DNA from: Hoeflea sp.
GTDB taxonomy: Bacteria > Pseudomonadota > Alphaproteobacteria > Rhizobiales > Rhizobiaceae
Reading direction: 5' to 3'
NCBI GenBank assembly: GCA_019084245.1
Contig: JAHRFE010000013.1
Coordinates: forward strand, 1-64,000
DNA: 64,000 nucleotides
Positions 1 through 64,000 of the stretch are shown one piece after another. The notes beneath the pieces are model-generated. The model saw nothing but the letters and a program-made list of their open reading frames with translations. It had not been told where the DNA came from and made no database searches. Numbering within the stretch: the first letter of the stretch is position 1; the number at the start of each line of letters is the position of its first letter. Made by a program: the position numbers and the translations under genes.

Positions 1-58
1 CGTGGACCTGAAATATGTTTTTGGCCAGATCCAAACCAATCGTACGAACTTCGCTCAT
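1..58 (-). mobile_element. IS110-family transposase, N-terminal 19 codons (cut by window edge)
   Basis: Reading leftward from an ATG at 58, the frame gives MSEVRTIGLDLAKNIFQVH and then leaves the window. The GLDLAKNxFQVH start is the hallmark of the DEDD-type N-terminal domain of IS110/IS1111 transposases, including the first catalytic Asp. A strong GGAGG Shine-Dalgarno lies about 8 bases upstream. Only the 5' end is present, so whether the element is intact cannot be judged. Confidence 0.8.
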
Positions 59-588
59 GATGCCCATCCTCCAATGGCGGTTCAAACAAGCTCATCTTGC
101 CACAAACCGGGGTCGTCGCGGGCGTCTACATCATCAACGCCCCATGCCTCCCGCCGTCGCCGGCGGGCTCTACCGTATTGACGAACTGGTCGAGGTGATC
201 GCCGCCTTCGCTCAGCCCGAGCCGGGTGGACGCCGCGCCCGGATGAACTTCGAGCGCGCCAATGGCTGGTTGCGCGCAGGCAGGGCGGCGACTGCGATCA
301 ACGCCAAAATGCAGTTGAATCAACTCAACAGAATTTCGCTCGAAGAAAAGCAACAAGCCTGAGCCAACCCTCACCCCGCGGTTCAACGCCACCCGCAGCG
401 CGCCCGAGAGCACCGCGGCGACTTCCAGGGGCCGAGACGAGGACGGCTGGTTCGAACTGGTGGGGTAGTCAGGACCTGCCCTGTCAAATTTTGGCGACCG
501 GCACATAAAATCGCGGGTCCGATTTTGTCTGTCTGTAAACACACTCGCCTTATTCTGGATCGACTTAATCCAGTGTGCGAGACGCCAA
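59..588. other. Non-coding or degenerate DNA next to the IS110 element
   Basis: No convincing gene. Frames such as the + strand one over 15-362 run through the IS110 start and lack a ribosome site. A + strand frame ending with a stop near 474 (last residues DEDGWFELVG) looks like the tail of a lost gene, but no family is recognisable. The last ~100 bases presumably hold the promoter of the EAL gene. Probably an insertion scar. Confidence 0.4.
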
Positions 589-1362
589 ATGCCCGGTTCA
601 TGCAAAGGATGCCAGAGCGGCATTAAACTTGATTTCGATTTTTCCATGGCCTTTCAGCCGATTTATGATTCTGCCAATGGGCGTGTCTGGGGTTACGAAG
701 CGCTTGTTCGCGGCACCGACGGCGCCGGCGCCGGCTCCGTGCTTTCCCGCGTTACGCCCGAACAGAAATATCTGTTCGACCAGGCCTGCCGGGTGAAAGC
801 CATCGAACTGGCATCGGGGCTATTCCCGCGCGGCGAGGAGTTGAGACTTTCGATCAACTTCATGCCCAATGCGGTCTATGAACCTGCCGCCTGCCTGCGG
901 GCGACGTTGATCGCGGCCAAGCGTTTTGATTTCCCCAGATCCGCGATCATGTTCGAGTTCACGGAAGATGAAGAGATTTCCGACACGGCGCATCTGTCGA
1001 ACATCATTGCCGAATATCGCAAGCAGGGCTTTCTGACGGCGATCGACGATTTCGGTGCGGGCTATGCCGGCCTCGGCCTGCTGGTCGAGTTTCAGCCCGA
1101 CCTCATCAAGATCGACATGAAGCTCATCCGCGGCATCGACACCAGCCGGGCGCGTCAGGCCGTGGTGGCTGGCATTGTCGGCATTGCGCGGGCGCTTGAT
1201 ATCATTGTGCTGGCGGAAGGCATCGAGACCGAAGAGGAATTCATGGTCCTCAAGGCAGCGGGCATCACCCTGTTCCAGGGCTACTGGTTCGCGCGTCCGT
1301 CCTTTGAGATGCTGCCCCGGATCAACTTCAGAGATGAGGCCCGCATCCGGCTGACCGCATAG
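589..1362 (+). CDS. Stand-alone EAL-domain cyclic-di-GMP phosphodiesterase
   Basis: A 257-residue protein that is essentially one EAL domain, predicted to hydrolyse c-di-GMP to pGpG in the cytoplasm. Catalytic signatures are all visible: EALVR (~residues 44-48), the Asn of SINFMP, FEFTEDE, IDDFGAGYAGL, KID, the Glu of AEGIET, and QGYWFARP. There is no GGDEF, membrane segment or obvious sensor domain. The N-terminus carries a CKGC pair just before FSMAFQPI; this Cys pair recurs in related alphaproteobacterial EAL proteins and may bind metal or be redox-sensitive (inference). The start is kept at 589 because it includes this conserved segment, although no strong Shine-Dalgarno is seen. Confidence 0.88.
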   Translation: MPGSCKGCQSGIKLDFDFSMAFQPIYDSANGRVWGYEALVRGTDGAGAGSVLSRVTPEQKYLFDQACRVKAIELASGLFPRGEELRLSINFMPNAVYEPAACLRATLIAAKRFDFPRSAIMFEFTEDEEISDTAHLSNIIAEYRKQGFLTAIDDFGAGYAGLGLLVEFQPDLIKIDMKLIRGIDTSRARQAVVAGIVGIARALDIIVLAEGIETEEEFMVLKAAGITLFQGYWFARPSFEMLPRINFRDEARIRLTA

Positions 1363-1428
1363 CGCGCCCTTGCATGGTGTAACGTGCTTGACTTGGCAAT
1401 TTGCGGAATTGGCCTGCCAGTTGCCCCC

Positions 1429-2925
1429 TCAATAGAGCACCGCCCGCAACACCACAAACCAGAACCCCGACAGCACGGCGGCTGCGGGGACGGTGACCAC
1501 CCAGGCGGCGATGATCTGGAGGAAGTGGGAGCGGCGGACCAGTTTACGGCGGCGCTGTTCGGCCAGCCTGCCTTTCGCCGCCTTGTTGTCCGAGGGGTTG
1601 ATCTTGTGGCGCGTGACATAGTCGGCGCGTCGGCCCGAGCTTTCGGTGTACCATTCGCGGAAAAAACCGACGCCGAACACCGCGCCCACGGCGATGTGGG
1701 TGGAACTGACCGGCAACCCGAGCGCCGAGGCGACGATCACTGTGATTGCCGCCGACAGCGCCACGCAATAGGCGCGCATCGGGTTGAGCTTGGTGATCTG
1801 GTTGCCGACCATGCGGATCAGCTTCGGGCCGAACAGGACAAGCCCGAGCGAGATGCCCGCCGCGCCCACCGCCATCACCCACAGCGGGATGGTCACCTGA
1901 GCCGCGACATCGCCATATTCGGCGGTGTGGACGATGGCCGCCAGCGGCCCCACCGCATTGGCCACGTCATTGGCGCCATGGGCGAAGGACAGAAGCGCCG
2001 CCGAACAGATCAGCGGAATCCCGAACAATTTTCTCAGCGACTGGTTTCGGTTCTCGAGTCCGCGCGCCTGCCGCTCGATCACCGGCCGGGTCACGGCCCA
2101 GGTGACAATCGTCACTGCGGCGCCGACCATCAGCGCCTGGCCCGGCGAAACCTCGACCAGCGTCTTCAGTCCCTTGAGCGACAGATAGGCCGCAAAGGCG
2201 CCGGCCATGATGGCGATCAGCACCGGCACCCAGCGGCGGGCCGCGGCGATCTTGTCGTCCTGGTAGATGATGGCGGTCTTGATGAAGGCAAGGAACAGCG
2301 CCGCGACTACCCCGCCCATGAGAGGCGAGATCACCCAGCTTGCGGCAATGCCGCCCATGGTCTGCCAGTTGACCGCGTCAACGCCGGCGGCGGCAATGCC
2401 CGCGCCCATGACGCCGCCAACAATCGAATGGGTGGTGGAGACCGGCGCGCCGATGAAGGTGGCGAGGTGCAGCCACATGGCGGCGGCGACCAGCGACGCC
2501 ATCATCGCAGCGATGAAGATGTCAGGATCGGAGACGGCGACCGGATCGATGATGCCCTTGGAAATGGTCGATACGACATCGCCGCCGGCAATCAGCGCGC
2601 CGGCGCTTTCGAACACCGCGGCAATCGCCAGCGCCACGCCCATGGTCATCGCCTGCGAGCCCACGGCGGGTCCGACATTGTTGGCCACGTCATTGGCGCC
2701 GATATTGAGCGCCATGTAGGCGCCGATCGCGGCGGCGGCGATGATCGTCACCGCCCCCGGATGGCCGGTAACGAAGACGGCGGCGATGACCGCGCAAAGG
2801 AAGATGAAGACCAGCGCCAGCCCCGGCGTCACGAAGCCGCGGTTGAGAAGCCCGGTGGCCTCCTCCATGGTCGCGATCTTGTCGAGATCCTTGTCGAGAG
2901 TGGGCTTGCGGTAGGTGTCGGTCAT
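1429..2925 (-). CDS. Inorganic phosphate transporter, PiT family
   Basis: A 498-residue polytopic inner-membrane protein. It carries the duplicated PiT signature: GANDVANNVGPAVGS in the N-terminal half and GANDVANAVGPL in the C-terminal half, each followed by the second repeat element (SxxIxGxxxG, ISKGIIDP / SSTHIAVGAVFG). The family imports phosphate, usually as a metal-phosphate, by proton or sodium symport. The start chosen is MTDTYRKP; upstream in-frame codons read through low-quality sequence. It has a long hydrophilic N-terminal leader (~45 residues) before the first helix. It stands alone, convergent with the EAL gene. Confidence 0.9.
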   Translation of the reverse strand: MTDTYRKPTLDKDLDKIATMEEATGLLNRGFVTPGLALVFIFLCAVIAAVFVTGHPGAVTIIAAAAIGAYMALNIGANDVANNVGPAVGSQAMTMGVALAIAAVFESAGALIAGGDVVSTISKGIIDPVAVSDPDIFIAAMMASLVAAAMWLHLATFIGAPVSTTHSIVGGVMGAGIAAAGVDAVNWQTMGGIAASWVISPLMGGVVAALFLAFIKTAIIYQDDKIAAARRWVPVLIAIMAGAFAAYLSLKGLKTLVEVSPGQALMVGAAVTIVTWAVTRPVIERQARGLENRNQSLRKLFGIPLICSAALLSFAHGANDVANAVGPLAAIVHTAEYGDVAAQVTIPLWVMAVGAAGISLGLVLFGPKLIRMVGNQITKLNPMRAYCVALSAAITVIVASALGLPVSSTHIAVGAVFGVGFFREWYTESSGRRADYVTRHKINPSDNKAAKGRLAEQRRRKLVRRSHFLQIIAAWVVTVPAAAVLSGFWFVVLRAVLY

Positions 2926-3151
2926 GAGAGGCGATGGTTTCCGTGGTCGGGCAGAGCCAGACCGTGACAGGTTTGTGACAGGGCTGTGGATGGACGTCGC
3001 GGACAGCTGCGTCAAGGCGCGAGACGTACCTATCAACGGATATTGGTTATTCCGGGGCCGGAGACAGGGAATTGTGCCGCGTTGCCTGCTTTGGTCGCGC
3101 CTGCGCGTGCGACACCTTGTACGTCCCGGTCAAACCGCCGATAAGACTGCC

Positions 3152-3868
3152 ATGAGCAGATTGTTTGAAGAACTCGACTATCGCCCGACCCCGATCGGCC
3201 CGCTTGTGCTCCGCCGCCGCCGCGAGGCGCGGCTGGGGGTGGATATTCTCGAAATCAAGCTCGGCGAAGAGCATCTGATGTCGGACCTGTTCACCGCGTC
3301 CGAAATCGCGCTGGCCGAACTGGGCCTGGCCGCCTGCGAGGGCGACGCGCTCGATGTCGTGGTCGGCGGCCTGGGCCTCGGCTTCACCGCGAAGGCCGCG
3401 CTCGACGAGAAACGCACCGGGTCGCTGATCGTGGTCGAGTATCTCGAAGCGGTGATCGACTGGCACCAGACCGGCCTGCTTCCGCTCGGGCCAGAGCTCA
3501 TCTCCGATCCGCGTTGCCGCCTGGTCGAAGGCGATTTCTTCGCCATGGCCAAGAGCGAGGCGGGATTCGATCCCGACCAGCCGGCACGAAAATTCGACGC
3601 GATCCTGCTCGACATCGACCATTCGCCCGACGCGCTTCTGGATCCCCGCAGCGAGAGCTTTTACCAGCCCGAAGGCCTCTACCGCCTCGCAGCCCACCTC
3701 AAGCCCGGCGGCATCTTCGCGCTCTGGTCCGACGCCCTCACCGACGACAGCTTCACCGCGCGGCTGGCGGAGGTTTTCGCGCAAGCCTGGGCCGAACCGG
3801 TGACGTTTCACAATCCGCTGCAGGACCGGCCGTTTACCCAGACGGTGTATCTGGCGCGGAAGGGGTGA
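3152..3868 (+). CDS. Spermidine-synthase-like protein (SAM-binding fold)
   Basis: A 238-residue cytosolic protein with a Rossmann SAM-type core: VVVGGLGLGFTAKAAL (glycine-rich motif), IVVEYLEAVIDWH (acidic end of strand 2), FDAILLDIDHSP (strand 4, the region of the catalytic Asp in aminopropyltransferases) and LKPGGIFALWSD. This is the pattern of spermidine-synthase-like proteins; whether it transfers an aminopropyl or a methyl group cannot be told. The start at 3152 precedes the first conserved segment, and upstream frame extension is non-homologous-looking. A decayed partial copy of this gene lies at about 6196-6450. Confidence 0.72.
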   Translation: MSRLFEELDYRPTPIGPLVLRRRREARLGVDILEIKLGEEHLMSDLFTASEIALAELGLAACEGDALDVVVGGLGLGFTAKAALDEKRTGSLIVVEYLEAVIDWHQTGLLPLGPELISDPRCRLVEGDFFAMAKSEAGFDPDQPARKFDAILLDIDHSPDALLDPRSESFYQPEGLYRLAAHLKPGGIFALWSDALTDDSFTARLAEVFAQAWAEPVTFHNPLQDRPFTQTVYLARKG

Positions 3869-3892
3869 GCGATCGGCCACGGGCCGCGACGT

Positions 3893-5791
3893 TCATTGCT
3901 TGAGTCGGTAGGCGACCGCCTGATCCGAGACTTCCGGCTTCAGGATCGAATTGCCGCCCACAGCGAAAACGACATAATCCACGCCCTGATGGGTGAAGAC
4001 GGCGGGGTTCGCCACCGCAGGCGCCTCCACGAGATCGGACCACAGTTCCGCGCCGCTTCGCGCATCGAGCGCCCGGACCCGGGAATCCATCGATGCGCCG
4101 AGGAAAACCACGCCGCCGGCTGTCACCACCGGGCCGCCGAGCGTCGGCGAACCCCAGGATTCAGGGCCGTAAAATCCATCGAGCTGCGCGCGCCCGAACG
4201 GCGTCTCATAGAGCTTTTCGCCGGTGTTGAGATTGTAGGCGGAGAAGGTGCCGAAAGGCGGCGCCCAACACGGCATGCCGGCCCAGTTGCTCCAGTCGGT
4301 GAGATAGATGCCGTAGGGCGAGCCTTCCTGGGGCGAATAGCCTTCCTCGTTACCGCCTTCCGGGCCCTGGATCTGTTCATACTCGGCGCGCGGGATCAGG
4401 CGGATCAGTTGAACGATGCGCGAGGCGTTCACATAGAGCGTGGCGTTGCGCGGATCGATGGCGACGCCGCCCCAGTTGGTGGCCCCCGCCGTGCCTGGAA
4501 AGAACAGCGTTCCCTGCTCGGAGGGCGGCGTGAAGATGCCCTCGTAGAGATATTTTTCCCTGTCGCGTGAGCACTGGCCGAAGCTCACCAGATCGGCGAG
4601 CCACCACACGCCGGGCAGTTCCAGCGGATTACCGACCGGCTCCGGCGTCATGGCGAAGGGCTGCGTGGGCGCCGTGACCTCGCCCTCAGCCGTGCTTTGC
4701 GGCGTGGCGCGCTCTTCGATGTCGAACAGCGGCTCGCCCGTGCGCCGGTCGAGCACGAACAGGAAGCCCTGCTTGGTCGCCTGCACCAGCGCGGGAATGG
4801 TCTCTCCGTCCCGCTCGATATCGACGAGCGACGGCGCCGACGGCGTGTCATAGTCCCAGATGTCGTGATTGACGTGCTGAAAGCTCCAGGCGATCTCGCC
4901 GGTCTCGATGTCTAGCGCGGTGACCGAGGTCGCCAAGGGGATGGGATCGGTCCGATCGCCGCCCCAGTAATTGGGGCTGGGCGAGGAGACCGGGGCATAG
5001 ACCATGCCCAGTTCCGGGTCGGCGGTCATCGCCGTCCAGATATTGGCCGTGCCGGTGCGCGGGACCAGCTCCTCGGGGATGAAGCTCGTTTCCCACAGCA
5101 ACTCGCCGGTGCGTGCGTCGATCGCCAGAAGGTTGCCCGGAGGCGCGACACTGTAGGCCCAGTCCTTGCCGGCCCAGCCGAGAAGCAGGGTATCTCCCAC
5201 CACCAGCGGTGGCTGCAACAGCGAAAACGGGAAGACGTCGTTGACGGTGTTCCATTGGTTGACGTTGAGCACGCCTCCATCGGCGAAAGCCGCGCAGCGT
5301 TCGCCGGTGTCGGCGTCGACGGCGTGAAGCTCGGCGTCCATGGTGCCGAGATAGACGCGCTTCTCGCACTGGCCTGACTGGCCGCTTTCCCAATAGGCGA
5401 CGCCGCGGTTCTTGAGCGCCGGCTGGGTCAGCGCCTCGAGCGCCGACTCGCTGTCATAGGTCCAGCGTTCCTCGCCGGTGGCGGGATCGAGCGCGATGAT
5501 GCGGTAGAACGGCGTGCCGAGATAAATCGTCTCATTGGCATAGATGGGCGTGGCCGACCACACGGTCTCGGGCAGATCGCCGGAGCCATCTGCCACATCC
5601 CCGGTCCGGTATTCCCAGGCGCGCTCAAGATCGCCCACCGTTTCGGGCGTGAGCGTCTGAACGTTGGAAAACTTGGTCGAGCCGACGTCGCCGTGAAAGC
5701 TTGTCCACTCCGACTGCTGCGCCTGGGCGGCGCCGGGCGCAGCGAGCAGGCAGGACGCAAACAGGGCGGCAAAAGACGTGCGCGAGATCAT
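3893..5791 (-). CDS. Periplasmic PQQ-dependent dehydrogenase, glucose-dehydrogenase-like
   Basis: A 632-residue quinoprotein. It begins with a Sec signal peptide (MISRTSFAALFASCLLAAPGA, cleavage after AQA) and continues as a beta-propeller with repeated ALDxxTGExxW blades that mark PQQ domains. HVNHDIWDYDTPSAPSL, the SEQGTLFFPGTAG segment and PCWAPPFGTFSAYNL resemble the catalytic portion of membrane glucose dehydrogenase (Gcd). The usual ~150-residue N-terminal membrane anchor of Gcd is absent; a small membrane protein is encoded immediately upstream and overlaps by 4 bases (ATGA), suggesting translational coupling and a split enzyme. GGAG lies about 7 bases before the ATG at 5791. The physiological sugar or alcohol is unknown. 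Confidence 0.85.
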   Translation of the reverse strand: MISRTSFAALFASCLLAAPGAAQAQQSEWTSFHGDVGSTKFSNVQTLTPETVGDLERAWEYRTGDVADGSGDLPETVWSATPIYANETIYLGTPFYRIIALDPATGEERWTYDSESALEALTQPALKNRGVAYWESGQSGQCEKRVYLGTMDAELHAVDADTGERCAAFADGGVLNVNQWNTVNDVFPFSLLQPPLVVGDTLLLGWAGKDWAYSVAPPGNLLAIDARTGELLWETSFIPEELVPRTGTANIWTAMTADPELGMVYAPVSSPSPNYWGGDRTDPIPLATSVTALDIETGEIAWSFQHVNHDIWDYDTPSAPSLVDIERDGETIPALVQATKQGFLFVLDRRTGEPLFDIEERATPQSTAEGEVTAPTQPFAMTPEPVGNPLELPGVWWLADLVSFGQCSRDREKYLYEGIFTPPSEQGTLFFPGTAGATNWGGVAIDPRNATLYVNASRIVQLIRLIPRAEYEQIQGPEGGNEEGYSPQEGSPYGIYLTDWSNWAGMPCWAPPFGTFSAYNLNTGEKLYETPFGRAQLDGFYGPESWGSPTLGGPVVTAGGVVFLGASMDSRVRALDARSGAELWSDLVEAPAVANPAVFTHQGVDYVVFAVGGNSILKPEVSDQAVAYRLKQ

Positions 5792-6135
5792 GCGGAGCTC
5801 CATCGGGAAGGAAGGAAGGGGGCGAGGAGGAGCGCCAGAGCTGTGAGCGCCATGACGATGGCGAGGCCGAACTGCATCAGGAAGTAGCCCGCGACCGCCG
5901 TCAGCACCGCGGCGAGGACCAGAAGGCCGATCAGCAGGGAGGCGAAACGGCGCGGCACGGATCCGGAAGCCAGAAGCGCTGTGCCCGCGGCCGTGACAAT
6001 TGCGCCGATCAGCGCCAGCAGGGCGCCGATCGTCCCGTCGACGCCGGTGTTTCCCAGCGGCGCGGCATAGGCCACGACAGCAAGGACAGTGCCGATGGCG
6101 GCGAGCAGAAGTATTGCGAGGAACCTTTGGTGCAT
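5788..6135 (-). CDS. Small four-helix membrane protein, putative quinone-linked anchor of the PQQ dehydrogenase
   Basis: 115 residues, nearly all hydrophobic, with about four transmembrane segments (residues ~5-24, 33-52, 57-77, 82-105) and short loops. Its stop overlaps the start of the PQQ dehydrogenase gene (ATGA at 5788-5791), so the two are almost certainly co-translated. Position and topology match what the membrane domain of Gcd provides in fused enzymes: docking and electron transfer to ubiquinone. That role is inference; no sequence motif proves it. The ATG at 6135 has only a weak ribosome site. Confidence 0.7.
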   Translation of the reverse strand: MHQRFLAILLLAAIGTVLAVVAYAAPLGNTGVDGTIGALLALIGAIVTAAGTALLASGSVPRRFASLLIGLLVLAAVLTAVAGYFLMQFGLAIVMALTALALLLAPFLPSRWSSA

Positions 6136-6195
6136 GGAGCGAGTAACGTCGGTGCGCGTGAAAGGTTCCCAAGTGTTTGATTTTTTCTGGCTAAC

Positions 6196-6450
6196 GATCG
6201 GCGCGCCAGTCGGCGGACGCCAGCGAGGGGGCGGCCGGGAGGATGTTTTCGACATCAGTCTGGAGCCGGGTGGGTGATGTCGGACCTGTCCACCGCCTCG
6301 CAAATCGCGCTCGCCACCCTCGGGCAGGTGGCGAGCGCCGGCGAGAACCTCGTTCCCGTGGGTGGGGGCCCCGGGCCTCGGCTGCGCCGCCGGAGCCGCT
6401 CGACGCGGCCCGCAGCGGATCCTTGATCGGGGTCGCGTCTCGCGCCCCGC
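6196..6450 (+). pseudogene. Decayed partial copy of the spermidine-synthase-like gene
   Basis: The DNA aligns by eye with 3193-3440 of the intact gene. The stretch ATGTCGGACCTG (6279-6290) matches 3278-3289 exactly, and flanking words (ATCGGCxCGC, GACATCAxxCTxG, ACCGCxTCxxAAATCGCGCT, GGGCCTCGGCT, TTGATCGxGGTCG) keep the same order and spacing. Reading in the ancestral frame meets a stop (GGGTGGGTGATG, near 6277) and small indels, so no protein is made. A short match to the gene's 3' end (ACGGACGGTG versus AGACGGTGTA) follows near 6468, hinting at an internal deletion. Confidence 0.7.
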
Positions 6451-6504
6451 CCCGGACACCCCGGTCACACGGACGGTGCGGCGGAGGCGGGCGTCAGACG
6501 CCCG

Positions 6505-6699
6505 TCATCCCGCCATGCTTTCCTTCGGCCTCATCGCCTCGCGCACCTTCTCGCGGGCATCGGCCACGGCGCGGACCAGTTCGCAGGAGGGTTTTCCGCG
6601 TTTTTGCAGCAGATAGGCGTCCATGCGCGCCTCCAGATCCCGCAGTCTCGCGGTCGTCTCATCGGATTTCTTGTCGGTGTCATTCCACATCGGGAACAT
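6505..6699 (-). CDS. Small charged helical protein of unknown function
   Basis: 64 residues, MFPMWNDTDKKSDE...RLRDLEARMDAYLLQKRGKP. A strong GAGGAAG ribosome site lies 6-7 bases before the ATG at 6699. It is rich in Arg, Lys, Asp and Glu and is predicted to be mostly helical. It lies 29 bases downstream of the DUF465 gene on the same strand, so the two probably form a short transcript. No family is recognised with confidence. Frames extending upstream overlap the DUF465 gene and lack ribosome sites. Confidence 0.6.
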   Translation of the reverse strand: MFPMWNDTDKKSDETTARLRDLEARMDAYLLQKRGKPSCELVRAVADAREKVREAMRPKESMAG

Positions 6700-6728
6700 G
6701 GGCTTCCTCGTTTTCTGCCGGTTGGCGG

Positions 6729-6920
6729 TCAGGATGAAATCTGGCGGCGCGATCCCATGACAAGGCGCTCGTACAGGGCGATCTGGTCGCGGAGTTTGAG
6801 GCGCATCTTCTTCAGGATCTTGACCCGGATCGTGTCGGGCCTGGGTCGCGAAGTTTCCGCGTCGATCTTTGCTTGAAGAATTCCGTGCCGGGCGCGCAGG
6901 GCTCTTAGTCGTGCAATCAT
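6729..6920 (-). CDS. DUF465 (YdcH-like) small protein
   Basis: 63 residues: LRARHGILQAKIDAE, then RPDTIRVKILKKMRLKLRD. This is the typical helix-turn-helix-like hairpin of DUF465: a basic helix, a short turn after the xRPxPD element, and a second helix with KKxKLxLKD. The family is widespread, very small and uncharacterised. GGAGAAG sits 6 bases before the ATG. Its promoter region is the 104-base gap shared with the divergent oxyR-like gene, so oxidative-stress control through the operators at 6970-7015 is possible. Confidence 0.8.
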   Translation of the reverse strand: MIARLRALRARHGILQAKIDAETSRPRPDTIRVKILKKMRLKLRDQIALYERLVMGSRRQISS

Positions 6921-6969
6921 GGACTTCTCCTCTGTGTTGTTGTGACTCCAAGATGGAGAGGAATGCTTG

Positions 6970-7015
6970 ATAGTTCAAATCGATTGTCTATATCTATCTC
7001 ATAGATGTTAGCTAT
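6970..7015 (+). promoter_or_regulatory. Two OxyR half-site dimers, 31 bp apart
   Basis: The E. coli OxyR dimer element is ATAGNTNNNANCTAT. Bases 7001-7015 (ATAGATGTTAGCTAT) match it at every fixed position, and 6970-6984 (ATAGTTCAAATCGAT) match with one mismatch. The two elements start 31 bp apart, about three helical turns. In the oxidised-OxyR consensus they are about 22 bp apart, and the wider spacing corresponds to the geometry described for reduced OxyR. The site ends 9 bases before the regulator's start codon, consistent with autorepression and control of the divergent DUF465 gene. Confidence 0.7.
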
Positions 7016-7024
7016 GAGGTTGCC

Positions 7025-7954
7025 TTGTCGTATCGCCCCACTCACCGGCAATTGCAGTACTTTGCGGCGGTGGCTGACAAGGGACATTTCCTGGAGGCGG
7101 CGCGTGCGTGCCATGTGTCGCAACCCACTCTTTCGACCCAGCTGAAGCTTCTGGAAGACCAACTCGGGGTTATTCTCATCGAGCGCGGTGGCGCGTCCGC
7201 GGTTCCCACCGCGGCGGGCGCAAGACTGCTGCCGCTGGCGCTGTCGATCCTCTCCGGACTGGACGAGTTCGTGGAAATGGCGACCGTCGATGCGGACAAT
7301 CTTGGCGGGCTTGTCCGACTGGGCGTGGCGCCGACCTTCGGCCCGTATTTCCTTCCGCACTTCCTGCCCAAATTGCACAAGCTCTATCCCGCGCTCGAGG
7401 TCTATATTCGCGAGGACCGGCCCAATGTTCTGGAAAGCGATCTGAAGGAGGGAAAGCTCGACTGCATCGTCACGCCGATGCCGCTCGCCATGGACGGCTT
7501 CGCGTCCATGCCGTTCTGCATAGAGACGGTTTTCCTGGGGGTGCCGAGCGAACACCCGATTGCCCGACTGAAGAGCGTCAGCACGACCGATCTGGCCGGT
7601 GAGAAGCTGCTGACGCTGGGGCGCGGCCACCGGCTGTTCGAACAGGTGGCGCGCCTGTGCGAGATCAGCGGCGCCCAGTTGCGCAGCGATTACGAGGGCA
7701 CAAGCCTCGACGCCATCCGGCAGATGGTCTCCATCGGCATGGGCCTGTCCCTGTTCCCGAGCGCCTATGTGAGCTCGGAATTCGAGCGCGAGACCGGCGT
7801 TGTCCTTTTCGAACTCTCCGACCTGCCGCTCGAACGAACGCTTGGTTTTGCGTGGCGCCGGACGTCGCTCCGCGCCGATCACTTCAGGGTGCTGTGCAAC
7901 GAAGCCAGAAGCGCCGTTGCGACAATCGATTTCAAGGGGCTGCGCATTGCCTGA
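7025..7954 (+). CDS. oxyR: LysR-type regulator of the OxyR group, lacking the peroxidatic cysteine
   Basis: 309 residues. The N-terminal winged HTH (HRQLQYFAAVADKGHFLEAARACHVSQPTLSTQL, residues ~7-41) is followed by the OxyR-type effector domain: GVAPTFGPYFLP, CIVTPMPL, TSLDAIRQMVSIGMGLSLFP. In E. coli OxyR the redox pair is Cys199/Cys208 in GHCLRDQAMGFC. Here the aligned segment reads GHRLFEQVARLC, so Arg203 replaces the peroxidatic Cys and Cys212 keeps the second. The protein may be locked in one state or may sense through Cys212 alone (inference). The start is a TTG at 7025; no in-frame ATG lies close upstream. A matching operator lies directly upstream. Confidence 0.8.
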   Translation: MSYRPTHRQLQYFAAVADKGHFLEAARACHVSQPTLSTQLKLLEDQLGVILIERGGASAVPTAAGARLLPLALSILSGLDEFVEMATVDADNLGGLVRLGVAPTFGPYFLPHFLPKLHKLYPALEVYIREDRPNVLESDLKEGKLDCIVTPMPLAMDGFASMPFCIETVFLGVPSEHPIARLKSVSTTDLAGEKLLTLGRGHRLFEQVARLCEISGAQLRSDYEGTSLDAIRQMVSIGMGLSLFPSAYVSSEFERETGVVLFELSDLPLERTLGFAWRRTSLRADHFRVLCNEARSAVATIDFKGLRIA

Positions 7955-8351
7955 CCCGGGCGGCGCCTAATGCCCGGTTGCCGGGACGACGTTTCCGTCA
8001 CGCCCCCTGGCCGCTTCGCGCTCAGGTCTGACGCGCTTGCGGACCACAGCGTCACCGCATGGTGATGCAGCTTCAGGGAAGGATTGAAAACGGGCCGCAA
8101 GGGGACTCGCCGGTGGTGGAGGCAGCAGAGGGAAGAGCTGCCGTAGAGCGCGGGCCGCATTCCGTCCTGTGACCGTCACTATCGGTGAAAAAGGATTGCA
8201 GATGGAACTGCGTGTGGGGCGAAAGCGTAGTGACTGAGCGGAGACTGCGTCATTTCGCATTGCCGTGATCGTCAAGCCATGGATCGTCGGGCCATGACCA
8301 AGAGATGTCCGACCGGAATGCCCATACCACCTGAGTTGAGAGGAATGCTCC
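7955..8351. other. Intergenic region, no gene seen
   Basis: About 400 bases between the OxyR-like gene and the Ntn hydrolase. Frames crossing it are short or are shadows without ribosome sites. Its 3' part presumably carries the promoter for the Ntn hydrolase gene. No repeat, RNA or terminator with a clear T-run is visible. Confidence 0.5.
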
Positions 8352-9047
8352 ATGACTGTCGTGCTTGCCACCGTGTGCCGGGATGGAGTGGTGCTGGGCT
8401 CGGACTCCCAGATTACCGACAAGGGCCGGGGCATGACGTATCCCGCCGAGAAGCTTCACCCCCTGGGCAAGACGGCTGCGTGGGGCGGCAGCGGCGCGCG
8501 ATCGGTGCTTACGGATGTGAAACGCAGTTTCAATGACAACAGCGCAGCGATCCTGGAGGCCCCGGACATCGGACGCGCGATACAGGCCCAGGTCCTGCCG
8601 ATCCTTCGCCATCACTACGAGACCTTCATCGCCGACGTACCTGGCGAGGAAGGCGGCGGGACACCGTCGGCCTATGTGATGGCCGCTGGATGGCGGGACG
8701 GGGAGCCCTGGATCCTCGAAATCACGCCTTCGGGCATGATCGGGCACTATGCCGATATCGGTTTTCACGCGATCGGCAGCGGTGCAGCCATGGCCCAGCA
8801 GGCCGGTTCGCTGCTGTCCCACTTCCATTTGGCCGAGCGGTCAGTGGGTTTCGGGTGCGCAGCGGTGCTGCGAGTCCTGCAAGCGCTCGACCTCACCTCC
8901 GCCAGCGTCGGCAAGCCGTTCAGCCTGTGTCGGATCGATGCGGAAGGCGCCCACCACTTCAGCGAGGACGAAATCGAGGAGATAGGGGGCGTCGTGCAGC
9001 GGTGGGAGGACGCCGAACAGGCCGTCATCGCCGACATGTTCGATTGA
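8352..9047 (+). CDS. Proteasome-beta-type Ntn hydrolase, solitary
   Basis: 231 residues beginning MTVVLATVCRDGVVLGSDSQIT. After Met removal Thr2 would be the N-terminal nucleophile, followed by the GVVLGSDSQIT strand-turn where proteasome beta subunits and HslV have their conserved Asp (GVVLAADTRAT type). A Lys in AEKLHPLG falls where the catalytic Lys of the fold is expected, and GSGA / GSGAAMAQQ correspond to later conserved glycines. There is no propeptide, no alpha subunit and no ATPase (HslU, Mpa) nearby, so it would have to work alone, like Anbu or the bacterial proteasome homologue BPH. AGGA precedes the ATG. Substrate unknown. Confidence 0.65.
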   Translation: MTVVLATVCRDGVVLGSDSQITDKGRGMTYPAEKLHPLGKTAAWGGSGARSVLTDVKRSFNDNSAAILEAPDIGRAIQAQVLPILRHHYETFIADVPGEEGGGTPSAYVMAAGWRDGEPWILEITPSGMIGHYADIGFHAIGSGAAMAQQAGSLLSHFHLAERSVGFGCAAVLRVLQALDLTSASVGKPFSLCRIDAEGAHHFSEDEIEEIGGVVQRWEDAEQAVIADMFD

Positions 9048-9246
9048 TTGCGCCTGGTCGCGAGTGCGGCATCGTCGCAGCCGTCCCAAGCCGGGCTCGG
9101 GACCCACTCACCCCGAACCGCAGCGTTCGGGAAAACTCCCCTCCAGTCTGAACGTCCGGCATGGGTTCGCAAAACAGTCACGCACGACTATCCACATATC
9201 CCCCATCACGCCGCTTCACCCTCCGATCAATCCTATTGAATTGACT

Positions 9247-9263
9247 GGTCAGCAGTGCTGACC
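9247..9263. promoter_or_regulatory. Perfect inverted repeat upstream of azlCD
   Basis: GGTCAGCA-G-TGCTGACC, 8-base arms around one base, lies 28 bases before the azlC start and abuts a TTGACT hexamer at 9241-9246 that could be a -35. Such symmetry fits a dimeric regulator; azlCD genes are often controlled by an Lrp- or LysR-type protein, but none is encoded next to this copy. Confidence 0.5.
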
Positions 9264-9290
9264 TATCCATCGGGCACAGGAGAGTCTCCC

Positions 9291-10019
9291 ATGTCCCGAT
9301 CTCGGCCGGAATTTCTCGAGGGCGTTCGCGCCAGCCTGCCGATTGTCGCGGCGGCGGCGCCGTTCGGCATGCTGTTCGGCGCGCTGGCGGTGGACAACGG
9401 CCTCACCGTCGGCGAGGCGGTGCTGATGAGCGCCATTGTCTTTGCCGGCGCCAGCCAGATGGTCGGGCTGGAGCTGTTCAGCTCGCATGTCCCGCCCTGG
9501 ATCATCGTGCTCTCGGTGTTCGCGGTCAATTTCCGCCATGTGCTCTATTCGGCAGCGCTGGGCCGCCGTCTCGGGCTGATGCCGGGATGGCAGAAGGGGC
9601 TCGCCTTCTTCTTCCTCACCGATCCGCAATATGCGGCGTCGGAAGCGCGGGCCGACCGGAAGATCCCGCTGCGGCTCACCTGGTACATGGGGATGGCGTT
9701 GCCGATCTATGTGCTCTGGGTTCTGGAAGCCTGGATCGGCGCGCTGTTTGGCAGCCTGATCACCGATCCCGCGGCCTTCGGCATCGATTTCCTGCTGCCG
9801 ATCTATTTCCTCGGGCTAGTGCTGGGGTTCCGGTCACGGCCCGGCTGGCTGCCGGTGGTGATTGCCTCGGGCCTTGGCTCGATCGCCGCCTTCTACACGG
9901 TCGGCTCGCCCTGGCATGTGAGCCTCGGCGCCCTGGCCGGCGTCATCGTCGCGATGCTGCTGCCGCCTCAGGCCGGCGACGAGGCCCATGATGTCGAACC
10001 GGTGGAGGTGACGCCATGA
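9291..10019 (+). CDS. azlC: AzlC, large subunit of branched-chain amino-acid exporter
   Basis: 242 residues with about seven to eight transmembrane helices. The N-terminal family signature is present: FLEGVRASLPIVAAAAPFGMLFGALA, then MSAIVFAGASQ and NFRHVLYSAALG. AzlC works with the small AzlD to export branched-chain amino acids or their analogues across the inner membrane. MSRSRPEF is taken as the start because AGGAGAG lies just upstream; an upstream in-frame Met lacks this. The stop overlaps the azlD start (ATGA). Confidence 0.92.
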   Translation: MSRSRPEFLEGVRASLPIVAAAAPFGMLFGALAVDNGLTVGEAVLMSAIVFAGASQMVGLELFSSHVPPWIIVLSVFAVNFRHVLYSAALGRRLGLMPGWQKGLAFFFLTDPQYAASEARADRKIPLRLTWYMGMALPIYVLWVLEAWIGALFGSLITDPAAFGIDFLLPIYFLGLVLGFRSRPGWLPVVIASGLGSIAAFYTVGSPWHVSLGALAGVIVAMLLPPQAGDEAHDVEPVEVTP

Positions 10020-10333
10020 ACGGCGTGTTCTGGGGCGTGCCGGTCAATGTCTGGACCATCCTTGCCGCGGCCATCGTCACTTATGGCGCCCGCGCCGGCG
10101 GGCATCTGGTGCTGTCGCGTTTCAAGCGCATCCCGCCGCGCATCGATGCGGCGCTCAACGCCGTGCCGGCCGCGGTGCTCACCACGCTGGTGGCGCCCGC
10201 CGCCGTCTCCAACGGGACCGCCGAAGCGCTGACGCTGGCCGCCTGCCTGATCATCGGGCTGAGGATCCCGATGATGGCGATGTTCGCGGTCGGCTGGGCG
10301 CTGATCGTGGCGCTGAGGACGGCGGGGCTTTAG
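10016..10333 (+). CDS. azlD: AzlD, small subunit of branched-chain amino-acid exporter
   Basis: 105 residues, three to four hydrophobic segments, with the family's TYGARAGGH element (residues ~21-29), RIDAALNAVPAAVLTTLVAP and a C-terminal IGLRIPMMAMFAVGWALI. The 4-base overlap with azlC indicates translational coupling. Only 9 bases separate its stop from the convergent peptidase gene. Confidence 0.9.
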   Translation: MNGVFWGVPVNVWTILAAAIVTYGARAGGHLVLSRFKRIPPRIDAALNAVPAAVLTTLVAPAAVSNGTAEALTLAACLIIGLRIPMMAMFAVGWALIVALRTAGL

Positions 10334-10342
10334 GGCGGCGCC

Positions 10343-12172
10343 TCACAGCGCCTCCGTCGCGGCCTCCAGCCAGGCGAGCGCGGGGTCGGCCGCGAGCAGC
10401 GGCGAGAGCTCCGCGCGCACCCTTGCGTGATAGGCATTGAGCCAGGCGGTCTCGCCCGCGTCGAGCAGGTCCCTGACGATCAGCCGCGTGTCGATCGGGC
10501 AGAGCGTCAGCGTCTCGAAGCCGAGCATCGGCTTGTCGCCGCCGGCAATGGCGCGCGGCTCGTGCACGGTAACCAGGTTCTCGATGCGGATGCCGAAGGC
10601 CCCGTCGCGGTAGTAGCCCGGCTCATTGGACAGGATCATGCCGGGCAGCAGCGCCTGCATGCCCCGTCGCGAGATCGATTGCGGGCCTTCATGCACCGAG
10701 AGATAGCTGCCGACGCCATGGCCAGTGCCATGGGCGAAATCGGCGCCCGCCTGCCACAGCGCGATCCGCGCAAAGGCGTCGATGTCGACGCCGCGCGTGC
10801 CTTCGGGAAAGCGCAGCAGGCTGATGGCGATCATGCCCTTGAGCACCAGGGTGAAGAAGCGCTTCTGGTCGCGCGGCACATCGCCCACGGCGATGGTACG
10901 GGTGATGTCGGTGGTGCCGGCCACATATTGCCCGCCCGAATCGATCAGCAGCATCTCGCCGGCGTTCAAACGCCGGTTGGTCTCGGTGTTGACGCGGTAA
11001 TGCATGATCGCGGCATTGGGTCCGGCGCCGGAGATCGTGTCGAAGGACAGCGCCCTGAGCGGCATCTGCAGGCTCTCGCCGGTCTCGACGCGAAACTGCT
11101 CGAGCCGCGTGGCGGCGCCAATCTCGTCCACCGTGCCGGGCGCCTGCCGGTCAAGCCAGGCGAGAAACCGCACCATCGCGGCGCCGTCCTGGACATGGAC
11201 CTGGGCGCTGCCGGCGATCTCGGCTGCGTTCTTGCAGGCGCGCGGCAGGCGGGCTGGATCGGGTGCGGCTTTCACGACGCCGCCGGAGGTCTCGATGAGC
11301 AAGGAGATGGCGTGCGACGCCACGGCCGGGTCGGCCATCACGGTGGCGCCGCTGCGGCCCAGTTCGCTCAGCGCCCCCTCGAACGCCGATGGCGGCGCGA
11401 TGTCGGCCAGCTGGGTGAGATAGGCTTCCGCCTCGATGCCGGTCTTGCGCTTGTCGATGAACAGGCGCGGCCTCCCCGTGGCCGGGATGATGGCGCGCGA
11501 CAGCGGGTGGGGCGTCGACGGCAGGTCCTGGCCGCGGATATTGAAGCTCCAGGCGACGGAGGAGGGGTCGGCCAGGATCACCGCGTCGGCGCCGGCGTCC
11601 ATCACGGTCTGTGCCATTGCAGCGAGCTTGTCGCGCGCCAGCACGCCGGCATAGGTGATCGGCTGCAACGTCACCGCCCCCAGCGGCGGCGCGGGCCGGT
11701 CCTCCCAGATGGCGTCGACCGGATTGCGGTCGAGATACACAAGGCTGCCGCCGAGCGTCTTGAGCGCCGCCTCCAGCCGCTGCACCTCGGCCGAGGGCCA
11801 GGTCCAGGGATCGATGCCGAGCCGCAAGCCTTCGCGTCCCGAGGCTTCGAGAAACGCGGCAAGCGGCGTGGCGATCAGGTCCTGATAGTCGAAGACGGCC
11901 GGATCGGTCTGGGCGCGGACCTGCGCCGCGTAGCGCCCGTCGACGAAGATATGGGCGGTGTCGTCGAGCACCAGCACGAGGCCCGCCGATCCGGTGAAAC
12001 CGGTGAGCCAGGCCAGCCGCTCGGCGCAGGCCGGCACATATTCGCCCAGGTACTCGTCCGAGCGCGGCACGGCGATGGCGTCGACGCCAAGGCCTGCAAG
12101 GGTTGCGCGCAGCCGCGCCAGCCGGCCTGCCGCCTGGTCGGGGGAGGAGAGCACTTCGAAATTCTGGAACAT
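10343..12172 (-). CDS. Aminopeptidase P family metallopeptidase (Xaa-Pro aminopeptidase)
   Basis: 609 residues, the long three-domain form: two creatinase-like N-terminal domains (DAIAVPRSDEYLGEY...; residues ~1-310) and a C-terminal pita-bread catalytic domain. Metal ligands are visible in order: the two Asp of LLIDSGGQYVAGTTDITRT, the His of GTGHGVGSYLSVHEGP, the Glu of LSNEPGYY and the Glu of FGIRIENL. It removes N-terminal residues that precede proline, using a dinuclear Mn/Zn site, in the cytoplasm. No signal peptide. It is convergent with azlCD and transcribed alone. Confidence 0.92.
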   Translation of the reverse strand: MFQNFEVLSSPDQAAGRLARLRATLAGLGVDAIAVPRSDEYLGEYVPACAERLAWLTGFTGSAGLVLVLDDTAHIFVDGRYAAQVRAQTDPAVFDYQDLIATPLAAFLEASGREGLRLGIDPWTWPSAEVQRLEAALKTLGGSLVYLDRNPVDAIWEDRPAPPLGAVTLQPITYAGVLARDKLAAMAQTVMDAGADAVILADPSSVAWSFNIRGQDLPSTPHPLSRAIIPATGRPRLFIDKRKTGIEAEAYLTQLADIAPPSAFEGALSELGRSGATVMADPAVASHAISLLIETSGGVVKAAPDPARLPRACKNAAEIAGSAQVHVQDGAAMVRFLAWLDRQAPGTVDEIGAATRLEQFRVETGESLQMPLRALSFDTISGAGPNAAIMHYRVNTETNRRLNAGEMLLIDSGGQYVAGTTDITRTIAVGDVPRDQKRFFTLVLKGMIAISLLRFPEGTRGVDIDAFARIALWQAGADFAHGTGHGVGSYLSVHEGPQSISRRGMQALLPGMILSNEPGYYRDGAFGIRIENLVTVHEPRAIAGGDKPMLGFETLTLCPIDTRLIVRDLLDAGETAWLNAYHARVRAELSPLLAADPALAWLEAATEAL

Positions 12173-12526
12173 GGATGGGTTTTCCCTGGGACGGACTGCG
12201 CAGTGGCGATGCGCCCGACCTTACAGCGTCCCATCGCAAAGGGGAATCGCAACGGCACGGCCGATATCCGGTTTCCACATCGGGGCGGTCGCGCAGCTCT
12301 TCCCGGTCCGGCCGGCGCGAACATCCGCGTTAAGCCGCCCCTGCCCAATTTTCTGCCGTGATGCCGCTGAGCGCCGCACGTATGCACAGAAATACAGCAT
12401 GGCCTGGCGTTGCATGCATTTCGTGCATAGCTGCACTGCAACATAAGCTCTGCACATTCCCGGCAGAAGGCTTATCTTGGGAATGCAGGAGGACAGAGCA
12501 ATCACTGACCCAAAGGGGATCATCAC
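12173..12526. other. Divergent intergenic region
   Basis: 354 bases between the aminopeptidase P gene and the small DUF1127-like gene. It must carry both promoters. The stretch 12410-12480 is less GC-rich, with repeated GCAT/TGCA words (GTTGCATGCATTTCGTGCATAG), but no clean -35/-10 pair stands out. Nothing else seen. Confidence 0.4.
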
Positions 12527-12700
12527 ATGTCCGGTAACATCTTTCAGAATGCCTTCGACCGTCTCGTCAGCGCCCGCGAACGCCAGGTTCGCCGCTATGT
12601 GAATGGCGCGCTGCTCGGCATGGACGACGCCCAGCTCAAGGCGCTCGGCCGCACCCGCGAAGAACTCCAGCGCGAAGGCGCCCAGGCGTATTTCTTCTAG
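12527..12700 (+). CDS. 57-residue DUF1127-like basic protein
   Basis: MSGNIFQNAFDRLVSARERQ, then VRRYVNGALLGMDDAQLKALG and RTREELQREGAQAYFF. The arrangement of a basic helix (ARERQVRRYV), a short linker ending in LxxMDDAQLxxLG and a final RTREELxxEG matches the small DUF1127/YjiS-type proteins of rhizobia, some of which have been linked to phosphate or carbon metabolism through RNA interactions. AAGGGGAT precedes the ATG, and a strong terminator follows, so it is a monocistronic, probably highly expressed gene. Confidence 0.7.
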   Translation: MSGNIFQNAFDRLVSARERQVRRYVNGALLGMDDAQLKALGRTREELQREGAQAYFF

Positions 12701-12759
12701 GCCCTGCTTCTACCTGAAGTACCCATAGACCGGATCGCCGCGCGATCGGGACCAATCGG

Positions 12760-12785
12760 AACGGCTCCTTCGGGGGCCGTTTTTT
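12760..12785 (+). terminator. Rho-independent terminator of the DUF1127-like gene
   Basis: AACGGCTCC-TTCG-GGGGCCGTT: a 9-bp stem (one T-G pair) closed by a stable UUCG tetraloop, running into TTTTTT. It starts 60 bases after the stop codon. Confidence 0.9.
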
Positions 12786-12870
12786 GTTGCGCTGAAACTC
12801 GGAATAATGAAATCTATGGGTGTGTTTCCGCGTAGTACAAGTCTCATGAAGGCCGATGCCCCGCGACGAC

Positions 12871-12905
12871 ATGTGTTGACATTTGTTAACAGAAGTGTTC
12901 CTATG
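12871..12905 (+). promoter_or_regulatory. Possible promoter/operator of the HicA-like pair
   Basis: TTGACA at 12876-12881 is a consensus -35. About 17-18 bases on lies TCCTAT/CTATGG, a weak -10 overlapping the ribosome site GGAGGT. The octamer TGTTAACA (12885-12892) is self-complementary and overlaps the spacer, a plausible site for autorepression by the HTH partner. Suggestive only. Confidence 0.4.
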
Positions 12906-12915
12906 GAGGTGCGAT

Positions 12916-13164
12916 ATGGGGCCGATCCCGAGGCATCCCAACAAGGAGATCAACAAGGTCGTTGATCAGGCGCTCAGATCCGGATGGCGAATTGTGCGAA
13001 CCAATGGTCATGGTCATGCATGGGCTCACCTGCTTTGCCCGAATGCCGGCAGGTCCGGGTGCCGCATCTCGGTCTGGAGCACGCCGAGAAACACGCATTC
13101 CCATGCCAAAGCCATTCAGCGGCTGATCGACAAGTGCAGGTGCCAAGGTGGACCGGATGACTGA
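12916..13164 (+). CDS. HicA-like mRNA-interferase-type toxin (putative)
   Basis: 82 residues. The core NKVVDQALRSGWRIVRTNGHGHAWAHLLCP...CRISVWSTPRNTHSHAKAI resembles HicA: a helix, a beta-hairpin with the catalytic-type His (GHGHAWAHL, where HicA has GSHxxYxH), a third strand and a final helix. HicA proteins are small dsRNA-binding-fold ribonucleases that inhibit translation. It carries five Cys, more than usual for HicA. GGAGGT precedes the ATG at 12916. It overlaps the HTH gene by 8 bases (ATGACTGA), typical of a toxin-antitoxin operon. Confidence 0.6.
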   Translation: MGPIPRHPNKEINKVVDQALRSGWRIVRTNGHGHAWAHLLCPNAGRSGCRISVWSTPRNTHSHAKAIQRLIDKCRCQGGPDD

Positions 13165-13726
13165 GTACAGTTTCACATTTCTGGTGGGCGGCATCGACCC
13201 GCAGGCGGAAAACTTCGAGGATGTCTTCTTCGAAGCGGGCTGCGATGACGCGACGATCGCGCTCATGCATCGGATGGTGGCGGTCTGTTTCGACCGGGAA
13301 GCGGAGTCCTTTGCCGATGCCGTGGTGTCGGCCTATGCGGATCTCCTGAAGGCAGGGGTGCAGGTTCTGAAATTCGAACCGGATACTTTGGTCAGCCAGG
13401 CGGACATCGCCCGGCGGGCGGGTCTGACCCGTGCAGCCGTGACCAACTATGTCAACGGCGACCGGGGGACCGGCTTCCCCGTTCCCACCGCCCGGATCAT
13501 GACCTCAAGTCCGTTGTGGACCTGGCTGACCGTGGCAGGCTGGCTGCAGGAACACGGGCAACTGGATGCAACTGGAGTAGAACAGGCGAGGGCGGAGCAG
13601 GCCCTGTTCGGACTGTTCGCGGACGGCAGCTTCAGCGGCACTCCCGCCGAACTACGCATGCAGCTTGAAGCTCTGTTGAAGCCAAAACGCAGCCCGCCGG
13701 AACCGCGGATATCGCTTCTGGCGTAA
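13157..13726 (+). CDS. HTH protein, probable antitoxin/regulator partner of the HicA-like protein
   Basis: 189 residues. The N-terminal half begins TFLVGGIDPQAENFEDVFFEAGCDDATI, a fold also seen in small HTH partners elsewhere. The middle carries a clear HTH: SQADIARRAGLTRAAVTNYVNG (residues ~80-101). The remainder is helical, ending in proline-rich residues. It starts inside the toxin gene (8-base overlap), so the two are translated together. The usual HicB partner is RNase-H-like, and this one is not, so the pairing is non-canonical. DNA binding to its own promoter is inferred. Confidence 0.6.
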   Translation: MTEYSFTFLVGGIDPQAENFEDVFFEAGCDDATIALMHRMVAVCFDREAESFADAVVSAYADLLKAGVQVLKFEPDTLVSQADIARRAGLTRAAVTNYVNGDRGTGFPVPTARIMTSSPLWTWLTVAGWLQEHGQLDATGVEQARAEQALFGLFADGSFSGTPAELRMQLEALLKPKRSPPEPRISLLA

Positions 13727-13749
13727 GGCCCGGACTGCCCACCCGCCGA

Positions 13750-14634
13750 TCACTTCAGATGGATCGTCACCCAGCCGTTGCGCCAGAGCGTCTCGACGTG
13801 GCGCAGGTGCTGGCCGGAATAGGCGGCGAGCACCTGGCGGCGCTGGCTGGCGAGAATTCCCGAAAGGATCACCGAGCCGCCCGGGGCGATGTTGCGCCTG
13901 ATGTCGGGCGCCATGCGCATCAGCGGCCGGGCCAGGATGTTGGCGATGATCAGCCCGAACGGCCCTTCGCGCGAAAAGGCGGTCGAGTGGAACCCCTGGG
14001 CTGTCACGCAGGTGATCCTTGCGGCCATGTGGTTGGCGCGGACATTCTCGCGCGCCACGCGGGTGGCGATCGGATCAATGTCGGTGGCGAGCACCCGCAC
14101 CGGGCCAAGCTTCGCCGCGGCGATGGCCAAAACCCCGGATCCGGTGCCCAGATCGAGCACCGGGCCGATTTTCCGCCCGCCCGGGACTGCGCGCATCACC
14201 TTGGCGATCATTTCCAGGCACCCCGCCGTGGTGCCGTGATGGCCGGTGCCAAAGGCCTGTCCGGCCTCCAGTTCAATGGCCAGATCATTGGGCCGCACCG
14301 CGCCGCGGTCATGGGCGCCATGCACCAGGAACCGCCCGGCGCGAACCGGCTTCAACCCATCGAGAGACTTCGCGATCCAGTCGGTCTCGCCGAAGATCTC
14401 CAGCTTGATCTCGACACCGGGAAAATCCTTTGCCAGGCAGCGCGCCATGCGGTCCCTGAGCTCCGCGTCCGGTTCGCCGCTGCCATAGGCGGAGGCTTCC
14501 CACAGCCCCCTGGCCTCGTCGGTCTCCATGGTGGCGATCGGCACGCCTTCCTCTTCGAATACGCCCGAGAGCAGATCGAGCGCGCGGCCCGCGCCGGCCT
14601 CGTCGGTGACGATGTAATAGCGGTGGTCGCTCAC
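13750..14634 (-). CDS. prmA: Ribosomal protein L11 methyltransferase
   Basis: 294 residues. A divergent N-terminal substrate domain is joined to a class I methyltransferase core: AIELEAGQAFGTGHHGTT (a PrmA hallmark), VLDLGTGSGVLAIAAAKLG (motif I), ATDIDPIATRVARENVRAN (motif II) and LIIANILARPLM (motif IV, the NILA signature). It trimethylates L11 lysines/alpha-amino group on the ribosome. The start is a GTG at 14634 that overlaps the TGA of the antiporter gene by 4 bases (GTGA). Confidence 0.95.
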   Translation of the reverse strand: MSDHRYYIVTDEAGAGRALDLLSGVFEEEGVPIATMETDEARGLWEASAYGSGEPDAELRDRMARCLAKDFPGVEIKLEIFGETDWIAKSLDGLKPVRAGRFLVHGAHDRGAVRPNDLAIELEAGQAFGTGHHGTTAGCLEMIAKVMRAVPGGRKIGPVLDLGTGSGVLAIAAAKLGPVRVLATDIDPIATRVARENVRANHMAARITCVTAQGFHSTAFSREGPFGLIIANILARPLMRMAPDIRRNIAPGGSVILSGILASQRRQVLAAYSGQHLRHVETLWRNGWVTIHLK

Positions 14635-16538
14635 GATGCCTTCTTTCCTTCATCCATGCCGGCCCCGGCGGCAACAACCTTGTCGTCGGGTGTGGTCCTG
14701 GCGGCGGGGGTGAGTTCCGCCTTGCGGGCGGTCTTGCTGGCGGCCTCGGCGCGGGCCTCGTCCTTGGGAATGGCGAAACTCAGGATCCGATCATTGGGTC
14801 CCGGCGTACCTGATGAGGCTGCGGCAAACATCAGTGCGCCCGAGGGCTTGATCCACAACAGGATCAGCGCGCCATCGGGCCGGGAGTCCTTGTAGGCGGT
14901 CCATCCATATTCATCGGTCAGCCGGGTTAACTGGAAGGTCCAGCCATTGAGCAGTTTTTCCCGCAAGTCCAGGAAGCTGACCGGCTCCTTGGTGAGCGAG
15001 CGTCCGCCGAGGGTAATATTGAGCGCCTTGCGCGCCTTCTCGTCAATTCTGCCGATCTGGAAGACGTGGCTGCGGCCCAGCTCAGGCCCGAAATCGGTGC
15101 AGACCAGCGCGTTGTAGGCGTCATTGTCGCCGGCGGCGATGAGTGAGGAAAAGCTCTTGGGATCAATTGCGTGGTGGGCCGACTCCGAAAGCACCTCGCC
15201 GAAATAGACCGGAATGCTGGCAAGCCTGGCCTCGGCCAGGTGATTCCAGTTCTGGTCGGCCAGCATCACCGGAACATCGGCTTCCTTTAGCTTGCCGGCA
15301 AGCGCGGTGGACCACCGCGATCCACCGACAATCAGGATGCCGGGTTTGGCGGTTTTCTTGAGATTCAGGAACTGCGCCAGCGGCGCGAGCGTGAAGCCGT
15401 GCAGCAGGATAGTGGTGACCACGACGGCGAAGGTGAAGGCCACCATCCTGCCGGCATCGGCCACCCCGACATCGGCCAGCAGGGTTCCGAAAAGGCCTGA
15501 TACAGCGACGGCCACGACGCCCCTGGGCGCGATCCATGAGGTCAGGATCCGCTCCTGGATGGTGGCGCCCGAACGGATCGTCGCCAACATGATCGCCACC
15601 GGGCGGATGATGAACAGCAGCAGGGCCACAAACAGCGCCGCCTGCCAGTCGAGCGAGCGGATGTCTTCAAGGCTGAGCGATGCGGTGAGGATGATGAAAA
15701 TGCCCGAAACCAAGAGCGTGGTGATGGTTTCCTTGAAACGGCGCATGTCGGTGAGCGAAGCAATGCGGCTGTTGGCCAGCACCAGCCCCATCACGGTCAC
15801 GGTCAGGAGCCCCGCCTCCTCGAGCACCATGTTGGTTGCGGCGTAAACCGCCACCACGGTGGCGAGCAGCACCGGGGCTTTGAGATATTCCGGCACATGG
15901 CCGCGCACGAAGGACCAGACGATCAGTTTCGCGCCGGCCCAGCCGCCGCCAATGGCGAGCGCGAAACCGAAGACAATGAGCAGCACCAGGTTTTCCGCCT
16001 GGTGCAGGCCGATATAGACCATGATCACTTCGAAGGCGACGACCGCGAACAGCGCGCCGATCGGGTCGTTGACGATGGCTTCCCAGCGCAACAGCGAGGC
16101 AGGCCGCGCCTCGAGCTGGGCCTGGCGCAGCAGCGGGATGATCACGGTCGGGCCGGTTACCACCAGGATTGCGCCGAGCACGATCGCCGTCGGCCAGCTC
16201 AGCCCGCCGACGTAATGGGCGGCCAGCGCCGCCATGCCCCAGATCATCGGACCCGCATACATGATGATGCGCCGGACTGTCTTCGAGGTCTCGCGGATCT
16301 CCGAGAAATTGAGCGTCAGCCCACCCTCGAACAGGATGATCGCCACGGCGATGGAGACCATCGGCCGGTAGGCGGTGCCGAAATCCGTGGCCGGATCGAG
16401 AAAGCCCGTGGCCGGACCCGCCACGAAGCCCGCCACCAGCAGCAGCACGATGGCGGGCAGGCGCAACCGCCAGGCCAGCCATTGCGCGCCGATGCCCGCA
16501 ACCCCGATCACGGCAAGTTTGAGAACGATGTCGTCCAT
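14631..16538 (-). CDS. CPA1-type cation:proton antiporter with C-terminal RCK/TrkA_N domain
   Basis: 635 residues. Thirteen or so transmembrane helices fill residues ~1-395 and carry the Na+/H+ exchanger signatures: FEGGLTLNFSEI, VVTGPTVIIPLL, the conserved NDPIGALFAVVAFE (ND motif that binds the cation) and WIAPRGVVAVAVSGLFG. A cytosolic Rossmann domain follows (GILIVGGSRWSTALAGKLKE...VMLADQNW), as in NhaP/KefB-like regulated antiporters, then a charged low-complexity tail. AAGGGAC lies before the ATG. Co-transcribed with prmA through a 4-base overlap; the pairing has no obvious functional logic. Confidence 0.9.
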   Translation of the reverse strand: MDDIVLKLAVIGVAGIGAQWLAWRLRLPAIVLLLVAGFVAGPATGFLDPATDFGTAYRPMVSIAVAIILFEGGLTLNFSEIRETSKTVRRIIMYAGPMIWGMAALAAHYVGGLSWPTAIVLGAILVVTGPTVIIPLLRQAQLEARPASLLRWEAIVNDPIGALFAVVAFEVIMVYIGLHQAENLVLLIVFGFALAIGGGWAGAKLIVWSFVRGHVPEYLKAPVLLATVVAVYAATNMVLEEAGLLTVTVMGLVLANSRIASLTDMRRFKETITTLLVSGIFIILTASLSLEDIRSLDWQAALFVALLLFIIRPVAIMLATIRSGATIQERILTSWIAPRGVVAVAVSGLFGTLLADVGVADAGRMVAFTFAVVVTTILLHGFTLAPLAQFLNLKKTAKPGILIVGGSRWSTALAGKLKEADVPVMLADQNWNHLAEARLASIPVYFGEVLSESAHHAIDPKSFSSLIAAGDNDAYNALVCTDFGPELGRSHVFQIGRIDEKARKALNITLGGRSLTKEPVSFLDLREKLLNGWTFQLTRLTDEYGWTAYKDSRPDGALILLWIKPSGALMFAAASSGTPGPNDRILSFAIPKDEARAEAASKTARKAELTPAARTTPDDKVVAAGAGMDEGKKAS

Positions 16539-16622
16539 GCAAGTCCCTTGTCGTGCGCCCGATGGGGCAGGCGGGGTCAGCCGGGGCTGGTTTACCCCGA
16601 AGGCAAGTGTTCCCGGGGCCGA

Positions 16623-17222
16623 TCAGCCCTTGAGAAGGTTTTCGAGCTTGGTCACGGCAATGTCGGGGTTCTCGCCCCAGGCGATGGTTCCCTTGAAGCG
16701 GCCTTCGGCATCGAGCAGGAACACCGAGGCGGTGTGGTCCATGGTGTATTCGCCCCCAGGGTCACTTGCGTCGGTCGGCACTTTCTTGGCGTAGATGTTG
16801 AACCCTTTGACCACGTCCCCGATCTTGTCCGGATCTCCGGAAATGCCGATGATCCGGTCGCTGACGCCCGCCACGTAGGAACCCATCAGTTCCGGCGTGT
16901 CGCGTTCGGGATCGACGGTGATGAAATAGGCGCCGATCTTGCCGCCCTCGGGGTCGGCCTGCTTGAGCCAGCTATCCAGCTCGTAAAGCGTCGTCGGGCA
17001 GATCTCCGGGCAATGGGTGAAGCCGAAGAACAGCACCGTCGGCCGGCCGCGGAACGCGGCTTCGGTGATAGGGCTGCCGGACTGGTCGACCAGCGCGAAC
17101 GGCACGCCATAGGGCTTGTCGGCGATCCGGTTCTCGCTCACCTGCCATTCATAGGTGAGCCAGCCGAGCGTGACGGCGAGCGCCGCGATCAGGGCCCAGA
17201 GGACAGTGCGAAAGGCTTTCAT
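16623..17222 (-). CDS. SCO1/SenC-family copper chaperone
   Basis: 199 residues. One N-terminal membrane anchor (~residues 5-25) is followed by a periplasmic thioredoxin-like domain. Copper ligands are present: CPEICP (Cys-x3-Cys) after GFTH, and His in YTMDHTAS. SCO proteins deliver copper to the CuA site of cytochrome c oxidase. MKAFRTVL was chosen as start because GGAG lies 7 bases upstream; an upstream Met at 17243 lacks this. A 57-residue membrane protein gene precedes it on the same strand. Confidence 0.92.
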   Translation of the reverse strand: MKAFRTVLWALIAALAVTLGWLTYEWQVSENRIADKPYGVPFALVDQSGSPITEAAFRGRPTVLFFGFTHCPEICPTTLYELDSWLKQADPEGGKIGAYFITVDPERDTPELMGSYVAGVSDRIIGISGDPDKIGDVVKGFNIYAKKVPTDASDPGGEYTMDHTASVFLLDAEGRFKGTIAWGENPDIAVTKLENLLKG

Positions 17223-17299
17223 CGTCGTCTCCAGCCTGGCCATTCGGCGCGGCCGGTTCCGGCCGGGTGCGCAGGGGCCCAGGAATTTGCGTTACAGGG

Positions 17300-17473
17300 T
17301 CAGAGGCACCAGGCCAGGCCATTGGCGGCCAGCGCGTAGAGAAGCGCCGGGCCGTTCGCCTGCCACGCGGCAAACACCAGCCCGCTCAGCATCGCAGCCA
17401 CGATCAGACCCAAGGCGAGGGGAGCCTGCCGTCGCAAGGTTGAAAAGCGGTGAGGCGCGTGTGCACTGGTCAT
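17300..17473 (-). CDS. 57-residue membrane protein upstream of the SCO gene
   Basis: Reads MTSAHAPHRFSTLRRQAPLA, then LGLIVAAMLSGLVFAAW and a second hydrophobic stretch GPALLYALAANGLAWCL. The pattern is a basic N-terminus (inside), one clear helix and a short second one. Codon use matches the neighbours, and overlapping frames are not protein-like. It lies 77 bases before the SCO gene. It could be a small oxidase-assembly or heme/copper helper, but nothing in the sequence proves it. Confidence 0.55.
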   Translation of the reverse strand: MTSAHAPHRFSTLRRQAPLALGLIVAAMLSGLVFAAWQANGPALLYALAANGLAWCL

Positions 17474-17688
17474 GATCCCTATCTAGCGCGCGGCGCGCGC
17501 GATGCCAAGCGGCAAGCGGTTTTCTGGACGCTGGCGAAATCAACTTCGCTTGAACCGATCATGGCAGTCGTTGATCCCTGTCCTTTCAATTGTCATCGTC
17601 AAGGTCCATATCCTTGGCGTGAGATTTACATTGGGCGCGTCGGGAACACCCGATCCGCTGCCGCGTTGACCCCGCAAGGAGACACTTC

Positions 17689-18183
17689 ATGACCATCCGC
17701 ATTTTCACCGCTCTCTCCGCCGGCCTCGTGGCCGCATCCTTTCTGGCCGCGCCGGCGATGGCCGAGCAGATCGGCGAGGTCGGCGTGGACTGGCTCGGCA
17801 ATGACATCCTGATCGACGCGGTCAGCGATCCCAAGGTCCAGGGCGTGACCTGCCATGTCGCCTATTTCGACCGCGGCATCATCGACCGGCTGCAGAAGGG
17901 CAACTGGTTCGAGGATCCCTCCAACGCCTCCATCGCCTGCCGCCAGACCGGCCCGATCACCATCGGCGACATCGATCTCGATGAGGATGGCGAGGTGGTG
18001 TTCAAGGAATCGCGCTCGCTGATCTGGAAGTCGCTGGTGGTCAACCGGATCTACGACAAGAAGAACGATACGCTCGTCTACCTGATCAATTCCCAGCAGG
18101 TGCAGGACGGCTCTGCCAAGATGGCCCTGTCCACCGTGCCGCTCTACGGCCAGGAAGTTGTGTGGGAAAACGGCAAGCAGTAA
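17689..18183 (+). CDS. creA: CreA-family periplasmic protein
   Basis: 164 residues. Sec signal peptide (AGLVAASFLAAPAMA, cleavage after AMA) followed by the family body: IGEVGVDWLGNDILIDAVSDPKVQGVTCHV, FDRGIIDRLQKGNWFEDPSNASIACRQTGPI and SLVVNRIYDKKNDTLVYLINS. Two conserved Cys (in VTCHV and IACRQ) could form a disulfide. CreA is conserved across proteobacteria, but its function remains unknown. GCAAGGAGACACTTC before the ATG provides a good ribosome site. Confidence 0.92.
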   Translation: MTIRIFTALSAGLVAASFLAAPAMAEQIGEVGVDWLGNDILIDAVSDPKVQGVTCHVAYFDRGIIDRLQKGNWFEDPSNASIACRQTGPITIGDIDLDEDGEVVFKESRSLIWKSLVVNRIYDKKNDTLVYLINSQQVQDGSAKMALSTVPLYGQEVVWENGKQ

Positions 18184-18383
18184 GGCAGGCCCTCCACCGG
18201 GATCCCCGGCCGGCGTTTGGTCTGGCCTCGGTGAGGGCAGGCGCCAATCGGCCCTTGCGGAGATCGACAAGCTGGCCCTGCATGTGCGGATGCCCGGCGT
18301 AGGGCGCTCGCGTTTCACACCCCGGGGGTGACCCGGTACGCGCGTTGGAATGGATCAGACCCGTTCGGAAAGCTGGAATTGGC

Positions 18384-21077
18384 ATGGTGCAGACGAAGCT
18401 TGAAGGCGCTCATACGCGCACCGTGCAGGACGTCGCCGAGCGCCTCGGAACCGATGCGGCGGCCGGTCTTGATCCGGTCCGGGCCGCGGAGAGGCTGAAG
18501 ACCCACGGCCCCAACCGGCTGCGCCGCCAGAAGACCAAGAGCGTTCTCTCCATCCTGGCCCACCAGTTCCAAAGCGTCATCGTCTGGCTGCTGGCGGCTG
18601 CGGCGCTGATGTCGTTTGCGCTTGGCGATTTGGCCGAGGGCACGGCCATTGTCGTCGTGCTCATCTTGAACGGCGGCATCGGGTTCTTCACCGAAATCAG
18701 TGCGGCCCGGTCCATGGAAGCGCTGATGCGGATCGCCGATGTGAAGACGCGGGTCCGCCGGGGCGGGCAGGAGCGCATGATTGACGCGCACGGGCTGGTG
18801 CCCGGCGATGTCGTCATCCTCGACGCGGGCGATATGGTGACCGCCGATCTCAGGATCGTCAAGGCCTCCAACCTGCAGGCCGACGAGTCGGTGCTGACCG
18901 GGGAATCGCTTCCGGTGACAAAGTCCGCCGGCGCCGTCAGCGCCGATGCAGGCCTGGGCGACCGCTTCAGCATGGCGTTCAAGGGAACGGCGATCACGCA
19001 AGGCTCGGGCGAAGCCCTTGTCGTGGCCACCGGCATGGTCACCGAGATCGGCCGGATCAGCAATCTGGTGCAGAACGCGGAAAGCGAAGTGGCGCCGCTG
19101 GAAAGGCGGCTCGACCGGCTCGGTCACCGGCTGGTGTGGCTGACCTTCGGGCTCGCCGCGCTGACCATCGGCGCGGGCATCCTGCGCGGGCACGACCTGG
19201 TTGCGATGATCCAGACCGGCGTGGCGCTGGCGGTGGCCGCCGTGCCGGAGGGGCTTCCGGTGGTGGCCACGCTCTCGCTCGCGCGCGGCATGTGGCGGAT
19301 GAGCCAGCGCAATGCGGTGATCACGCGGCTGTCTTCCGTCGAGACGCTGGGCGCCACCACGGTGATCCTCACCGACAAGACCGGAACGCTGACCGAAAAC
19401 CGGATGACGGCGGTGCGCTACCTGCTCGATGGCGGCGAAGCCGGGCTCGAGGGCCACGAAAGCGAGCGCCACTTTGTCAACGCTGCGGCAGCAAACCCGC
19501 TTGATCCGGCCACCGGCGATGCTCTGATGTGGGCGATTAGGATCGGTGGGCTGTGCACCAATGCCGCACTGGGCGACGGCAGCAAGGAAGCACGGACAGG
19601 CGATCCGATGGAACTGGCGCTGCTGCAGGTGGCCGCGACAGCCGGGCTCACGCATGCAAGCCTTCTTGAGACCTATCCCGAAATCCGCGAACACGCCTTC
19701 GATCCTGTCGCCAAGATGATGGCGACGGTGCATGCCGATGGCGATCAGTACCTGGTCGCGGTCAAGGGCGCGCCCGAAGCCGTCATTGACAGCGCCACTC
19801 AGGTCTTGGGTCAGGGCGGAACGCGCCCGCTTGAAAAGGCGGCGCGAGAGGCGTGGAAAGAGCGCAGCGCGAAAGCCGCGCAGGAGGGGCTCAGGCTCCT
19901 CGGACTGGCCATGAAACACAGCGGCCAGGATGACGACGAGCCCTATGCGGGCCTGACCCTGGTGGGGCTTGTCTGCCTGGTCGATCCGGTGCGCGAGGAT
20001 GTGCCCCCGGCGATTGCGGCGAGCCTTGCGGCAGGCGTGCGCGTCATCATGGTGACCGGCGACCACGCCGGCACGGCAGAGGCCATCGCCCGGGAGGCGG
20101 GGCTTGGCGACGGCCAACTCACCGTGATCGAGGGCCGCGACCTCGCCGGTATCGATGCTGACACTGTGAGCGACGAGGTTCGCGACCGCGTGCTTGGGGC
20201 CGATGTGTTCGCCCGCGTTGCGCCGGAAACCAAGCTGACGCTGGTGTCGATCTATCAGCAGGCCGGCCACGTGGTGGCAATGACCGGCGACGGCGTCAAT
20301 GACGCCCCGGCGCTGAAGAAGGCCGATATCGGCATCGCCATGGGCAAGCGCGGCACCCAGGTTGCCCAGGAAGCCGCCCACATGGTGCTGCGCGACGACA
20401 AGTTCGCCACCATCATCATGGCCATGCGGCAGGGCCGGGTGATCTTCGACAACATCCGCAAATTCGTGGTCTATCTGATGAGCTGCAATGTCAGCGAGGT
20501 GCTGGTCGTCGGCCTCGCCGTGGGGGTCGGCCTGCCGATACCGCTGTTGCCGCTGCAGATCCTGTTTTTGAACCTCGTCACCGATGTGTTCCCCGCCTTC
20601 GCGCTGGGTCTGGGCAAGGGCGACGGCAACGTCATGCGCAAGCCGCCGCGAAATCCCAAGGAATCGATCCTGGACCGGTCTCGCTGGACCCAGATCGGCG
20701 TGCTTGGAACCGCGATCACCATCGCCACTCTCGGCGCCTTCCTGCTGTCGCTGTCCTGGCTGAAGCTCGACTCCGCCGCCAGCGTCACCGTGGCGTTCCT
20801 GACGCTGGCGCTGGCGCAATTGTGGAACGTGTTCAACATGCGCGATCCCGATGCGGGGCTGTTTGACAACGACGTCACTCGCAATCCCTATGTCTGGGGC
20901 GCGCTGGCGCTCTGCCTCGGTCTGATCGGCCTGGCGCTGTGGCTGCCGCAGCTTGCGGATCTTCTGGGACTGCCCGATCCGGGCAGTCAGGGGCTCGCGC
21001 TGGCATTTGTGGCAAGTCTCACGCCGCTGGCGCTGGGGCAGTTGTGGCTGGCGCTGATACGGTTCGGCAGGGCGTGA
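18384..21077 (+). CDS. P2-type cation-transporting ATPase (Ca2+/monovalent-cation type)
   Basis: 897 residues. It shows an N-terminal cation-ATPase domain (GLDPVRAAERLKTHGPNRL), the actuator motif TGES, the ion-site VPEGLP in M4, the phosphorylation motif DKTGTLTENRM, a nucleotide-binding domain (KGAPE, DPVR) and the hinge TGDGVNDAPALKKADIGIAMG. Six C-terminal helices hold the remaining ion ligands (NLVTDVFPAFALG in M6). PEGLP places it with SERCA-like P2 pumps, which export Ca2+, Na+ or Mg2+ (import) in bacteria; the ion is not decidable here. MVQTKLEG was chosen as the start. Stands alone. Confidence 0.93.
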   Translation: MVQTKLEGAHTRTVQDVAERLGTDAAAGLDPVRAAERLKTHGPNRLRRQKTKSVLSILAHQFQSVIVWLLAAAALMSFALGDLAEGTAIVVVLILNGGIGFFTEISAARSMEALMRIADVKTRVRRGGQERMIDAHGLVPGDVVILDAGDMVTADLRIVKASNLQADESVLTGESLPVTKSAGAVSADAGLGDRFSMAFKGTAITQGSGEALVVATGMVTEIGRISNLVQNAESEVAPLERRLDRLGHRLVWLTFGLAALTIGAGILRGHDLVAMIQTGVALAVAAVPEGLPVVATLSLARGMWRMSQRNAVITRLSSVETLGATTVILTDKTGTLTENRMTAVRYLLDGGEAGLEGHESERHFVNAAAANPLDPATGDALMWAIRIGGLCTNAALGDGSKEARTGDPMELALLQVAATAGLTHASLLETYPEIREHAFDPVAKMMATVHADGDQYLVAVKGAPEAVIDSATQVLGQGGTRPLEKAAREAWKERSAKAAQEGLRLLGLAMKHSGQDDDEPYAGLTLVGLVCLVDPVREDVPPAIAASLAAGVRVIMVTGDHAGTAEAIAREAGLGDGQLTVIEGRDLAGIDADTVSDEVRDRVLGADVFARVAPETKLTLVSIYQQAGHVVAMTGDGVNDAPALKKADIGIAMGKRGTQVAQEAAHMVLRDDKFATIIMAMRQGRVIFDNIRKFVVYLMSCNVSEVLVVGLAVGVGLPIPLLPLQILFLNLVTDVFPAFALGLGKGDGNVMRKPPRNPKESILDRSRWTQIGVLGTAITIATLGAFLLSLSWLKLDSAASVTVAFLTLALAQLWNVFNMRDPDAGLFDNDVTRNPYVWGALALCLGLIGLALWLPQLADLLGLPDPGSQGLALAFVASLTPLALGQLWLALIRFGRA

Positions 21078-21089
21078 GGGCAGCCCCGC

Positions 21090-21443
21090 CTATCCCCTGA
21101 AGATCAGCGCCGCACCGGCTGCGATCAGCGTGAAGCCGCCCAGATGGTTCCAGCCGAGCGGCTCCTTAAGCACGACCACCGAGAAGCCGGCGAAGACGAA
21201 AAGCGTGATCACCTCCTGCATGGTCTTGAGCTCGGCCGCCGACCAGACCGCATGGCCGATGCGGTTGGCGGGCACGGCCAGGCAATACTCAAAGAAGGCG
21301 ATGCCCCAGGACACCGCGATGACGATCAGGAGCGGCGTCGACTTGAACTTGAGATGGCCGTACCAGGCCAGCGTCATGAAGATGTTGGACACGGCCAGCA
21401 GCAGGACCGGCAGCCATTTGATGGCGAAGGGCGAGAGTGTCAT
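21090..21443 (-). CDS. DMT-family small membrane protein (DUF486)
   Basis: 117 residues, four hydrophobic segments, with the DUF486 pattern LAWYGHLKF, VSWGIAFFEYCLAVPANRIGH, AELKTMQEVITLFVFAGFSV and PLGWNHLGGFTLIAAGAALIF. The family resembles a half-size drug/metabolite transporter; substrates are unknown. It is convergent with the P-type ATPase, 12 bases away. Confidence 0.88.
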   Translation of the reverse strand: MTLSPFAIKWLPVLLLAVSNIFMTLAWYGHLKFKSTPLLIVIAVSWGIAFFEYCLAVPANRIGHAVWSAAELKTMQEVITLFVFAGFSVVVLKEPLGWNHLGGFTLIAAGAALIFRG

Positions 21444-21675
21444 GGGCGAGGGATTCCGGGAGCGGGATGCGATGCGGAATCACTGGAGATGTTTCGGGGC
21501 CGGCGTCAAGAGGCATCCGGCGGCTCCAGGGCCGCGACCGTTTGCTTTTCACCATGTCCGGAAGCAAGACCACGGCGCTCGAGGGGCAAGCCAACCCTCC
21601 TGCGCGCCCCGCCAGCCCGCCTCTGTCCCCTGATCAGCTCCACGCCGGGGTTCGAACAGCGCGAAGCCGCATGCC

Positions 21676-22383
21676 TTACCGTTTGGTTGCGACAAGGCCC
21701 AGATCCGGCAATGACGGAACATCCGAAAAATGCCGCTCGACGTCGAAACCCAACGCATCGACGAATCCGAGAAAATCATTCACGTCATCGGTAATATTGT
21801 AGTGGCCGATGTCCGGGGTCGGGCCATGGTTCATCTCCGACCAGAAGATCAGCCTGCATCCGGGCCTCGCGTAACGCGCAATATTGGCCATGACGAAGGG
21901 CCATTTCGGCGTATGATCGATGCAGTTGCGAACATAAATGACACCGTCGATGGCTGCTTCAAGATCCTTGATCGGCTTTGCCGCATCGACGGAAAGCAGC
22001 TTTGCGTTTTCGAAGACATGGCCGTCAAAGTGAAGCCTTTGATAGTCGATGATCTTCTGGCCCATCGGTTCAATGATGTAGGGCTCGGTTTCAGGGTCGA
22101 AGCCGAATATCACGGGACCGCAACTCGACCCGATCTCCAGATTCTGTCGCTGGCGCGCGTGCTCGCACATCGCCATCAACTCGTCCGGGTGATCCCGGAA
22201 GAAATATCTTTCCAGGCTTTTGCGTATGACGGAACGATCAGACTGAAGGGATGCGTAGTAGGACTTGAATGCATCCGTCTCCATGAACAGTCTGCAATGC
22301 TTGAACTCGAATTCCTGGGAGTTTTCCCATATTTTCAGTCTTTTGTGCTTGTTGATTCCAAGCAGTTCTTCCAGTTTCCGCAT
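21676..22383 (-). CDS. Class I SAM-dependent methyltransferase-like protein
   Basis: 235 residues. The N-terminal ~85 residues are charged and helical (KHKRLKIWENSQEFEFKHC). The Rossmann core follows: NLEIGSSCGPVIFGF (motif I), YIIEPMGQKIIDYQ (motif II region), DGVIYVRNCIDHTPKWPFVMANIARYARPGCRLIFWSEM (motifs IV-V). The sequence IDHTPxW is typical of methyltransferases associated with sugar or surface-polymer loci, but nothing nearby confirms that. GC content and codon use are lower in GC than in flanking genes, suggesting acquisition. Substrate unknown. Confidence 0.7.
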   Translation of the reverse strand: MRKLEELLGINKHKRLKIWENSQEFEFKHCRLFMETDAFKSYYASLQSDRSVIRKSLERYFFRDHPDELMAMCEHARQRQNLEIGSSCGPVIFGFDPETEPYIIEPMGQKIIDYQRLHFDGHVFENAKLLSVDAAKPIKDLEAAIDGVIYVRNCIDHTPKWPFVMANIARYARPGCRLIFWSEMNHGPTPDIGHYNITDDVNDFLGFVDALGFDVERHFSDVPSLPDLGLVATKR

Positions 22384-22525
22384 GGATTTGAGGCCTTCTG
22401 CGCGTCACGTCCCAAGTCTGCAAACAGGCCGACTTGCTTCCCTGTCTTGTACTCGCATTTGTGCTCCATCGTCGGCAAGGCTTTTGTACAAGTAACTGCG
22501 CTGATTGATCTTAAGGAGGCCTCCC

Positions 22526-24256
22526 TCAATACCCCACCGTCGCAGCCCCCGGCCGCCTCGGGTCGGACGCGCCGAGCAGCAGGCCTTTCTCGGCGTCGAC
22601 ATGGATCGACTGGGTCGAGCCCATGACGCTGCCGACCGTGATGCTGTGGCCCTTGGCCTCAAGGGCTGCCACCGTGTCGCGGCTCAGTCCGCCGTCCTCG
22701 CTGCGGATTGTGTCAGGCAGCCATTGATGGTGGACGCGCGCGGCGTGGCTCGCTTCGGCGACATTCATGCCGTGGTCGATCATGTTGGAAATCACCTGCA
22801 GCGTGGTGGTGATGATCTGCGAACCGCCGGGGCTGCCGGTGACCAGGAACGGCTTGCCGTCCTTGAGCACGATGGTCGGGCTCATCGAGGACAGCGGCCG
22901 CTTGCCCGGTTCCACCGCATTGGCGTCGCCGCCGATCAGGCCATAGGCGTTGGGCACGCCCGGTTTTGCGGAAAAATCATCCATCTCGTTGTTGAGCAGC
23001 ACGCCGGTGCCGGCCGCGGTCATGCCCGACCCATAGGAGAAGTTCAGCGTGTAGGTGTTGGACACCGCATTGCCGTCCTTGTCGACCACGGAGAAATGCG
23101 TGGTCTGGTCGCTCTCGTAGGGCGCCAGATCGCCCGGCTTGATCGAGGCCGACGGCGTGGCGCGGTTCAAACTGATGCCATCGCGGATCTTCGCCGCATA
23201 GGCCTTCGAGATCAGTGCTGCGACCGGCACATCGACAAAATCAGGATCGCCCAGATATTCCGACCGGTCGGCATAGGCGCGCTTCATCGCCTCCGCCATC
23301 AGATGGATCGTGTCGGAGGAATTGTGCCCGAGAAAGCTGAGCGGATAGTCTTCCAGCACATTGAGGATCTGGATGATGTGGGTGCCGCCGGAGCTTGGCG
23401 GCGGCATCGAGACGATCTCGTGGCCGCGATAGGTTCCGCGGACCGGCTCGCGCAGCACCACCTTGTAATTCGCCAGATCCTCGAGACTCATCGCCCCGCC
23501 GGCCTCCTGCGCGGCAGCCGCGATCTTTTCCGCCACCTCGCCCTTGTAGAACCCGTCCGGCCCTTCCGCCGCGATCTTCTTGAGTGTTTCGGCCAGATCA
23601 GGCTGTTTGAACAGATCGCCGGGTTCATAGAAGCCACCATCCTCCTTGAAAAAGATCTCGGCCGAGGCCGGCCAGGCCTTCAGCCGCTTTTCCAACGCCT
23701 TGAGGCTGTCGGCCAGATCGGCGGTTACCACGATGCCCTCCTCGGCAAGCCTGATCGCGGGGGCAGCGGCTTCGGCCAGCGTCATCGTGCCATAGGTCTC
23801 CAGCGCCAGCTGCATGCCTGCCACGGTGCCGGGCACGCCGACGGCAAGCCCGGTGAAACGCGACAGATTGCTGTCGGCGTTGCCCTCCGCATCGAGATAC
23901 ATGTCGCGGCTGGCGCTCGATGGCGCCATCTCGCGGTAGTCGATGGCTTTCGTCTCGCCGGATCCCGCGTCATGCACCAGCATGAAGCCGCCGCCACCGA
24001 GGTTTCCGGCGCGGGGCAGAGTGACAGCCAGCGCCAGCGCCACGGCGACCCCGGCATCCACCGCATTGCCGCCATCCTTGAGCACCTGCAGCCCGACATC
24101 GGCCGCCACCGCCTCCTGCACCGAGACCATCGCATTCTTGGCCCAGACCGGATGCACCGCATCCATGGAGCTGTAGATCGCCGCTTCCTGGGCGGAGGCG
24201 CAAACGGGCGTGATGCTGATCAAGGCTGTGGCGAGGGCGGCGAGGGGGCGGAGCAT
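22526..24256 (-). CDS. ggt: Gamma-glutamyltranspeptidase
   Basis: 576 residues, made as a proenzyme. It has a Sec signal peptide (LAALATALISITPVCASA), the large-subunit landmarks GGNAVDAGVA, GGGGFMLVHD and YREMAP, and the autoprocessing site DQTTHFSVVDKDGNAVS, with Thr385 the expected nucleophile of the new small-subunit N-terminus. SSMSPTIV and TGSPGGSQIITT are small-subunit motifs. It cleaves glutathione and other gamma-glutamyl compounds in the periplasm. AAGGA lies 8 bases before the ATG at 24256. Confidence 0.95.
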   Translation of the reverse strand: MLRPLAALATALISITPVCASAQEAAIYSSMDAVHPVWAKNAMVSVQEAVAADVGLQVLKDGGNAVDAGVAVALALAVTLPRAGNLGGGGFMLVHDAGSGETKAIDYREMAPSSASRDMYLDAEGNADSNLSRFTGLAVGVPGTVAGMQLALETYGTMTLAEAAAPAIRLAEEGIVVTADLADSLKALEKRLKAWPASAEIFFKEDGGFYEPGDLFKQPDLAETLKKIAAEGPDGFYKGEVAEKIAAAAQEAGGAMSLEDLANYKVVLREPVRGTYRGHEIVSMPPPSSGGTHIIQILNVLEDYPLSFLGHNSSDTIHLMAEAMKRAYADRSEYLGDPDFVDVPVAALISKAYAAKIRDGISLNRATPSASIKPGDLAPYESDQTTHFSVVDKDGNAVSNTYTLNFSYGSGMTAAGTGVLLNNEMDDFSAKPGVPNAYGLIGGDANAVEPGKRPLSSMSPTIVLKDGKPFLVTGSPGGSQIITTTLQVISNMIDHGMNVAEASHAARVHHQWLPDTIRSEDGGLSRDTVAALEAKGHSITVGSVMGSTQSIHVDAEKGLLLGASDPRRPGAATVGY

Positions 24257-24488
24257 CGGGGTGGTCCTTTCGAGACTGCCAGCATGTTCGGCGGGTGCGG
24301 CGCCGGAGCATCGATCCATCGAAAGCCAGATCGGCCGCGTCGTCAACCCGGAACGGCGCCTCATCCGGCGCGGCTTCGCGCAGCCTTGTCCCTGCTGCGG
24401 CGCGAATCTGCCCCTCCGCCCCTTTGCCGGGCGATGGCCGCACCCTATCTATGGTGCATGATCAAAGCCCGCATCCAGAGAGACTGAC

Positions 24489-25175
24489 ATGGCATTCCTC
24501 GGCATCATCGTGATCCTCGGAGTGCTGGCAGCCATCTATGCGCCGCAGTTCTGGATCGGCCACGTCATGCGCCGCCACGGCGCCGACCGGCCGGATTTCC
24601 CGGGAACGGGAGGCGAGATGGCGCAGCATCTGGTCGAACGGCTGCAGCTCGACGGCGTCGGCGTCGAGGCCACCGATGCCGGCGATCACTACGATCCCGA
24701 AAGCCGCACGGTGCGCCTGTCCAAGGCCAATTTCGATGGGGCGAGCCTTACCGCCGTGGCGGTCGCCGCCCACGAGGTCGGGCACGCGCTGCAGCACCAT
24801 CGCGGCGAGCGCGGGCTGGCGCTCAGGCAGAAGCTGGTCGGCGTCGCCATGACGACCGACCGCATCGCCTCGATCTTCTTCATCGCTGCACCGGTGCTCG
24901 CCATCATGCTGCGCGCGCCAGGCGCCATGCTCGGCATGGCGCTGATCGGCATCGGCCTGCTCGCCATCCGCATCCTCGTGCATCTCGTCACGCTGCCGGT
25001 CGAATATGACGCGAGTTTCAACAAGGCGCTGCCGATCCTGCGCGAGGGCGGCTATTTGAGCGACGACGATCTCGCCGGCGCCCGTAGCGTGCTCAAGGCC
25101 GCAGCCTTCACCTATGTCGCCGCGGCGCTGATGAGCCTGCTCAATCTGGCGCGCTGGTTCCGGGTGCTGCGGTGA
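24489..25175 (+). CDS. Membrane zinc metallopeptidase, YugP type
   Basis: 228 residues. An N-terminal helix (FLGIIVILGVLAAIYAP) precedes the protease motif AVAVAAHEVGHALQHH, which carries the HExxH zinc site, then two central membrane helices, VEYDASFNKALPIL (third ligand region, E in PVEYDAS) and a C-terminal helix. This is the order seen in the YugP/Zn_peptidase_2 family of integral-membrane proteases. Targets are unknown. The only upstream gene is the divergent ggt. Confidence 0.88.
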   Translation: MAFLGIIVILGVLAAIYAPQFWIGHVMRRHGADRPDFPGTGGEMAQHLVERLQLDGVGVEATDAGDHYDPESRTVRLSKANFDGASLTAVAVAAHEVGHALQHHRGERGLALRQKLVGVAMTTDRIASIFFIAAPVLAIMLRAPGAMLGMALIGIGLLAIRILVHLVTLPVEYDASFNKALPILREGGYLSDDDLAGARSVLKAAAFTYVAAALMSLLNLARWFRVLR

Positions 25176-25535
25176 GGGGGGGCGGCGTGGAAGCTGCGAG
25201 GCAAGCGGATCATGCAGCAAGCTGGGGCATTCAGAGGCAGGACCTGCGAATTGATGGGAAAGGATGAACGCGTTATGGCCTCTTTGAACCCTTTGTCGGC
25301 TCTGGCTTCCTGGCTGGTATGGGAGTGGAGCGGACCTTTGCTACAGAAGCATCAAACGGCAACGCGCCAACACCGGACATCGTGAACGGCTCTCATGGCA
25401 GTTCTCGACCCCATTGCGGTCATTCATTGGCTTGATAGCGCGCCCGCTGACCTGACATTATTCCACAAATAAAACGTGTCGTAGGTTTCGGGAGATTTGC
25501 GAATTTAGGTTCAAGGCGCGCGGAGGCACCAAAGC
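25176..25535. other. Intergenic region at the left edge of a lower-GC patch
   Basis: 360 bases without a credible gene. GC falls noticeably from about 25250 onward. No inverted repeats or direct target duplications were spotted. Confidence 0.4.
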
Positions 25536-26333
25536 ATGTCAACTATAACCACTGGAGTTGAAAAGCAGTATAGCGATAGCCAAAAACTTGCTGCCCGCGC
25601 GCGGCTTAATCGCGAATATACGATTGCCGAAGTCGGCTGGTTTTCATGGGTGGCGAGGCAGTTACCTCTCAAAGGGGGAAATCGCATTCTGGATGTTGGC
25701 TGCGGCCCCGCGTGGTTCTGGGCGGCCACGGTGAAGGAACTTCCTGAAAAATTGGAACTGACGCTTTCCGATCTTTCTCCGGGCATGGTTCAGGAAGCCC
25801 TTGAGCGATGCCGGCCATTGCCTTTTGAGGCGGTCACAGGTCAGCAAGCCGACGTGATCGCCTTGCCATTCGAGGATGGTTCCTTTGATTCCGTCATAGC
25901 AATGCATGTGCTCTATCACTTGCCGGACCCGACGCATGGTATCGCAGAGATGTATCGCGTTTTGAAGCCGGGTGGCTTTCTTGCTGTGACGACGAACGGG
26001 GCAGGTCACATGCGCAAGATATATGAGTTGACGACCGTTCTCGGCAGTCCTCCCCAAGATCCGGGCGGTGCTGCTTTCGGCTTTGAAAAAGCTGAACGGT
26101 TCATGCAAGCCAAGTTCGGAAATGTCGCCATGACGCAGCATCCAGCTCGTCTACGAGTGACAGAGCCGGAAGACCTCTTTCTGGCGCTCACGTCCTATCC
26201 CCCCGCCGATCAGGCCAGCGAGGCGGAGCTTGCCGAGTTTCGGAATGCGATCGCGGAGGCGTTTCAGGCTGGTGACGGCGTGATTGAAGCAGAGAAGAAA
26301 AATGGGTTGTTCGTCAGCAGGAAAGTAGCCTAA
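25536..26333 (+). CDS. Class I SAM-dependent methyltransferase, UbiE/BioC-like
   Basis: 265 residues, cytosolic. Core motifs are textbook: NRILDVGCGPAWFWAATVKELP (motif I), LTLSDLSPGMVQEALER (II), ADVIALPFEDGSFDSVIAMHVLYHLPDP (III-IV) and MYRVLKPGGFLAVTTNG (V). The C-terminal ~90 residues are a variable cap that sets substrate choice. The gene is visibly less GC-rich than the surrounding chromosome and lies in a patch with long non-coding flanks, suggesting transfer. A small-molecule substrate is likely but unknown. Confidence 0.82.
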   Translation: MSTITTGVEKQYSDSQKLAARARLNREYTIAEVGWFSWVARQLPLKGGNRILDVGCGPAWFWAATVKELPEKLELTLSDLSPGMVQEALERCRPLPFEAVTGQQADVIALPFEDGSFDSVIAMHVLYHLPDPTHGIAEMYRVLKPGGFLAVTTNGAGHMRKIYELTTVLGSPPQDPGGAAFGFEKAERFMQAKFGNVAMTQHPARLRVTEPEDLFLALTSYPPADQASEAELAEFRNAIAEAFQAGDGVIEAEKKNGLFVSRKVA

Positions 26334-26716
26334 CCTGTCGCAATTCTTAAAGCTTGCTACTTTGCTGCGCTGAGCGACCTGATTAGGCGAGCGGCAGCTT
26401 CCAGAAAATTCAAAAGCAGGCAGAACGTCCAAAATGGGTGCGCGAATCAGCCGTTCCTGGAGCACCCATCGAAAGGCAGCAAAGGGCCGAGAGCACCAAT
26501 GATGATTTTTCAACTTCGGGCGGGGAACTGCCATTCGTTGCAAATGCCAAGACAAAACATGTCTGGTCAAACACCAGGCCGCTGGTGCTCCGGCATATCC
26601 GAAACAAAACGGCATCCAGCGAACTTGGGGCAGTTCACGTTAAGTTTATGCAACCGACAGGGAGGCGAACCGTTGTTTGAGGTCAAACGAAATTGACCAA
26701 CCAATGGAGAATACCA
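26334..26716. other. Intergenic region, possibly with the promoter of the DUF7282-like gene
   Basis: 383 bases of mid-GC DNA with no credible gene. A small inverted repeat GTTTGA-GG-TCAAAC sits at 26675-26688, about 30 bases before the next start codon, and may be a regulator site. Otherwise nothing is seen. Confidence 0.4.
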
Positions 26717-27130
26717 ATGCGTAAACTAATTATAGCATCCGCCACAATTGCTGCTCTTACCGGCACCGCCCTCGCTCAGGATCAAAAATCGATGGTGCCG
26801 GAGATCAATATCGGCAGCGCGAAGATTGAAGGCAACATGATCACGGGCGTAGCAGTCAAGATGGACCGGCCAGGCTACCTGGTCATTCACAATGACGGTG
26901 CCGGCGCTCCCCCCTCCTCCTTGGGCCATATTGCCGTTTCCGAAGGTCTGAATTCCAATATCACCATCACCGCTGATGCACCGTTGGATCCGGCCACCAA
27001 CATCTCGCTGATGTTGCACTACGAAACCAACGACAACACCACCTATGATTTCGGCCCGGGTGCAACCGACGTCGACACCCCTGTCCTGGCTGGCGAATCT
27101 GCAGTTTCGGTCTCGATGGGCGGAATGTAA
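26717..27130 (+). CDS. Secreted DUF7282-like protein
   Basis: 137 residues. Signal peptide MRKLIIASATIAALTGTALA, then a single small beta-rich domain: VAVKMDRPGYLVIHNDGAGAPPSSLGHIAVSEG, NSNITITADAPLDPATNISLMLHYETNDNTTYDFGPGATDVDTPV. The GYLVIHNDG...LGHIAVSEG pattern matches DUF7282, found in secreted or surface proteins of archaea and bacteria, with no known function. GGAGA precedes the ATG at 26717, and a good terminator follows, so it is monocistronic. Confidence 0.7.
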   Translation: MRKLIIASATIAALTGTALAQDQKSMVPEINIGSAKIEGNMITGVAVKMDRPGYLVIHNDGAGAPPSSLGHIAVSEGLNSNITITADAPLDPATNISLMLHYETNDNTTYDFGPGATDVDTPVLAGESAVSVSMGGM

Positions 27131-27168
27131 TTCACCAATTACAAGCCATTGAAAAATGGATTGCAAAG

Positions 27169-27195
27169 CGCGCCCCGCATGTCTGGGCGCGTTTT
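27169..27195 (+). terminator. Rho-independent terminator after the DUF7282-like gene
   Basis: CGCGCCC (27169-27175) pairs with GGGCGCG (27185-27191) over a 9-base loop, then TTTT. It lies 39 bases after the stop codon. Confidence 0.75.
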
Positions 27196-27439
27196 GCATT
27201 TGATCCGTCATTCCCCAATTGGATCGCCGTCCGACTTGGTCAATGACTGCTTTGGGCCGAAAGTGTCACTACCAGCTCATACCCCGAAGAGTACGAGTGG
27301 GACGGAGATCAGGTGCCTCCCGGTGCAGCTACCGGGCTCGTCGAAATCCGCAAATCCCAATTTGCATCTCCGGCTCACGCGAGTAGAAGGGACCCCGCCG
27401 GGCTCGGTTTGCGCAAAACCAGCCCCCAATACCGAAGGA

Positions 27440-28624
27440 ATGCCCGTGAACGCCCCAGATCGTATCGAAGAGCTGCTGAACGCCTTGAGCGACGCATTCG
27501 CAAGCGGGTCGCTGGTCCGGCTCAAGCTTGGCGGCTATCACGGGGCCGAGCCGGAGCTGAAATCGGTCGAGATCAAGAAGATCGCCACCAAGGCGGGCGA
27601 CAGATACTCCTTCACATACAAGTACAAGACCCGCGACACGATCAAGAATTTCGATGAACCCGAAGCGCTGGCGCTGCTGGGCGCGGGCCTTGCGACCGAG
27701 TTCCGCAGCGCCCAGCTTTCGACCACCGGCTTTGACATGCTGTTCGAGCGCAACGGCGAAAAGATGCGGCTCAAGCGCACCGAGGTGGAGGGCCGCGAGG
27801 CGCCCTCGACCGAGCACAACCGCGCCAAGAACCGGCCGCTGACCGAGACCGGCAAGCCCTGGCTGGCAGCGCTCGGCATTTCGGGCAAGAACGGCGCCAT
27901 CCGCCATGACGCGCAGGACAAGTTCCGCCAGATCAACAAGATGGTGGAGATTTTTTCGCCGCTGATCGCCACGATCAAAGCCGAGCCCCCGCTGATCGTC
28001 GACATGGGGGCGGGCAAGGGCTATCTCGATTTCGCGCTTTACGACTATCTCGCCACCGTGGTGAACCGTCCCGTCCGCATCCTCGGCGTCGAGATGCGCG
28101 AGCAACTGGTGAATGACGGCAACGCCACGGCGCGGGCCTCGGGCTTTGCGGGCCTCAGTTTTCAGGCCGGCACCATCATGGACTACGACGCCTCGGGTGC
28201 CGACGCGGTGATCGCGCTGCACGCCTGCGACACGGCGACTGATGACGCCCTCTTCAAGGGCATCGGCGCCAGGGCCGCGCTGATCGCGGTGGCGCCGTGC
28301 TGCCACAAGCAGATCCGCCGGCAGATGGAGGCGGGCCAGGCCGACCACCGGCTTGAGCCGCTGCTCCGGCACGGCATCTTCCTCGAACGCCAGGCCGAGA
28401 TGGCCACCGACACGCTGCGCGCCCTGCTGCTTGAACTCAACGGCTACCGCACCCGCGTGTTCGAATTCGTCTCCGACGCGCACACGCCCAAGAACAATCT
28501 GATCGTGGCTGAAAAGGACGGCCGGCAGGGCCGCGATCGCGACGCGGTGCTTAAGCAGATTGCCGAGATCAAGTCGATGTTCGGGATTGGCGAGCATTAC
28601 TTGGAGGGGTTGCTCGGCGGGTGA
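27440..28624 (+). CDS. SAM-dependent methyltransferase with Methyltransf_32-type domain
   Basis: 394 residues. The N-terminal ~170 residues (LVRLKLGGYHGAEPELKSVEIKKI...YSFTYKYKTRDTIKNF) form a separate domain, then a conserved HNRAKNRPL link. The methyltransferase core has IVDMGAGKGYLDFALYDYL, GVEMREQLVNDG, VIALHACDTATDDAL and AVAPCCHKQIRRQ, the DMGAGKG / HACD / PCCHK set of PF13679-like enzymes, which resemble RNA-modifying methyltransferases. The start is either ATG at 27440 or, more likely by ribosome-site spacing (GAAGGAA), GTG at 27446. The 309-base gap upstream holds the preceding terminator and no other gene. Substrate unknown. Confidence 0.78.
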   Translation: MPVNAPDRIEELLNALSDAFASGSLVRLKLGGYHGAEPELKSVEIKKIATKAGDRYSFTYKYKTRDTIKNFDEPEALALLGAGLATEFRSAQLSTTGFDMLFERNGEKMRLKRTEVEGREAPSTEHNRAKNRPLTETGKPWLAALGISGKNGAIRHDAQDKFRQINKMVEIFSPLIATIKAEPPLIVDMGAGKGYLDFALYDYLATVVNRPVRILGVEMREQLVNDGNATARASGFAGLSFQAGTIMDYDASGADAVIALHACDTATDDALFKGIGARAALIAVAPCCHKQIRRQMEAGQADHRLEPLLRHGIFLERQAEMATDTLRALLLELNGYRTRVFEFVSDAHTPKNNLIVAEKDGRQGRDRDAVLKQIAEIKSMFGIGEHYLEGLLGG

Positions 28625-28654
28625 GGGCCAAGATCCAGTGCCGTACGGTGTGAC

Positions 28655-28683
28655 TTGACGGTATATCTTTGAAGATATATTTT
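28655..28683 (+). promoter_or_regulatory. Promoter with embedded palindromic operator for the HigBA-type pair
   Basis: TTGACG (28655-28660) and TATTTT (28678-28683) are 17 bases apart and make a good sigma-70-type promoter. Between and over the -10 lies TATATCTT-TG-AAGATATA (28662-28679), an inverted repeat with 8-base perfect arms, the usual layout for an autorepressing antitoxin. The toxin ATG follows 8 bases later. Confidence 0.75.
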
Positions 28684-28691
28684 GCCTTTGC

Positions 28692-29045
28692 ATGAGGTAC
28701 ACGGTCAGATTCCATCCGGATTTCGTACCCGAATGGAAGGTCCTAAACATCGGCCTGAAGGAACTCGTCGGCGAGGTTCTCGATCATATCGAAGACGACG
28801 GACCGTATCTGGGCAGGCCGGAAGTCGATACGCTGAAGGGGTCCAGATTTCCCAATATGAAGGAAATCCGAGTGCGGTTCTTGAAAGAGGTCTGGCGTTT
28901 CGCATTCGCCTTTGATCCCGATCAGTCTGCCGTCATTCTTTGCGGAAATGACAAGCAGGGGGTGAACGAGGAGCTGTTCTACAGGCAGCTTATCGCCAAG
29001 GCCGATAAACGCTATGCATCATGGCTGAAGGAGACAGGGACATGA
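28692..29045 (+). CDS. HigB/RelE-family (Gp49-like) toxin
   Basis: 117 residues: RYTVRFHPDFVPEWKVL, LGRPEVDTLKGSRFPNMKEIRVRFLKEVWRFAFAFDPDQSAVILCGNDKQG, then a C-terminal helix YRQLIAKADKRYASWL. The order (beta hairpin, LKGSxxxNMKEIRVRF, WRFAFAFDP, ILxxGNDKxG) is that of phage-derived Gp49/HigB proteins, ribosome-dependent mRNA interferases. The antitoxin gene begins inside its last codons (ATGA), and a palindromic operator lies upstream. Confidence 0.88.
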   Translation: MRYTVRFHPDFVPEWKVLNIGLKELVGEVLDHIEDDGPYLGRPEVDTLKGSRFPNMKEIRVRFLKEVWRFAFAFDPDQSAVILCGNDKQGVNEELFYRQLIAKADKRYASWLKETGT

Positions 29046-29371
29046 GTGTCGAGTGGAAAACACTGCGGGCCGAGCTTCCTCAGGATGTCCAGGAACGGCT
29101 GAACGCGAAGCGGAATGAGCGTCGCCTGGGCAAAAGCCTGGCGGAAGTGAGAAAGGCAATGGCGTTCACGCAGCAGGATGTGGCTGCAGGCGCTTCCATG
29201 ACGCAAAATACCGTCTCAAAAATAGAGAATTCGGACGATGTCCTGATTTCATCCCTGGTGCGGTACATGCACTCCATTGGCGGCGGCGTCGAACTGATCC
29301 TCAAGACGCCGGATGGAAAAGCGACTCGTGTCGATTTCGATCCCGAAATCTACGTCAAGCAGACTGGATAA
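29042..29371 (+). CDS. HigA-type XRE antitoxin
   Basis: 109 residues. XRE helix-turn-helix: SLAEVRKAMAFTQQDVAAGASMTQNTVSKIENSDD (residues ~33-67), with the NTVSKIE recognition helix, followed by LVRYMHSIGGGVELIL, the beta-hairpin typical of HigA from toxin-first loci. The toxin-first order and 4-base overlap match the higBA arrangement. It is expected to neutralise the toxin and repress the promoter at 28655-28683. Confidence 0.88.
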   Translation: MSVEWKTLRAELPQDVQERLNAKRNERRLGKSLAEVRKAMAFTQQDVAAGASMTQNTVSKIENSDDVLISSLVRYMHSIGGGVELILKTPDGKATRVDFDPEIYVKQTG

Positions 29372-29395
29372 GGCTGCGCGGCGCCGCTCTGACCG

Positions 29396-30328
29396 CTACC
29401 TGAACAGCTGCAAAATCATGTCCGCCTGGGAATTGGCGATGGACAGGGACTGGATCGCCAGCTGCTTCTGCACCTGCAGGGCTTTCAGCCGGGTTGATTC
29501 CTCCGCCATGTCGGCGTCCACCAGGCGGCCCAGCGCTTTCTTGGAGACGTCGATCAGGGTCTTGGTGAAGGCTTCCTGCCGTTCGATGCCCTTGGCCTTG
29601 ACCCCGAGCAGGGCATTGGCATCGATCAGGTCCTGTTCCATTTTGCTCATCGCCTGAACCATGCCGCTCAACTCATCGGCAGTGGTGTTGGCGTCGAGCG
29701 TGATCTGCTTTGCCGTTCCCGAAGTTCCCGTGCCGAGCAGGTAAAAGGTTTCCGCGGCGCCGCCCGCGGTTGTCACATCGTGATCCTTGGTCAGCAGTCC
29801 ATTGCTGTTGTCGGCAGGGTCGATCAGCGTCGTCTGGCTCTTGTCGATCTCGATATAGCCAACGCTGGTAAAGCCGCCATAATTCTTGATCGAGGCCGGC
29901 ATGCTGACGGTGCCGGGCGAGCCGTAGAGCCAGTTCTGGCCATTGAAGGACGAGCTTTGCGCAACATTCCTGAGCTGCTCTTTCAACTCGTCGAGTTCCC
30001 TGTTGACCTTTGTCTTGTCGACGCCGGGTTCGCTGGCAAGCACCAGCTTGGCCTTGATCTCGCTCACCAGGTCGACCGCCTGGCTCATCCCGGCTGAGGC
30101 GACATCGGTCATGGCGCGCGACAGGCCGAGCGCGTCGACAACCGCGCTCTTGGCCTTGATGTCGGAGCGCAGGGTGGTGGCGATCGACCAGTAGGCGGCA
30201 TTGTCGGACGCATCATTGACCCGCAACCCGGTCGAGATGCGCTTCATCGAGGTTTCCATCTGCGCATCGATCAGCCGCAGCGTGGCAAGCGCGGTCATGG
30301 CTGTTCGGTTTGTGTGAATGCTTGTCAT
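29396..30328 (-). CDS. Flagellin, rhizobial type
   Basis: 310 residues. N-terminal D0/D1: TSIHTNRTAMTALATLRLIDAQMETSMKRISTGLRVNDASDNAAYWSIATTLRSD. C-terminal D0/D1: LGRLVDADMAEESTRLKALQVQKQLAIQSLSIANSQADMILQLF. The short variable middle (residues ~125-235) and the INSNxx-less start are typical of the Fla proteins of Rhizobiaceae, where several flagellins build a rigid complex filament. It is not next to other flagellar genes here. The promoter would lie in 30329-30574; the ribosome site is weak (GGAA). Confidence 0.92.
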   Translation of the reverse strand: MTSIHTNRTAMTALATLRLIDAQMETSMKRISTGLRVNDASDNAAYWSIATTLRSDIKAKSAVVDALGLSRAMTDVASAGMSQAVDLVSEIKAKLVLASEPGVDKTKVNRELDELKEQLRNVAQSSSFNGQNWLYGSPGTVSMPASIKNYGGFTSVGYIEIDKSQTTLIDPADNSNGLLTKDHDVTTAGGAAETFYLLGTGTSGTAKQITLDANTTADELSGMVQAMSKMEQDLIDANALLGVKAKGIERQEAFTKTLIDVSKKALGRLVDADMAEESTRLKALQVQKQLAIQSLSIANSQADMILQLFR

Positions 30329-30574
30329 AGGTGCATTCCGGCAATGGAAAAAGTATAGCTCGTAAAAATCTACCCCTGATTGTATTTGCTCAATACTTAA
30401 GGATTTCTGAGCATGAGCTGAAAATATGCGGACTTCCGGGAACCGGTTCGCCTGACACGAGGCAACCACTTGGAATACGCAGGTTTCACGGCAAATGCAG
30501 AAGCAAGCCCGAACAACCCACACGCAGCTCAATTCCTGGTGTCGGCCCACGATTGGCTTCGGCCGATCCCGCAC

Positions 30575-30611
30575 AAAAAACCGCCGGACAGTCCGTGGAC
30601 CGTTCCGGCGG
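30575..30611 (-). terminator. Rho-independent terminator of the lipoprotein gene
   Basis: On the minus strand, CCGCCGGA (30611-30604) pairs with TCCGGCGG (30588-30581). The loop contains a further small stem (GTCC/GGAC), and TTTTTT follows (30580-30575). It ends the lipoprotein transcript, 57 bases after its stop. Confidence 0.9.
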
Positions 30612-30667
30612 CTTTGGTGCACCTGTTTTCCTCCGCCCTGCCGGTCAAGGCAGGGAGGGCGTCAAAC

Positions 30668-31324
30668 TCAGTTCGATTTCTGCAGCATGTTGCCGATGGC
30701 GTTGACCGCGTTGCCGACGTCGTCGATGGTTTTCTGCACCCTCTCGGCCTCCAGCTCGGCCTCGGTCCGGGGCCGGGCGGCTTCCTCGGCCGCGGCCCGG
30801 GCGGCTGCCTCCTCGGCCGCTTGCCGCTCCGCCCGTCGGCGGGCTGCGCGCACGGCAGCGGTTTCAGCCGCCTGCCTCTCGGCTTCCATCTCGGCGCGAA
30901 CCTTTTCCTCGGCTTCGAGCTTGATCCGGGCCTCGCGCTCGGCCTGCACCCGCAGCGCCTCTTCCGCCTGCAGCCTTTCAAAATTCTCGTTTTCAGCTCG
31001 GGCTTTGGCCTCCGCCTCGGCCCGGGCGGCAGCGTCCTGGGCGGCCCTTGCGGCGGCCTCTTCCGCGGCCTTCTTTTCAGCCGCCATGTCAGCGCGGACC
31101 TTTTCCTCGGCCTCGAGCCTGATCCGCGCCTCGCGTTCGGCCCTGGCCTTCAGTTCCGCCTCTGCCTTGGCCTCGGCAGCGGCCTTCTCGGCTTCCGTGG
31201 GATCTTGTGGCGCGGCCTCGGTCGCTGCCGGCGCGGCATCCGTGCTGGCGTCCTGCTTTTTCTCGTCGCCGCAGGCAGCAAGAACAAGCGCGAGCGAGGT
31301 CACGGCAAGGAGTTTGCGGATCAT
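30668..31324 (-). CDS. Lipoprotein with long Ala/Glu/Arg coiled-coil
   Basis: 218 residues. The lipobox LVLAAC (Cys18) after a short signal peptide predicts a lipid-anchored protein. Residues ~45-200 are an uninterrupted Ala/Glu/Lys/Arg helix, TolA-like in composition. An internal duplication is clear: AEREARIRLEAEEKVRADM and AEREARIKLEAEEKVRAEM, about 60 residues apart, each followed by a similar Ala-rich block. A short C-terminal amphipathic element (TIDDVGNAVNAIGNMLQKSN) follows. It could span the periplasm or form oligomers; function unknown. AAGGA precedes the ATG, and a strong terminator follows. Confidence 0.75.
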   Translation of the reverse strand: MIRKLLAVTSLALVLAACGDEKKQDASTDAAPAATEAAPQDPTEAEKAAAEAKAEAELKARAEREARIRLEAEEKVRADMAAEKKAAEEAAARAAQDAAARAEAEAKARAENENFERLQAEEALRVQAEREARIKLEAEEKVRAEMEAERQAAETAAVRAARRRAERQAAEEAAARAAAEEAARPRTEAELEAERVQKTIDDVGNAVNAIGNMLQKSN

Positions 31325-31493
31325 GGGAAGTCCTTCCGGGGGTCACGCCGACATAGGCCGGCCGGTCTGTCTGAGACCCCTGTTGAACACGTCAATCCTG
31401 AATGTAGGGTTAACAGGCGGTTAAGGATGCACGCTGTCGAGCGCGACCTGTTCGGCTCGACCGCTGTTTCTTCGTCTTGAGAGCACTATTTTC

Positions 31494-34400
31494 CTAGCGA
31501 ACCTGGTCCAGCGCCTGCCTCAACGCGTCATCGGTATAGGGCTTCTTCAACAACACGGCGTCGGCGTCGGCGCCGTCGGGGATTTCGTTCTGACCGGTGG
31601 CGAAAATGATTCCGGCAGCCGGTTTCAGCTGCCGGACCTGCCTCGCCAGGTCCCCGCCCTTCATGTCCGGCAGGCCGAGGTCGGTGACCAGAATGTCGAA
31701 TTCCTGCGTCTCTGCCGCTTCCAGCGCCTCGGCAGCGGTGCCGGCCTCGATGACCTTGTGACCCATGTCTGCCAGGATATCCGCGGTGTTGATGCGGATC
31801 AGGGCCTCATCCTCGACCAGGATGATGGTCAGGGCGCCATTGGCTGTAGATGCGGCCGGTGCAACCGATGCCGGGTGAGTTTGTTGGGCAGCCGGCGATG
31901 GCTGATTTTGCTTGGCCGCCGGTGCGCGGCGCTGCTTCTTGTTGGCCAGCAGATGGCGGATGCGGCTGTCCAGCGCCTCGCGCGTGTAGGGCTTGGACAA
32001 CAGTTCGACGCCCGGGTCGAGCTTGCCGCCATGCACGATCGAGTTCTCGGTGTAGCCGGAGGTGAACAGCACCACCAGGCCCGGCCTCAGCGCCTGGGCG
32101 ATCTTGGCCATTTCCGGGCTTTTCAGTTGGCCCGGCATCACCACGTCGGTGAACAGCACATCCACATTGATGCCGCTTTCGATGACGGCAAGGCCGCTTT
32201 GGGCATCGCGCGCGGTCAGCACGTGGTATCCGAGGTCGTTCAGTGTCGCCACCACGGTGGCGCGGACATCGTCGTCGTCTTCCACCACCAGAACCGTCTC
32301 GGAGCCACCGGTCGCAGGCCCCACCTGAACCGGGTTGATTTCCTGATGCTCCGCGTCCAGCGAACGCGGCAGGTAGAGCTTCACCGTCGTGCCATGTCCC
32401 GGCTCGCTGTAGATCTTGATGTGGCCGCCCGACTGCTTGACGAAACCATAGACCATCGACAGGCCCAGCCCCGTGCCCTTGCCTTCGGGCTTGGTCGAAA
32501 AGAACGGCTCGAAGACCCGCTCGAGCGTGGCCCTGTCCATGCCCGAACCGGTGTCGGAGACGGCGATCATCACATAGTCGCCGCAGCTGACATCGTCATG
32601 GGCGGCGGTGTAGCTGTCGTCGAGGCTTGCATTGGCCGCCTCGATGGTCAGCTTGCCGGCACCCTCCATGGCGTCGCGGGCGTTGATGGCGAGGTTGAGC
32701 AGGGTGGTTTCCACCTGGGTCGGGTCGGCCGAGGTGTTCCACAGCCCTTCGGAGACGATGATCTCGCAGTCCACCGCTTCGCCCACCGAGCGGCACACGA
32801 GATCTTCGACGCCGCTGACGAAGCGGCCGACATTGATCACCTTCGGCTCCAGCGGCTGGCGGCGGCCGAAGGCCAGCAGCTGGCTTGCGAGCTTGGCGCC
32901 GCGCTCGACGCCCGCCAGCGCATTGGCGACGCGGCCTTCGGCGCGATCATTGCCGGCCACGTCCTTGGCCAGCAATTGCAGGTTTCCCGACACCACCTGC
33001 AGCAGATTGTTGAAGTCGTGCGCAATGCCGCCGGTCAGCTTGCCGATGGTTTCCATCTTCTGGGATTGCTGCAGCGCCTTTTCCGATTGCAGCAATTGCT
33101 CGGTGCGTTCGGCGATCCGGTCTTCCAGCGTGGCGTTGAGTTCGGCCAGCGCCGCCTCGTTGAGCTTGGCGTGCTCGATATCGGTGTTGGTTCCCACCCA
33201 GCGGCGGATGACGCCTTCCTCGGTCTTCACCGGCGTCGCCCGCACCACATGCCAGCGATAGGCGCCGTCATGACGGCGGATGCGGAATTCGGTCTGGTAG
33301 GTTTCGCCGGTGGCGATCGCGTCTGACCAGGCTGCGGCTGCGCCGGGAAAATCATCGGGATGCACGATCGCCGACCAGGCATCGCCATGGAGGCTTTCCC
33401 GCGCCTCGCCGCTGAAGGCCACCACCTGGTCGTTGAGCCAGTCAATCATGCCGTCCGGCGTTGCCGTCCAGACATGGTTGAGCATCGATTGCGCCAGCGT
33501 GCGGAACTCTTCCTCGCTGGCCTTGAGCGACATCTCCGCCCGCTTGCTGACGCTGATATCGTTGAACAGCACGGCGACCGTGTCCGATCCGTCGCTGTCG
33601 ATGGCGAAGGCCTGAACCTGGTACCAGCGGTTGAGCGCGTCGGCAGGATACTCGATACTGACCGGTTCCCCGGTGCGCGCCACCTTGCCGTAGAGATCGA
33701 ACCAGTGCTGCTCGTGGCCCGCGGCAACGTCGCGGCGGATCCGCTTGCCGACGGCATCCTCGATGCCGGTATGCCGGGCAAAGGCCTTGTTGACCTCGAT
33801 GAACTCGTAATCGACCGGATTTCCCGCCTCATCCCAGATCATGCGGATGATGCAGAAGCCCGAGTCCAGGTTTTCGAACAGGGTGCGGAAACGCTCCTTC
33901 TGGGCCTGCGCCTCCATCTCCGCCTGCCTGCGGGCGGTGACGTCGAACAGCACGCCGGGAAACCTGACCGGCTTGCCGTCGTTGCCATCGACCAGCTTGC
34001 CCTGCGCCAGCACATGGCAGACCTCGCCGCCGGGGCGCAGCATCCGGTACTCGGCCGCATAGGCGCCGCCCGATTCGATGGTGCGGATCATCTCGGCGGC
34101 GACCCGCGCCCGGTCGTCCTCATGGATCCTGTTGATGAAGTCCTCGAGCGGCAGGCCGTGCTCGGCCTGGTGCGCATCCACGCCGAAGCTGCTGGCGAAA
34201 CGGCTGTCGGTGAAGATCAGTTCGCCCGCCACGTCCCAGTTCCAGGCGCCCAGCACGTCGGCATTGGTCATGGTCAGGTCGAGCCGTTCCAGCAGATGCG
34301 TCGTGCGCGCGTTCCTCAGCGCCACCACGCGGCCTTCGTCGGGCGTGGAGACCGACACGGAATCGAGGTCGATCGGCCCGTCGACGCTGATGAAAAAACC

Positions 34401-34544
34401 CCGGTCGTCATAAATCTCGGAAAACGGCTGGCCGATGACCTTGCCGGCATCCCAGCCGAGCAGACGCTTGGCGCCCTCGCTCCAGCCAGTGATCAGATCG
34501 TCCTGATCAAGAAAGATGAGAGGCGCGGAAAGTGATGTGTCCAT
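31494..34544 (-). CDS. Hybrid sensor histidine kinase with PAS repeats and two receiver domains
   Basis: 1016 residues, soluble. Order: N-terminal PAS-like segment (~1-85), PAS/PAC blocks (~95-205, 225-340, 350-460, each ending in a GVLFDVTARRQAEME-type PAC), coiled-coil, HisKA with GGIAHDFNNLL (His509), HATPase_c (NLAINARDAM, DTGSGM, GTGLGLSM), receiver 1 (VVEDDDD...FTDVVMPG, Asp800) and receiver 2 (VEDEALI...VTDLGLPD, Asp955). HWE/NtrB-like H-box HDFNNLL is typical of alphaproteobacterial PAS hybrids. No output domain or adjacent response regulator; signalling may pass to an HPt protein elsewhere. The ATG at 34544 was preferred over a GTG at 34556. Confidence 0.9.
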   Translation of the reverse strand: MDTSLSAPLIFLDQDDLITGWSEGAKRLLGWDAGKVIGQPFSEIYDDRGFFISVDGPIDLDSVSVSTPDEGRVVALRNARTTHLLERLDLTMTNADVLGAWNWDVAGELIFTDSRFASSFGVDAHQAEHGLPLEDFINRIHEDDRARVAAEMIRTIESGGAYAAEYRMLRPGGEVCHVLAQGKLVDGNDGKPVRFPGVLFDVTARRQAEMEAQAQKERFRTLFENLDSGFCIIRMIWDEAGNPVDYEFIEVNKAFARHTGIEDAVGKRIRRDVAAGHEQHWFDLYGKVARTGEPVSIEYPADALNRWYQVQAFAIDSDGSDTVAVLFNDISVSKRAEMSLKASEEEFRTLAQSMLNHVWTATPDGMIDWLNDQVVAFSGEARESLHGDAWSAIVHPDDFPGAAAAWSDAIATGETYQTEFRIRRHDGAYRWHVVRATPVKTEEGVIRRWVGTNTDIEHAKLNEAALAELNATLEDRIAERTEQLLQSEKALQQSQKMETIGKLTGGIAHDFNNLLQVVSGNLQLLAKDVAGNDRAEGRVANALAGVERGAKLASQLLAFGRRQPLEPKVINVGRFVSGVEDLVCRSVGEAVDCEIIVSEGLWNTSADPTQVETTLLNLAINARDAMEGAGKLTIEAANASLDDSYTAAHDDVSCGDYVMIAVSDTGSGMDRATLERVFEPFFSTKPEGKGTGLGLSMVYGFVKQSGGHIKIYSEPGHGTTVKLYLPRSLDAEHQEINPVQVGPATGGSETVLVVEDDDDVRATVVATLNDLGYHVLTARDAQSGLAVIESGINVDVLFTDVVMPGQLKSPEMAKIAQALRPGLVVLFTSGYTENSIVHGGKLDPGVELLSKPYTREALDSRIRHLLANKKQRRAPAAKQNQPSPAAQQTHPASVAPAASTANGALTIILVEDEALIRINTADILADMGHKVIEAGTAAEALEAAETQEFDILVTDLGLPDMKGGDLARQVRQLKPAAGIIFATGQNEIPDGADADAVLLKKPYTDDALRQALDQVR

Positions 34545-34799
34545 TCGGTCTTTCACTGGGCTGCGGCTGGCGCCGGAATGGGGTCAAATATACGTTCAGG
34601 ATGCTGCTTTGTTTAGCATATTGCGCCGGGATGCCTAGATGCAGAATTTTGGGGGCGGGCAGGCGGCTTTTCGCCGTCATACCACCGGCACGCACGCCAT
34701 ACTGATATGCTGACACCTGTTGTCAGCATCGTTCACAGCCCTTCTCCATTCGCGCCGCCGCCTCTTTCTTTCGTCATCGACTCTGCCCATATTGCAGCC

Positions 34800-37700
34800 A
34801 TGGCCAAATCCCCTGCGAAAAACACCCGTCCGGACGGGTCCGAGTTCGATACGACCGATTTCGATGGCTTCGAGGAAGCGCCGCAGCCGGCGCTTTCCGG
34901 CGCGCCGCTTTCTGCTTCGGGCTCGATCGCCGACTGGGCCGCCGATCTGGCGAAGGAAGCCGAGCTCGACGCCGTCAAGGCGCGGCGCAAGGCCGAGAAC
35001 CGCGAGATCCGCTCCAAAGCCGGCAAGCACCGGCTGAAAGCGGGCAGGACCGAGGACACGTCGAAACCCGGCGCAGCCGAGGCCGCACCCGCAAAAAAGA
35101 CCGCGCGCGGGACCTCCATCGGCTCCAGCAATGATCCGCGCGCCCGCGCCGCCGCCGGGCTCAACGCCGTGGCCGGGCTCGACATGTCGGTGGAGGAGGC
35201 GGAGGCCTCCGGTGCGACCAGCGCCAACACCGCCACCGTGCAGGCGCTGTCGGACCTGATCGAATCGGGCAACCCGCTGTTCAAGAACGGCAAGATGTGG
35301 ACGCCGCACCGCCCGGCGCGGCCGGACAAGTCCGAGGGCGGCGTGCCGCTCAGGATGGTGACCGGCTACAAGCCCGCCGGCGACCAGCCGACCGCCATCG
35401 CCGACCTGGTGGCCGGCGCGAACGAGAACGAGCGCAACCAGGTGTTGTTGGGCGTCACCGGCTCGGGCAAGACCTTCACCATGGCCAAGGTGATCGAGGA
35501 GACCCAGCGTCCGGCCGTGATTCTCGCGCCCAACAAGACGCTCGCGGCCCAGCTCTATTCCGAGTTCAAGAACTTCTTTCCCGACAATGCGGTCGAGTAT
35601 TTCGTCTCCTATTACGACTACTACCAGCCCGAGGCCTACGTGCCGCGCACCGACACCTTCATCGAGAAGGAATCGACCATCAACGAGCAGATCGACCGGA
35701 TGCGCCACTCGGCCACCCGCGCGCTGATGGAGCGCGACGACGTCATCATCGTGGCTTCCGTCTCCTGCATCTACGGTATCGGTTCGGTGGAAACCTACAC
35801 CGCCATGACCTTCCAGATGGCTGTCGGCGACCGCATCGACCAGCGGCAATTGCTGGCCGATCTGGTGGCGCAGCAGTACAAGCGCCGCGACATGGATTTT
35901 CAGCGCGGCTCGTTCCGGGTGCGCGGCGACACGATCGAGCTGTTCCCGGCCCACCTGGAAGACATGGCCTGGCGGATCACGCTGTTCGGCGACGAGATCG
36001 AGAGCATTTCCGAGTTCGACCCGCTCACCGGCCAGAAGACCGGCGACCTCAAGAGCGTCAAGATCTACGCCAACTCGCACTATGTCACCCCGCGCCCGAC
36101 GCTGAACCAGGCCACCAAGCACATCCGCGAGGAGCTCAAGCATCGCCTCGCCGAGCTCGAATCCTCGGGCCGCCTGCTTGAAGCCCAGCGGCTGGAGCAG
36201 CGCACCCGCTTCGATCTCGAGATGCTCGAGGCCACCGGCGTCTGCCAGGGCATCGAGAACTACTCCCGTTACCTCACCGGCCGCGCGCCGGGCGAACCTC
36301 CTCCGACGTTGTTCGAATACATTCCCGACAATGCGCTGCTGTTCATCGACGAGAGCCATGTCTCGATCCCGCAGATCGGCGGCATGTATCGCGGCGACTT
36401 CCGCCGCAAGGCGACGCTGGCCGAGTACGGCTTCCGGCTGCCGTCCTGCCTGGACAACCGGCCGCTTCGGTTCGAGGAATGGGACGCGATGCGGCCCACC
36501 ACCATCGCCGTCTCGGCGACGCCGGGCAGCTGGGAGATGGAGGCCGCCGGCGGTGTCTTCGCCGAGCAGGTGATCCGCCCCACCGGCCTGATCGACCCGC
36601 CGGTCGAGGTGCGTCCGGCCCGCGCCCAGGTCGACGACGTACTGGGCGAGATCCGCGCCACGGCCGAGGCCGGCTACCGCACGCTCTGCACCGTGCTGAC
36701 CAAGCGCATGGCCGAGGACCTCACCGAATATCTGCACGAGCAGGGCGTCCGCGTGCGCTACATGCATTCCGACATCGACACGCTGGAGCGCATCGAGATC
36801 ATCCGCGACCTGCGGCTGGGCGCGTTTGACGTGCTGGTCGGCATCAACCTGTTGCGCGAGGGGCTCGACATCCCGGAATGCGCGCTTGTGGCCATCCTCG
36901 ACGCCGACAAGGAAGGGTTCCTGCGCTCCGAGACCTCGCTGATCCAGACCATCGGCCGCGCCGCCCGCAATGTCGACGGCAAGGTGATCCTCTATGCCGA
37001 CAAGATCACCGGCTCGATGGAGCGGGCCATGGAGGAGACCTCGCGCCGCCGCGCCAAGCAGGCCGAATACAACACAGCCCACGGCATCACCCCGGAATCG
37101 GTCAAGGCCCACATTTCCGACATTCTCGATTCTGTCTACGAGCGCGACCATGTCCGCGCCTCGATCGCCATCCCCGGCGGCAAGGCCAAGGCCGGCGGCG
37201 AGGGCGCGCTGGTCGGCTCCAATCTCAAGGCGCATCTGGAGGCGCTGGAAAAACAGATGCGCGATTCCGCCGCCGACCTCGACTTCGAAACCGCCGCGCG
37301 GCTGCGCGACGAGATCAAGCGCCTGAAGGCCGTCGAGCTCGACCTGATGGACGACCCGATGGCGCGCGATGCGGGCATCGAGAACACCAGGGCCTCGCGA
37401 AAAGCCGCGGCGACGGGCAAGCCGGTGAAGGGCAAGGGCGGTCGCGGGCCAATCTCCCCCCTTGCGGGGGAGATGTCGCCGGAGGCGACAGAGGGGGGTA
37501 ATCTCTCCTCACGCACCAGCCGCGAATTACCCCCCTCTGCCCCTGCCGGGGCATCTCCCCCGCAAGGGGGGAGATCGGGGGAATCCACCTCCTATTTCCG
37601 CAAACCGGATCTCGACGAAATGGGCACCTCGGGCGACCATGCGGTGCCGGCCGGCTCCGAGTCGAAATCCTATTTCCGAAAAAACGACCTCGACGAAATG

Positions 37701-37862
37701 ACCGTCGGCCGCACCGAAAAGCCGATGCCCGGCAAGACCCCGGCCAAGCCCGCCGATCCCATCCTCAAACGAGCCAAGCCCGGCGCCGGCTCCTACGAGG
37801 ACCCGGCCGACGCCGCCCGCCAAAAACGCCGCCCCGGCAAGACGGGCAGGCCGGGGAGGTGA
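34800..37862 (+). CDS. uvrB: Excinuclease ABC subunit B, long rhizobial form
   Basis: 1020 residues, against ~670 in E. coli. A ~190-residue charged N-terminal extension precedes the helicase core: [10 protein letters not shown], Walker [13 protein letters not shown], the beta-hairpin [64 protein letters not shown] and [43 protein letters not shown]-terminal UVR motif ([18 protein letters not shown]) binds UvrC. The tail carries an in-frame palindromic repeat insertion (37451-37575), then a duplicated SYFRKxDLDEM element. It damages-checks DNA with UvrA and loads UvrC in nucleotide excision repair. No clear Shine-Dalgarno. Confidence 0.96.
37451..37575. repeat. Palindromic element inserted within uvrB coding sequence
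   Basis: The left arm (37451-37502, AATCTCCCCCCTTGCGGGGG ... GGGGGGTAAT) and right arm (37526-37575, ATTACCCCCC ... AAGGGGGGAGAT) are near-perfect inverted copies around a 23-base centre. This is the rhizobial intergenic palindrome type; related half-elements lie at 37881-37901 and 38480-38505. It encodes the stretch [16 protein letters not shown]...PPQGGRSGE, so uvrB stays open through it. Confidence 0.85.
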
Positions 37863-37880
37863 GGGAGCTTGCCGCGAGTC

Positions 37881-38060
37881 AATCTCCCCCCTGGAGGGGG
37901 AGAATGGAATTTCAGCATAAATCAAAGGCTTACTGCGAGCTTGCGCATCCAATTGGATGCGCGGCGCTTGTAAGTGCTGGAAATTCCAAGAGAGGGGGCT
38001 TTTCCTGGCCACCGCTCCGAAGCTTCTCCCCGGAGCGGCGAGGAGAGGCGCGGCTGCATC
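37881..38060. repeat. Palindromic intergenic repeat, copy 1
   Basis: Begins CTCCCCCCTGGAGGGGGAGA and contains a long hairpin 37906-37987 with outer arms GGAATTTCAGCA / TGCTGGAAATTCC. Nested in it is a perfect 20-base palindrome (37943-37962, centre CCAATTGG). It ends in AGAGAGGGGG and a CTCCCCGGAGcGGCGAGGAGAGG tail. The same outer hairpin and tail recur at 38480-38700 and 39152-39345. Confidence 0.75.
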
Positions 38061-38064
38061 CTCC

Positions 38065-38209
38065 CCGTCATCCCGGCCCCCGCGCCGGGATCCAGCAGCG
38101 CCTGCGTCTGCAGGCGCGGGAGACTCTTGGCAAACCTGCATTTTGTGAACGGTTTTTCAGGCTCGCGGACGCTCGCCTGCTGGATGCCGGATCGAGTCCG
38201 GCATGACGG
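38065..38209. repeat. Inverted-repeat element of the CCGTCATCCCGG type
   Basis: Left end CCGTCATCCCGGCC...CCGGGATCCAGCAG and right end CTGCTGGATGCCGG...GTCCGGCATGACGG are inverted copies bounding about 145 bases. The CGTCATxCC-terminal sequences are typical of short non-autonomous palindromic elements in alphaproteobacteria. No frame inside is coding. Confidence 0.7.
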
Positions 38210-38323
38210 AGCGTGGTTTCATCGCTGCGCAGCCGTCACCCCCCACCGCACCCGCAAATTTGCCTCCGCTCGCCGAAATTCCATGCTAGACATTGCTCAA
38301 TCGCAATTCATCAGGACACCGCC

Positions 38324-38467
38324 ATGAGCAGCCAGACCCGCACCATCGTCATCGCCATCATCGCCGTCGGCGCCGCCATCCTCGGCTACATGTATTATCA
38401 GGACCAGCAGACCACCGGCGTCGAGATCAAGATCGGCGAGGGCGGGATCTCGATCGAGGAGAACTAG
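38324..38467 (+). CDS. 47-residue single-pass membrane protein
   Basis: MSSQTRTIVIAIIAVGAAIL, GYMYYQDQQTTGVEIKIGEG, GISIEEN. One N-terminal helix and a short acidic periplasmic or cytosolic tail ending in the repeated VEIKIGEGGISIEE beta-hairpin-like segment. AGGA lies about 8 bases before the ATG. It is a clean gene sitting between two repeat elements; similar tiny proteins occur in rhizobia, but the function is unknown. Confidence 0.65.
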   Translation: MSSQTRTIVIAIIAVGAAILGYMYYQDQQTTGVEIKIGEGGISIEEN

Positions 38468-38479
38468 GCGGCTGATTGA

Positions 38480-38700
38480 TCTTCCCCGCAAGGGGGAGAT
38501 TGGGGGCGTGATGCCTGACGCGTCCTCTCTCTCCCCTCGTGGGAGAGAAAGCGATTTCAGCACCTTGGCTTCAGCCAAGTGCTGGAAATCGCAAGTGAGG
38601 GGGTCTTGCTGAGAGGCAGGCCCGCGCCGCCTCACCACCGGCTGCGCCAGGCGCTCGATCTGTCTTCGCTCTCTTGGAGGGGCGAGACCGCCCGCCTGCA
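38480..38700. repeat. Palindromic intergenic repeat, copy 2 (composite)
   Basis: The first part (CCCCGCAAGGGGGAGATTGG, 38482-38501) matches the right arm of the element inside uvrB. The second part has CTCTCCCCTCGTGGGAGAGA followed by a hairpin 38551-38592 with ends GCGATTTC / GAAATCGC and inner arms CTTGGCT / AGCCAAG, then GTGAGGGGG and GGAGGGGCGAGACCG. It is the same layout as copies 1 and 3. Confidence 0.72.
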
Positions 38701-38836
38701 GCGGCCTCCAGTCCTGGCCGTCTGCCAAAACCCGGCATTTGACTCAAATCCCGGCCTTGCCGTTTACCCGGGCCAAACACCCGCGGCGCTAGATTTGCGG
38801 CTTGAACCCGCCCGTCAGCAAGGGAGCGCCAGAGCG

Positions 38837-39145
38837 ATGTCCGCCGTCATGATCCAGTTCCCGCAGCCCGACATGCGGGCGAGCCCGGCGCGCCCCGCCG
38901 CCGGCCCCACCACAGGCCCGGCCGGGTCGCACGCCGTGCCGCCAGTTCCGCCACAAGTCCCGCCGCTGGCCGCGCCGCGGGTGCTGCCCGCCTGGCCGGG
39001 TCCCGGCACGATCAACCTGGCGGGCGAACTGCTCAGCCTGAGCGAAACCACCATCGCCACCACCGCCACCATCACGCTCCCCGAAACCGCCCCCGACTTC
39101 TGGGCCATGCTCGCCGCCGCGCTGCCGGCTGACCGGCCGGAGTAA
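38837..39145 (+). CDS. Pro/Ala-rich hypothetical protein
   Basis: 102 residues: MSAVMIQFPQPDMRASPARP, a long Pro-rich middle (AVPPVPPQVPPLAAPRVLPAWPGPG), then a more ordered end with TINLAGELLSLSETTIATTATITLPETAPDFWAMLAAALP. Codon use is plausible, but no family is recognised. The gene lies between two repeat copies; upstream frame extension would run into copy 2. Could be a small accessory or a false call. Confidence 0.45.
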   Translation: MSAVMIQFPQPDMRASPARPAAGPTTGPAGSHAVPPVPPQVPPLAAPRVLPAWPGPGTINLAGELLSLSETTIATTATITLPETAPDFWAMLAAALPADRPE

Positions 39146-39151
39146 GGGCAG

Positions 39152-39345
39152 CCCATTCTCCCCCTTGGAGGGGGAGAATGGAATTTCAGCATCTTGGCTT
39201 CAGCCAAGTGCTAGAAATGCCAAGAGAGGGGGTCTTTGTTTGGACGCCGCGGCCCCTCACCAACAAAATCTGAGGTTTGGCTGCGCCAATTCCTCGATTT
39301 TGTATCCTCTCCCCAGAGGGGCGAGGAGAGGGTGCGCGGGGTCTG
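39152..39345. repeat. Palindromic intergenic repeat, copy 3
   Basis: Begins TTCTCCCCCTTGGAGGGGGAGAA (imperfect dyad), followed by the hairpin 39179-39221 (ATTTCAGCATCTTGGCT / AGCCAAGTGCTAGAAAT) and AAGAGAGGGGG, then a tail CTCTCCCCAGAGGGGCGAGGAGAGGG. It matches copies 1 and 2 in order. It forms the left border of the AT-rich island. Confidence 0.75.
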
Positions 39346-39532
39346 GTTCAGCAGGCACGACATAAGCTGCTTGGCATGGGCTGCACTCTCGTCATGCGCA
39401 CCATCTCCTGAGAGAGTGAAGTCTAGGGAGAAACCGCTCCCCTAAAGCCCTTGAAAAGTGAACAAAAAGAGAACATACAGGAAGTGAAATGTGAATTGGG
39501 AGTCTTTGAAAGCGAAGCCAACTTCACACAGC

Positions 39533-39560
39533 ACATACATTTCATGTAAAGGTTGTATGT
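39533..39560. promoter_or_regulatory. Inverted repeat upstream of the AT-rich two-gene island
   Basis: ACATACA (39533-39539) and TGTATGT (39554-39560) are perfect inverted copies around 14 bases, 25 bases before the DUF4747-like start. It lies in AT-rich DNA that also holds candidate -10 elements, so an operator or promoter-associated site is plausible. Confidence 0.45.
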
Positions 39561-39585
39561 CGAAATTGGCTAACGGAAACACAAC

Positions 39586-40446
39586 ATGGCGCGACGTATT
39601 AAAATATCCTCATCTGTTTTGAACATAAGGCTTCATCCGCATCCAATTGGAGTATATGGAGATTTTTTTCAAGATATATTTAGACTACGTCAAATAGTTC
39701 GGCTTCACGGGGATCGACATGGAATGCTTTCTCTTTTGAATCTTAACGATATTGATCAGGGATCAATAAGTGGTACGATTACTACATTTGTAAATATTGA
39801 GGTGGATGGCGACTGGTTTGACGCTGTGAACCTGACAGAGGCAACTGATAATCAAATATCTAAGGTTAGTATTCCGGAGAATCTTCATCCGAACTCCGCG
39901 CAGTATTATTTTTATTTTGATGTCAAGCAACACAAGCTCTATGTGCAAAATTATTCAAAAGGTAAGATTTTAACTCCAAATCAAGCGCTAACCCTTTTTG
40001 GGTCTCTATCTAAAAATATTAATATTACACAGAAATACAATTTGGCAAGCATTAATTTGGTTCAAAGTAAATCTGCACTGGATAAGCTTTTTAAAATTGA
40101 TAGAATAGATAGAATAATCGTCAGTATTTTAAAGCCAAATTCTGATATTCTGGCCGATGATTTTGAGGCTCAGATTGAGGAGCATTTGGCCAATTCACAT
40201 GCTAGAAGTGTGACTGTTGCCTATCAGGCTGATCCTGGTCAGTCATTGGTTCCAGTCGAAGATATTAAGACCATTAGTAATGCTGCCCTTGAGAATGGAA
40301 ATGTTGAAGTAATTGGACGAAATAATGGCCTGAGGGTCCACGAGTCGACTGAAGACAATCCACTTATTTTGCAAAATAAGTATGATCCTGATCACACATC
40401 AGAGGCACAGGCTTTCAAGCACCTCGTTAACGAACACAAGGGGTAA
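39586..40446 (+). CDS. DUF4747-like protein, AT-rich island gene 1
   Basis: 286 residues. Starts MARRIKISSSVLNIRLHPHPIG, then a charged body with YYFYFDVKQHKLYVQNYSKG, NINITQKYNLASINLVQ, IDRIIVSILKPNSDILADDFEAQIEEHL and a C-terminal VEVIGRNNGLRVHESTED. This pattern resembles DUF4747, an uncharacterised family found sporadically in bacterial genomic islands. Base composition is starkly different from the chromosome: the 60 bases at 40021-40080 have only 18 G/C. No membrane segment. The downstream membrane-protein gene starts 3 bases after its stop, so the pair acts together. Recent transfer and a defence-type role are inferred. Confidence 0.6.
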   Translation: MARRIKISSSVLNIRLHPHPIGVYGDFFQDIFRLRQIVRLHGDRHGMLSLLNLNDIDQGSISGTITTFVNIEVDGDWFDAVNLTEATDNQISKVSIPENLHPNSAQYYFYFDVKQHKLYVQNYSKGKILTPNQALTLFGSLSKNINITQKYNLASINLVQSKSALDKLFKIDRIDRIIVSILKPNSDILADDFEAQIEEHLANSHARSVTVAYQADPGQSLVPVEDIKTISNAALENGNVEVIGRNNGLRVHESTEDNPLILQNKYDPDHTSEAQAFKHLVNEHKG

Positions 40447-40449
40447 TTT

Positions 40450-41031
40450 GTGTTGGCAAGTTATAGTCAATTCGGAAGCTTATTAAATAATATACGTCGT
40501 TATTTCTCCGACTACGGCGGATGGAAAAATACCGTATATTCACCGTTCGTTTCTATGTCTATAATTATTACATTTCTAAACTACAGTGGATGGATGAATT
40601 CAATATGGGTAGAGCAAAGTTTTGACCTGATCCCAAGTTTGTTGGGATTTAGTCTTGGAACATATGCTATATTGTTCAGCATTATAAGTGGAAGACTGAA
40701 AAGAGCGCTAAAGTTAGTTAAAAATATTCATGGTGTATCCTATTTGGATGAAGTAAACGCGACATTTTTCCATTTTATTTTTGTTCAGGTTTTTTGTTTG
40801 GTTTGGGCTTTCCTGTATAGTGGAACGTGGTATTACGATATTTTAATGAGCATAAGTAATTTAAAAATAACCAGTGGATTTGATGGCAGAGTAATGTTTT
40901 GTTATTTTCTAACAAAAAGTATTTTTTCTTTCATTGGAAATTTTCTACTTATATATTCGTTTCTTTTGGTTCTTGCTGCGGCGCTAATTATTTACAGAAT
41001 AGCTGGAATTACTGATCCTAAGGATGGTTAG
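40450..41031 (+). CDS. Multi-pass membrane protein, AT-rich island gene 2
   Basis: 193 residues, with four to five transmembrane segments: ~31-50, 57-80, 103-127, and a long hydrophobic end at ~150-188 (FCYFLTKSIFSFIGNFLLIYSFLLVLAAALIIY). The GTG start at 40450 has AAGGGG 6 bases upstream, placed at the end of the DUF4747-like gene, so translation is coupled. Short cytosolic loops carry basic residues (GRLKRALKLVKN). Strongly AT-rich like its partner. No family recognised; topology would suit a membrane-disrupting or pore effector. Confidence 0.55.
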   Translation: MLASYSQFGSLLNNIRRYFSDYGGWKNTVYSPFVSMSIIITFLNYSGWMNSIWVEQSFDLIPSLLGFSLGTYAILFSIISGRLKRALKLVKNIHGVSYLDEVNATFFHFIFVQVFCLVWAFLYSGTWYYDILMSISNLKITSGFDGRVMFCYFLTKSIFSFIGNFLLIYSFLLVLAAALIIYRIAGITDPKDG

Positions 41032-41180
41032 CTGGCTGGGCGTTAATTGATTGGCAGCTTTCGCAACTCCGCCATGATTGCATCTTCTTATATTCAACCC
41101 CCCCCCCATTAACCATATCCCCTAACCCCCCGCTAAGCCGCCGCCGCTATCCTCTCGCGCATGAGCAAGAGTATCGCGTC

Positions 41181-41513
41181 ATGATTTCCAGCATCATCAC
41201 CACGGCGTTTTCCGGCATGGCGGCGCAGCAGGCGCGGCTTGATGCCGTGGCCCACAACATCGCCAATGCCGACACACCCGATTACGCCCGCAGAAGCGTG
41301 GAGATGGTGTCGGGTCCTGGCGGCGGGGTGCGGGCGGTGACGCGCGAGGCGTCCGCTCAAGGCGGCGTCGATCTCGCCACCGAACTCACCGACATGATCG
41401 GCGCGAAAACGGCGTACCAGGCCAATCTCGCGGTGATGGAAACCGGCATGGACATGTGGGACGCGCTGATGAGCGCACTCGAGCCCAAGGACCGCGACGA
41501 GCGCTGGCGCTAG
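41181..41513 (+). CDS. Short flagellar rod/hook-like protein (FlgC-type ends joined)
   Basis: 110 residues. The N-terminus MISSIITTAFSGMAAQQARLDAVAHNIANADTPDYARR is the conserved rod/hook N-terminal helix (NIANxxTPxY). The C-terminus ELTDMIGAKTAYQANLAVMETGMDMWDALM is the matching C-terminal helix. Only ~35 residues separate them, against ~70 or more in FlgC. It could be a minimal rod-like protein that co-assembles, or a relic shortened by deletion. No other flagellar gene adjoins it. Follows a run of C at 41098-41108. Confidence 0.65.
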   Translation: MISSIITTAFSGMAAQQARLDAVAHNIANADTPDYARRSVEMVSGPGGGVRAVTREASAQGGVDLATELTDMIGAKTAYQANLAVMETGMDMWDALMSALEPKDRDERWR

Positions 41514-41625
41514 GGCGCGAGGCCGGGCAGGGCGGCCCGCTCCACCGCGCCTCGCCAGGCCTGGTCTTCATCGATCGACGATTCGCCCCTCCTTTCGTCA
41601 TGCAGCCCCCCGCGTTTCGTCATCC

Positions 41626-41767
41626 TTGGCCCCGGGCACCACCCCTCCGCCGTCATACTCGGGCCTGTCCCGAGTATCTGCCGCCGCCCGCCGCGCCACA
41701 GTTGGTCCAGCGGGAAAACCCGAGGGTTCGGCAGATCCTCGGCACGACGGCCGAGGATGACGACGGA
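41626..41767. repeat. Short inverted-repeat element, copy A
   Basis: TTGGCCCCGGGCACCAC, CCGTCATACTCGGGCCTGTC, CCGAGTATCTGCCGCCGCCC, then GTTGGTCCAGCGGGAAAACC and an end GATCCTCGGCACGACGGCCG with GATGACGACGG. The two ends are related inverted copies (CCGTCATACTCGG...; ...GAGGATGACGACGG). Copy C at 42917-43058 is nearly identical in the first ~100 bases. Confidence 0.75.
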
Positions 41768-42657
41768 GAGGGCGGGCCGGGCATGATGATGGTGAGGGCG
41801 GGGGACGACGCAGGGGGCGTGCCAAGCCGCCGCGCACCTGTCACGACATGCAGGAACCGTCCCGAAAACGGGGATAAACCCGCTCAGCCGTTCCAACAAA
41901 TCCAGTCACTTAACCAAAAATCCCCCGATCTTTTCCCCACCCTCCACCCGCATGCGATCATCGTTGCACTTCCGCTGCCGGATGGTCTCGCGAGCGTTTC
42001 GGGCCAGGCGGAAGGGAATGCCCCGGAGGGCCGCGTCTCGACGCAAGGCGCACTTCCGGGGAGGCGATGGCCAACGCGGTTCCGCTGGCGGGCGGCGCTC
42101 TTTCGGGCGCCGTGCAAAGCCAGCCACCGGGCCGGGTCCCGATCCGTCCGCGACATGCGGGCGAGGGCGGGGGCCAGCGGTCCGGGCCTGTGGCGGACAT
42201 GCCGTGCTCGATGCGAACTCCCCGGGCGATCCCGCCTCAGGGGGCCGGCATCACCCAAGAGCGCGTGCAGGGTCCGTGCCGGAATTCGCGCCCAAAGCAG
42301 CTCCCGCGGATCGAGTCCCGACCCGCGGCCGGGGCAACCCGGGCGGAGAGCCCCGAAGAGGGGCCGGTGGATAAGCCAGCTCCGTGTGCGTGCGAGGCCG
42401 ACGCCTGTCGGGTGGGGACGCCATCCGGCGAGTTCTGGGCCGCGCGCTGTCAGCGCCACTCCCTTGCCCATGCCGGCTGACACCCGGCATGGGCAGAACA
42501 CACACTTCCGAAGGCACTGCCCCGCGCGGCCCTCCGGACTGCCATTCCAGCAAACCCCGGCGGCATTTGTCGCGCGGCAATGCGCCCGGCTGCCTCGCTG
42601 GGACGGTTGACTTTCGGGCGAAGCAAAGCCGAAGCCCCGACTGCCGGCCCCTCGTTT

Positions 42658-42768
42658 CGTCATCCTTGGCCCCCGAGCCAAGGATCCATTCCGTGATCCA
42701 TCCACGCGCACCCCGTTCCGAACCATCACGGAATGGATCCTCGGGTCGGGGCCCGAGGAAGGCGACGG
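42658..42768. repeat. Palindromic element with 16-base perfect core arms
   Basis: CGTCATCCTTGGCCCCCGAG begins the left side and CCGAGGAAGGCGACGG ends the right side. Inside, GGATCCATTCCGTGAT (42682-42697) and ATCACGGAATGGATCC (42725-42740) are exact inverted copies. It has the CGTCATCC-type ends of the neighbouring repeats and so probably belongs to the same superfamily. Confidence 0.72.
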
Positions 42769-42916
42769 TGAGGGCGGGGACCGACGGCGGGGTAGCGTCC
42801 CGAGTTGATGACGATAGAGGCGGGACCGGAGGCGACGGCAAGGCTCACGGGGACGGCGGCAAAACCGACAACAGCCGCAATGCCCCTACGGCTCCGTCCT
42901 TCCCCCCTAATTCACC

Positions 42917-43058
42917 TTGACCCTGGGCACCACCCCCTCCGCCGTCATACTCGGGCCTGTCCCGAGTATCTGCCGCCGCCCGCCGCGCCACAGTTGGTCC
43001 AGCGGAAAACCCAAAGGGCCAGTAGATCCTCGGCACGACGGCCGAGGAGGACGACGGC
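42917..43058. repeat. Short inverted-repeat element, copy C
   Basis: Same orientation and sequence order as copy A: CTGGGCACCACCCCCTCCGC, CGTCATACTCGGGCCTGTCC, CGAGTATCTGCCGCCGCCCG, CACAGTTGGTCCAGCGGAAA, ending GATCCTCGGCACGACGGCCG and AGGACGACGG. It differs from A by scattered substitutions, mostly in the middle (GGGCCAGTAGATCC versus GGGTTCGGCAGATCC). Confidence 0.75.
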
Positions 43059-43203
43059 GGGGGCAGGGGCGACGCGGCGCCCCAAGGTACGGACGGCAGG
43101 CAGTGGCGGCGAGGCGTCCCACGGTTCCCACGACGACTAGGCGTCCCACGGAGCGCACGACGCCAAGCCACGGCAACATGCGCGACCCGTCGGCCCCTTG
43201 CCC

Positions 43204-43470
43204 CTAATTCACCTTGCAGCCGCGGCGGCGTTCCTCGGCCTGGATCTGGGCCACGCGGCGTTGCTCCCACTGGCTCAGCTCAGGGTTCTTGGTCCAGCAA
43301 TCGGAATTGTCGAAGGTGCGCTTGCCGAGGCTCGTGGAAAAGCAGAAGCCGTTGGCGTCATAGATGGCGTTGCGCTCGTACCAGAGGTCCCAGCAGCTGG
43401 CGGCGGAGGCGGCGGGGGTGAGGACAAAGAGGCTGGTCACCAGCCCGGCGGCGAAAATCATCGGTTTCAT
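43204..43470 (-). CDS. Small secreted YARHG-like protein
   Basis: 88 residues. Signal peptide MKPMIFAAGLVTSLFVLTPA, cleavage near ASA, then SCWDLWYERNAIYDANGFCFSTSLG, TFDNSDCWTKNPELSQWEQ and RRVAQIQAEERRRGC. The WYERNAIYDANGFCF segment corresponds to the YARHG motif (LWxxRNxIYARHGYxF) of small extracellular or envelope domains. Four Cys may form two disulfides. GGGAG precedes the ATG at 43470. Function unknown. Confidence 0.75.
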   Translation of the reverse strand: MKPMIFAAGLVTSLFVLTPAASAASCWDLWYERNAIYDANGFCFSTSLGKRTFDNSDCWTKNPELSQWEQRRVAQIQAEERRRGCKVN

Positions 43471-43626
43471 GGCATGCTCCCTTAAGTCCCGGGCGATCGG
43501 CCCGGCCGGTGTCATCCCATGGGTAGCAGCCGGGCTCAAGCCCGCATTGACGCGGATCAATGGCGGGCCGGCCTTGGCGGCGCGGCGGCTGCCGTGCCAT
43601 GATAGGCTTCAGCGAAAAGGCCCTCC

Positions 43627-43827
43627 ATGTCCGATATCGGCATTTTTTCCACCTTCGACCTGATGCTGCTGGCGCTGATTGCCTGTTCGCCCGGTCTTGC
43701 ACTCGGCGCGGCGCTGGGCGCCTGGCGAAGCCCCGGCCACCGGATCCGCGGCGCGGCGCTCTACGGGATGGCAGGCTTTATGCTGGCATTCGCAGGCTGG
43801 TGGGTCTATCTCACGGAAATCAAATGA
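43627..43827 (+). CDS. 66-residue two-helix membrane protein
   Basis: MSDIGIFSTFDLMLLALIAC, SPGLALGAALGAWRSPGHRI, then RGAALYGMAGFMLAFAGWWVYLTEIK. Two transmembrane helices are separated by a basic loop. Its stop overlaps the start of the DUF922 gene (ATGA at 43824-43827), implying translational coupling. No family recognised. Confidence 0.6.
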   Translation: MSDIGIFSTFDLMLLALIACSPGLALGAALGAWRSPGHRIRGAALYGMAGFMLAFAGWWVYLTEIK

Positions 43828-44438
43828 GGATCCGTATGACAACCGCCACAACCGTTACCGCCGCAGCGCTGCTCACGCTCCTGGCCCTTGTCCAACCGGC
43901 GCACGCCTGGGAGGCGGTCGAGCAGGTCGCGACCTATCCGGTCAGCGGCCAGTCAGGCTTCGAGCTCTATCAATCGGTCGGCGAAAACGGGCCGGTGATT
44001 TCGGGCGACCGCCGCACCATCGCCCACACCACCTTCAAGCTCACCTGGCGGCGCGACTACCAGGAACGCGAGGATGGCAGCTGCGTCATCGCCGCCAACA
44101 TCCCGAAACTGATCATCACCTACACGCTGCCAAAACCGCGTGGTCAGCTGCCGCCCGGGGTCGCCAGCAGCTGGAAGCGGTTTTATGACGGCCTCGCCGC
44201 GCATGAGCGGGTGCATGGCCAGCACATCATCGAGATGGTGCAGGCGATTGAGGCAGTCAGCGTCGGGCTCGGCGCGCCCGATGATCCGGGCTGCCACAAG
44301 ACCCGCGCCGAATTGCAGACCCATCTCAAGCGGCTGTCGGACGAGCAGCGCGCCCGCGGCCGCGCCTTCGACCGCATCGAAATGGGCGATGGCGGCGCGG
44401 TGCAGACGCTCGTGCTGGGGCTGGTCAACGGGCAGTAA
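43824..44438 (+). CDS. DUF922-type secreted zinc protease-like protein
   Basis: 204 residues from the ATG at 43824 (an ATG at 43836 with AGGA upstream is equally possible). Signal peptide through ~AHA, then YPVSGQSGFELYQSVGENGP, HTTFKLTWRRDYQEREDGSCVIA and the protease-like motif GLAAHERVHGQHIIEMVQAI. The HERVH is the HExxH zinc site of DUF922. The family is predicted to be periplasmic metallopeptidases. The C-terminal domain is a helical tail. Coupled to the 66-residue membrane protein upstream. Confidence 0.82.
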   Translation: MRIRMTTATTVTAAALLTLLALVQPAHAWEAVEQVATYPVSGQSGFELYQSVGENGPVISGDRRTIAHTTFKLTWRRDYQEREDGSCVIAANIPKLIITYTLPKPRGQLPPGVASSWKRFYDGLAAHERVHGQHIIEMVQAIEAVSVGLGAPDDPGCHKTRAELQTHLKRLSDEQRARGRAFDRIEMGDGGAVQTLVLGLVNGQ

Positions 44439-44539
44439 GGCTTGAGCCGCAGTGCAGGCATCGCGTTTGACCTTGCTCCCGGGTGCCTGTCTGCCTAGGG
44501 TCGGGCGCCCGCGCCAAAAGGCAGGAACCAGGATCCCGC

Positions 44540-45646
44540 ATGACAGTCCGCATCGCCACATTCAATGCCGAGAACCTCCTGAGCCGGTTCGATTTCTCGG
44601 GTTTTCGCAACGAGCTGCGCCAGGACCGGGTGTCGCAGCTCTATGATTTCGCCAATGAGGCGGAATACCGCCATGCCGAGATCGCCCGCGCGGTGTCGCT
44701 CACCGACGACACGCGGCAATTGACGGCGCTGGCCATCGCCGAGGCCGATGCCGACATATTGTGCCTGCAGGAGGTGGAAAGTCTCGATACGCTGCACCGC
44801 TTCGAATATGGCTATCTGTTCAAGATGATCGGCGACGGTTACCGCCACAAGGTTCTGATCGGCGGCAATGACAGCCGCGGCATCAATCTGGCGCTGCTGG
44901 CGCGCGAGGAGACGCTCGACGGCGCGCGGATCGAGGTGCTTGACGTCACCAGCCACGCGCATCTGACCTATGAGGCGACGGGGCTCTACACGCCGGACCT
45001 CCATGATCTCGCCAAGCCGCATGACAAGGTCTTCAAGCGCGATTGCCTGGAGGTCGATCTCAAGATCGGCGCGAAGCGATTGACGGTCTATGTGACGCAT
45101 TTCAAATCGATGGGGAGCCCGCGCGCCGGCATCGACGGCCGCACCTGGACCATGCCGGTGCGGGTGGCGGAGGCGCGCGGCGTGCGCCAGATCATCGCCA
45201 GGCGCTTCGGAGCCGACGGCGGCGGCAAGCGCTACGTCATTGCCGGCGATTTCAACGATTATGCCGAACGGGTGGTGATCACCGGCGACCGGCGCAACGG
45301 CTATCATTTCACCCCGGCGATTGAGGCCGAAAGCGCTGTTCACGTGCTGACGGCGGACGGGTTTGCCGAGAACGTGGTGCAGCGCCGGCCGGAGATGGAC
45401 CGCTGGACGCTCTACCACACCCGCGGGCCCGAGGAGCGGCACCTGTGCCAGCTCGATTACCTGCTGGCCTCGCCGGCGCTGACGCGCACCAGTCGCGACA
45501 GGCTGCCCCACATCATCCGCGCCGGCCAGCCCTGGCGCACGCTGTTCCCTCATGGCCAGGCGGTCGATCGCTACCCGCGCACCGGCTGGGACCGGCCCAA
45601 GGCGTCGGATCATTGCCCGGTGGCGATGACCTTCGACCTGGTCTGA
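44540..45646 (+). CDS. Endonuclease/exonuclease/phosphatase-family protein
   Basis: 368 residues, no signal peptide. The fold's motifs are in order: RIATFNAENLL (Asn), ILCLQEVESLDTL (Glu), YVTHFKS (His), IAGDFNDY (Asp-x-Asn) and ASDHCPVAMTFDL (Asp-His). These are the Mg-binding and catalytic residues of the DNase I-like superfamily, which cleaves phosphodiesters in nucleic acids or lipids or removes phosphate. Substrate undecided. AGGA precedes the ATG at 44540. It lies 3 bases before the Nudix gene, so they form an operon. Confidence 0.85.
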   Translation: MTVRIATFNAENLLSRFDFSGFRNELRQDRVSQLYDFANEAEYRHAEIARAVSLTDDTRQLTALAIAEADADILCLQEVESLDTLHRFEYGYLFKMIGDGYRHKVLIGGNDSRGINLALLAREETLDGARIEVLDVTSHAHLTYEATGLYTPDLHDLAKPHDKVFKRDCLEVDLKIGAKRLTVYVTHFKSMGSPRAGIDGRTWTMPVRVAEARGVRQIIARRFGADGGGKRYVIAGDFNDYAERVVITGDRRNGYHFTPAIEAESAVHVLTADGFAENVVQRRPEMDRWTLYHTRGPEERHLCQLDYLLASPALTRTSRDRLPHIIRAGQPWRTLFPHGQAVDRYPRTGWDRPKASDHCPVAMTFDLV

Positions 45647-45649
45647 ACG

Positions 45650-46402
45650 ATGCCGGGGTCAAGCATTCCTCAGAACCGGGTGTTCGGCCTCGATGCGGCG
45701 CGGCTCAGGGTCGATGCGGCCGAGCATCCCTGGCGTGTCGCCGAGCAGGGGGCGATCGCGGCGCACTGGGCGCGCGAACAGGTGGAGCGGCCGTTCCTGT
45801 TCAACGGCACCATCCTGCTGCACCGCGGCCTTCGGCTCGAGGACGGGGCGATCTGCGGCATCAGCCACCGCGCGCCCTATGCGGCGATCCTGCACTGGGT
45901 GAAGACCCAGCCTGAGGCCGATGTCTGGCATCTGTTCGGTTCGGCGGTGATGCTGTCCTCGGACAACGCCATGATGCTCATTCGCATGGCGGCGAAAACC
46001 GCCAATGCCGGCAAGGTCTATGCCCCGGCAGGCTCGCTTGATGAAAGCGACATCAAGGACGGGCATGTCGATGTCGAGGGCAGCATCCTGCGCGAGGCGA
46101 TGGAGGAAACCGGCTATGATTTGTCGCAGGCCGAGCCGGAACGCCGGCTCCTGGCCTGGCGCCAGGGTGGCCGGGTCGCGGTCTTTCGCCGGTTCCAGCT
46201 CGATGAGCCGGCCTCACGGCTCACCGAGCGCATCCGCGATCACATCGCGACCGGTTCCGAAGACGAGATCGAGGATGTCGTGGTGGTCCGCAGGCCCGGC
46301 GACGCCGGTCCGACCGTGACGCCTTACATGCAGGCGATGATCGAGTTCCATTTCGATAACCCTGATTTCAACAGCGGTTGGCAGACCGGTGGAATTGGAT
46401 AG
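45650..46402 (+). CDS. Nudix hydrolase
   Basis: 250 residues. The Nudix box is recognisable but expanded: AGSLDESDIKDGHVDVEGSI then LREAMEETGYDL, keeping REAxEETG (the metal-binding helix) with a loop between the first Gly and the helix. The N-terminal ~90 residues (RPFLFNGTILLHRGLRLEDG) form an extra domain. Such enzymes cleave nucleoside diphosphates linked to other moieties. Starts 3 bases after the preceding stop and is followed by a perfect 22-bp hairpin. Confidence 0.8.
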   Translation: MPGSSIPQNRVFGLDAARLRVDAAEHPWRVAEQGAIAAHWAREQVERPFLFNGTILLHRGLRLEDGAICGISHRAPYAAILHWVKTQPEADVWHLFGSAVMLSSDNAMMLIRMAAKTANAGKVYAPAGSLDESDIKDGHVDVEGSILREAMEETGYDLSQAEPERRLLAWRQGGRVAVFRRFQLDEPASRLTERIRDHIATGSEDEIEDVVVVRRPGDAGPTVTPYMQAMIEFHFDNPDFNSGWQTGGIG

Positions 46403-46427
46403 GATGCGGCTGACGAAGCGGGCCGGC

Positions 46428-46475
46428 CTACAACGACCTGTGTGCGTTTCATCAAACGCACACAGGTCGTTGTAG
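46428..46475. repeat. Perfect 22-bp hairpin between the Nudix and PhzF genes
   Basis: Bases 46428-46449 and 46454-46475 are exact reverse complements (for example ACGACCTGTGTGCGTTT with AAACGCACACAGGTCGT) around the 4-base loop CATC. No T-run follows on either strand. It could end transcription by a strong stem, protect the mRNA end, or be a recently made inverted duplication. Lies 46 bases before the PhzF start. Confidence 0.9.
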
Positions 46476-46521
46476 AAATCTGCAGCAGGCCGCGCCTTAA
46501 CCGCAAGGGACACCGCAACGC

Positions 46522-47445
46522 ATGACGGATTATGCCATCTACGACGTCTTCACCGCGACAGCGCTCGAAGGAAATCCGCTCGCGGTGGTGTTCGATGCCG
46601 ATCATCTCGATGAGGCGCGGATGCAGGCGATCGCGCGCGAATTCAACCTGTCGGAAACGGTGTTCGCGCTCAAGCCGGACAATCCGGTGCACACCGCGCG
46701 TCTGAGAATCTTCACGACCGTGCGCGAACTGCCCTTTGCCGGCCATCCGACCGTGGGCGGAGCCATCGCGCTTGCCGACAGGCGGCTTGGCGGCGCGGTG
46801 CCGGATGCCGGCATCGACATGGTCAAGATGCTCGAGGAGCCGATCGGCGCGGTGCGCTGCGCGGTTAGGATCAACAAGGGTGGCGGCTCGGGCTTCGCCG
46901 AGTTCGACCTGCCGAGACTGTCGCGCCAGTTGGAGGCCGAGATTGAACCGGCCGATATCGGCGCAGCACTCGGGCTCGACCCGCAGGAGATCGGGTTTGA
47001 AAACCACAGGGTGTCGCTGTGGAGCGCCGGCGTGCCCTACGTGCTGATCCCGGTGCATGACATGGCCGCCGCCGCCAAGGCCGAGTGCAACCCGGCCCTG
47101 TGGGAGCGCATCGCGCCGATGGGCGACGGCCAGCTGGCCTACGCCTATCTTTACTGCCGCGGCGGCGTCAACCACAAGGCCTCGTTCCATGCCCGCATGT
47201 TCGCGCCCGGCGAAGGCGTGGCCGAAGACCCCGCCACCGGCTCGGCGGCTGCCGCCCTGTCGGGCGCCATTCACCAGTTTGACGGAATGCTCGATGGCAA
47301 TCATCCACTGGTCATCGAACAGGGCGTCGAAATGGGCCGGCCGTCGCTCATTCATCTGCATATCGACTGCGCCGGAGGGCAGGTCACCCATGTCCGCATC
47401 GGCGGCCAGGCGGTCCGGATCGCCACCGGCAAGCTGCTCGTCTGA
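46522..47445 (+). CDS. PhzF-family isomerase
   Basis: 307 residues with the duplicated DapF-like fold. Signatures: VFTATALEGNPLAVV, IAREFNLSETVF (catalytic Glu), TVRELPFAGHPTVGGAIAL, HARMFAPGEGVAEDPATGSAAAALSG. PhzF of phenazine makers isomerises DHHA, but most members, as here with no other phz genes, are stand-alone enzymes of unknown substrate. AAGGGA lies upstream of the ATG. Separated from the Nudix gene by the hairpin at 46428-46475. Confidence 0.9.
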   Translation: MTDYAIYDVFTATALEGNPLAVVFDADHLDEARMQAIAREFNLSETVFALKPDNPVHTARLRIFTTVRELPFAGHPTVGGAIALADRRLGGAVPDAGIDMVKMLEEPIGAVRCAVRINKGGGSGFAEFDLPRLSRQLEAEIEPADIGAALGLDPQEIGFENHRVSLWSAGVPYVLIPVHDMAAAAKAECNPALWERIAPMGDGQLAYAYLYCRGGVNHKASFHARMFAPGEGVAEDPATGSAAAALSGAIHQFDGMLDGNHPLVIEQGVEMGRPSLIHLHIDCAGGQVTHVRIGGQAVRIATGKLLV

Positions 47446-47552
47446 GCCCGGTCCCGGCTGATGCAGCCGGGCTCAACCCGGTTGTGGAAAAACAGTGTGG
47501 ACAAGCCCCGCCATCCGGTCTATACGCCCCTTCGTTCCCTCGGGAACAGGTG

Positions 47553-47628
<76 letters not shown>

Positions 47629-47640
47629 AAATTTCCCAAT

Positions 47641-47671
47641 CAAAACAGGGGCATTTTGGCTCCCCCTTTTG
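47641..47671 (+). terminator. Probable terminator of tRNA-Lys
   Basis: CAAAACAGGGG (47641-47651) pairs with CCCCCTTTTG (47662-47671), with a bulge, over a 10-base loop. The closing TTTT serves as the T-run. It is 12 bases after the tRNA. Confidence 0.5.
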
Positions 47672-47928
47672 AAAACTGACGGTGACCCTGCAATGAGGGT
47701 CGCCTCAGGGGCACTCGGCATTGAAGGCTTGTTGGCGATCGGGTCCCAGTTCGTGGCGTCGCTGGGTTTCATAGCCATCTGTGTTTTCCCGCAGGGTCGG
47801 GTTGTTATGAGCCAACCTGAAGGCCACCACCGATGACCGACGACAGGATGAACGCGCATTCGTTTGTTGAGAAGAGCGCTGTCGCCGATTATGCCCCAGT
47901 TGTGCCTGGGCGGATATGTCTGCCGACC
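47672..47928. other. Intergenic DNA, no gene accepted
   Basis: About 250 bases between the tRNA terminator and the end of the CFA-like gene. A minus-strand frame here runs antisense through the tRNA and is not credible. tRNA 3' flanks are common integration sites, but no partial tRNA duplicate or integrase is seen. Confidence 0.4.
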
Positions 47929-48819
47929 TCACGATGTGCCATGGTCGCTCGACCAATCCGGTCCCTTCTTGACGAAGCTGAAACGGGACAATCCCGTGAT
48001 GCCGGAATCAAAGCCATACATGAATTGGGCAAATGCCTTCTGGTACCGTTGAATATTTTCCTCGCCGAACTCCGGTTTCAGCGCGTCCCGGTTTGCCCGA
48101 AGGTTCCAGATCCATTCGCGCAGCGTCCGGCTGTAGTCGCGTGGGCGATTGTGCATTTCCACAAGATGGAACCAGGGATCCGCAGCCTGGACAAGTTCCA
48201 GCTGGCGGGGCAGGTTGCTTTCGGGGAAAAAATCCAAGGGAAGATTGGAGCTTTCGTTTTGAGGCGCCATGTTCATCCATATGATGGACTGAAGCGACAG
48301 CCTGCCGCCATCGACAAGGTTGCGTGAACAAAACTCAAAAAACCCGGAATAACAATCCAGCTTTGCAGCCGTGTCCATCTCCGGCCGGGCGAAATGTTCG
48401 ATAGCGCCAATCGAGACAATCGCGTCAAATGGTTCCTCGTTCTTGAACTCCTGCCAAGGACGATTCTGCACCGTGATTCTCGGGTCCTTGCGACCTTCCT
48501 CGATCCAGGCTGCCTGTTCGTCGGACAGCGTCAGTCCTACAGCCCGGGAAAGGTCTTTTGCCGCCACCGCTCTGGCCATCAGGCCGCCCCAGCCGCATCC
48601 GACATCAAGAAGCCGCTGACCGGGATTGAGACCCGCTGCGGCAATATGCCAGTCGAGTTTTCGGTTCTGGGCCTCACTCAACGTTATCTTCGCGCCCTCC
48701 ACGGCGTCCCATAATCCGGCCGAATAGATCATGCTTTCGCCGAGAAGCCGCGCGTAGAAACGATTTCCCAGATCGTAATGAAACTGTATGGCTTCACGGG
48801 AAGCCCCCTTGTTTGGCAT
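47929..48819 (-). CDS. CFA-like SAM-dependent methyltransferase
   Basis: 296 residues. Begins AIQFHYDLGNRFYARLLGESMIYSAGLWD, the substrate-binding start of cyclopropane-fatty-acid synthase-type enzymes, then RLLDVGCGWGGLMARAVA (motif I), VGLTLSDEQAAWI (CFA signature SxEQ), FDAIVSIGAIEHFARPE (IGMxEHV-like) and YSRTLREWIWNLRANRD (YxRTLxxWxxxL). It lacks the N-terminal domain of full CFA synthase. It probably methylates or cyclopropanates a lipid or a small amphiphile. AAGGA lies upstream of the ATG at 48819. As the first gene of the envelope-lipid locus, a link to it is plausible. Confidence 0.82.
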   Translation of the reverse strand: MPNKGASREAIQFHYDLGNRFYARLLGESMIYSAGLWDAVEGAKITLSEAQNRKLDWHIAAAGLNPGQRLLDVGCGWGGLMARAVAAKDLSRAVGLTLSDEQAAWIEEGRKDPRITVQNRPWQEFKNEEPFDAIVSIGAIEHFARPEMDTAAKLDCYSGFFEFCSRNLVDGGRLSLQSIIWMNMAPQNESSNLPLDFFPESNLPRQLELVQAADPWFHLVEMHNRPRDYSRTLREWIWNLRANRDALKPEFGEENIQRYQKAFAQFMYGFDSGITGLSRFSFVKKGPDWSSDHGTS

Positions 48820-49061
48820 GGTTCCGCTTCCTTCCAAGGCTTGGTGCGCGACGACTTCTGCTTTTATTACCGGCGGTCGCCGTTTCGCGCCAGATGGCCG
48901 AAGGTGTCGGGCAGAACTTGATGGACTGGATGGCAATTTGCGCCCGGGCCCGTCTGCGTTTCCCAAACCCCAGCTTGCATCAATCCCGAAAAACACGGCG
49001 TGAGGGAGGGGGACCCAAGCATCTGGCGACAAGGAAACAGGATCAGTCTACACCATCACGG

Positions 49062-50396
49062 TCACGCCTGACCCGGATAGCGGGGACTGACTGTCCGCTC
49101 AGGAATGCTGCAATCATCATCCAAGCTCGTAACCCTGACCTGCGAGGCTTCCCGGGTGAGAATTTCGATGACAGCCTTGGCGCAGTCATCCCAGCTTTGC
49201 CGAACAAACGCCGACCGGATCTCGAATTCGCGGGAAGCCCGGTAGGTTTCATCAAATATCGCCCGTTCGACCAGGCCAAGCGCCGACTCGAAATCGTTCG
49301 GATCAAAATAGTCCGCGAAGCGTCCGCCGGCTTCGGGGATGGAGGTCACATTCGAGGCGACACAGAGCTTCCCGTGGGCAAGGCTTTCGGTCACCGGCAG
49401 GCCCCAGCCTTCACAGAAGCTCGGAAAGACGGTGAAAAGGCAATTGTCATAAGCCGTGGCGACTTCAGCGTCGGAGAGTGTGTTGGCGATGACGATCTTG
49501 CCGCCAAGATTTTCGGTCGCCGCCAGGTGTTGCTTCAGCCCGTCGATTTCCCAGCCGAACTTGCCCACGAAAACGAGCGCCGGGACGGCCGCCGCGCCAT
49601 GCCTGCGCAGAAGCTCTTCCCAGATGCGCACCATGAGAATGTGGTTCTTGCGGATCTCGATGGTGGAGACGAACAGGACATAGGGCCGTCCGCTGACCGG
49701 CGCTGCGGCACGGGCCGACGGAGATGCCTTGAACCCTGCGCCAAAGGGGATCGGCCGGATCGGCGGGATTGTCATGCCATGCTCCACCAAGGCTCGGCTA
49801 ACGGCCTCCGCGGACGCCACCGAGGGGGTCAGCACGATGTCCCATGTCCGGCCCATCTCCAAAAACCATTTCATGAAATTGGGCAGATGCGGCGGAGAAA
49901 CGAATTCGGGGTGACTGATCGGCAGCACGTCATGGACAAGCAATGCGAACCGGAGTCCGTGCCGGCGCTTGAGCTCGCGAATTTTCGCGCCGTATTGACG
50001 ATGCTCCCAGGACGCACCGAAATTGACGAGGATGTCCCCCCGCGCGACCTGACGCGCGAAAGCTGTGGTATCGTCGGGCATGAGCCTCGCCCTCGCGCGG
50101 CGTTCGAGAACCCGCAGGGTCTGGCGCAGGCGGATCATCGCCATTTTCGCAGGCGAACCGGCCGAGGGAAAACTGTTCTGCTCGATCAACCGGCGGATCC
50201 GGTCAGGCTCAATGACGGCGATCTCGTCGACCGTCCGCCCGATGCGGCACAATGCCACCCTGTCGGGATGATTGACCGCAAGCCGCAGAACGATTTCCAT
50301 CTGAACCCTGCCGATGCCGGTGGGCGTGATCGCCCAATCGAACATCCGCATGAAATCGTTGATCTCGACCCAAATTCGCGGGGAAACAGAGGACAT
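49062..50396 (-). CDS. GT4-type glycosyltransferase
   Basis: 444 residues. A variable acceptor-binding N-terminal half (WVEINDFMRMFDWAITPTGIGRVQ) precedes the GT-B donor half: YVLFVSTIEIRKNHILMVRIWEEL, VFVGKFGWEIDGL and the EX7E region FPSFCEGWGLPVTESLAHGKLCVASN. Retaining glycosyltransferase of family 4, using a nucleotide sugar. MSSVSPRIW was taken as start (GGGAAG 8 bases upstream). Divergent from the ABC polysaccharide exporter, with a ~225-base shared promoter region, so it probably builds the exported polymer. Confidence 0.88.
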   Translation of the reverse strand: MSSVSPRIWVEINDFMRMFDWAITPTGIGRVQMEIVLRLAVNHPDRVALCRIGRTVDEIAVIEPDRIRRLIEQNSFPSAGSPAKMAMIRLRQTLRVLERRARARLMPDDTTAFARQVARGDILVNFGASWEHRQYGAKIRELKRRHGLRFALLVHDVLPISHPEFVSPPHLPNFMKWFLEMGRTWDIVLTPSVASAEAVSRALVEHGMTIPPIRPIPFGAGFKASPSARAAAPVSGRPYVLFVSTIEIRKNHILMVRIWEELLRRHGAAAVPALVFVGKFGWEIDGLKQHLAATENLGGKIVIANTLSDAEVATAYDNCLFTVFPSFCEGWGLPVTESLAHGKLCVASNVTSIPEAGGRFADYFDPNDFESALGLVERAIFDETYRASREFEIRSAFVRQSWDDCAKAVIEILTREASQVRVTSLDDDCSIPERTVSPRYPGQA

Positions 50397-50621
50397 GTCG
50401 AACTTCCCGCCCACACGGGCGCACGCAGCCAGAAAACCGCCCGATGGCCGGAAAACGCCGAGCCGGTGAACGCCGCCTTCCATATCTTCACGCCCGTGTG
50501 TTAACAAGTCTCCCGGGGATCGGGGTTCTGCCCGCCAACAAGCATTGCCAGAATTGAATTGATGAATATAAGCGGGAGAACAGACCCGGGAGCGATACCG
50601 GCAACCGACGGAGCGTGTTCC

Positions 50622-51485
50622 ATGGCTTGCGATGCTACCCATGACAACAAGCCGGAAACGGCAGCGGGTCGGCGGCTGGTCAATTGGCTGGTGACGCCGC
50701 TTGCCTCCCTTGTCAGGAACCGCAACCTGTTCTGGCAGTTGCTGGTGCGCGATGTGCAGTCATCCGTGCGCGGCAGCGCCCTGGGGTTGGCGTGGATCAT
50801 CATCACGCCGCTGGTGCTGGTGGCGATCTACACATTCGTGTTCGGCTTCGTGCTGAAATCCGCCTGGTTCTCCGAAACCGAGAGTTCGGTGGTTGTTCCG
50901 TTGATCTATTTCACCGGGTTGATGATCTTCAGCTTCTTCATGGAGATCATCACCCGGGCGCCGGAGTTCATTCATTCCAACCGGACCTATGTCACCAAGA
51001 TCATTTTCCCCATCGATATTCTCGACTGGGTGCTTGTGGGAGCGGCCGCGTTCAAGCTGGCCGCGGCGATGATCCTGCTTGCCGTGTTTCTGGCGCTGGC
51101 CACCTGGGAACTGCCGGTCGCCATGCTGCTGGCGCCGATCGTGATCGCGCCGCTGGCGATCCTGTGTGTCGGCCTCGGCTGGCTGTTTTCCGCGCTCGGC
51201 ACCTATATCCGCGACATCCAGCAGGTTCTCGTGACGCTCGGGCCGGTGATGATGTTCGTGAGCCCGATCTTCTACGACATCAATCAGGTCCCGGAGGGGC
51301 TTCGCCCGGTGTTCTGGTTCAATCCGCTCACATTCATCCTCGAGACGCTGCGCGGATTGCTGTTCTTTGACAGGTCGGTGAACTGGGTGGCCTATGGCGG
51401 TTACTGGCTGGTCGCACTGACGGTGTTCTATTGTGGATATGCTTTCTTCCAGCGGGCCAGGCGCGGGTTTGCCGATGTCGTATGA
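50622..51485 (+). CDS. ABC-2 type polysaccharide export permease (Wzm-like)
   Basis: 287 residues, six transmembrane helices. The family features are FWQLLVRDVQSSVRGSALGLAWIIITPLVLVAIYTFVF (first helix with its Arg-rich approach), IKxIFP-type FPIDILDWVLVGAA and SPIFYDINQVPEGLRPVFWFNPLTFILETLRG. It forms the channel of an ABC transporter that pushes undecaprenyl-linked glycans across the inner membrane. MACDATHD was preferred as start because GGAG lies upstream; ATG at 50562 is the alternative. It overlaps the first ATPase gene by 11 bases. Confidence 0.88.
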   Translation: MACDATHDNKPETAAGRRLVNWLVTPLASLVRNRNLFWQLLVRDVQSSVRGSALGLAWIIITPLVLVAIYTFVFGFVLKSAWFSETESSVVVPLIYFTGLMIFSFFMEIITRAPEFIHSNRTYVTKIIFPIDILDWVLVGAAAFKLAAAMILLAVFLALATWELPVAMLLAPIVIAPLAILCVGLGWLFSALGTYIRDIQQVLVTLGPVMMFVSPIFYDINQVPEGLRPVFWFNPLTFILETLRGLLFFDRSVNWVAYGGYWLVALTVFYCGYAFFQRARRGFADVV

Positions 51486-52767
51486 TATTGGGGTCGACGT
51501 CAAAGGCCTCGGCAAGGTGTACAATCTTTTTGATCGCGATACGGCGCAATTGGCTTGTGTCCTGTTCGGAAGGCAGGCTGAAAACCAGGTCTGGGCGCTG
51601 CGCGACGTCGGGTTCTCGGCCCGGCCGGGTGATTTCATCGGAATCATCGGGCGCAACGGCGCGGGAAAATCAACCCTTCTCGAGATCCTCGCGGGAACCC
51701 GTCAGCCCAGTGTGGGATCGGTCTCGATCAGGGGCCGCGTGGCCGCGATGCTTGAACTTGGAGCGGGGTTCAATCCGAATTTCACCGGGACCGAGAACGC
51801 AAGACTGTGCGCGTCGGCCTATGGCTTGTCGAACAGCCAAATCCGGGAACGCCTGCCTGATATCGCCCGTTTTGCCGGCATTGAGGAGTTCATGGACCGG
51901 CCGACGCGGGAATTTTCGAGCGGCATGTTCGCGCGGCTGGCGTTTTCGGTCTGCGCCCATGTCGACGCCGACATTCTGATCGTGGATGAGATCCTCGGCG
52001 TCGGCGACGTCCAGTTTCAACAGCGCTCCATGCGCTTCCTGCGCGCATTCTCGCGCGATCGCATCGTTTTTCTCGCCTCCCACAACGAGACCGCGATTCC
52101 CTCTCTTTGCAACCGGGCAATTCTTCTTGCCAAGGGGCGCATAGCCCTGACCGGGCGGCCCAAGGATGTGGCCTATGCCTATCACAAATCGGTCTCGCAC
52201 GAACTGGGTCAGGCGGATGGATTTGAAGCGGAGGGGGATCTTTCCGGCCCTGACGCCGGCGCCGTGCATGAACAGGATGAAACACCGGCGCCGAGCTTGG
52301 CGGATTTCGATGCTCTTGGAACACCAGGCAGGCCGGGCAGCTTGAAGGCTGCTGCGTTGAGCTGCGATGGCGCCGCGATTTCGACCGTGTCGGGCGGCGA
52401 GCTCGTTTGCCTGAGCATTTCATTCGAGACGCAACCCCAGCACGACGACGCGGTGCTGGCGTTCGTTGTTCGCGACCCCCTGGGACAGGCCGTGGTTTAC
52501 CGTGACATGCCGGCTGCTGCGATGGCAATCGGCCCAGGAGGAGCGCCGCTCCTCGAAGCGCGGTTCGAGTTTGTCATGCCCTATCTTGCCTCCGGCGCCT
52601 ATGTCGTTGACATCGCGCTGATCGCCCGGGGCGGATCTGAAGCCGGATTGATCGACAGACGGGATCTGGCGGTTGCCTTCACCATGATATCCGGACACAT
52701 ATCCTCCGGCCTTGCCAATCTGGGGCAATTGAGCGCCCGGATCTGCGTTCTGGATCCGGCGCCGTGA
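51475..52767 (+). CDS. Wzt-type ABC ATPase with C-terminal carbohydrate-binding domain, first of two
   Basis: 430 residues. ATPase part (~1-240): Walker A GIIGRNGAGKSTLLE, Q-loop region AMLELGAGFNPNFTG (Wzt hallmark), signature REFSSGMFARLAFS, Walker B ILIVDEILGVGD and switch His in FLASHNET. The C-terminal ~180 residues form an Ig-like Wzt_C domain (GGELVCLSISFETQ...VFVVRDPLG, FEFVMPYLASGAYVVDIALIAR) that recognises the glycan end. Between them lies an acidic linker. Overlaps the permease by 11 bases and the next ATPase by 4. Confidence 0.9.
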   Translation: MSYDIGVDVKGLGKVYNLFDRDTAQLACVLFGRQAENQVWALRDVGFSARPGDFIGIIGRNGAGKSTLLEILAGTRQPSVGSVSIRGRVAAMLELGAGFNPNFTGTENARLCASAYGLSNSQIRERLPDIARFAGIEEFMDRPTREFSSGMFARLAFSVCAHVDADILIVDEILGVGDVQFQQRSMRFLRAFSRDRIVFLASHNETAIPSLCNRAILLAKGRIALTGRPKDVAYAYHKSVSHELGQADGFEAEGDLSGPDAGAVHEQDETPAPSLADFDALGTPGRPGSLKAAALSCDGAAISTVSGGELVCLSISFETQPQHDDAVLAFVVRDPLGQAVVYRDMPAAAMAIGPGGAPLLEARFEFVMPYLASGAYVVDIALIARGGSEAGLIDRRDLAVAFTMISGHISSGLANLGQLSARICVLDPAP

Positions 52768-54116
52768 GTTCGCCGCTTCCGGCAATTTCGGCGGTCGGCG
52801 TGACCAAGCGGTTTTCGCGCGAATCCAATTCGCTTCGCAGGCTCTGGGATGTCATGGCGCTGACCCGGCCCAGATCGGCATTCAACGCGCTCACAAGTGT
52901 CGATATCAGCGTCGGCCGGGGCGAGGCGCTCGGTATTGTTGGACGCAATGGCTCGGGCAAATCGACCCTGCTCCAGATTCTCAGCGGCACGATGCAGCCA
53001 ACGAGCGGCACCATAGCGGTCAACGGCAAGCTCAGTGCGATGCTTGAACTGGGCGCCGGCTTCAACCCGCGCTTCACAGGCCGGGAAAATGCGCGGCTGA
53101 ACGCCGCAGCGTTTGGAGTTCCGGCTTCCGCAATTGACGAACGGCTGGAGGCCATCGAGGCCTTTGCCGATATCGGCGCCTATTTCGAAAGGCCCCTGAA
53201 GGAATATTCCAGTGGAATGCAGGCGCGGCTGGCGTTCGCCATCTCGATTCATGTCGATGCGGAAATCCTCGTTGTCGATGAAATCCTGGGCGTGGGGGAT
53301 GCCGCGTTTCAGAAGAAATGCCATGCCTTCATGCAGCGGTTCCGCGACGCCGGCGGCACCCTCCTGTTCGTGTCACATGATCCAGGAATGGTTTCGGCCA
53401 TATGCGACCGGGCGATCTGGCTTGAAGCCGGCCACAAGAAGGCTGACGGCAAGTGCCTGGAAGTGATCAAGGCCTATGCCGACCACATGAATGGCCTCGA
53501 CCTTCCCGCAGGCGCGGCCACGACCCAACCCAGCAACATATCGGCAGGCGTGGATTGCGAATGGGGGTCGAAAGGGGACATGGACGTATCGGTGTTCGAT
53601 CGGGCCTCGCCGCGCCATGGCCATGGCGGATGCCGAATCATCGACTGTTTTCTCACCGACGACAATGACCGCAGGGTGGAGCGGATCCATGGCGGAATGC
53701 AGATCACGCTCCATGTCCAGGCCGTGGCCCAGCGCCGGCTTCATTCGCCTATCGTCGGTTTCATGCTGCGCAATGACACAGGGCAGAATCTCTTTGGCGA
53801 CAACACCTTTCTCGCATTCCGGCATGAGCCGCCGATCATCGAGGAAGCAAGCCGGTTCGAGGGCCGCCTGAAGTTCTGCATGCCCTATCTGCCGGATGGC
53901 TGCTACGCTTTCGCGCCTTCCATCATCGAGGGCACTCAAAGCAATCATGTCCAACTTGACTGGCGGGAGGAAGCCATTTTTCTTCTTGTCCGAAATTCTC
54001 CGGTCAAGGCGGGTCATGTGGGATTGACGATGCGGTCAATCACTGTCAGCCCACAGGACGCGAGTGGACAACGCGCAATGACGCCCGCGATGTACATTGA
54101 CAGCGGCGTCAATTGA
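52764..54116 (+). CDS. Wzt-type ABC ATPase with C-terminal domain, second of two
   Basis: 450 residues. ATPase part: GIVGRNGSGKSTLLQ, AMLELGAGFNPRFTG, KEYSSGMQARLAFA, ILVVDEILGVGD and FVSHDPG. A distinct C-terminal domain (~290-450) carries GCRIIDCFLTDDNDRR, GGMQITLHVQAVAQRR and MPYLPDGCYAFAPSI, clearly diverged from the first ATPase's. The start is a GTG overlapping the previous TGA (GTGA). Two full Wzt proteins with one permease suggest a heterodimeric ATPase in which each subunit reads a different glycan end or residue. Tightly coupled to inositol-phosphate synthase downstream. Confidence 0.9.
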   Translation: MSSPLPAISAVGVTKRFSRESNSLRRLWDVMALTRPRSAFNALTSVDISVGRGEALGIVGRNGSGKSTLLQILSGTMQPTSGTIAVNGKLSAMLELGAGFNPRFTGRENARLNAAAFGVPASAIDERLEAIEAFADIGAYFERPLKEYSSGMQARLAFAISIHVDAEILVVDEILGVGDAAFQKKCHAFMQRFRDAGGTLLFVSHDPGMVSAICDRAIWLEAGHKKADGKCLEVIKAYADHMNGLDLPAGAATTQPSNISAGVDCEWGSKGDMDVSVFDRASPRHGHGGCRIIDCFLTDDNDRRVERIHGGMQITLHVQAVAQRRLHSPIVGFMLRNDTGQNLFGDNTFLAFRHEPPIIEEASRFEGRLKFCMPYLPDGCYAFAPSIIEGTQSNHVQLDWREEAIFLLVRNSPVKAGHVGLTMRSITVSPQDASGQRAMTPAMYIDSGVN

Positions 54117-54142
54117 GTTCTGGATCGTCTGGGGGCGAGCAC

Positions 54143-55255
54143 ATGCAAGATAGACAAATCAAGACAGCGATCTTCGGGATCGGCAATTGCGCGAGTTCGC
54201 TGGTGCAGGGCATCGCCTATTGCCGGCAGCACGGCGAGGACGCTGTCGGCATGCTGTTTCCAGACCTAGGCGGTTACGCTCCAGGCGACGTGGAGATAGT
54301 CGCGGCCTTCGACGTGGACCGGCGCAAGGTCGGAAAACCGCTGTCGGAGGCGATTTTCAGCAAGCCGAACAACACACTGGTGTTTCAGCCGCAGACCGGA
54401 TTCGACGCCGTTCCGGTTTCGCCCGGGGCAATCCTTGACGGTGTGTCGGCGTCCATGCGCAATCAGCCGGCGGACGACTCCTTTCTCCCCATCGAGGCTG
54501 GCGAAGCCACCCGCGAGGAAGTTGTCGCGGTGCTGAAATCTTCCGGCGCTGAAGTCGCCATCAATTTCCTGCCGGTCGGTTCGATTGAGGCAACCGAATT
54601 CTATGCGCAGTGCGCCATCGATGCCGGCATGGCTTTCGTCAATGCAATCCCGGTGTTCATCGCCAGCTCGGACAAATGGGCGCTGAAATTCAAGGACGCC
54701 GGCCTGCCGGTTCTCGGGGATGATTTCAAGGCGCAGATGGGTGCCACGATCGTCCATCGGGCCCTTGTGGAGCTGTTTGGATTGCGCGGCGCGGCGCTTG
54801 ACCGGACCTACCAGCTCAATGTCGGCGGCAACACCGATTTCTTGAACATGACCGATCAGAACCGGCTGCTGATGAAGCGAGAATCGAAAACGGAGTCGGT
54901 CCAGAGCGCTGCGCTCAATCGGTTCGCCGATGGCGACGTGCGCATCGGTCCCTCCGATTATGTGAGCTGGCTTGATGACCGGAAGGTGGCCTTTATCCGG
55001 CTTGAGGGAAAATTGTTCGGCGGTGCTCCGGTCAATGTCGAGTTGCGCCTGGATGTCGAGGATTCTCCCAACGCAGCCATCATGGCGCTGGCTGCGATCC
55101 GGTGCGCGCGCATTGCTCTCGACAGGAAGCTGTCCGGAGCGCTACCCGAGGCGAGCGCATTCATATTTAAGCATCCACCGGTTCAGGCCAAGGATCATGA
55201 AGCCCATCGGATGTTGCAGGACTTCGCTGCGCAGCTGCCGGCTTCTGATGACTAA
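54143..55255 (+). CDS. ino1: Inositol-3-phosphate synthase
   Basis: 370 residues. Converts glucose-6-phosphate to 1D-myo-inositol 3-phosphate with NAD. Motifs: TAIFGIGNCASSLVQGIAY (NAD site), VAINFLPVGS, FVNAIPVFIASS, LPVLGDDFKAQMGATIVHR, LNVGGNTDFLNM (core lysine region SKTESVQSA) and KHPPVQ near the end. The bacterial/archaeal-type length. MQDRQIKT was chosen as start, though the frame opens at a TTG overlapping the previous stop. Directly follows two Wzt-type ATPases and precedes an LptB-like ATPase by 8 bases, pointing to inositol used in an envelope lipid or glycan rather than in catabolism. Confidence 0.93.
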   Translation: MQDRQIKTAIFGIGNCASSLVQGIAYCRQHGEDAVGMLFPDLGGYAPGDVEIVAAFDVDRRKVGKPLSEAIFSKPNNTLVFQPQTGFDAVPVSPGAILDGVSASMRNQPADDSFLPIEAGEATREEVVAVLKSSGAEVAINFLPVGSIEATEFYAQCAIDAGMAFVNAIPVFIASSDKWALKFKDAGLPVLGDDFKAQMGATIVHRALVELFGLRGAALDRTYQLNVGGNTDFLNMTDQNRLLMKRESKTESVQSAALNRFADGDVRIGPSDYVSWLDDRKVAFIRLEGKLFGGAPVNVELRLDVEDSPNAAIMALAAIRCARIALDRKLSGALPEASAFIFKHPPVQAKDHEAHRMLQDFAAQLPASDD

Positions 55256-55263
55256 GGCTTTCC

Positions 55264-55989
55264 ATGCCCGGTACACTTGAAGCCTACAGCCTGAGGAAGA
55301 CCTATCTCGGACGCGAAGTGCTGTCGGGCGTCTCCCTGAGCTTGTCGGAAGGCCGGATCCTGGGCCTTCTGGGGCCTTCGGGTTCCGGAAAATCAACGGC
55401 TTTCCGATTGCTGACCGGTGTTGAACTGGCGGAGCCGGGGTCTGTCTTCCTCGATCGCAAGGATATTTCCCAGGTCTCCATCGACGCCCGGGCCCGGCTT
55501 GGTATCGGCTATGTCCCACAGGCGCCGGATCTGTATCTGTCGCTGTCGGCCTCGGACAATTTCAGGATTGCCCTTGAAGCCTGCCGGTACACCCGACCGA
55601 AAGCGCAGGCGGTGCTCGACGATATCTGCCGTCTGCTTGAACTCGACGACATAATGGACATGCAAGCCGGTCACTTGTCCGGCGGCCAGCGAAAACTCAT
55701 TGAAATCGGCTTCGCCCTGTGTGCCCAACCGCGAATGCTGCTGCTTGACGAGCCCTTCGCCAAGCTTGATCCGATCACGGTGACACGCATTGCCGGCCAT
55801 ATCAAAAGGCTTGCAAATTCTGGTGTCGGTGTGCTTGTTACGGATCATCAGGCCAGGACCGTGTTTTCCCTTGCGGAAGAGATCGTCGTCATCAACAACG
55901 GTCTGATGATAGCGAAAGGTCCTTCGTCGGAAGTGATCGGATCTACGGCCGTGCGGGAATCGTTTCTAGGCGAAACCTTCTCTCCCTGA
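55264..55989 (+). CDS. LptB-like ABC ATPase
   Basis: 241 residues. Walker A GLLGPSGSGKSTAFRLLTG, signature LSGGQRKLIEIGFAL, Walker B MLLLDEPFAKLDPITVTRI and switch TDHQARTVFSLAE. The LDEPFAxxDPITV and DHQxRxT elements and the length match LptB, the ATPase that powers LPS extraction. Canonical lptB neighbours (lptA, lptC, rpoN) are absent; instead two LptF/G-like permeases follow 140 bases on. This is therefore probably a paralogue dedicated to another lipid. Confidence 0.85.
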   Translation: MPGTLEAYSLRKTYLGREVLSGVSLSLSEGRILGLLGPSGSGKSTAFRLLTGVELAEPGSVFLDRKDISQVSIDARARLGIGYVPQAPDLYLSLSASDNFRIALEACRYTRPKAQAVLDDICRLLELDDIMDMQAGHLSGGQRKLIEIGFALCAQPRMLLLDEPFAKLDPITVTRIAGHIKRLANSGVGVLVTDHQARTVFSLAEEIVVINNGLMIAKGPSSEVIGSTAVRESFLGETFSP

Positions 55990-56131
55990 TCCAGCCGCTG
56001 AGCCAATTTGACAGGACGCGAAGCCCGGTACATGGGCGCTCCCGAAGCGTTCAATGGAAAAACCTGGCGTTCTGGCGGGAATGCGAATAGCCGGAAGAAG
56101 GCGGCGAGGGGAGTGGCAAACAGCACCATCG

Positions 56132-57307
56132 ATGAAATACATCAGCCAATCCGTATTGCTGGTCTTGGGATTGTTTCTGCTCATCTATCTCGCCCTGGTC
56201 CTCGTGTTCCTGATTGAGAAGCTCGACTTCCTGCTCCACGCCGCCATCAATTACAACATGCATCTTGGCGGTTTCATGTTGCTTTTGGCTGCCTACATGC
56301 CGTTGGTGGCCGACTTCATCCTCCCTGTGGCGGCTCTGGTGTCGGTTTATCTTGTACTGGTTTACAAACGCGAAAACCGTGAATTCCTCATCCTTGCGGC
56401 CGCGGGCATCGGCATGCGGCCGACCGTCGCCATCACGATGATCCTGGGCGGATTCTTTGCGGCCACCTCCCTGTATGTTTCCGGATATCTCAAGCCCTTG
56501 GCGAGTGATCTGTATTTCAGCGAATTCCAACGCGCCATAGACAGCGCAGTCATCTCCGGTTGGGATTCTGGCCAATTCGTTGTTGAAGACGACGCCGTAT
56601 TCCACGTCGGTGGCCTCAAGGATCACGGTGTCCGTGATTTGCAGATTTTCGAATTCGACCGCGGCAGCCTTTCCCAGATCCTGCTGTCAGGCTGTGCAAA
56701 GCTGGTGATTCAGGGCGGTGAGGTGTTTGCGAGCTTATGCAATCTGGAAATTCGCAGATTTGGTGGTCCAGGAGAATCTGCAGAAACCGGTTCTGCCGAT
56801 CAAGCCGAACCACGCGTGCCTTGCCGCATCTGCCCGAACGCCTCGGGTGACCTCAATGTGGATACGCTCAGGGCAGACGATTCCTCCATCAACACCAAGA
56901 TCGGGACGTTGGCCAAGGCTGCAGGCGACACAGGAGAGAAAAGTCGGGTGTTGCATGAAATGCTGGAAACGGACAACGGCCTCTTTGTGTCTCGGTCCGA
57001 TGCACGCAATGCCGCAGGAGCGGTTATGATGGCGTTGAGTTGCCTCCTTGCTGTCGCAATCGCGGTTTTTGGTGCGGCAAAGACGAATGCCGGAACCCGG
57101 TTTGCTGTTCTGCCATCCAGCATCGCCATCGCCACCATGCTCAATGTTGTCGCATCGGCTGGTTTGCTGGTGCCCGAAGCCGCGCTCTCGCCGGTTGGCT
57201 TCACGGTGTTTTTCTCATTGGCCAGCATTGCCGCACTGCTGTCCATTCCATTGTCGATCGGCCTCGCCGGCCGGAGTCTGCTCGCTCCGGCACTGGCGCG
57301 CACATGA
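56132..57307 (+). CDS. LptF/LptG-like permease, first of two
   Basis: 391 residues from the ATG at 56132 (upstream in-frame Mets at 56054 and 56081 are possible). Typical YjgP/YjgQ layout: helices at ~5-28, 50-75 and 100-120, a periplasmic jelly-roll-like domain (~145-270: DSGQFVVEDDAVFHVGGL, LQIFEFDRGSLSQIL), then three C-terminal helices. The coupling region YKRENREFLILAAAGIGM corresponds to the ExxxLxAxGxS coupling helix contacting LptB. The jelly-roll is shorter than in LptF, with extra Cys. Stop overlaps the next gene (ATGA). Confidence 0.8.
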   Translation: MKYISQSVLLVLGLFLLIYLALVLVFLIEKLDFLLHAAINYNMHLGGFMLLLAAYMPLVADFILPVAALVSVYLVLVYKRENREFLILAAAGIGMRPTVAITMILGGFFAATSLYVSGYLKPLASDLYFSEFQRAIDSAVISGWDSGQFVVEDDAVFHVGGLKDHGVRDLQIFEFDRGSLSQILLSGCAKLVIQGGEVFASLCNLEIRRFGGPGESAETGSADQAEPRVPCRICPNASGDLNVDTLRADDSSINTKIGTLAKAAGDTGEKSRVLHEMLETDNGLFVSRSDARNAAGAVMMALSCLLAVAIAVFGAAKTNAGTRFAVLPSSIAIATMLNVVASAGLLVPEAALSPVGFTVFFSLASIAALLSIPLSIGLAGRSLLAPALART

Positions 57308-58479
57308 CCGCTCCAGCACCGAACAGCACCCGTGAGGGAAACAGCATCCGACAGCCATTCGGTGTCTACACCCGCTTTATGGTGCGCCACTATCTCTGGT
57401 TCATCCTGGTAACCCTGATGGCGATTTCCTCAGCCGTGACGGCAATCAATGTTTCAGGCGAAATCACCCGTGTTTGGGCTGAAAAATCGGCAGCGGGGAC
57501 CCTCTCCGCCATTGCAATGACGGTCTACTATGTTTTGCTGCGGCTACTTGACAACACCGCCCAAGCCCTGCCGATATCCGTGGTTGTTGCCGTGGTGTGG
57601 GCCGAGACCAGCCACGCCGCCAGCGGACGTCTGGTGATGGTTCGCACGGTAGGCATGGCGTATTCGTTAAGGTCCCGCGGCTTGATGGTGACTGCGTTGC
57701 TGATCATCGCCCCGCTTCAATTCACCTTGGACAATTACATCCGGCCCAACGCCATGCTGGAGCTCAGGCACAACATCCTCGGTGAATACGGATGGCTCCA
57801 CCAGTCCCAGCAGAGACCAAGAATGCAGTGGTTTTCACGTGATGGCCATGTTGTTCAAGCCATGTTCGAAGGCTTGCCCCAGGTTCGTATTTCCGACGTA
57901 ACGGTGTATGAAATCAGCCCGGCGGGCAGCCTTGAGGCCATCAGTCAGGCGGAACGTCTCACGCCGGCTTCCGGAAAGAGTTCGACCTGGGTCCTGGAGC
58001 GGGCCCAAACCTGGCGATTTGACAATGGTGCGGGCGCTACCGCGGTCAGCGAGCAGGAAGCAACCCTGCCAGTCTTGAAATTGAGCCAGATATGGCTGGG
58101 CTACCGCGAAATTCATCCCAAATATGTTCCGTTGCCTGACCTGGTGACGTTGTCGCGGGACGAGGCGCTTCCTGACAATCATCCGCCATATATCCAATGG
58201 CTGGCGCTTCGCCTGGTTCAGCCTATCAATACCGCGTTGATTTTGTTTTGTGTGGCAGCTGTCTTTGCGCTGGTTCTCGATCGGCGTGGTCTGATCGTGG
58301 CCGCCTTGTCTGGCCTCGTCACAGGGTATCTGCTTTATCTGCTTGGCCGGATATCCGCAGTGCTGGTGGAAAGCGTCAGGATCAATCCCTTTCTGTCCGG
58401 AGCGATCTTTCCGTTATTGCTTGCGGCCTTGCTGATCTTGTTGTCGTGGGTCCTGACCAGCAAAGACCGGGCTGTTTAA
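57304..58479 (+). CDS. LptF/LptG-like permease, second of two
   Basis: 391 residues. N-terminal helix FMVRHYLWFILVTLMAISSAVTAIN, a second set around LPISVVVAVVWAETSHAASGRLVMVRTVGMAYSLRSRG (coupling helix, ~95-130), helix LMVTALLIIAPLQFTLDNYIRP, a periplasmic domain (~145-285: RMQWFSRDGHVVQAMFEG, LEAISQAERLTPASG, WVLERAQTWRF) and three C-terminal helices, ending RINPFLSGAIFPLLLAALLILLSW. The WVLExAxTW segment is characteristic of LptG. ATGA overlap with the first permease: the two form a heterodimer with the LptB-like ATPase. Confidence 0.82.
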   Translation: MTAPAPNSTREGNSIRQPFGVYTRFMVRHYLWFILVTLMAISSAVTAINVSGEITRVWAEKSAAGTLSAIAMTVYYVLLRLLDNTAQALPISVVVAVVWAETSHAASGRLVMVRTVGMAYSLRSRGLMVTALLIIAPLQFTLDNYIRPNAMLELRHNILGEYGWLHQSQQRPRMQWFSRDGHVVQAMFEGLPQVRISDVTVYEISPAGSLEAISQAERLTPASGKSSTWVLERAQTWRFDNGAGATAVSEQEATLPVLKLSQIWLGYREIHPKYVPLPDLVTLSRDEALPDNHPPYIQWLALRLVQPINTALILFCVAAVFALVLDRRGLIVAALSGLVTGYLLYLLGRISAVLVESVRINPFLSGAIFPLLLAALLILLSWVLTSKDRAV

Positions 58480-58652
58480 CGGGATCAAGGAGACATTTTT
58501 CTTGACTGCTTGATCTCGAACAACCTGCCGGTCAGAGAAGGCATGTAACGTATTATTTGCATATATAAGTGGCAACGCGTATTGAACGGAAAGCCGCCAG
58601 CATCGCGGGGTGCGAGCCGGCGATTAGAACAATGCAAGCAATTGGATGAAAC

Positions 58653-58937
58653 ATGTCAGACGCTGATGGGGACCTGGTGGAGATCGAAAGCCAGCTGCTG
58701 GATATCGTCGCTCAGGAGGGAATGATTGATCGCGGCAGACTGAACAAGGATGCCGTGCTGCTTGACCTCGACATCCAGTCCGCCGACTATGTGATGATTT
58801 TGATGGCCATTGAGGAAAAATGGGGCGTCTATCTACCCGTTGACGAAGACCTGACCGAAGCAAAGACCGTCGGGGATCTGGTAGAGTTGGTGAAAGGCAA
58901 AATCGTAGAGCATAAAGCGAAGAAAGCCACAGCTTGA
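58653..58937 (+). CDS. Dedicated acyl carrier protein
   Basis: 94 residues, acidic. The phosphopantetheine site lies in LLDLDIQSADYVMILMAIEE (Ser43); the usual D-S-L is replaced by Q-S-A. The following VYLPVDEDLTEAKTVGDLVELVKG is the ACP helix 3-4 region. It is not AcpP-like (no GADSLDTVE) nor AcpXL. It begins a second transcription unit after a 173-base gap with an AT-rich promoter-like stretch (TTTGCATATATAAGTGG, 58556-58572). Its stop overlaps the ketosynthase start (TTGA). It should carry the intermediates of the ketosynthase and dehydratase that follow. Confidence 0.88.
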   Translation: MSDADGDLVEIESQLLDIVAQEGMIDRGRLNKDAVLLDLDIQSADYVMILMAIEEKWGVYLPVDEDLTEAKTVGDLVELVKGKIVEHKAKKATA

Positions 58938-60148
58938 AGCGGGTGGTCATTACAGGCACAGGTGCGATATCGGCTTGCGGCATCGGGGCTGAAGCATTGT
59001 GGACCGCTGCGCGAGATGGCAGGTCCGGAGTTCGCCAGACCTTGTTTCCAACACTCAAACGGCAAGTTATTCTGGAGGCCGCGCCGATTTCGGGTGCGGA
59101 TTACCAAATTGCCCTGAGCACGACAAACCCCAGGTTCCAGGACCGGGTGTCCGCCATTGCCCAAATCGCGGCTGGCGAAGCGATCGATCAGGCTGGGCTT
59201 GGCGTTGCCGATTTTGGGGAACGGTGTGCGGTCTCCATTGGCGCCGGTTTTGGCGGCGCCCAGACCATGGACGAAAACTACCATCGTCTTTTAGCCGAGG
59301 GGGGAAGCCGGAAAATCGATCCGATGTGTGTCCCCAAGATCATGACCAATGCGCCAGCTTCATGGATTGCGATGAAGTGGGGCATCAAGGGGCCCAGCTA
59401 TTGCATTTCGACAGCCTGCTCTTCCGCATCCCAATCGATTGGCTTGGGCGCGATGCTGGTGGCATCCGGAACAGTTGACCGATGCATTGCCGGAGGAGCC
59501 GAGGCGCTGCTGGTTCCGGGCGTCTTTGCCTCATGGGAGGCTATGCATGTCATGACAAACGACAAATGCCGGCCTTTTTCCCGAAACAGGACCGGAATGG
59601 TGCTTGGCGACGGCGCCGCGATGTTTGTGCTCGAATCCCTGGAGTCCGCGCTCGCGCGGGGTTCGAAGATCCTGGCCGAATTCGCCGGTTACGGGACCAC
59701 CAATGACGCAGGCGATCTGTTGCGTCCCGACCGGGACGGCGCCGCGCGCAGCATGCGCATGGCGCTTGACCACGGGCGCCTTGAGCCGACCCAGATCGGA
59801 TACGTCAATGCCCACGGCACCGGCACGATCGCCAACGACCTCAATGAAACACTGGCGCTGCGCGATGTGTTCGGCGATCGCTTCGCTGAAATGCTGATTT
59901 CGTCCACCAAGCCGATCCACGGGCACGCGCTTGGCGCCGGTGGAGCGCTCGAATTGCTGATCACGCTCAAAGCCCTTGAGGAGCAGATCGCGCCGCCGAC
60001 CATAAACTTCATCGATGTGGATCCGAAGCTCGGCTTTGAACCGGTCCCCAATGTCGCCAGGCCGTTTGACGCCGATGTGGTCCTGTCGAATTCCTTTGCC
60101 TTTGGCGGCGTCAACGCCTCGCTGGCGCTCAAGCGCTATGAAGCCTGA
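58934..60148 (+). CDS. Beta-ketoacyl-ACP synthase, FabF-like
   Basis: 404 residues with a complete KAS catalytic triad: Cys162 in ISTACSSAS, His294 in VNAHGTGT and His331 in STKPIHGHALGAGG, plus GGVNASLAL at the end. It elongates an acyl-ACP by two carbons with loss of CO2. Sequence is only FabF-like (SWEAMHVMTNDKCRPFSRNRTGMVLGDGAA), so it belongs to a specialised pathway, probably long or modified acyl chains. TTG start overlapping the ACP stop; TGA overlaps the MaoC-like gene by 11 bases. Confidence 0.9.
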   Translation: MKRVVITGTGAISACGIGAEALWTAARDGRSGVRQTLFPTLKRQVILEAAPISGADYQIALSTTNPRFQDRVSAIAQIAAGEAIDQAGLGVADFGERCAVSIGAGFGGAQTMDENYHRLLAEGGSRKIDPMCVPKIMTNAPASWIAMKWGIKGPSYCISTACSSASQSIGLGAMLVASGTVDRCIAGGAEALLVPGVFASWEAMHVMTNDKCRPFSRNRTGMVLGDGAAMFVLESLESALARGSKILAEFAGYGTTNDAGDLLRPDRDGAARSMRMALDHGRLEPTQIGYVNAHGTGTIANDLNETLALRDVFGDRFAEMLISSTKPIHGHALGAGGALELLITLKALEEQIAPPTINFIDVDPKLGFEPVPNVARPFDADVVLSNSFAFGGVNASLALKRYEA

Positions 60149-60941
60149 ACACGGCCCGGCACGGTCTCCCATCACCGGAGAAGCCGTTTGCCCGACTGAG
60201 GCAATGAGGGAATTGTCCTGCCTGGCCTCTGGTCTTGTCGCGAGCGGGGGCGCATCAGATGGTGATTATGCCACCTGGCCCCTGTTGGCGGTTCCCGAAC
60301 TCCTTGCCGGCCAGATCGGGTCCGATTTTCGACCGGAGCCGAAGCAGATACTGGTTCATGAGAGCCTGTTCATCGCGTGCCATCGGCGGCCCGATGAAGC
60401 GGAGCGCTTTTCCTTCTCCGTTGCCTTGTCAGGGGCTGAGATGCTGGGCGCCGATATCGAACTGGTTGACGGGCGTGACGGGAAACTGGCGAGGCTGCAG
60501 GCGCAGCTGCGCTGGATCGATCTTGCGGCCCTGAGCCGGATCAAGCCGATTTCCCTGACCCGCGCCGCCCGTGGCGCCGATCTGGCACATACCCGCACCG
60601 GGATCGTCACGCAGAGCGCAATCGACGTCTTCGTGCGGCTCTGTGGCGATCCAAACCCGCTCCATACCGACCGCGATTATGCGCTCACTGCCGGGCTGAA
60701 GGGGACGGTCATTCCCGGCGCCATGCTGGCGGCGCTGGTGGCGCCGGCGCTTCGGGTTGCGCATCCGGGTTTTGATATCGCCACCCTGTCGATGCGGTTT
60801 CTCGCGCCGATGGTCAGCGCTCAGGGTGTCAAGATCTCTGTCTGCGAAATCGGCGGGGATGACGGCAGGCGCTTGCGCGTTTTCCTGTCGGACGGGGACG
60901 ATGGCGTCGCGGCGATTGGCGATGTCAGCGCGGTGGCCTGA
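60138..60941 (+). CDS. MaoC-like 3-hydroxyacyl dehydratase
   Basis: 267 residues. The C-terminal half is a hot-dog domain with the hydratase motif: SAIDVFVRLCGDPNPLHTDRDYALTAGLKGTVIPGAMLAALVA (Asp and His of D-x5-H). The N-terminal half (RELSCLASGLVASGG...SVALSGAEMLGADIELVDGRDG) may be a second, degenerate hot-dog, giving a double hot-dog enzyme. It would remove water from a 3-hydroxyacyl-ACP made after the ketosynthase; the matching ketoreductase and enoyl reductase are not in this window. Its 3' end overlaps the convergent GT gene by 17 bases. Confidence 0.75.
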   Translation: MKPEHGPARSPITGEAVCPTEAMRELSCLASGLVASGGASDGDYATWPLLAVPELLAGQIGSDFRPEPKQILVHESLFIACHRRPDEAERFSFSVALSGAEMLGADIELVDGRDGKLARLQAQLRWIDLAALSRIKPISLTRAARGADLAHTRTGIVTQSAIDVFVRLCGDPNPLHTDRDYALTAGLKGTVIPGAMLAALVAPALRVAHPGFDIATLSMRFLAPMVSAQGVKISVCEIGGDDGRRLRVFLSDGDDGVAAIGDVSAVA

Positions 60942-61809
60942 CCTTCGACCAGACGTCCCCGAAGGCCTTGATGGCGATTTCGTCGTTTTCTCCCGACCTG
61001 TTCATCCCGTCTGTCAGCGCGTGACGGAGGGAAGCAAGGGTTTCCAATGGAAACCGGTCCGATGGCGTGACTTTCCGCGCAATTCCCAGACGCGCCAGAT
61101 GGCCGGATATCCACACATCGTCCACCCATCTGACCGATGCCGGATAGCCTGAAAAGTCATGCATCGCCTCGTCGCATAGCCAGGCCGGCACCATGTATCC
61201 CCAGGTTCCGAAAAGGATGTCCGCCGGCTCTGCCCGGTCGATGCCGCTGGAAAGGATATGCCAGAGGTCGACAAATCTGGTCCCGGGCTCGAGCATGACG
61301 CCGCGCAGACCGAAGGCGGTCTGGGGTTCCTTCCGATGGGCGGAAAGCAGCGTGGAGACCAGATTTTCCGGATAGACCACGTCATCATCGACGGCGATGA
61401 CGAGGGCGTCCTTTTCCAGGCGCAGGGAATGCAGCAGTTTCGTCGCCGGCCCGAGATCTTCGCATCTCATCACCTCGACACCTTCGGGGATGTGGACATC
61501 TCCGGCGTCGGGATAGTCCCGGTCCTGCCTGAGCGAGCGCGACGGCAGCCACAGGATGATCCGGTCGGCGGGCATGTCCTGGTCCAGCAGACTGCGCAGC
61601 ACCGGAGCCAGCGACCGGGCGCGGGCAGGGATCGTGGTCAGCGAGATGACCACTCTTTCAGGCCGCGCGGCGCGCTGTCTTGTTCTGATCGGCAGTGGCA
61701 GATGCAAGCGCAGCCACCGGGCCAGCACCCGCAGGGCGCCGCCCAGGCCGGTGTTGGAAAAACGCGCCATGGTGCGACGGAAATCTCGACGCAGCGTCTC
61801 CCAACTCAT
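60925..61809 (-). CDS. Glycosyltransferase-like protein with GT-A features
   Basis: 294 residues. RVVISLTTIPARARSLAPVLRSLLDQDMPADRIILWLPSRSL is a GT-A-type nucleotide-binding start, followed by LVIAVDDDVVYPENLVSTLLSAH with a DDD metal-binding site, FGTWGYMVPAWLCDE and VRWVDDVWISGHLARLG (second acidic site). A short basic N-terminal stretch could bind membrane. Sugar and acceptor unknown. ATGA overlap with the upstream GT32-like gene at 61806-61809. Confidence 0.78.
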   Translation of the reverse strand: MSWETLRRDFRRTMARFSNTGLGGALRVLARWLRLHLPLPIRTRQRAARPERVVISLTTIPARARSLAPVLRSLLDQDMPADRIILWLPSRSLRQDRDYPDAGDVHIPEGVEVMRCEDLGPATKLLHSLRLEKDALVIAVDDDVVYPENLVSTLLSAHRKEPQTAFGLRGVMLEPGTRFVDLWHILSSGIDRAEPADILFGTWGYMVPAWLCDEAMHDFSGYPASVRWVDDVWISGHLARLGIARKVTPSDRFPLETLASLRHALTDGMNRSGENDEIAIKAFGDVWSKVRPPR

Positions 61810-62606
61810 GGCATCGATCCAGGCAGCAATCTCCTGCCGCGGGCCAGAAAGAGGTCCGCCTCCTGCCACAGTTGCGCGGGAAACGGGTTGATGGTCCGGT
61901 TTCGCTCGATCCATTTGCGCGACAGCGAGACGCCTCCGGCCATGTCTTTCCAGGTGCCATGGTGGTGGTGGCGCGCAACCATGTTCCGGTTGAGCGGCCA
62001 GAGATCGGGATAATGCAGGGGCGCCATGAGCAGGATCTGCTCCGCGACACTCAGGCCGGGCCAGCCGCCCTGGACAAAAAGCCGCGTCAGCATGCGCGGG
62101 CCGGTGATATCCTCGACATCCGACCGGTCGCAGGTCGATGCCTCCGAGAAGAGCCTGAAACAGCGCTCGAGCGCCGCTTTGAAGAAAGCGTGGCCCGGGC
62201 GCGCCGCCAGGATGCAGTTGGCGATCTGAAATGGCATCGGGTAGCCAAGCTCGCGGGCGCGCGCCGGGTCCAGTTTCGCCTCGATGCTGAGCAGGCCGGA
62301 GAGGTCGAAGAGCGCTTTCGGCAAGGGACGCAGGCACTCCATGTCGATGTCGGCATACATGCCGCCGTCACGAAAGATCACCGCATACCGGAAAACATCA
62401 GCGCGCATGACCGGAAACGGCATGGCGTCATAGGCGTCAAGATGTTCAGGCGCCACGTCCGCAACAACCGTGCGGCTGGCCGCGTTGTCAAACAGCCGAT
62501 ACTGCAAATCCGGGTTGTGCGTCAGCCAGCCGCGCCGAAATGCATCGGCCCGCGGTGGCAAGGCGTCTGATTTCCAGGTCTGCGACAGCAGTCGGGGTGT
62601 CGTCAT
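61806..62606 (-). CDS. GT32-like (DXD) glycosyltransferase
   Basis: 266 residues. LSQTWKSDALPPRADAFRRGWLTHNPDLQYRLFDN, then FPVMRADVFRYAVIFRDGGMYADIDMECLRPL, the Gly_transf_sug DXD signature, and NCILAARPGHAFFKAALERC. These enzymes attach hexoses to lipids or glycans. MTTPRLLS was taken as start (GAAGG upstream). It is transcribed with the following GT and divergent from the PgpA-like gene, with 200 bases between. Confidence 0.85.
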   Translation of the reverse strand: MTTPRLLSQTWKSDALPPRADAFRRGWLTHNPDLQYRLFDNAASRTVVADVAPEHLDAYDAMPFPVMRADVFRYAVIFRDGGMYADIDMECLRPLPKALFDLSGLLSIEAKLDPARARELGYPMPFQIANCILAARPGHAFFKAALERCFRLFSEASTCDRSDVEDITGPRMLTRLFVQGGWPGLSVAEQILLMAPLHYPDLWPLNRNMVARHHHHGTWKDMAGGVSLSRKWIERNRTINPFPAQLWQEADLFLARGRRLLPGSMP

Positions 62607-62806
62607 ATGTGCCTTCACGCTGGTTCCAGGACCGGCATTCATCCGAATATCCGCTGAGACGGAGGTGTTGTCCTATCCCACGCCGTGGCAGCTTCAACAT
62701 CCGCGCCGGATCAAAGCGGAGATCCATGCCTGTTGTTGCATAGATACATTGCTTTTGCCGGATGTCCCATGCATTAAGACGCTGACGCAGTCTGTGGGGT
62801 GGGACA

Positions 62807-63325
62807 ATGAAGCCGGGTCAAGGTCGGCAGCCGAAGCTCAAGGGCCGGAAGCCGGAACTGGGCGAGATGGTGAGAAAGCCGCACCAGATCATCGCGCTGG
62901 TCTTTGGCTGCGGGCTCTCGCCGATTGCGCCGGGCGCGGTGGGTAGCCTCGCGGGATTCGGGCTGTTCTTCGCCCTTCAGCCGCTCGGTCTCGAACTGCG
63001 CATCCCCGCCTATGTCGGGCTCGTCGCACTCGCCTCATGGGCCGCACTGCGCACCGGCCAGGATCTTGAAGCGCATGATCACAACTCCATCGTTATCGAT
63101 GAGACCATCGGCATGAGCCTGACCCTCGAGGTTGCGCGCATGACAGTGCCGGCGCTGGTGGCCGCCTATCTCCTGTTCCGGCTTTTCGATGTCTGGAAAC
63201 CATGGCCGGTCTATCTTGCCGACCGGGCCCGCGGCGGCGGCTTCATGGTCATTCTGGATGACATTCTGGCGGCGTGCTGGGCAGGTGCGGTCTTGCTCGC
63301 CGCGAACCTGCTGGGCATATTTTAG
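62807..63325 (+). CDS. PgpA-family phosphatase (phosphatidylglycerophosphatase A-like)
   Basis: 172 residues (an ATG at 62867 is the alternative start). The family pattern is present: GCGLSPIAPGAVGSLAGF near the first helix, the acidic motif HDHNSIVIDETIGMSLTL (IVIDExxG, metal site), FRLFDVWKPWPV and GGFMVILDDILAACWAG. It has four transmembrane helices. PgpA removes phosphate from phosphatidylglycerophosphate; relatives dephosphorylate phosphatidylinositol phosphate. With inositol-3-phosphate synthase nearby, the second role is a reasonable alternative (inference). Starts a transcript continued by the deacetylase, 3 bases later. Confidence 0.82.
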   Translation: MKPGQGRQPKLKGRKPELGEMVRKPHQIIALVFGCGLSPIAPGAVGSLAGFGLFFALQPLGLELRIPAYVGLVALASWAALRTGQDLEAHDHNSIVIDETIGMSLTLEVARMTVPALVAAYLLFRLFDVWKPWPVYLADRARGGGFMVILDDILAACWAGAVLLAANLLGIF

Positions 63326-63328
63326 GGG

Positions 63329-64000
63329 ATGACGGAACCGGTGACTTCAAGAGACGGCCAAAGCCGCATTGTCTACATGACGGTGGACGCGGAACCGGAT
63401 TGCCCGCCTTTCCTGTGGACCTGGCGGGGGATCGAGGAAGGCATGCCGCTTCTGTTCGATCTCTTCGACAATGAAGGCATCAAGGCGACATTCTTTACCA
63501 CCGGTGACACTGCGGCAAAGCACCCCGCTTGCGTCGAAACGCTGGTCGCCAAGGGGCATGAACTTGGCTGCCACGGCTATTCGCACAATTCCTTTGCCGA
63601 AATGGACGAGGAAACCGCCCGCGACGAAATCGTCCGAACCAATGAAATCCTGCGGAAATTCGCTCCGGTCACCTCGTTTCGGGCGCCATATCTCTCCTTC
63701 CCGGAAAGGTTTGTGAAAATCCTTGCCGAAGAGGGGTTCTCGCTCGACAGCTCGCGCGCGGCCTACAAGCTCAAGGATCCGCCGGCGGAAGTGGAAGGCG
63801 GGCCGGTCCGGCTGGAGGCCTCGGTGACGTCCAGCGTTCTGCGGATCCCCGAAATTGTCAGAACGCCCTGGTTCCGGCTCCTGCAAAGTCCTGTCACGCT
63901 GTTTGTGCATCCCTGGGAGTTCGTCGACCTGACCGCGACCAGGTTGCGCTATGATTGCCGCTTCCGCACCGGGCAGCCGGCGCTGGACAGTCTGCGCTCG
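63329..64000 (+). CDS. Polysaccharide deacetylase (NodB-like), cut by window end
   Basis: 224 codons are present and the frame is open at the edge. NodB-domain motifs: MTVDAEPDCPPF (metal-binding Asp region), GIKATFFTTGDTA, GHELGCHGYSHNSFAEM (H-x3-H zinc ligands), SFRAPYLSF and FVHPWEF. The family removes acetyl groups from N-acetyl sugars, often during exopolysaccharide or chitooligosaccharide synthesis. ATG at 63329, 3 bases after the PgpA-like stop, with GGGG close upstream. No signal peptide, so it may act on a lipid-linked intermediate in the cytoplasm. Confidence 0.88.
   Translation, partial: MTEPVTSRDGQSRIVYMTVDAEPDCPPFLWTWRGIEEGMPLLFDLFDNEGIKATFFTTGDTAAKHPACVETLVAKGHELGCHGYSHNSFAEMDEETARDEIVRTNEILRKFAPVTSFRAPYLSFPERFVKILAEEGFSLDSSRAAYKLKDPPAEVEGGPVRLEASVTSSVLRIPEIVRTPWFRLLQSPVTLFVHPWEFVDLTATRLRYDCRFRTGQPALDSLRS

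Follow-up and report, generated by a model that had tools for sequence, protein, structure and literature searches.

A second LptBFG-type transporter encoded among predicted inositol-lipid genes in Hoeflea or a close relative

Second copies of LptC, LptF and LptG encoded beside the sphingolipid genes of Caulobacter have been proposed, without test, as sphingolipid carriers (excerpts of PMC11324152). A PgpA-family protein was shown to be a PIP phosphatase in Bacteroides (excerpts of PMC9246714). A description of LptBFG beside inositol-lipid genes was not found in the open-licence PMC literature. A sequence-only reading of the DNA analysed here had stated that no described system with this gene set was known to it; this holds for the gene set, but not for the idea, for which the excerpted Caulobacter LptF2/LptG2 proposal is a published precedent.

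The window, the whole stretch of 64,000 nucleotides that was analysed, belongs to the genus Hoeflea or a close relative. All seven genes of the block that had drawn attention (54143..60941, + strand) are present in the order ino1-lptB2-lptF2-lptG2-acp-kas-maoC, but these limits proved too narrow. The same-strand run opens at about 50559 with a wzm-like gene for an ABC-2 polysaccharide/glycolipid exporter permease (50559..51485, +; ABC2_membrane 7.3e-21). Two genes for wzt-like ATPases with a Wzt C-terminal domain follow (51433..52767, +; ABC_tran 9.4e-18, Wzt_C 5.3e-12; and 52764..54116, +; Wzt_C 9.5e-24, ABC_tran 1.7e-20) and run into ino1. After the block come pgpA (62807..63325, +) and a gene for a polysaccharide-deacetylase-like enzyme (63329..64000, +, continuing beyond the window) which shares 57% identity with a Polysacc_deac_1 protein encoded in the G055 cluster. 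On the - strand lie genes for a GT32-like glycosyltransferase (61806..62642; Gly_transf_sug 2.9e-13), with homologs in the Rhodopseudomonas (54%) and G055 (46%) clusters, and for a putative glycosyltransferase of unsure start (60925..61820). The latter protein gives no match in Pfam and has homologs in the same two clusters, the one in G055 with a weak GT2 match. The cluster begins after a tRNA-Lys gene, and its G+C content drops to 0.58-0.61 versus about 0.64. An exact copy of at least 14 bases of this tRNA gene was not found elsewhere in 97 kb, and an LptF2 query against 72,556 plasmid records gave no match at 1e-5. Related clusters comprise those of the window's type (type A, n = 4), a second type (type B, 15 loci) and the separate G055 cluster. 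DUF4833 adjoins ino1 in related clusters; the search of this genome for it gave no hit, but the same search also detected none of 14 controls.

The Lpt-type trio consists of lptB2 (55264..55989, +; Pfam ABC_tran 2.7e-28), lptF2 (56132..57307, +; Pfam LptF_LptG 1.7e-16) and lptG2 (57304..58479, +; PF03739 2e-16), the last two overlapping by 4 bases (57304-57307). The lptF2 start at 56132 is likely, as a relative with 90% identity (G013) opens its ORF there and a stop lies upstream. The trio had been taken for a paralog, and a search for canonical lptBFG in the same genome bore this out: canonical lptF/lptG and lptD sit on contig C28, and canonical lptC, lptA and lptB on C40, so that the window trio is not the sole copy. 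The usual gene order is lptC-lptA-lptB-rpoN, and on C40 the canonical genes adjoin a 517-aa ORF at the usual rpoN place. A second LptC, LptA or LptD was not found in the genome, which counts against the export route proposed below.

The LDEPFA hallmark of LptB noted earlier is indeed present in LptB2 (LLLDEPFAKLDP), which matches LptB structures at up to 8.5e-52 and shares 38% identity with the canonical LptB of this genome. LptF2 and LptG2 contain the PF03739 domain (60.6 and 60.4 bits, cut-off 27.9). Scores against the curated LPS-exporter profiles stay under the equivalog cut-offs, with 217.6 bits versus 240 for LptB2 (TIGR04406), 56.1 versus 230 for LptF2 and 79.7 versus 240 for LptG2. The predicted fold of both permeases combines TM helices with a periplasmic beta-jellyroll, modelled in LptF2 at pLDDT 33-67 (blocks of 10), and matches LptF and LptG chains best; for LptG2 the best matches are LptG chains (6mjp_G, 1.5e-12). 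With LptG2 alone, Phmmer returned nothing from the PDB sequences up to E = 1, and a 17-row profile matched LptG at 3.5e-20. The LPS-contact residues of LptG (excerpts of PMC6744409) were also considered as an indicator of the cargo. They were uninformative because Lys34, as read from the alignment, is absent in the genome's canonical LptG as well.

The contact between ATPase and permease is changed. At the position of E. coli LptG E88, the coupling-helix Glu is exchanged for Arg in LptG2 of all four type A clusters, while Glu is found in 68 of 72 LptF/LptG rows and is retained in LptF2. Arg91 is missing in the LptB2 paired with the Arg-bearing LptG2 (4/4 type A pairs), and the window LptB2 has Leu at this place. 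In E. coli, the lethal effect of lptG(E88R) is suppressed by changes of LptB R91 (excerpts of PMC5082905). By analogy with this suppression, LptG2 and LptB2 look like a naturally insulated pair, a natural case of the type of change by which E. coli was rescued experimentally. The swap suggests how two Lpt machines might share one cell with their parts unmixed.

The earlier reading would have been refuted had relatives not kept these genes together, but they do. Since these relatives include other genera, the block appears to be more than a chance grouping. Among the own genome and 60 relatives, ino1 is present in 5/5 genomes with LptFG2 versus 6/56 others. A survey of 385 genomes of the class, which scored at most five candidates per genome so that copies may be missed, gave 33 matching genomes. 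Flanking DNA was taken for eight of them, and one further LptFG2 genome with ino1 was found by LptG2 alone. Weaker LptF matches in G049, G029, G046, G020, G044 and G038 were canonical by profile score, and the remainder were taken as canonical. In different genera the LptFG2 copies keep the company of ino1 and further lipid genes, with three distinct layouts. The tree check proposed earlier placed the window copies in a separate, ino1-linked clade: such LptF2/LptG2 copies form one clade per tree half, apart from LPS-type and ceramide-gene-linked copies. Both trees leave out two L057 fragments of LptG2, whose reading frame is broken in the MAG, and the second also leaves out seven type B loci. 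Homologs of wzm occur in the G013, G007 (66%) and Rhodopseudomonas (50%) clusters, and the wzt pair in 4/4 type A clusters. Among the best 80 of 288 ino1 loci that encode a relative, LptFG was absent within the flanks at 62 (7/62 under 12 kb); therefore ino1 is not dependent on LptFG, which counts against the reading proposed below.

An inositol head group, suggested earlier as a possibility, is now well supported. The single ino1 of the genome (54143..55255, +; Pfam Inos-1-P_synth 1.5e-30) encodes an inositol-3-phosphate synthase whose best solved relative is 1gr0 (7.6e-103), the M. tuberculosis enzyme. Its Pfam match is over the cut-off, and against TIGR03450 it reaches 375 bits, below the cut-off of 638. 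A CDP-alcohol phosphatidyltransferase had been predicted beyond base 64000 and was found at C24:65213-66127, with the complete DxxDGxxAR...GxxxDxxxD motif at residue 156 and PIP synthases as best solved relatives (6h5a, 3.2e-13). Matches to such an enzyme lie near ino1 at 15/15 type B loci (five strong) and at 45 of the 62 loci that lack LptFG. For the adjacent GT4 (C24:64054-65271), a limit of E <= 1e-10 leaves only PimA proteins as solved relatives (best match 1.5e-16), a similarity from which sugar and acceptor are not readable. Both genes lie past the window on the strand opposite to the lpt block, which counts against the reading as one co-expressed locus. The window PgpA (PgpA 8.6e-35) belongs to the same family as the PIP phosphatase of Bacteroides and is a candidate for this activity by family membership. 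PgpA homologs adjoin ino1 in Rhodopseudomonas, G055, G025 and Stappia. Thirteen of the 18 genomes in the genus lack PgpA, which is therefore not their general PGP phosphatase. Against its proposed role count a second PgpA on C32 and the failure to find PgpA in G007 (77% complete) and in 9/15 type B loci.

The acyl genes encode an acyl carrier protein (acp, 58653..58937, +; PP-binding 6.9e-6), a FabF-like ketosynthase (kas, 58934..60148, +, TTG start; ketoacyl-synt 1.4e-37) and a MaoC-like dehydratase (maoC, 60138..60941, +; MaoC 1.4e-8), for which 60138 was chosen by inspection as the likely start. The ketosynthase holds Cys in STACSSA and His in both NAHGTGT and GHALGAGG, which we read as the catalytic motifs, and scores 373 bits against TIGR03150, below the cut-off of 494. 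The ACP Ser in QSAD is at what we take to be its usual place. ACP and KAS homologs are found in the G013, G007 and G055 clusters and a MaoC homolog in G013 (78%). The acyl module assumed earlier is thus borne out for three of four type A clusters and G055, but with 0/15 type B loci it is not universal. ACP/KAS were not found in 55 kb around the Rhodopseudomonas cluster either, which counts against the assumed lipid pathway. The earlier interpretation hence stands as to paralogy, conservation, phosphatidyltransferase and inositol head, and only partly as to the acyl module.

We consider it fairly probable that the enzymes encoded here produce an inositol phospholipid, probably carrying sugars in a PIM-like manner, which a private LptB2F2G2 extracts from the inner membrane toward the outer membrane. 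We infer the enzymatic steps, substrates, direction and bridge, and the step sequence follows the order of the PIM pathway. Ino1 would convert glucose-6-phosphate to inositol phosphate, which the phosphatidyltransferase would combine with CDP-diacylglycerol to PIP; PgpA would take off the extra phosphate to yield PI, and the PimA-like GT4, GT32 and other transferases would add sugar. Special acyl chains may come from ACP/KAS/MaoC and two PlsC-type acyltransferases. LptB2F2G2 would then receive the product and, by way of its LptF2 jellyroll, hand it on to the one LptC/LptA/LptD bridge detected or to another partner. A possible, rather doubtful elaboration is an LPS-like surface glycolipid on a phosphatidylinositol anchor, not lipid A, which Wzm and the two Wzt would flip and the insulated LptB2F2G2 would deliver to the shared LptC-LptA-LptD bridge. 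In that elaboration, the ino1-linked LptFG clade would represent alphaproteobacterial exporters of inositol lipids as a family. Export of an inositol lipid by the trio predicts that the lipid stays in the inner membrane without lptF2G2. A candidate transporter family is thus put forward together with candidate genes for its cargo.

The fold and family of an LPS exporter, the adjacent Wzm, two Wzt and several glycosyltransferases, and the single LptC/LptA/LptD set detected would also suit a trio that exports a special LPS form, with inositol and acyl genes modifying lipid A or core sugars and Wzm/Wzt exporting the O-chain. This is unlikely: a normal LPS exporter is also encoded in the genome, the window proteins score below the LPS-exporter cut-offs given above, ino1 and lipid genes accompany the copies in all three layouts, and the PIP-synthase-like enzyme has no obvious LPS role. 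Phosphatidyltransferase matches near ino1, both at type B loci and at loci without LptFG, point to lipid use of inositol, and ino1 and LptFG2 occur together across genera and gene orders. Both observations make it improbable that inositol goes to a surface polysaccharide and that the trio is a chance neighbour on a sugar island, as the tRNA-Lys start, the lowered G+C and the abundant glycosyltransferases might suggest; the Bacteroides capsule also holds small inositol amounts (excerpts of PMC9246714).

An inositol sphingolipid, which may be the cargo in related clusters with an alpha-oxoamine synthase, is very improbable for the window. Such a synthase adjoins ino1 in 14/15 type B loci and in the G055 cluster, where it scores 467 versus the serine palmitoyltransferase cut-off of 500, and an unplaced Novosphingobium lipid resembled inositol phosphoceramide (excerpts of PMC9246714). 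Scoring the full-length alpha-oxoamine synthases of the window's genome revealed no serine palmitoyltransferase: both fit the 5-aminolevulinate synthase profile, with 666 and 672 bits against a cut-off of 339, besides a weak third match on C36 (2.4e-5). This lowers sphingolipid cargo for this genome and makes an inositol glycerophospholipid likelier.

Compared with the LptB2FG LPS exporter, the window set has the same families, B-F-G order, predicted fold, jellyroll, LptB-like sequence and LDEPFA motif. It differs as a second copy beside ino1 in a separate clade, by Arg for the coupling Glu of LptG2 and the lost Arg91 of LptB2, and by lacking lptA/lptC/rpoN neighbours. With Caulobacter LptC2/LptF2/LptG2, as excerpted in PMC11324152, it shares a second LptF/LptG pair beside non-LPS lipid genes, but it has its own LptB, ino1 and PIP-synthase-like genes and no ceramide genes. 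The window-type clade is separate, with support of 100/97 and 100/100, from serine-palmitoyltransferase-linked copies, taken here as the Caulobacter kind, Caulobacter itself not being in the tree. The mycobacterial PI/PIM pathway supplies the closest solved relatives of Ino1, phosphatidyltransferase and GT4; unlike it, the locus has a Gram-negative host, an Lpt-type exporter and a PgpA-family phosphatase, and its sugar may or may not be mannose. Bacteroides BT_1522-1526 (excerpts of PMC9246714) likewise combine an inositol phosphate synthase, a CDP-alcohol phosphatidyltransferase with the same motif and a PgpA-family phosphatase, to which the window adds an Lpt-type transporter, acyl genes and glycosyltransferases.

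The seven window genes described in the sequence-only reading, ino1, lptB2, lptF2, lptG2, acp, kas and maoC, were found in the order given there and their families were upheld by Pfam, with NCBIfam scores mostly below the curated cut-offs. The refined starts are most likely 56132 for lptF2 and 60138 for maoC. The unit is bigger than first delimited: wzm and two wzt genes on the same strand run into ino1, and pgpA and a polysaccharide-deacetylase-like gene come after the seven. A CDP-alcohol phosphatidyltransferase, proposed to be sought beyond base 64000, is present on the opposite strand of the contig (C24:65213-66127), together with a GT4 gene (C24:64054-65271) and two genes of PlsC-type acyltransferases (C24:67381-68085 and C24:68706-69452), likewise on the opposite strand. 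The cluster is immediately preceded by a tRNA-Lys gene (47553-47628), for which no exact repeat of at least 14 bases was found elsewhere in 97 kb. G+C drops to 0.58-0.61 in the 48-60 kb region, as for an acquired island, and to 0.49 in a 3-kb stretch at 39001-42000 (genome near 0.64). Directly before the cluster, a cyclopropane-fatty-acid-synthase-like methyltransferase (47929-49032, minus strand; CMAS 1.3e-52) could modify acyl chains; none of eleven related stretches compared contained a homolog.

The window's genome (4.82 Mb, 99.99% complete) carries four LptF/LptG genes. The pair on contig C28 scored 191 and 189 bits and adjoins lptD, and the window pair scored 60 and 59 bits. LptC, an LptA-type gene and LptB are grouped on contig C40 next to a 517-aa ORF at the position where rpoN is usually found. 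Thus, a separate canonical set exists, as the proposal of a paralogous Lpt machine implied. The genome gave a single match each for LptC, LptD and the LptA type, which leaves no sign of a second periplasmic bridge, although a divergent bridge could have escaped this search.

In two trees, built from 70 and 72 LptF/LptG proteins, the F half separated from the G half, and the ino1-linked copies formed one clade per half (bootstrap 100, SH-aLRT 97 to 100). These clades are distinct from the canonical copies and from those adjoining serine-palmitoyltransferase genes (S-type loci); in the second tree, a serine-palmitoyltransferase gene was visible in the stretch examined for four of seven S-type loci. 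A recurring protein of approximately 380 aa without a Pfam or NCBIfam match adjoins LptF/LptG and serine palmitoyltransferase genes at L030 (9313-10446), L159, L201 and L203-L206.

The coupling-helix residues LptF Glu84 and LptG Glu88 of E. coli are reported to be strictly conserved, distant homologs included; lptG(E88R) is lethal there, and replacing LptB Arg91 by Ser or Glu suppresses, to differing extents, mutations of these Glu residues to Ala or Arg (PMC5082905). In our alignment the corresponding column holds Glu in 68 of 72 LptF/LptG rows. The four exceptions, all Arg, are exactly the LptG2 proteins of the four clusters arranged like the window's (type A), whose LptB2 proteins have Leu, Leu, Leu and Glu instead of Arg91. 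Arg occupies that place in the genome's own LptB and in LptB of genome G055, which retains Glu as well, and Glu is kept in all 12 LptG2 rows of a second ino1-LptF/LptG arrangement (type B). On this alignment, the simplest reading is that type A LptB2 and LptG2 would form a co-evolved, insulated transporter; as the four clusters are related, the change may represent one event. Four Cys residues in the periplasmic part of LptF2 (alignment A3, columns 201, 221, 256 and 259) occur in 4/4 type A proteins and 0/14 others, perhaps as two disulfides.

Using LptF2 as query against 60 relatives, strong matches were obtained in two genomes of the genus, G013 (90% identity) and G007 (39%); G025 and G055 gave weaker matches, which fall in the clade of the window copies. 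The cluster genes occur jointly in relatives, as the sequence-only reading would expect: G013 has the window's gene order, G007 retains wzm-wzt-wzt-ino1-lptB-lptF-lptG-acp-kas (39 to 69% identity), and G055, from another family, keeps ino1, lptB, lptF, lptG, acp, kas, maoC, pgpA, GT32 and the deacetylase in a different order. Within the genus, ino1 is found in 3/18 genomes, the same three with LptF2; across the window's genome and the 60 relatives it accompanies LptFG2 in 5/5 genomes versus 6/56 others.

An Ino1 scan named Hoeflea MAGs, Rhodopseudomonas palustris JSC-3b, Stappia, Maritimibacter, Shimia, Pseudooceanicola and others. LptF/LptG lay within the flanks examined at 18 of the best 80 ino1 loci, three of type A (L049, L050, L051; four with the window) and 15 of type B, and at none of the other 62, many from Sphingomonas. 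All 15 type B loci contain DUF4833, a short-chain dehydrogenase, a CTP transferase and a CDP-alcohol phosphatidyltransferase match (five strong), 14 an alpha-oxoamine synthase, six pgpA and none acp or kas. No LptB was seen in 13 of them; in L067 and L068 the opposite strand encodes an LptB-like ATPase. A side observation concerns the type B clusters L029 and L052: in L029 (G025), genes for PEP mutase with a nucleotidyltransferase, for a TPP decarboxylase and for a class V aminotransferase come before those for the alpha-oxoamine synthase, DUF4833 and Ino1, an arrangement suggestive of a phosphonate attached to the lipid. In all ten further cluster genomes searched, an extra LptF/LptG pair adjoins ino1 and a canonical pair lies elsewhere. 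Only two copies are present in Croceibacterium and in each of two Sphingomonas genomes; Kordiimonas marina has four, yet no LptF/G match near its ino1. A class survey of 385 genomes with LptG2, selected independently of ino1 and scoring up to five candidates per genome, gave one strong match besides the window, in G095 (9.4e-119), also adjoining ino1 with the type B gene set. The LptFG2 family is therefore rare.

The enzymes suggest what the cargo may be. The best solved relative of Ino1 is the inositol-3-phosphate synthase 1gr0 (7.6e-103). Among solved structures the CDP-alcohol phosphatidyltransferase, whose motif is complete, comes closest to CDP-diacylglycerol-inositol 3-phosphatidyltransferases (3.2e-13); Rhodopseudomonas (50% identity), G025 (45%) and G095 (43%) have homologs of it close to ino1. 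For GT4, PimA provided the sole solved matches at E <= 1e-10. In Bacteroides, loss of BT_1525, of the PgpA family, is reported to cause PIP accumulation, hence its assignment as PIP phosphatase (PMC9246714). PgpA was not seen in 13/18 genomes of the genus and so is not its general PGP phosphatase; in the window's genome, however, another PgpA is encoded on contig C32, and none was seen in cluster-bearing G007 (77% complete). A sphingoid base is unlikely, since both full-length alpha-oxoamine synthases of the window's genome are 5-aminolevulinate synthases; a third, weak match is also present. ACP, ketosynthase and MaoC vary among clusters: acp and kas were seen in G055 and in three of the four type A clusters, but neither turned up within 55 kb examined at the Rhodopseudomonas cluster.

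The system encoded at this locus is real and, though rare, conserved; on the best reading, an inositol (glyco)lipid would be made and then extracted by an Lpt-type transporter dedicated to it, a product and a transport that we infer from sequence. In the Caulobacter sphingolipid cluster, LptC2, LptF2 and LptG2 were proposed, without test, as phosphosphingolipid movers (PMC11324152); the S-type loci resemble this cluster by gene content, Caulobacter sequences being absent from our trees. The Lpt kind of transporter is already known; what is new, as far as the literature searched shows, is that it is linked here with inositol-lipid genes, forms a clade of its own and has an altered LptB-LptG contact.
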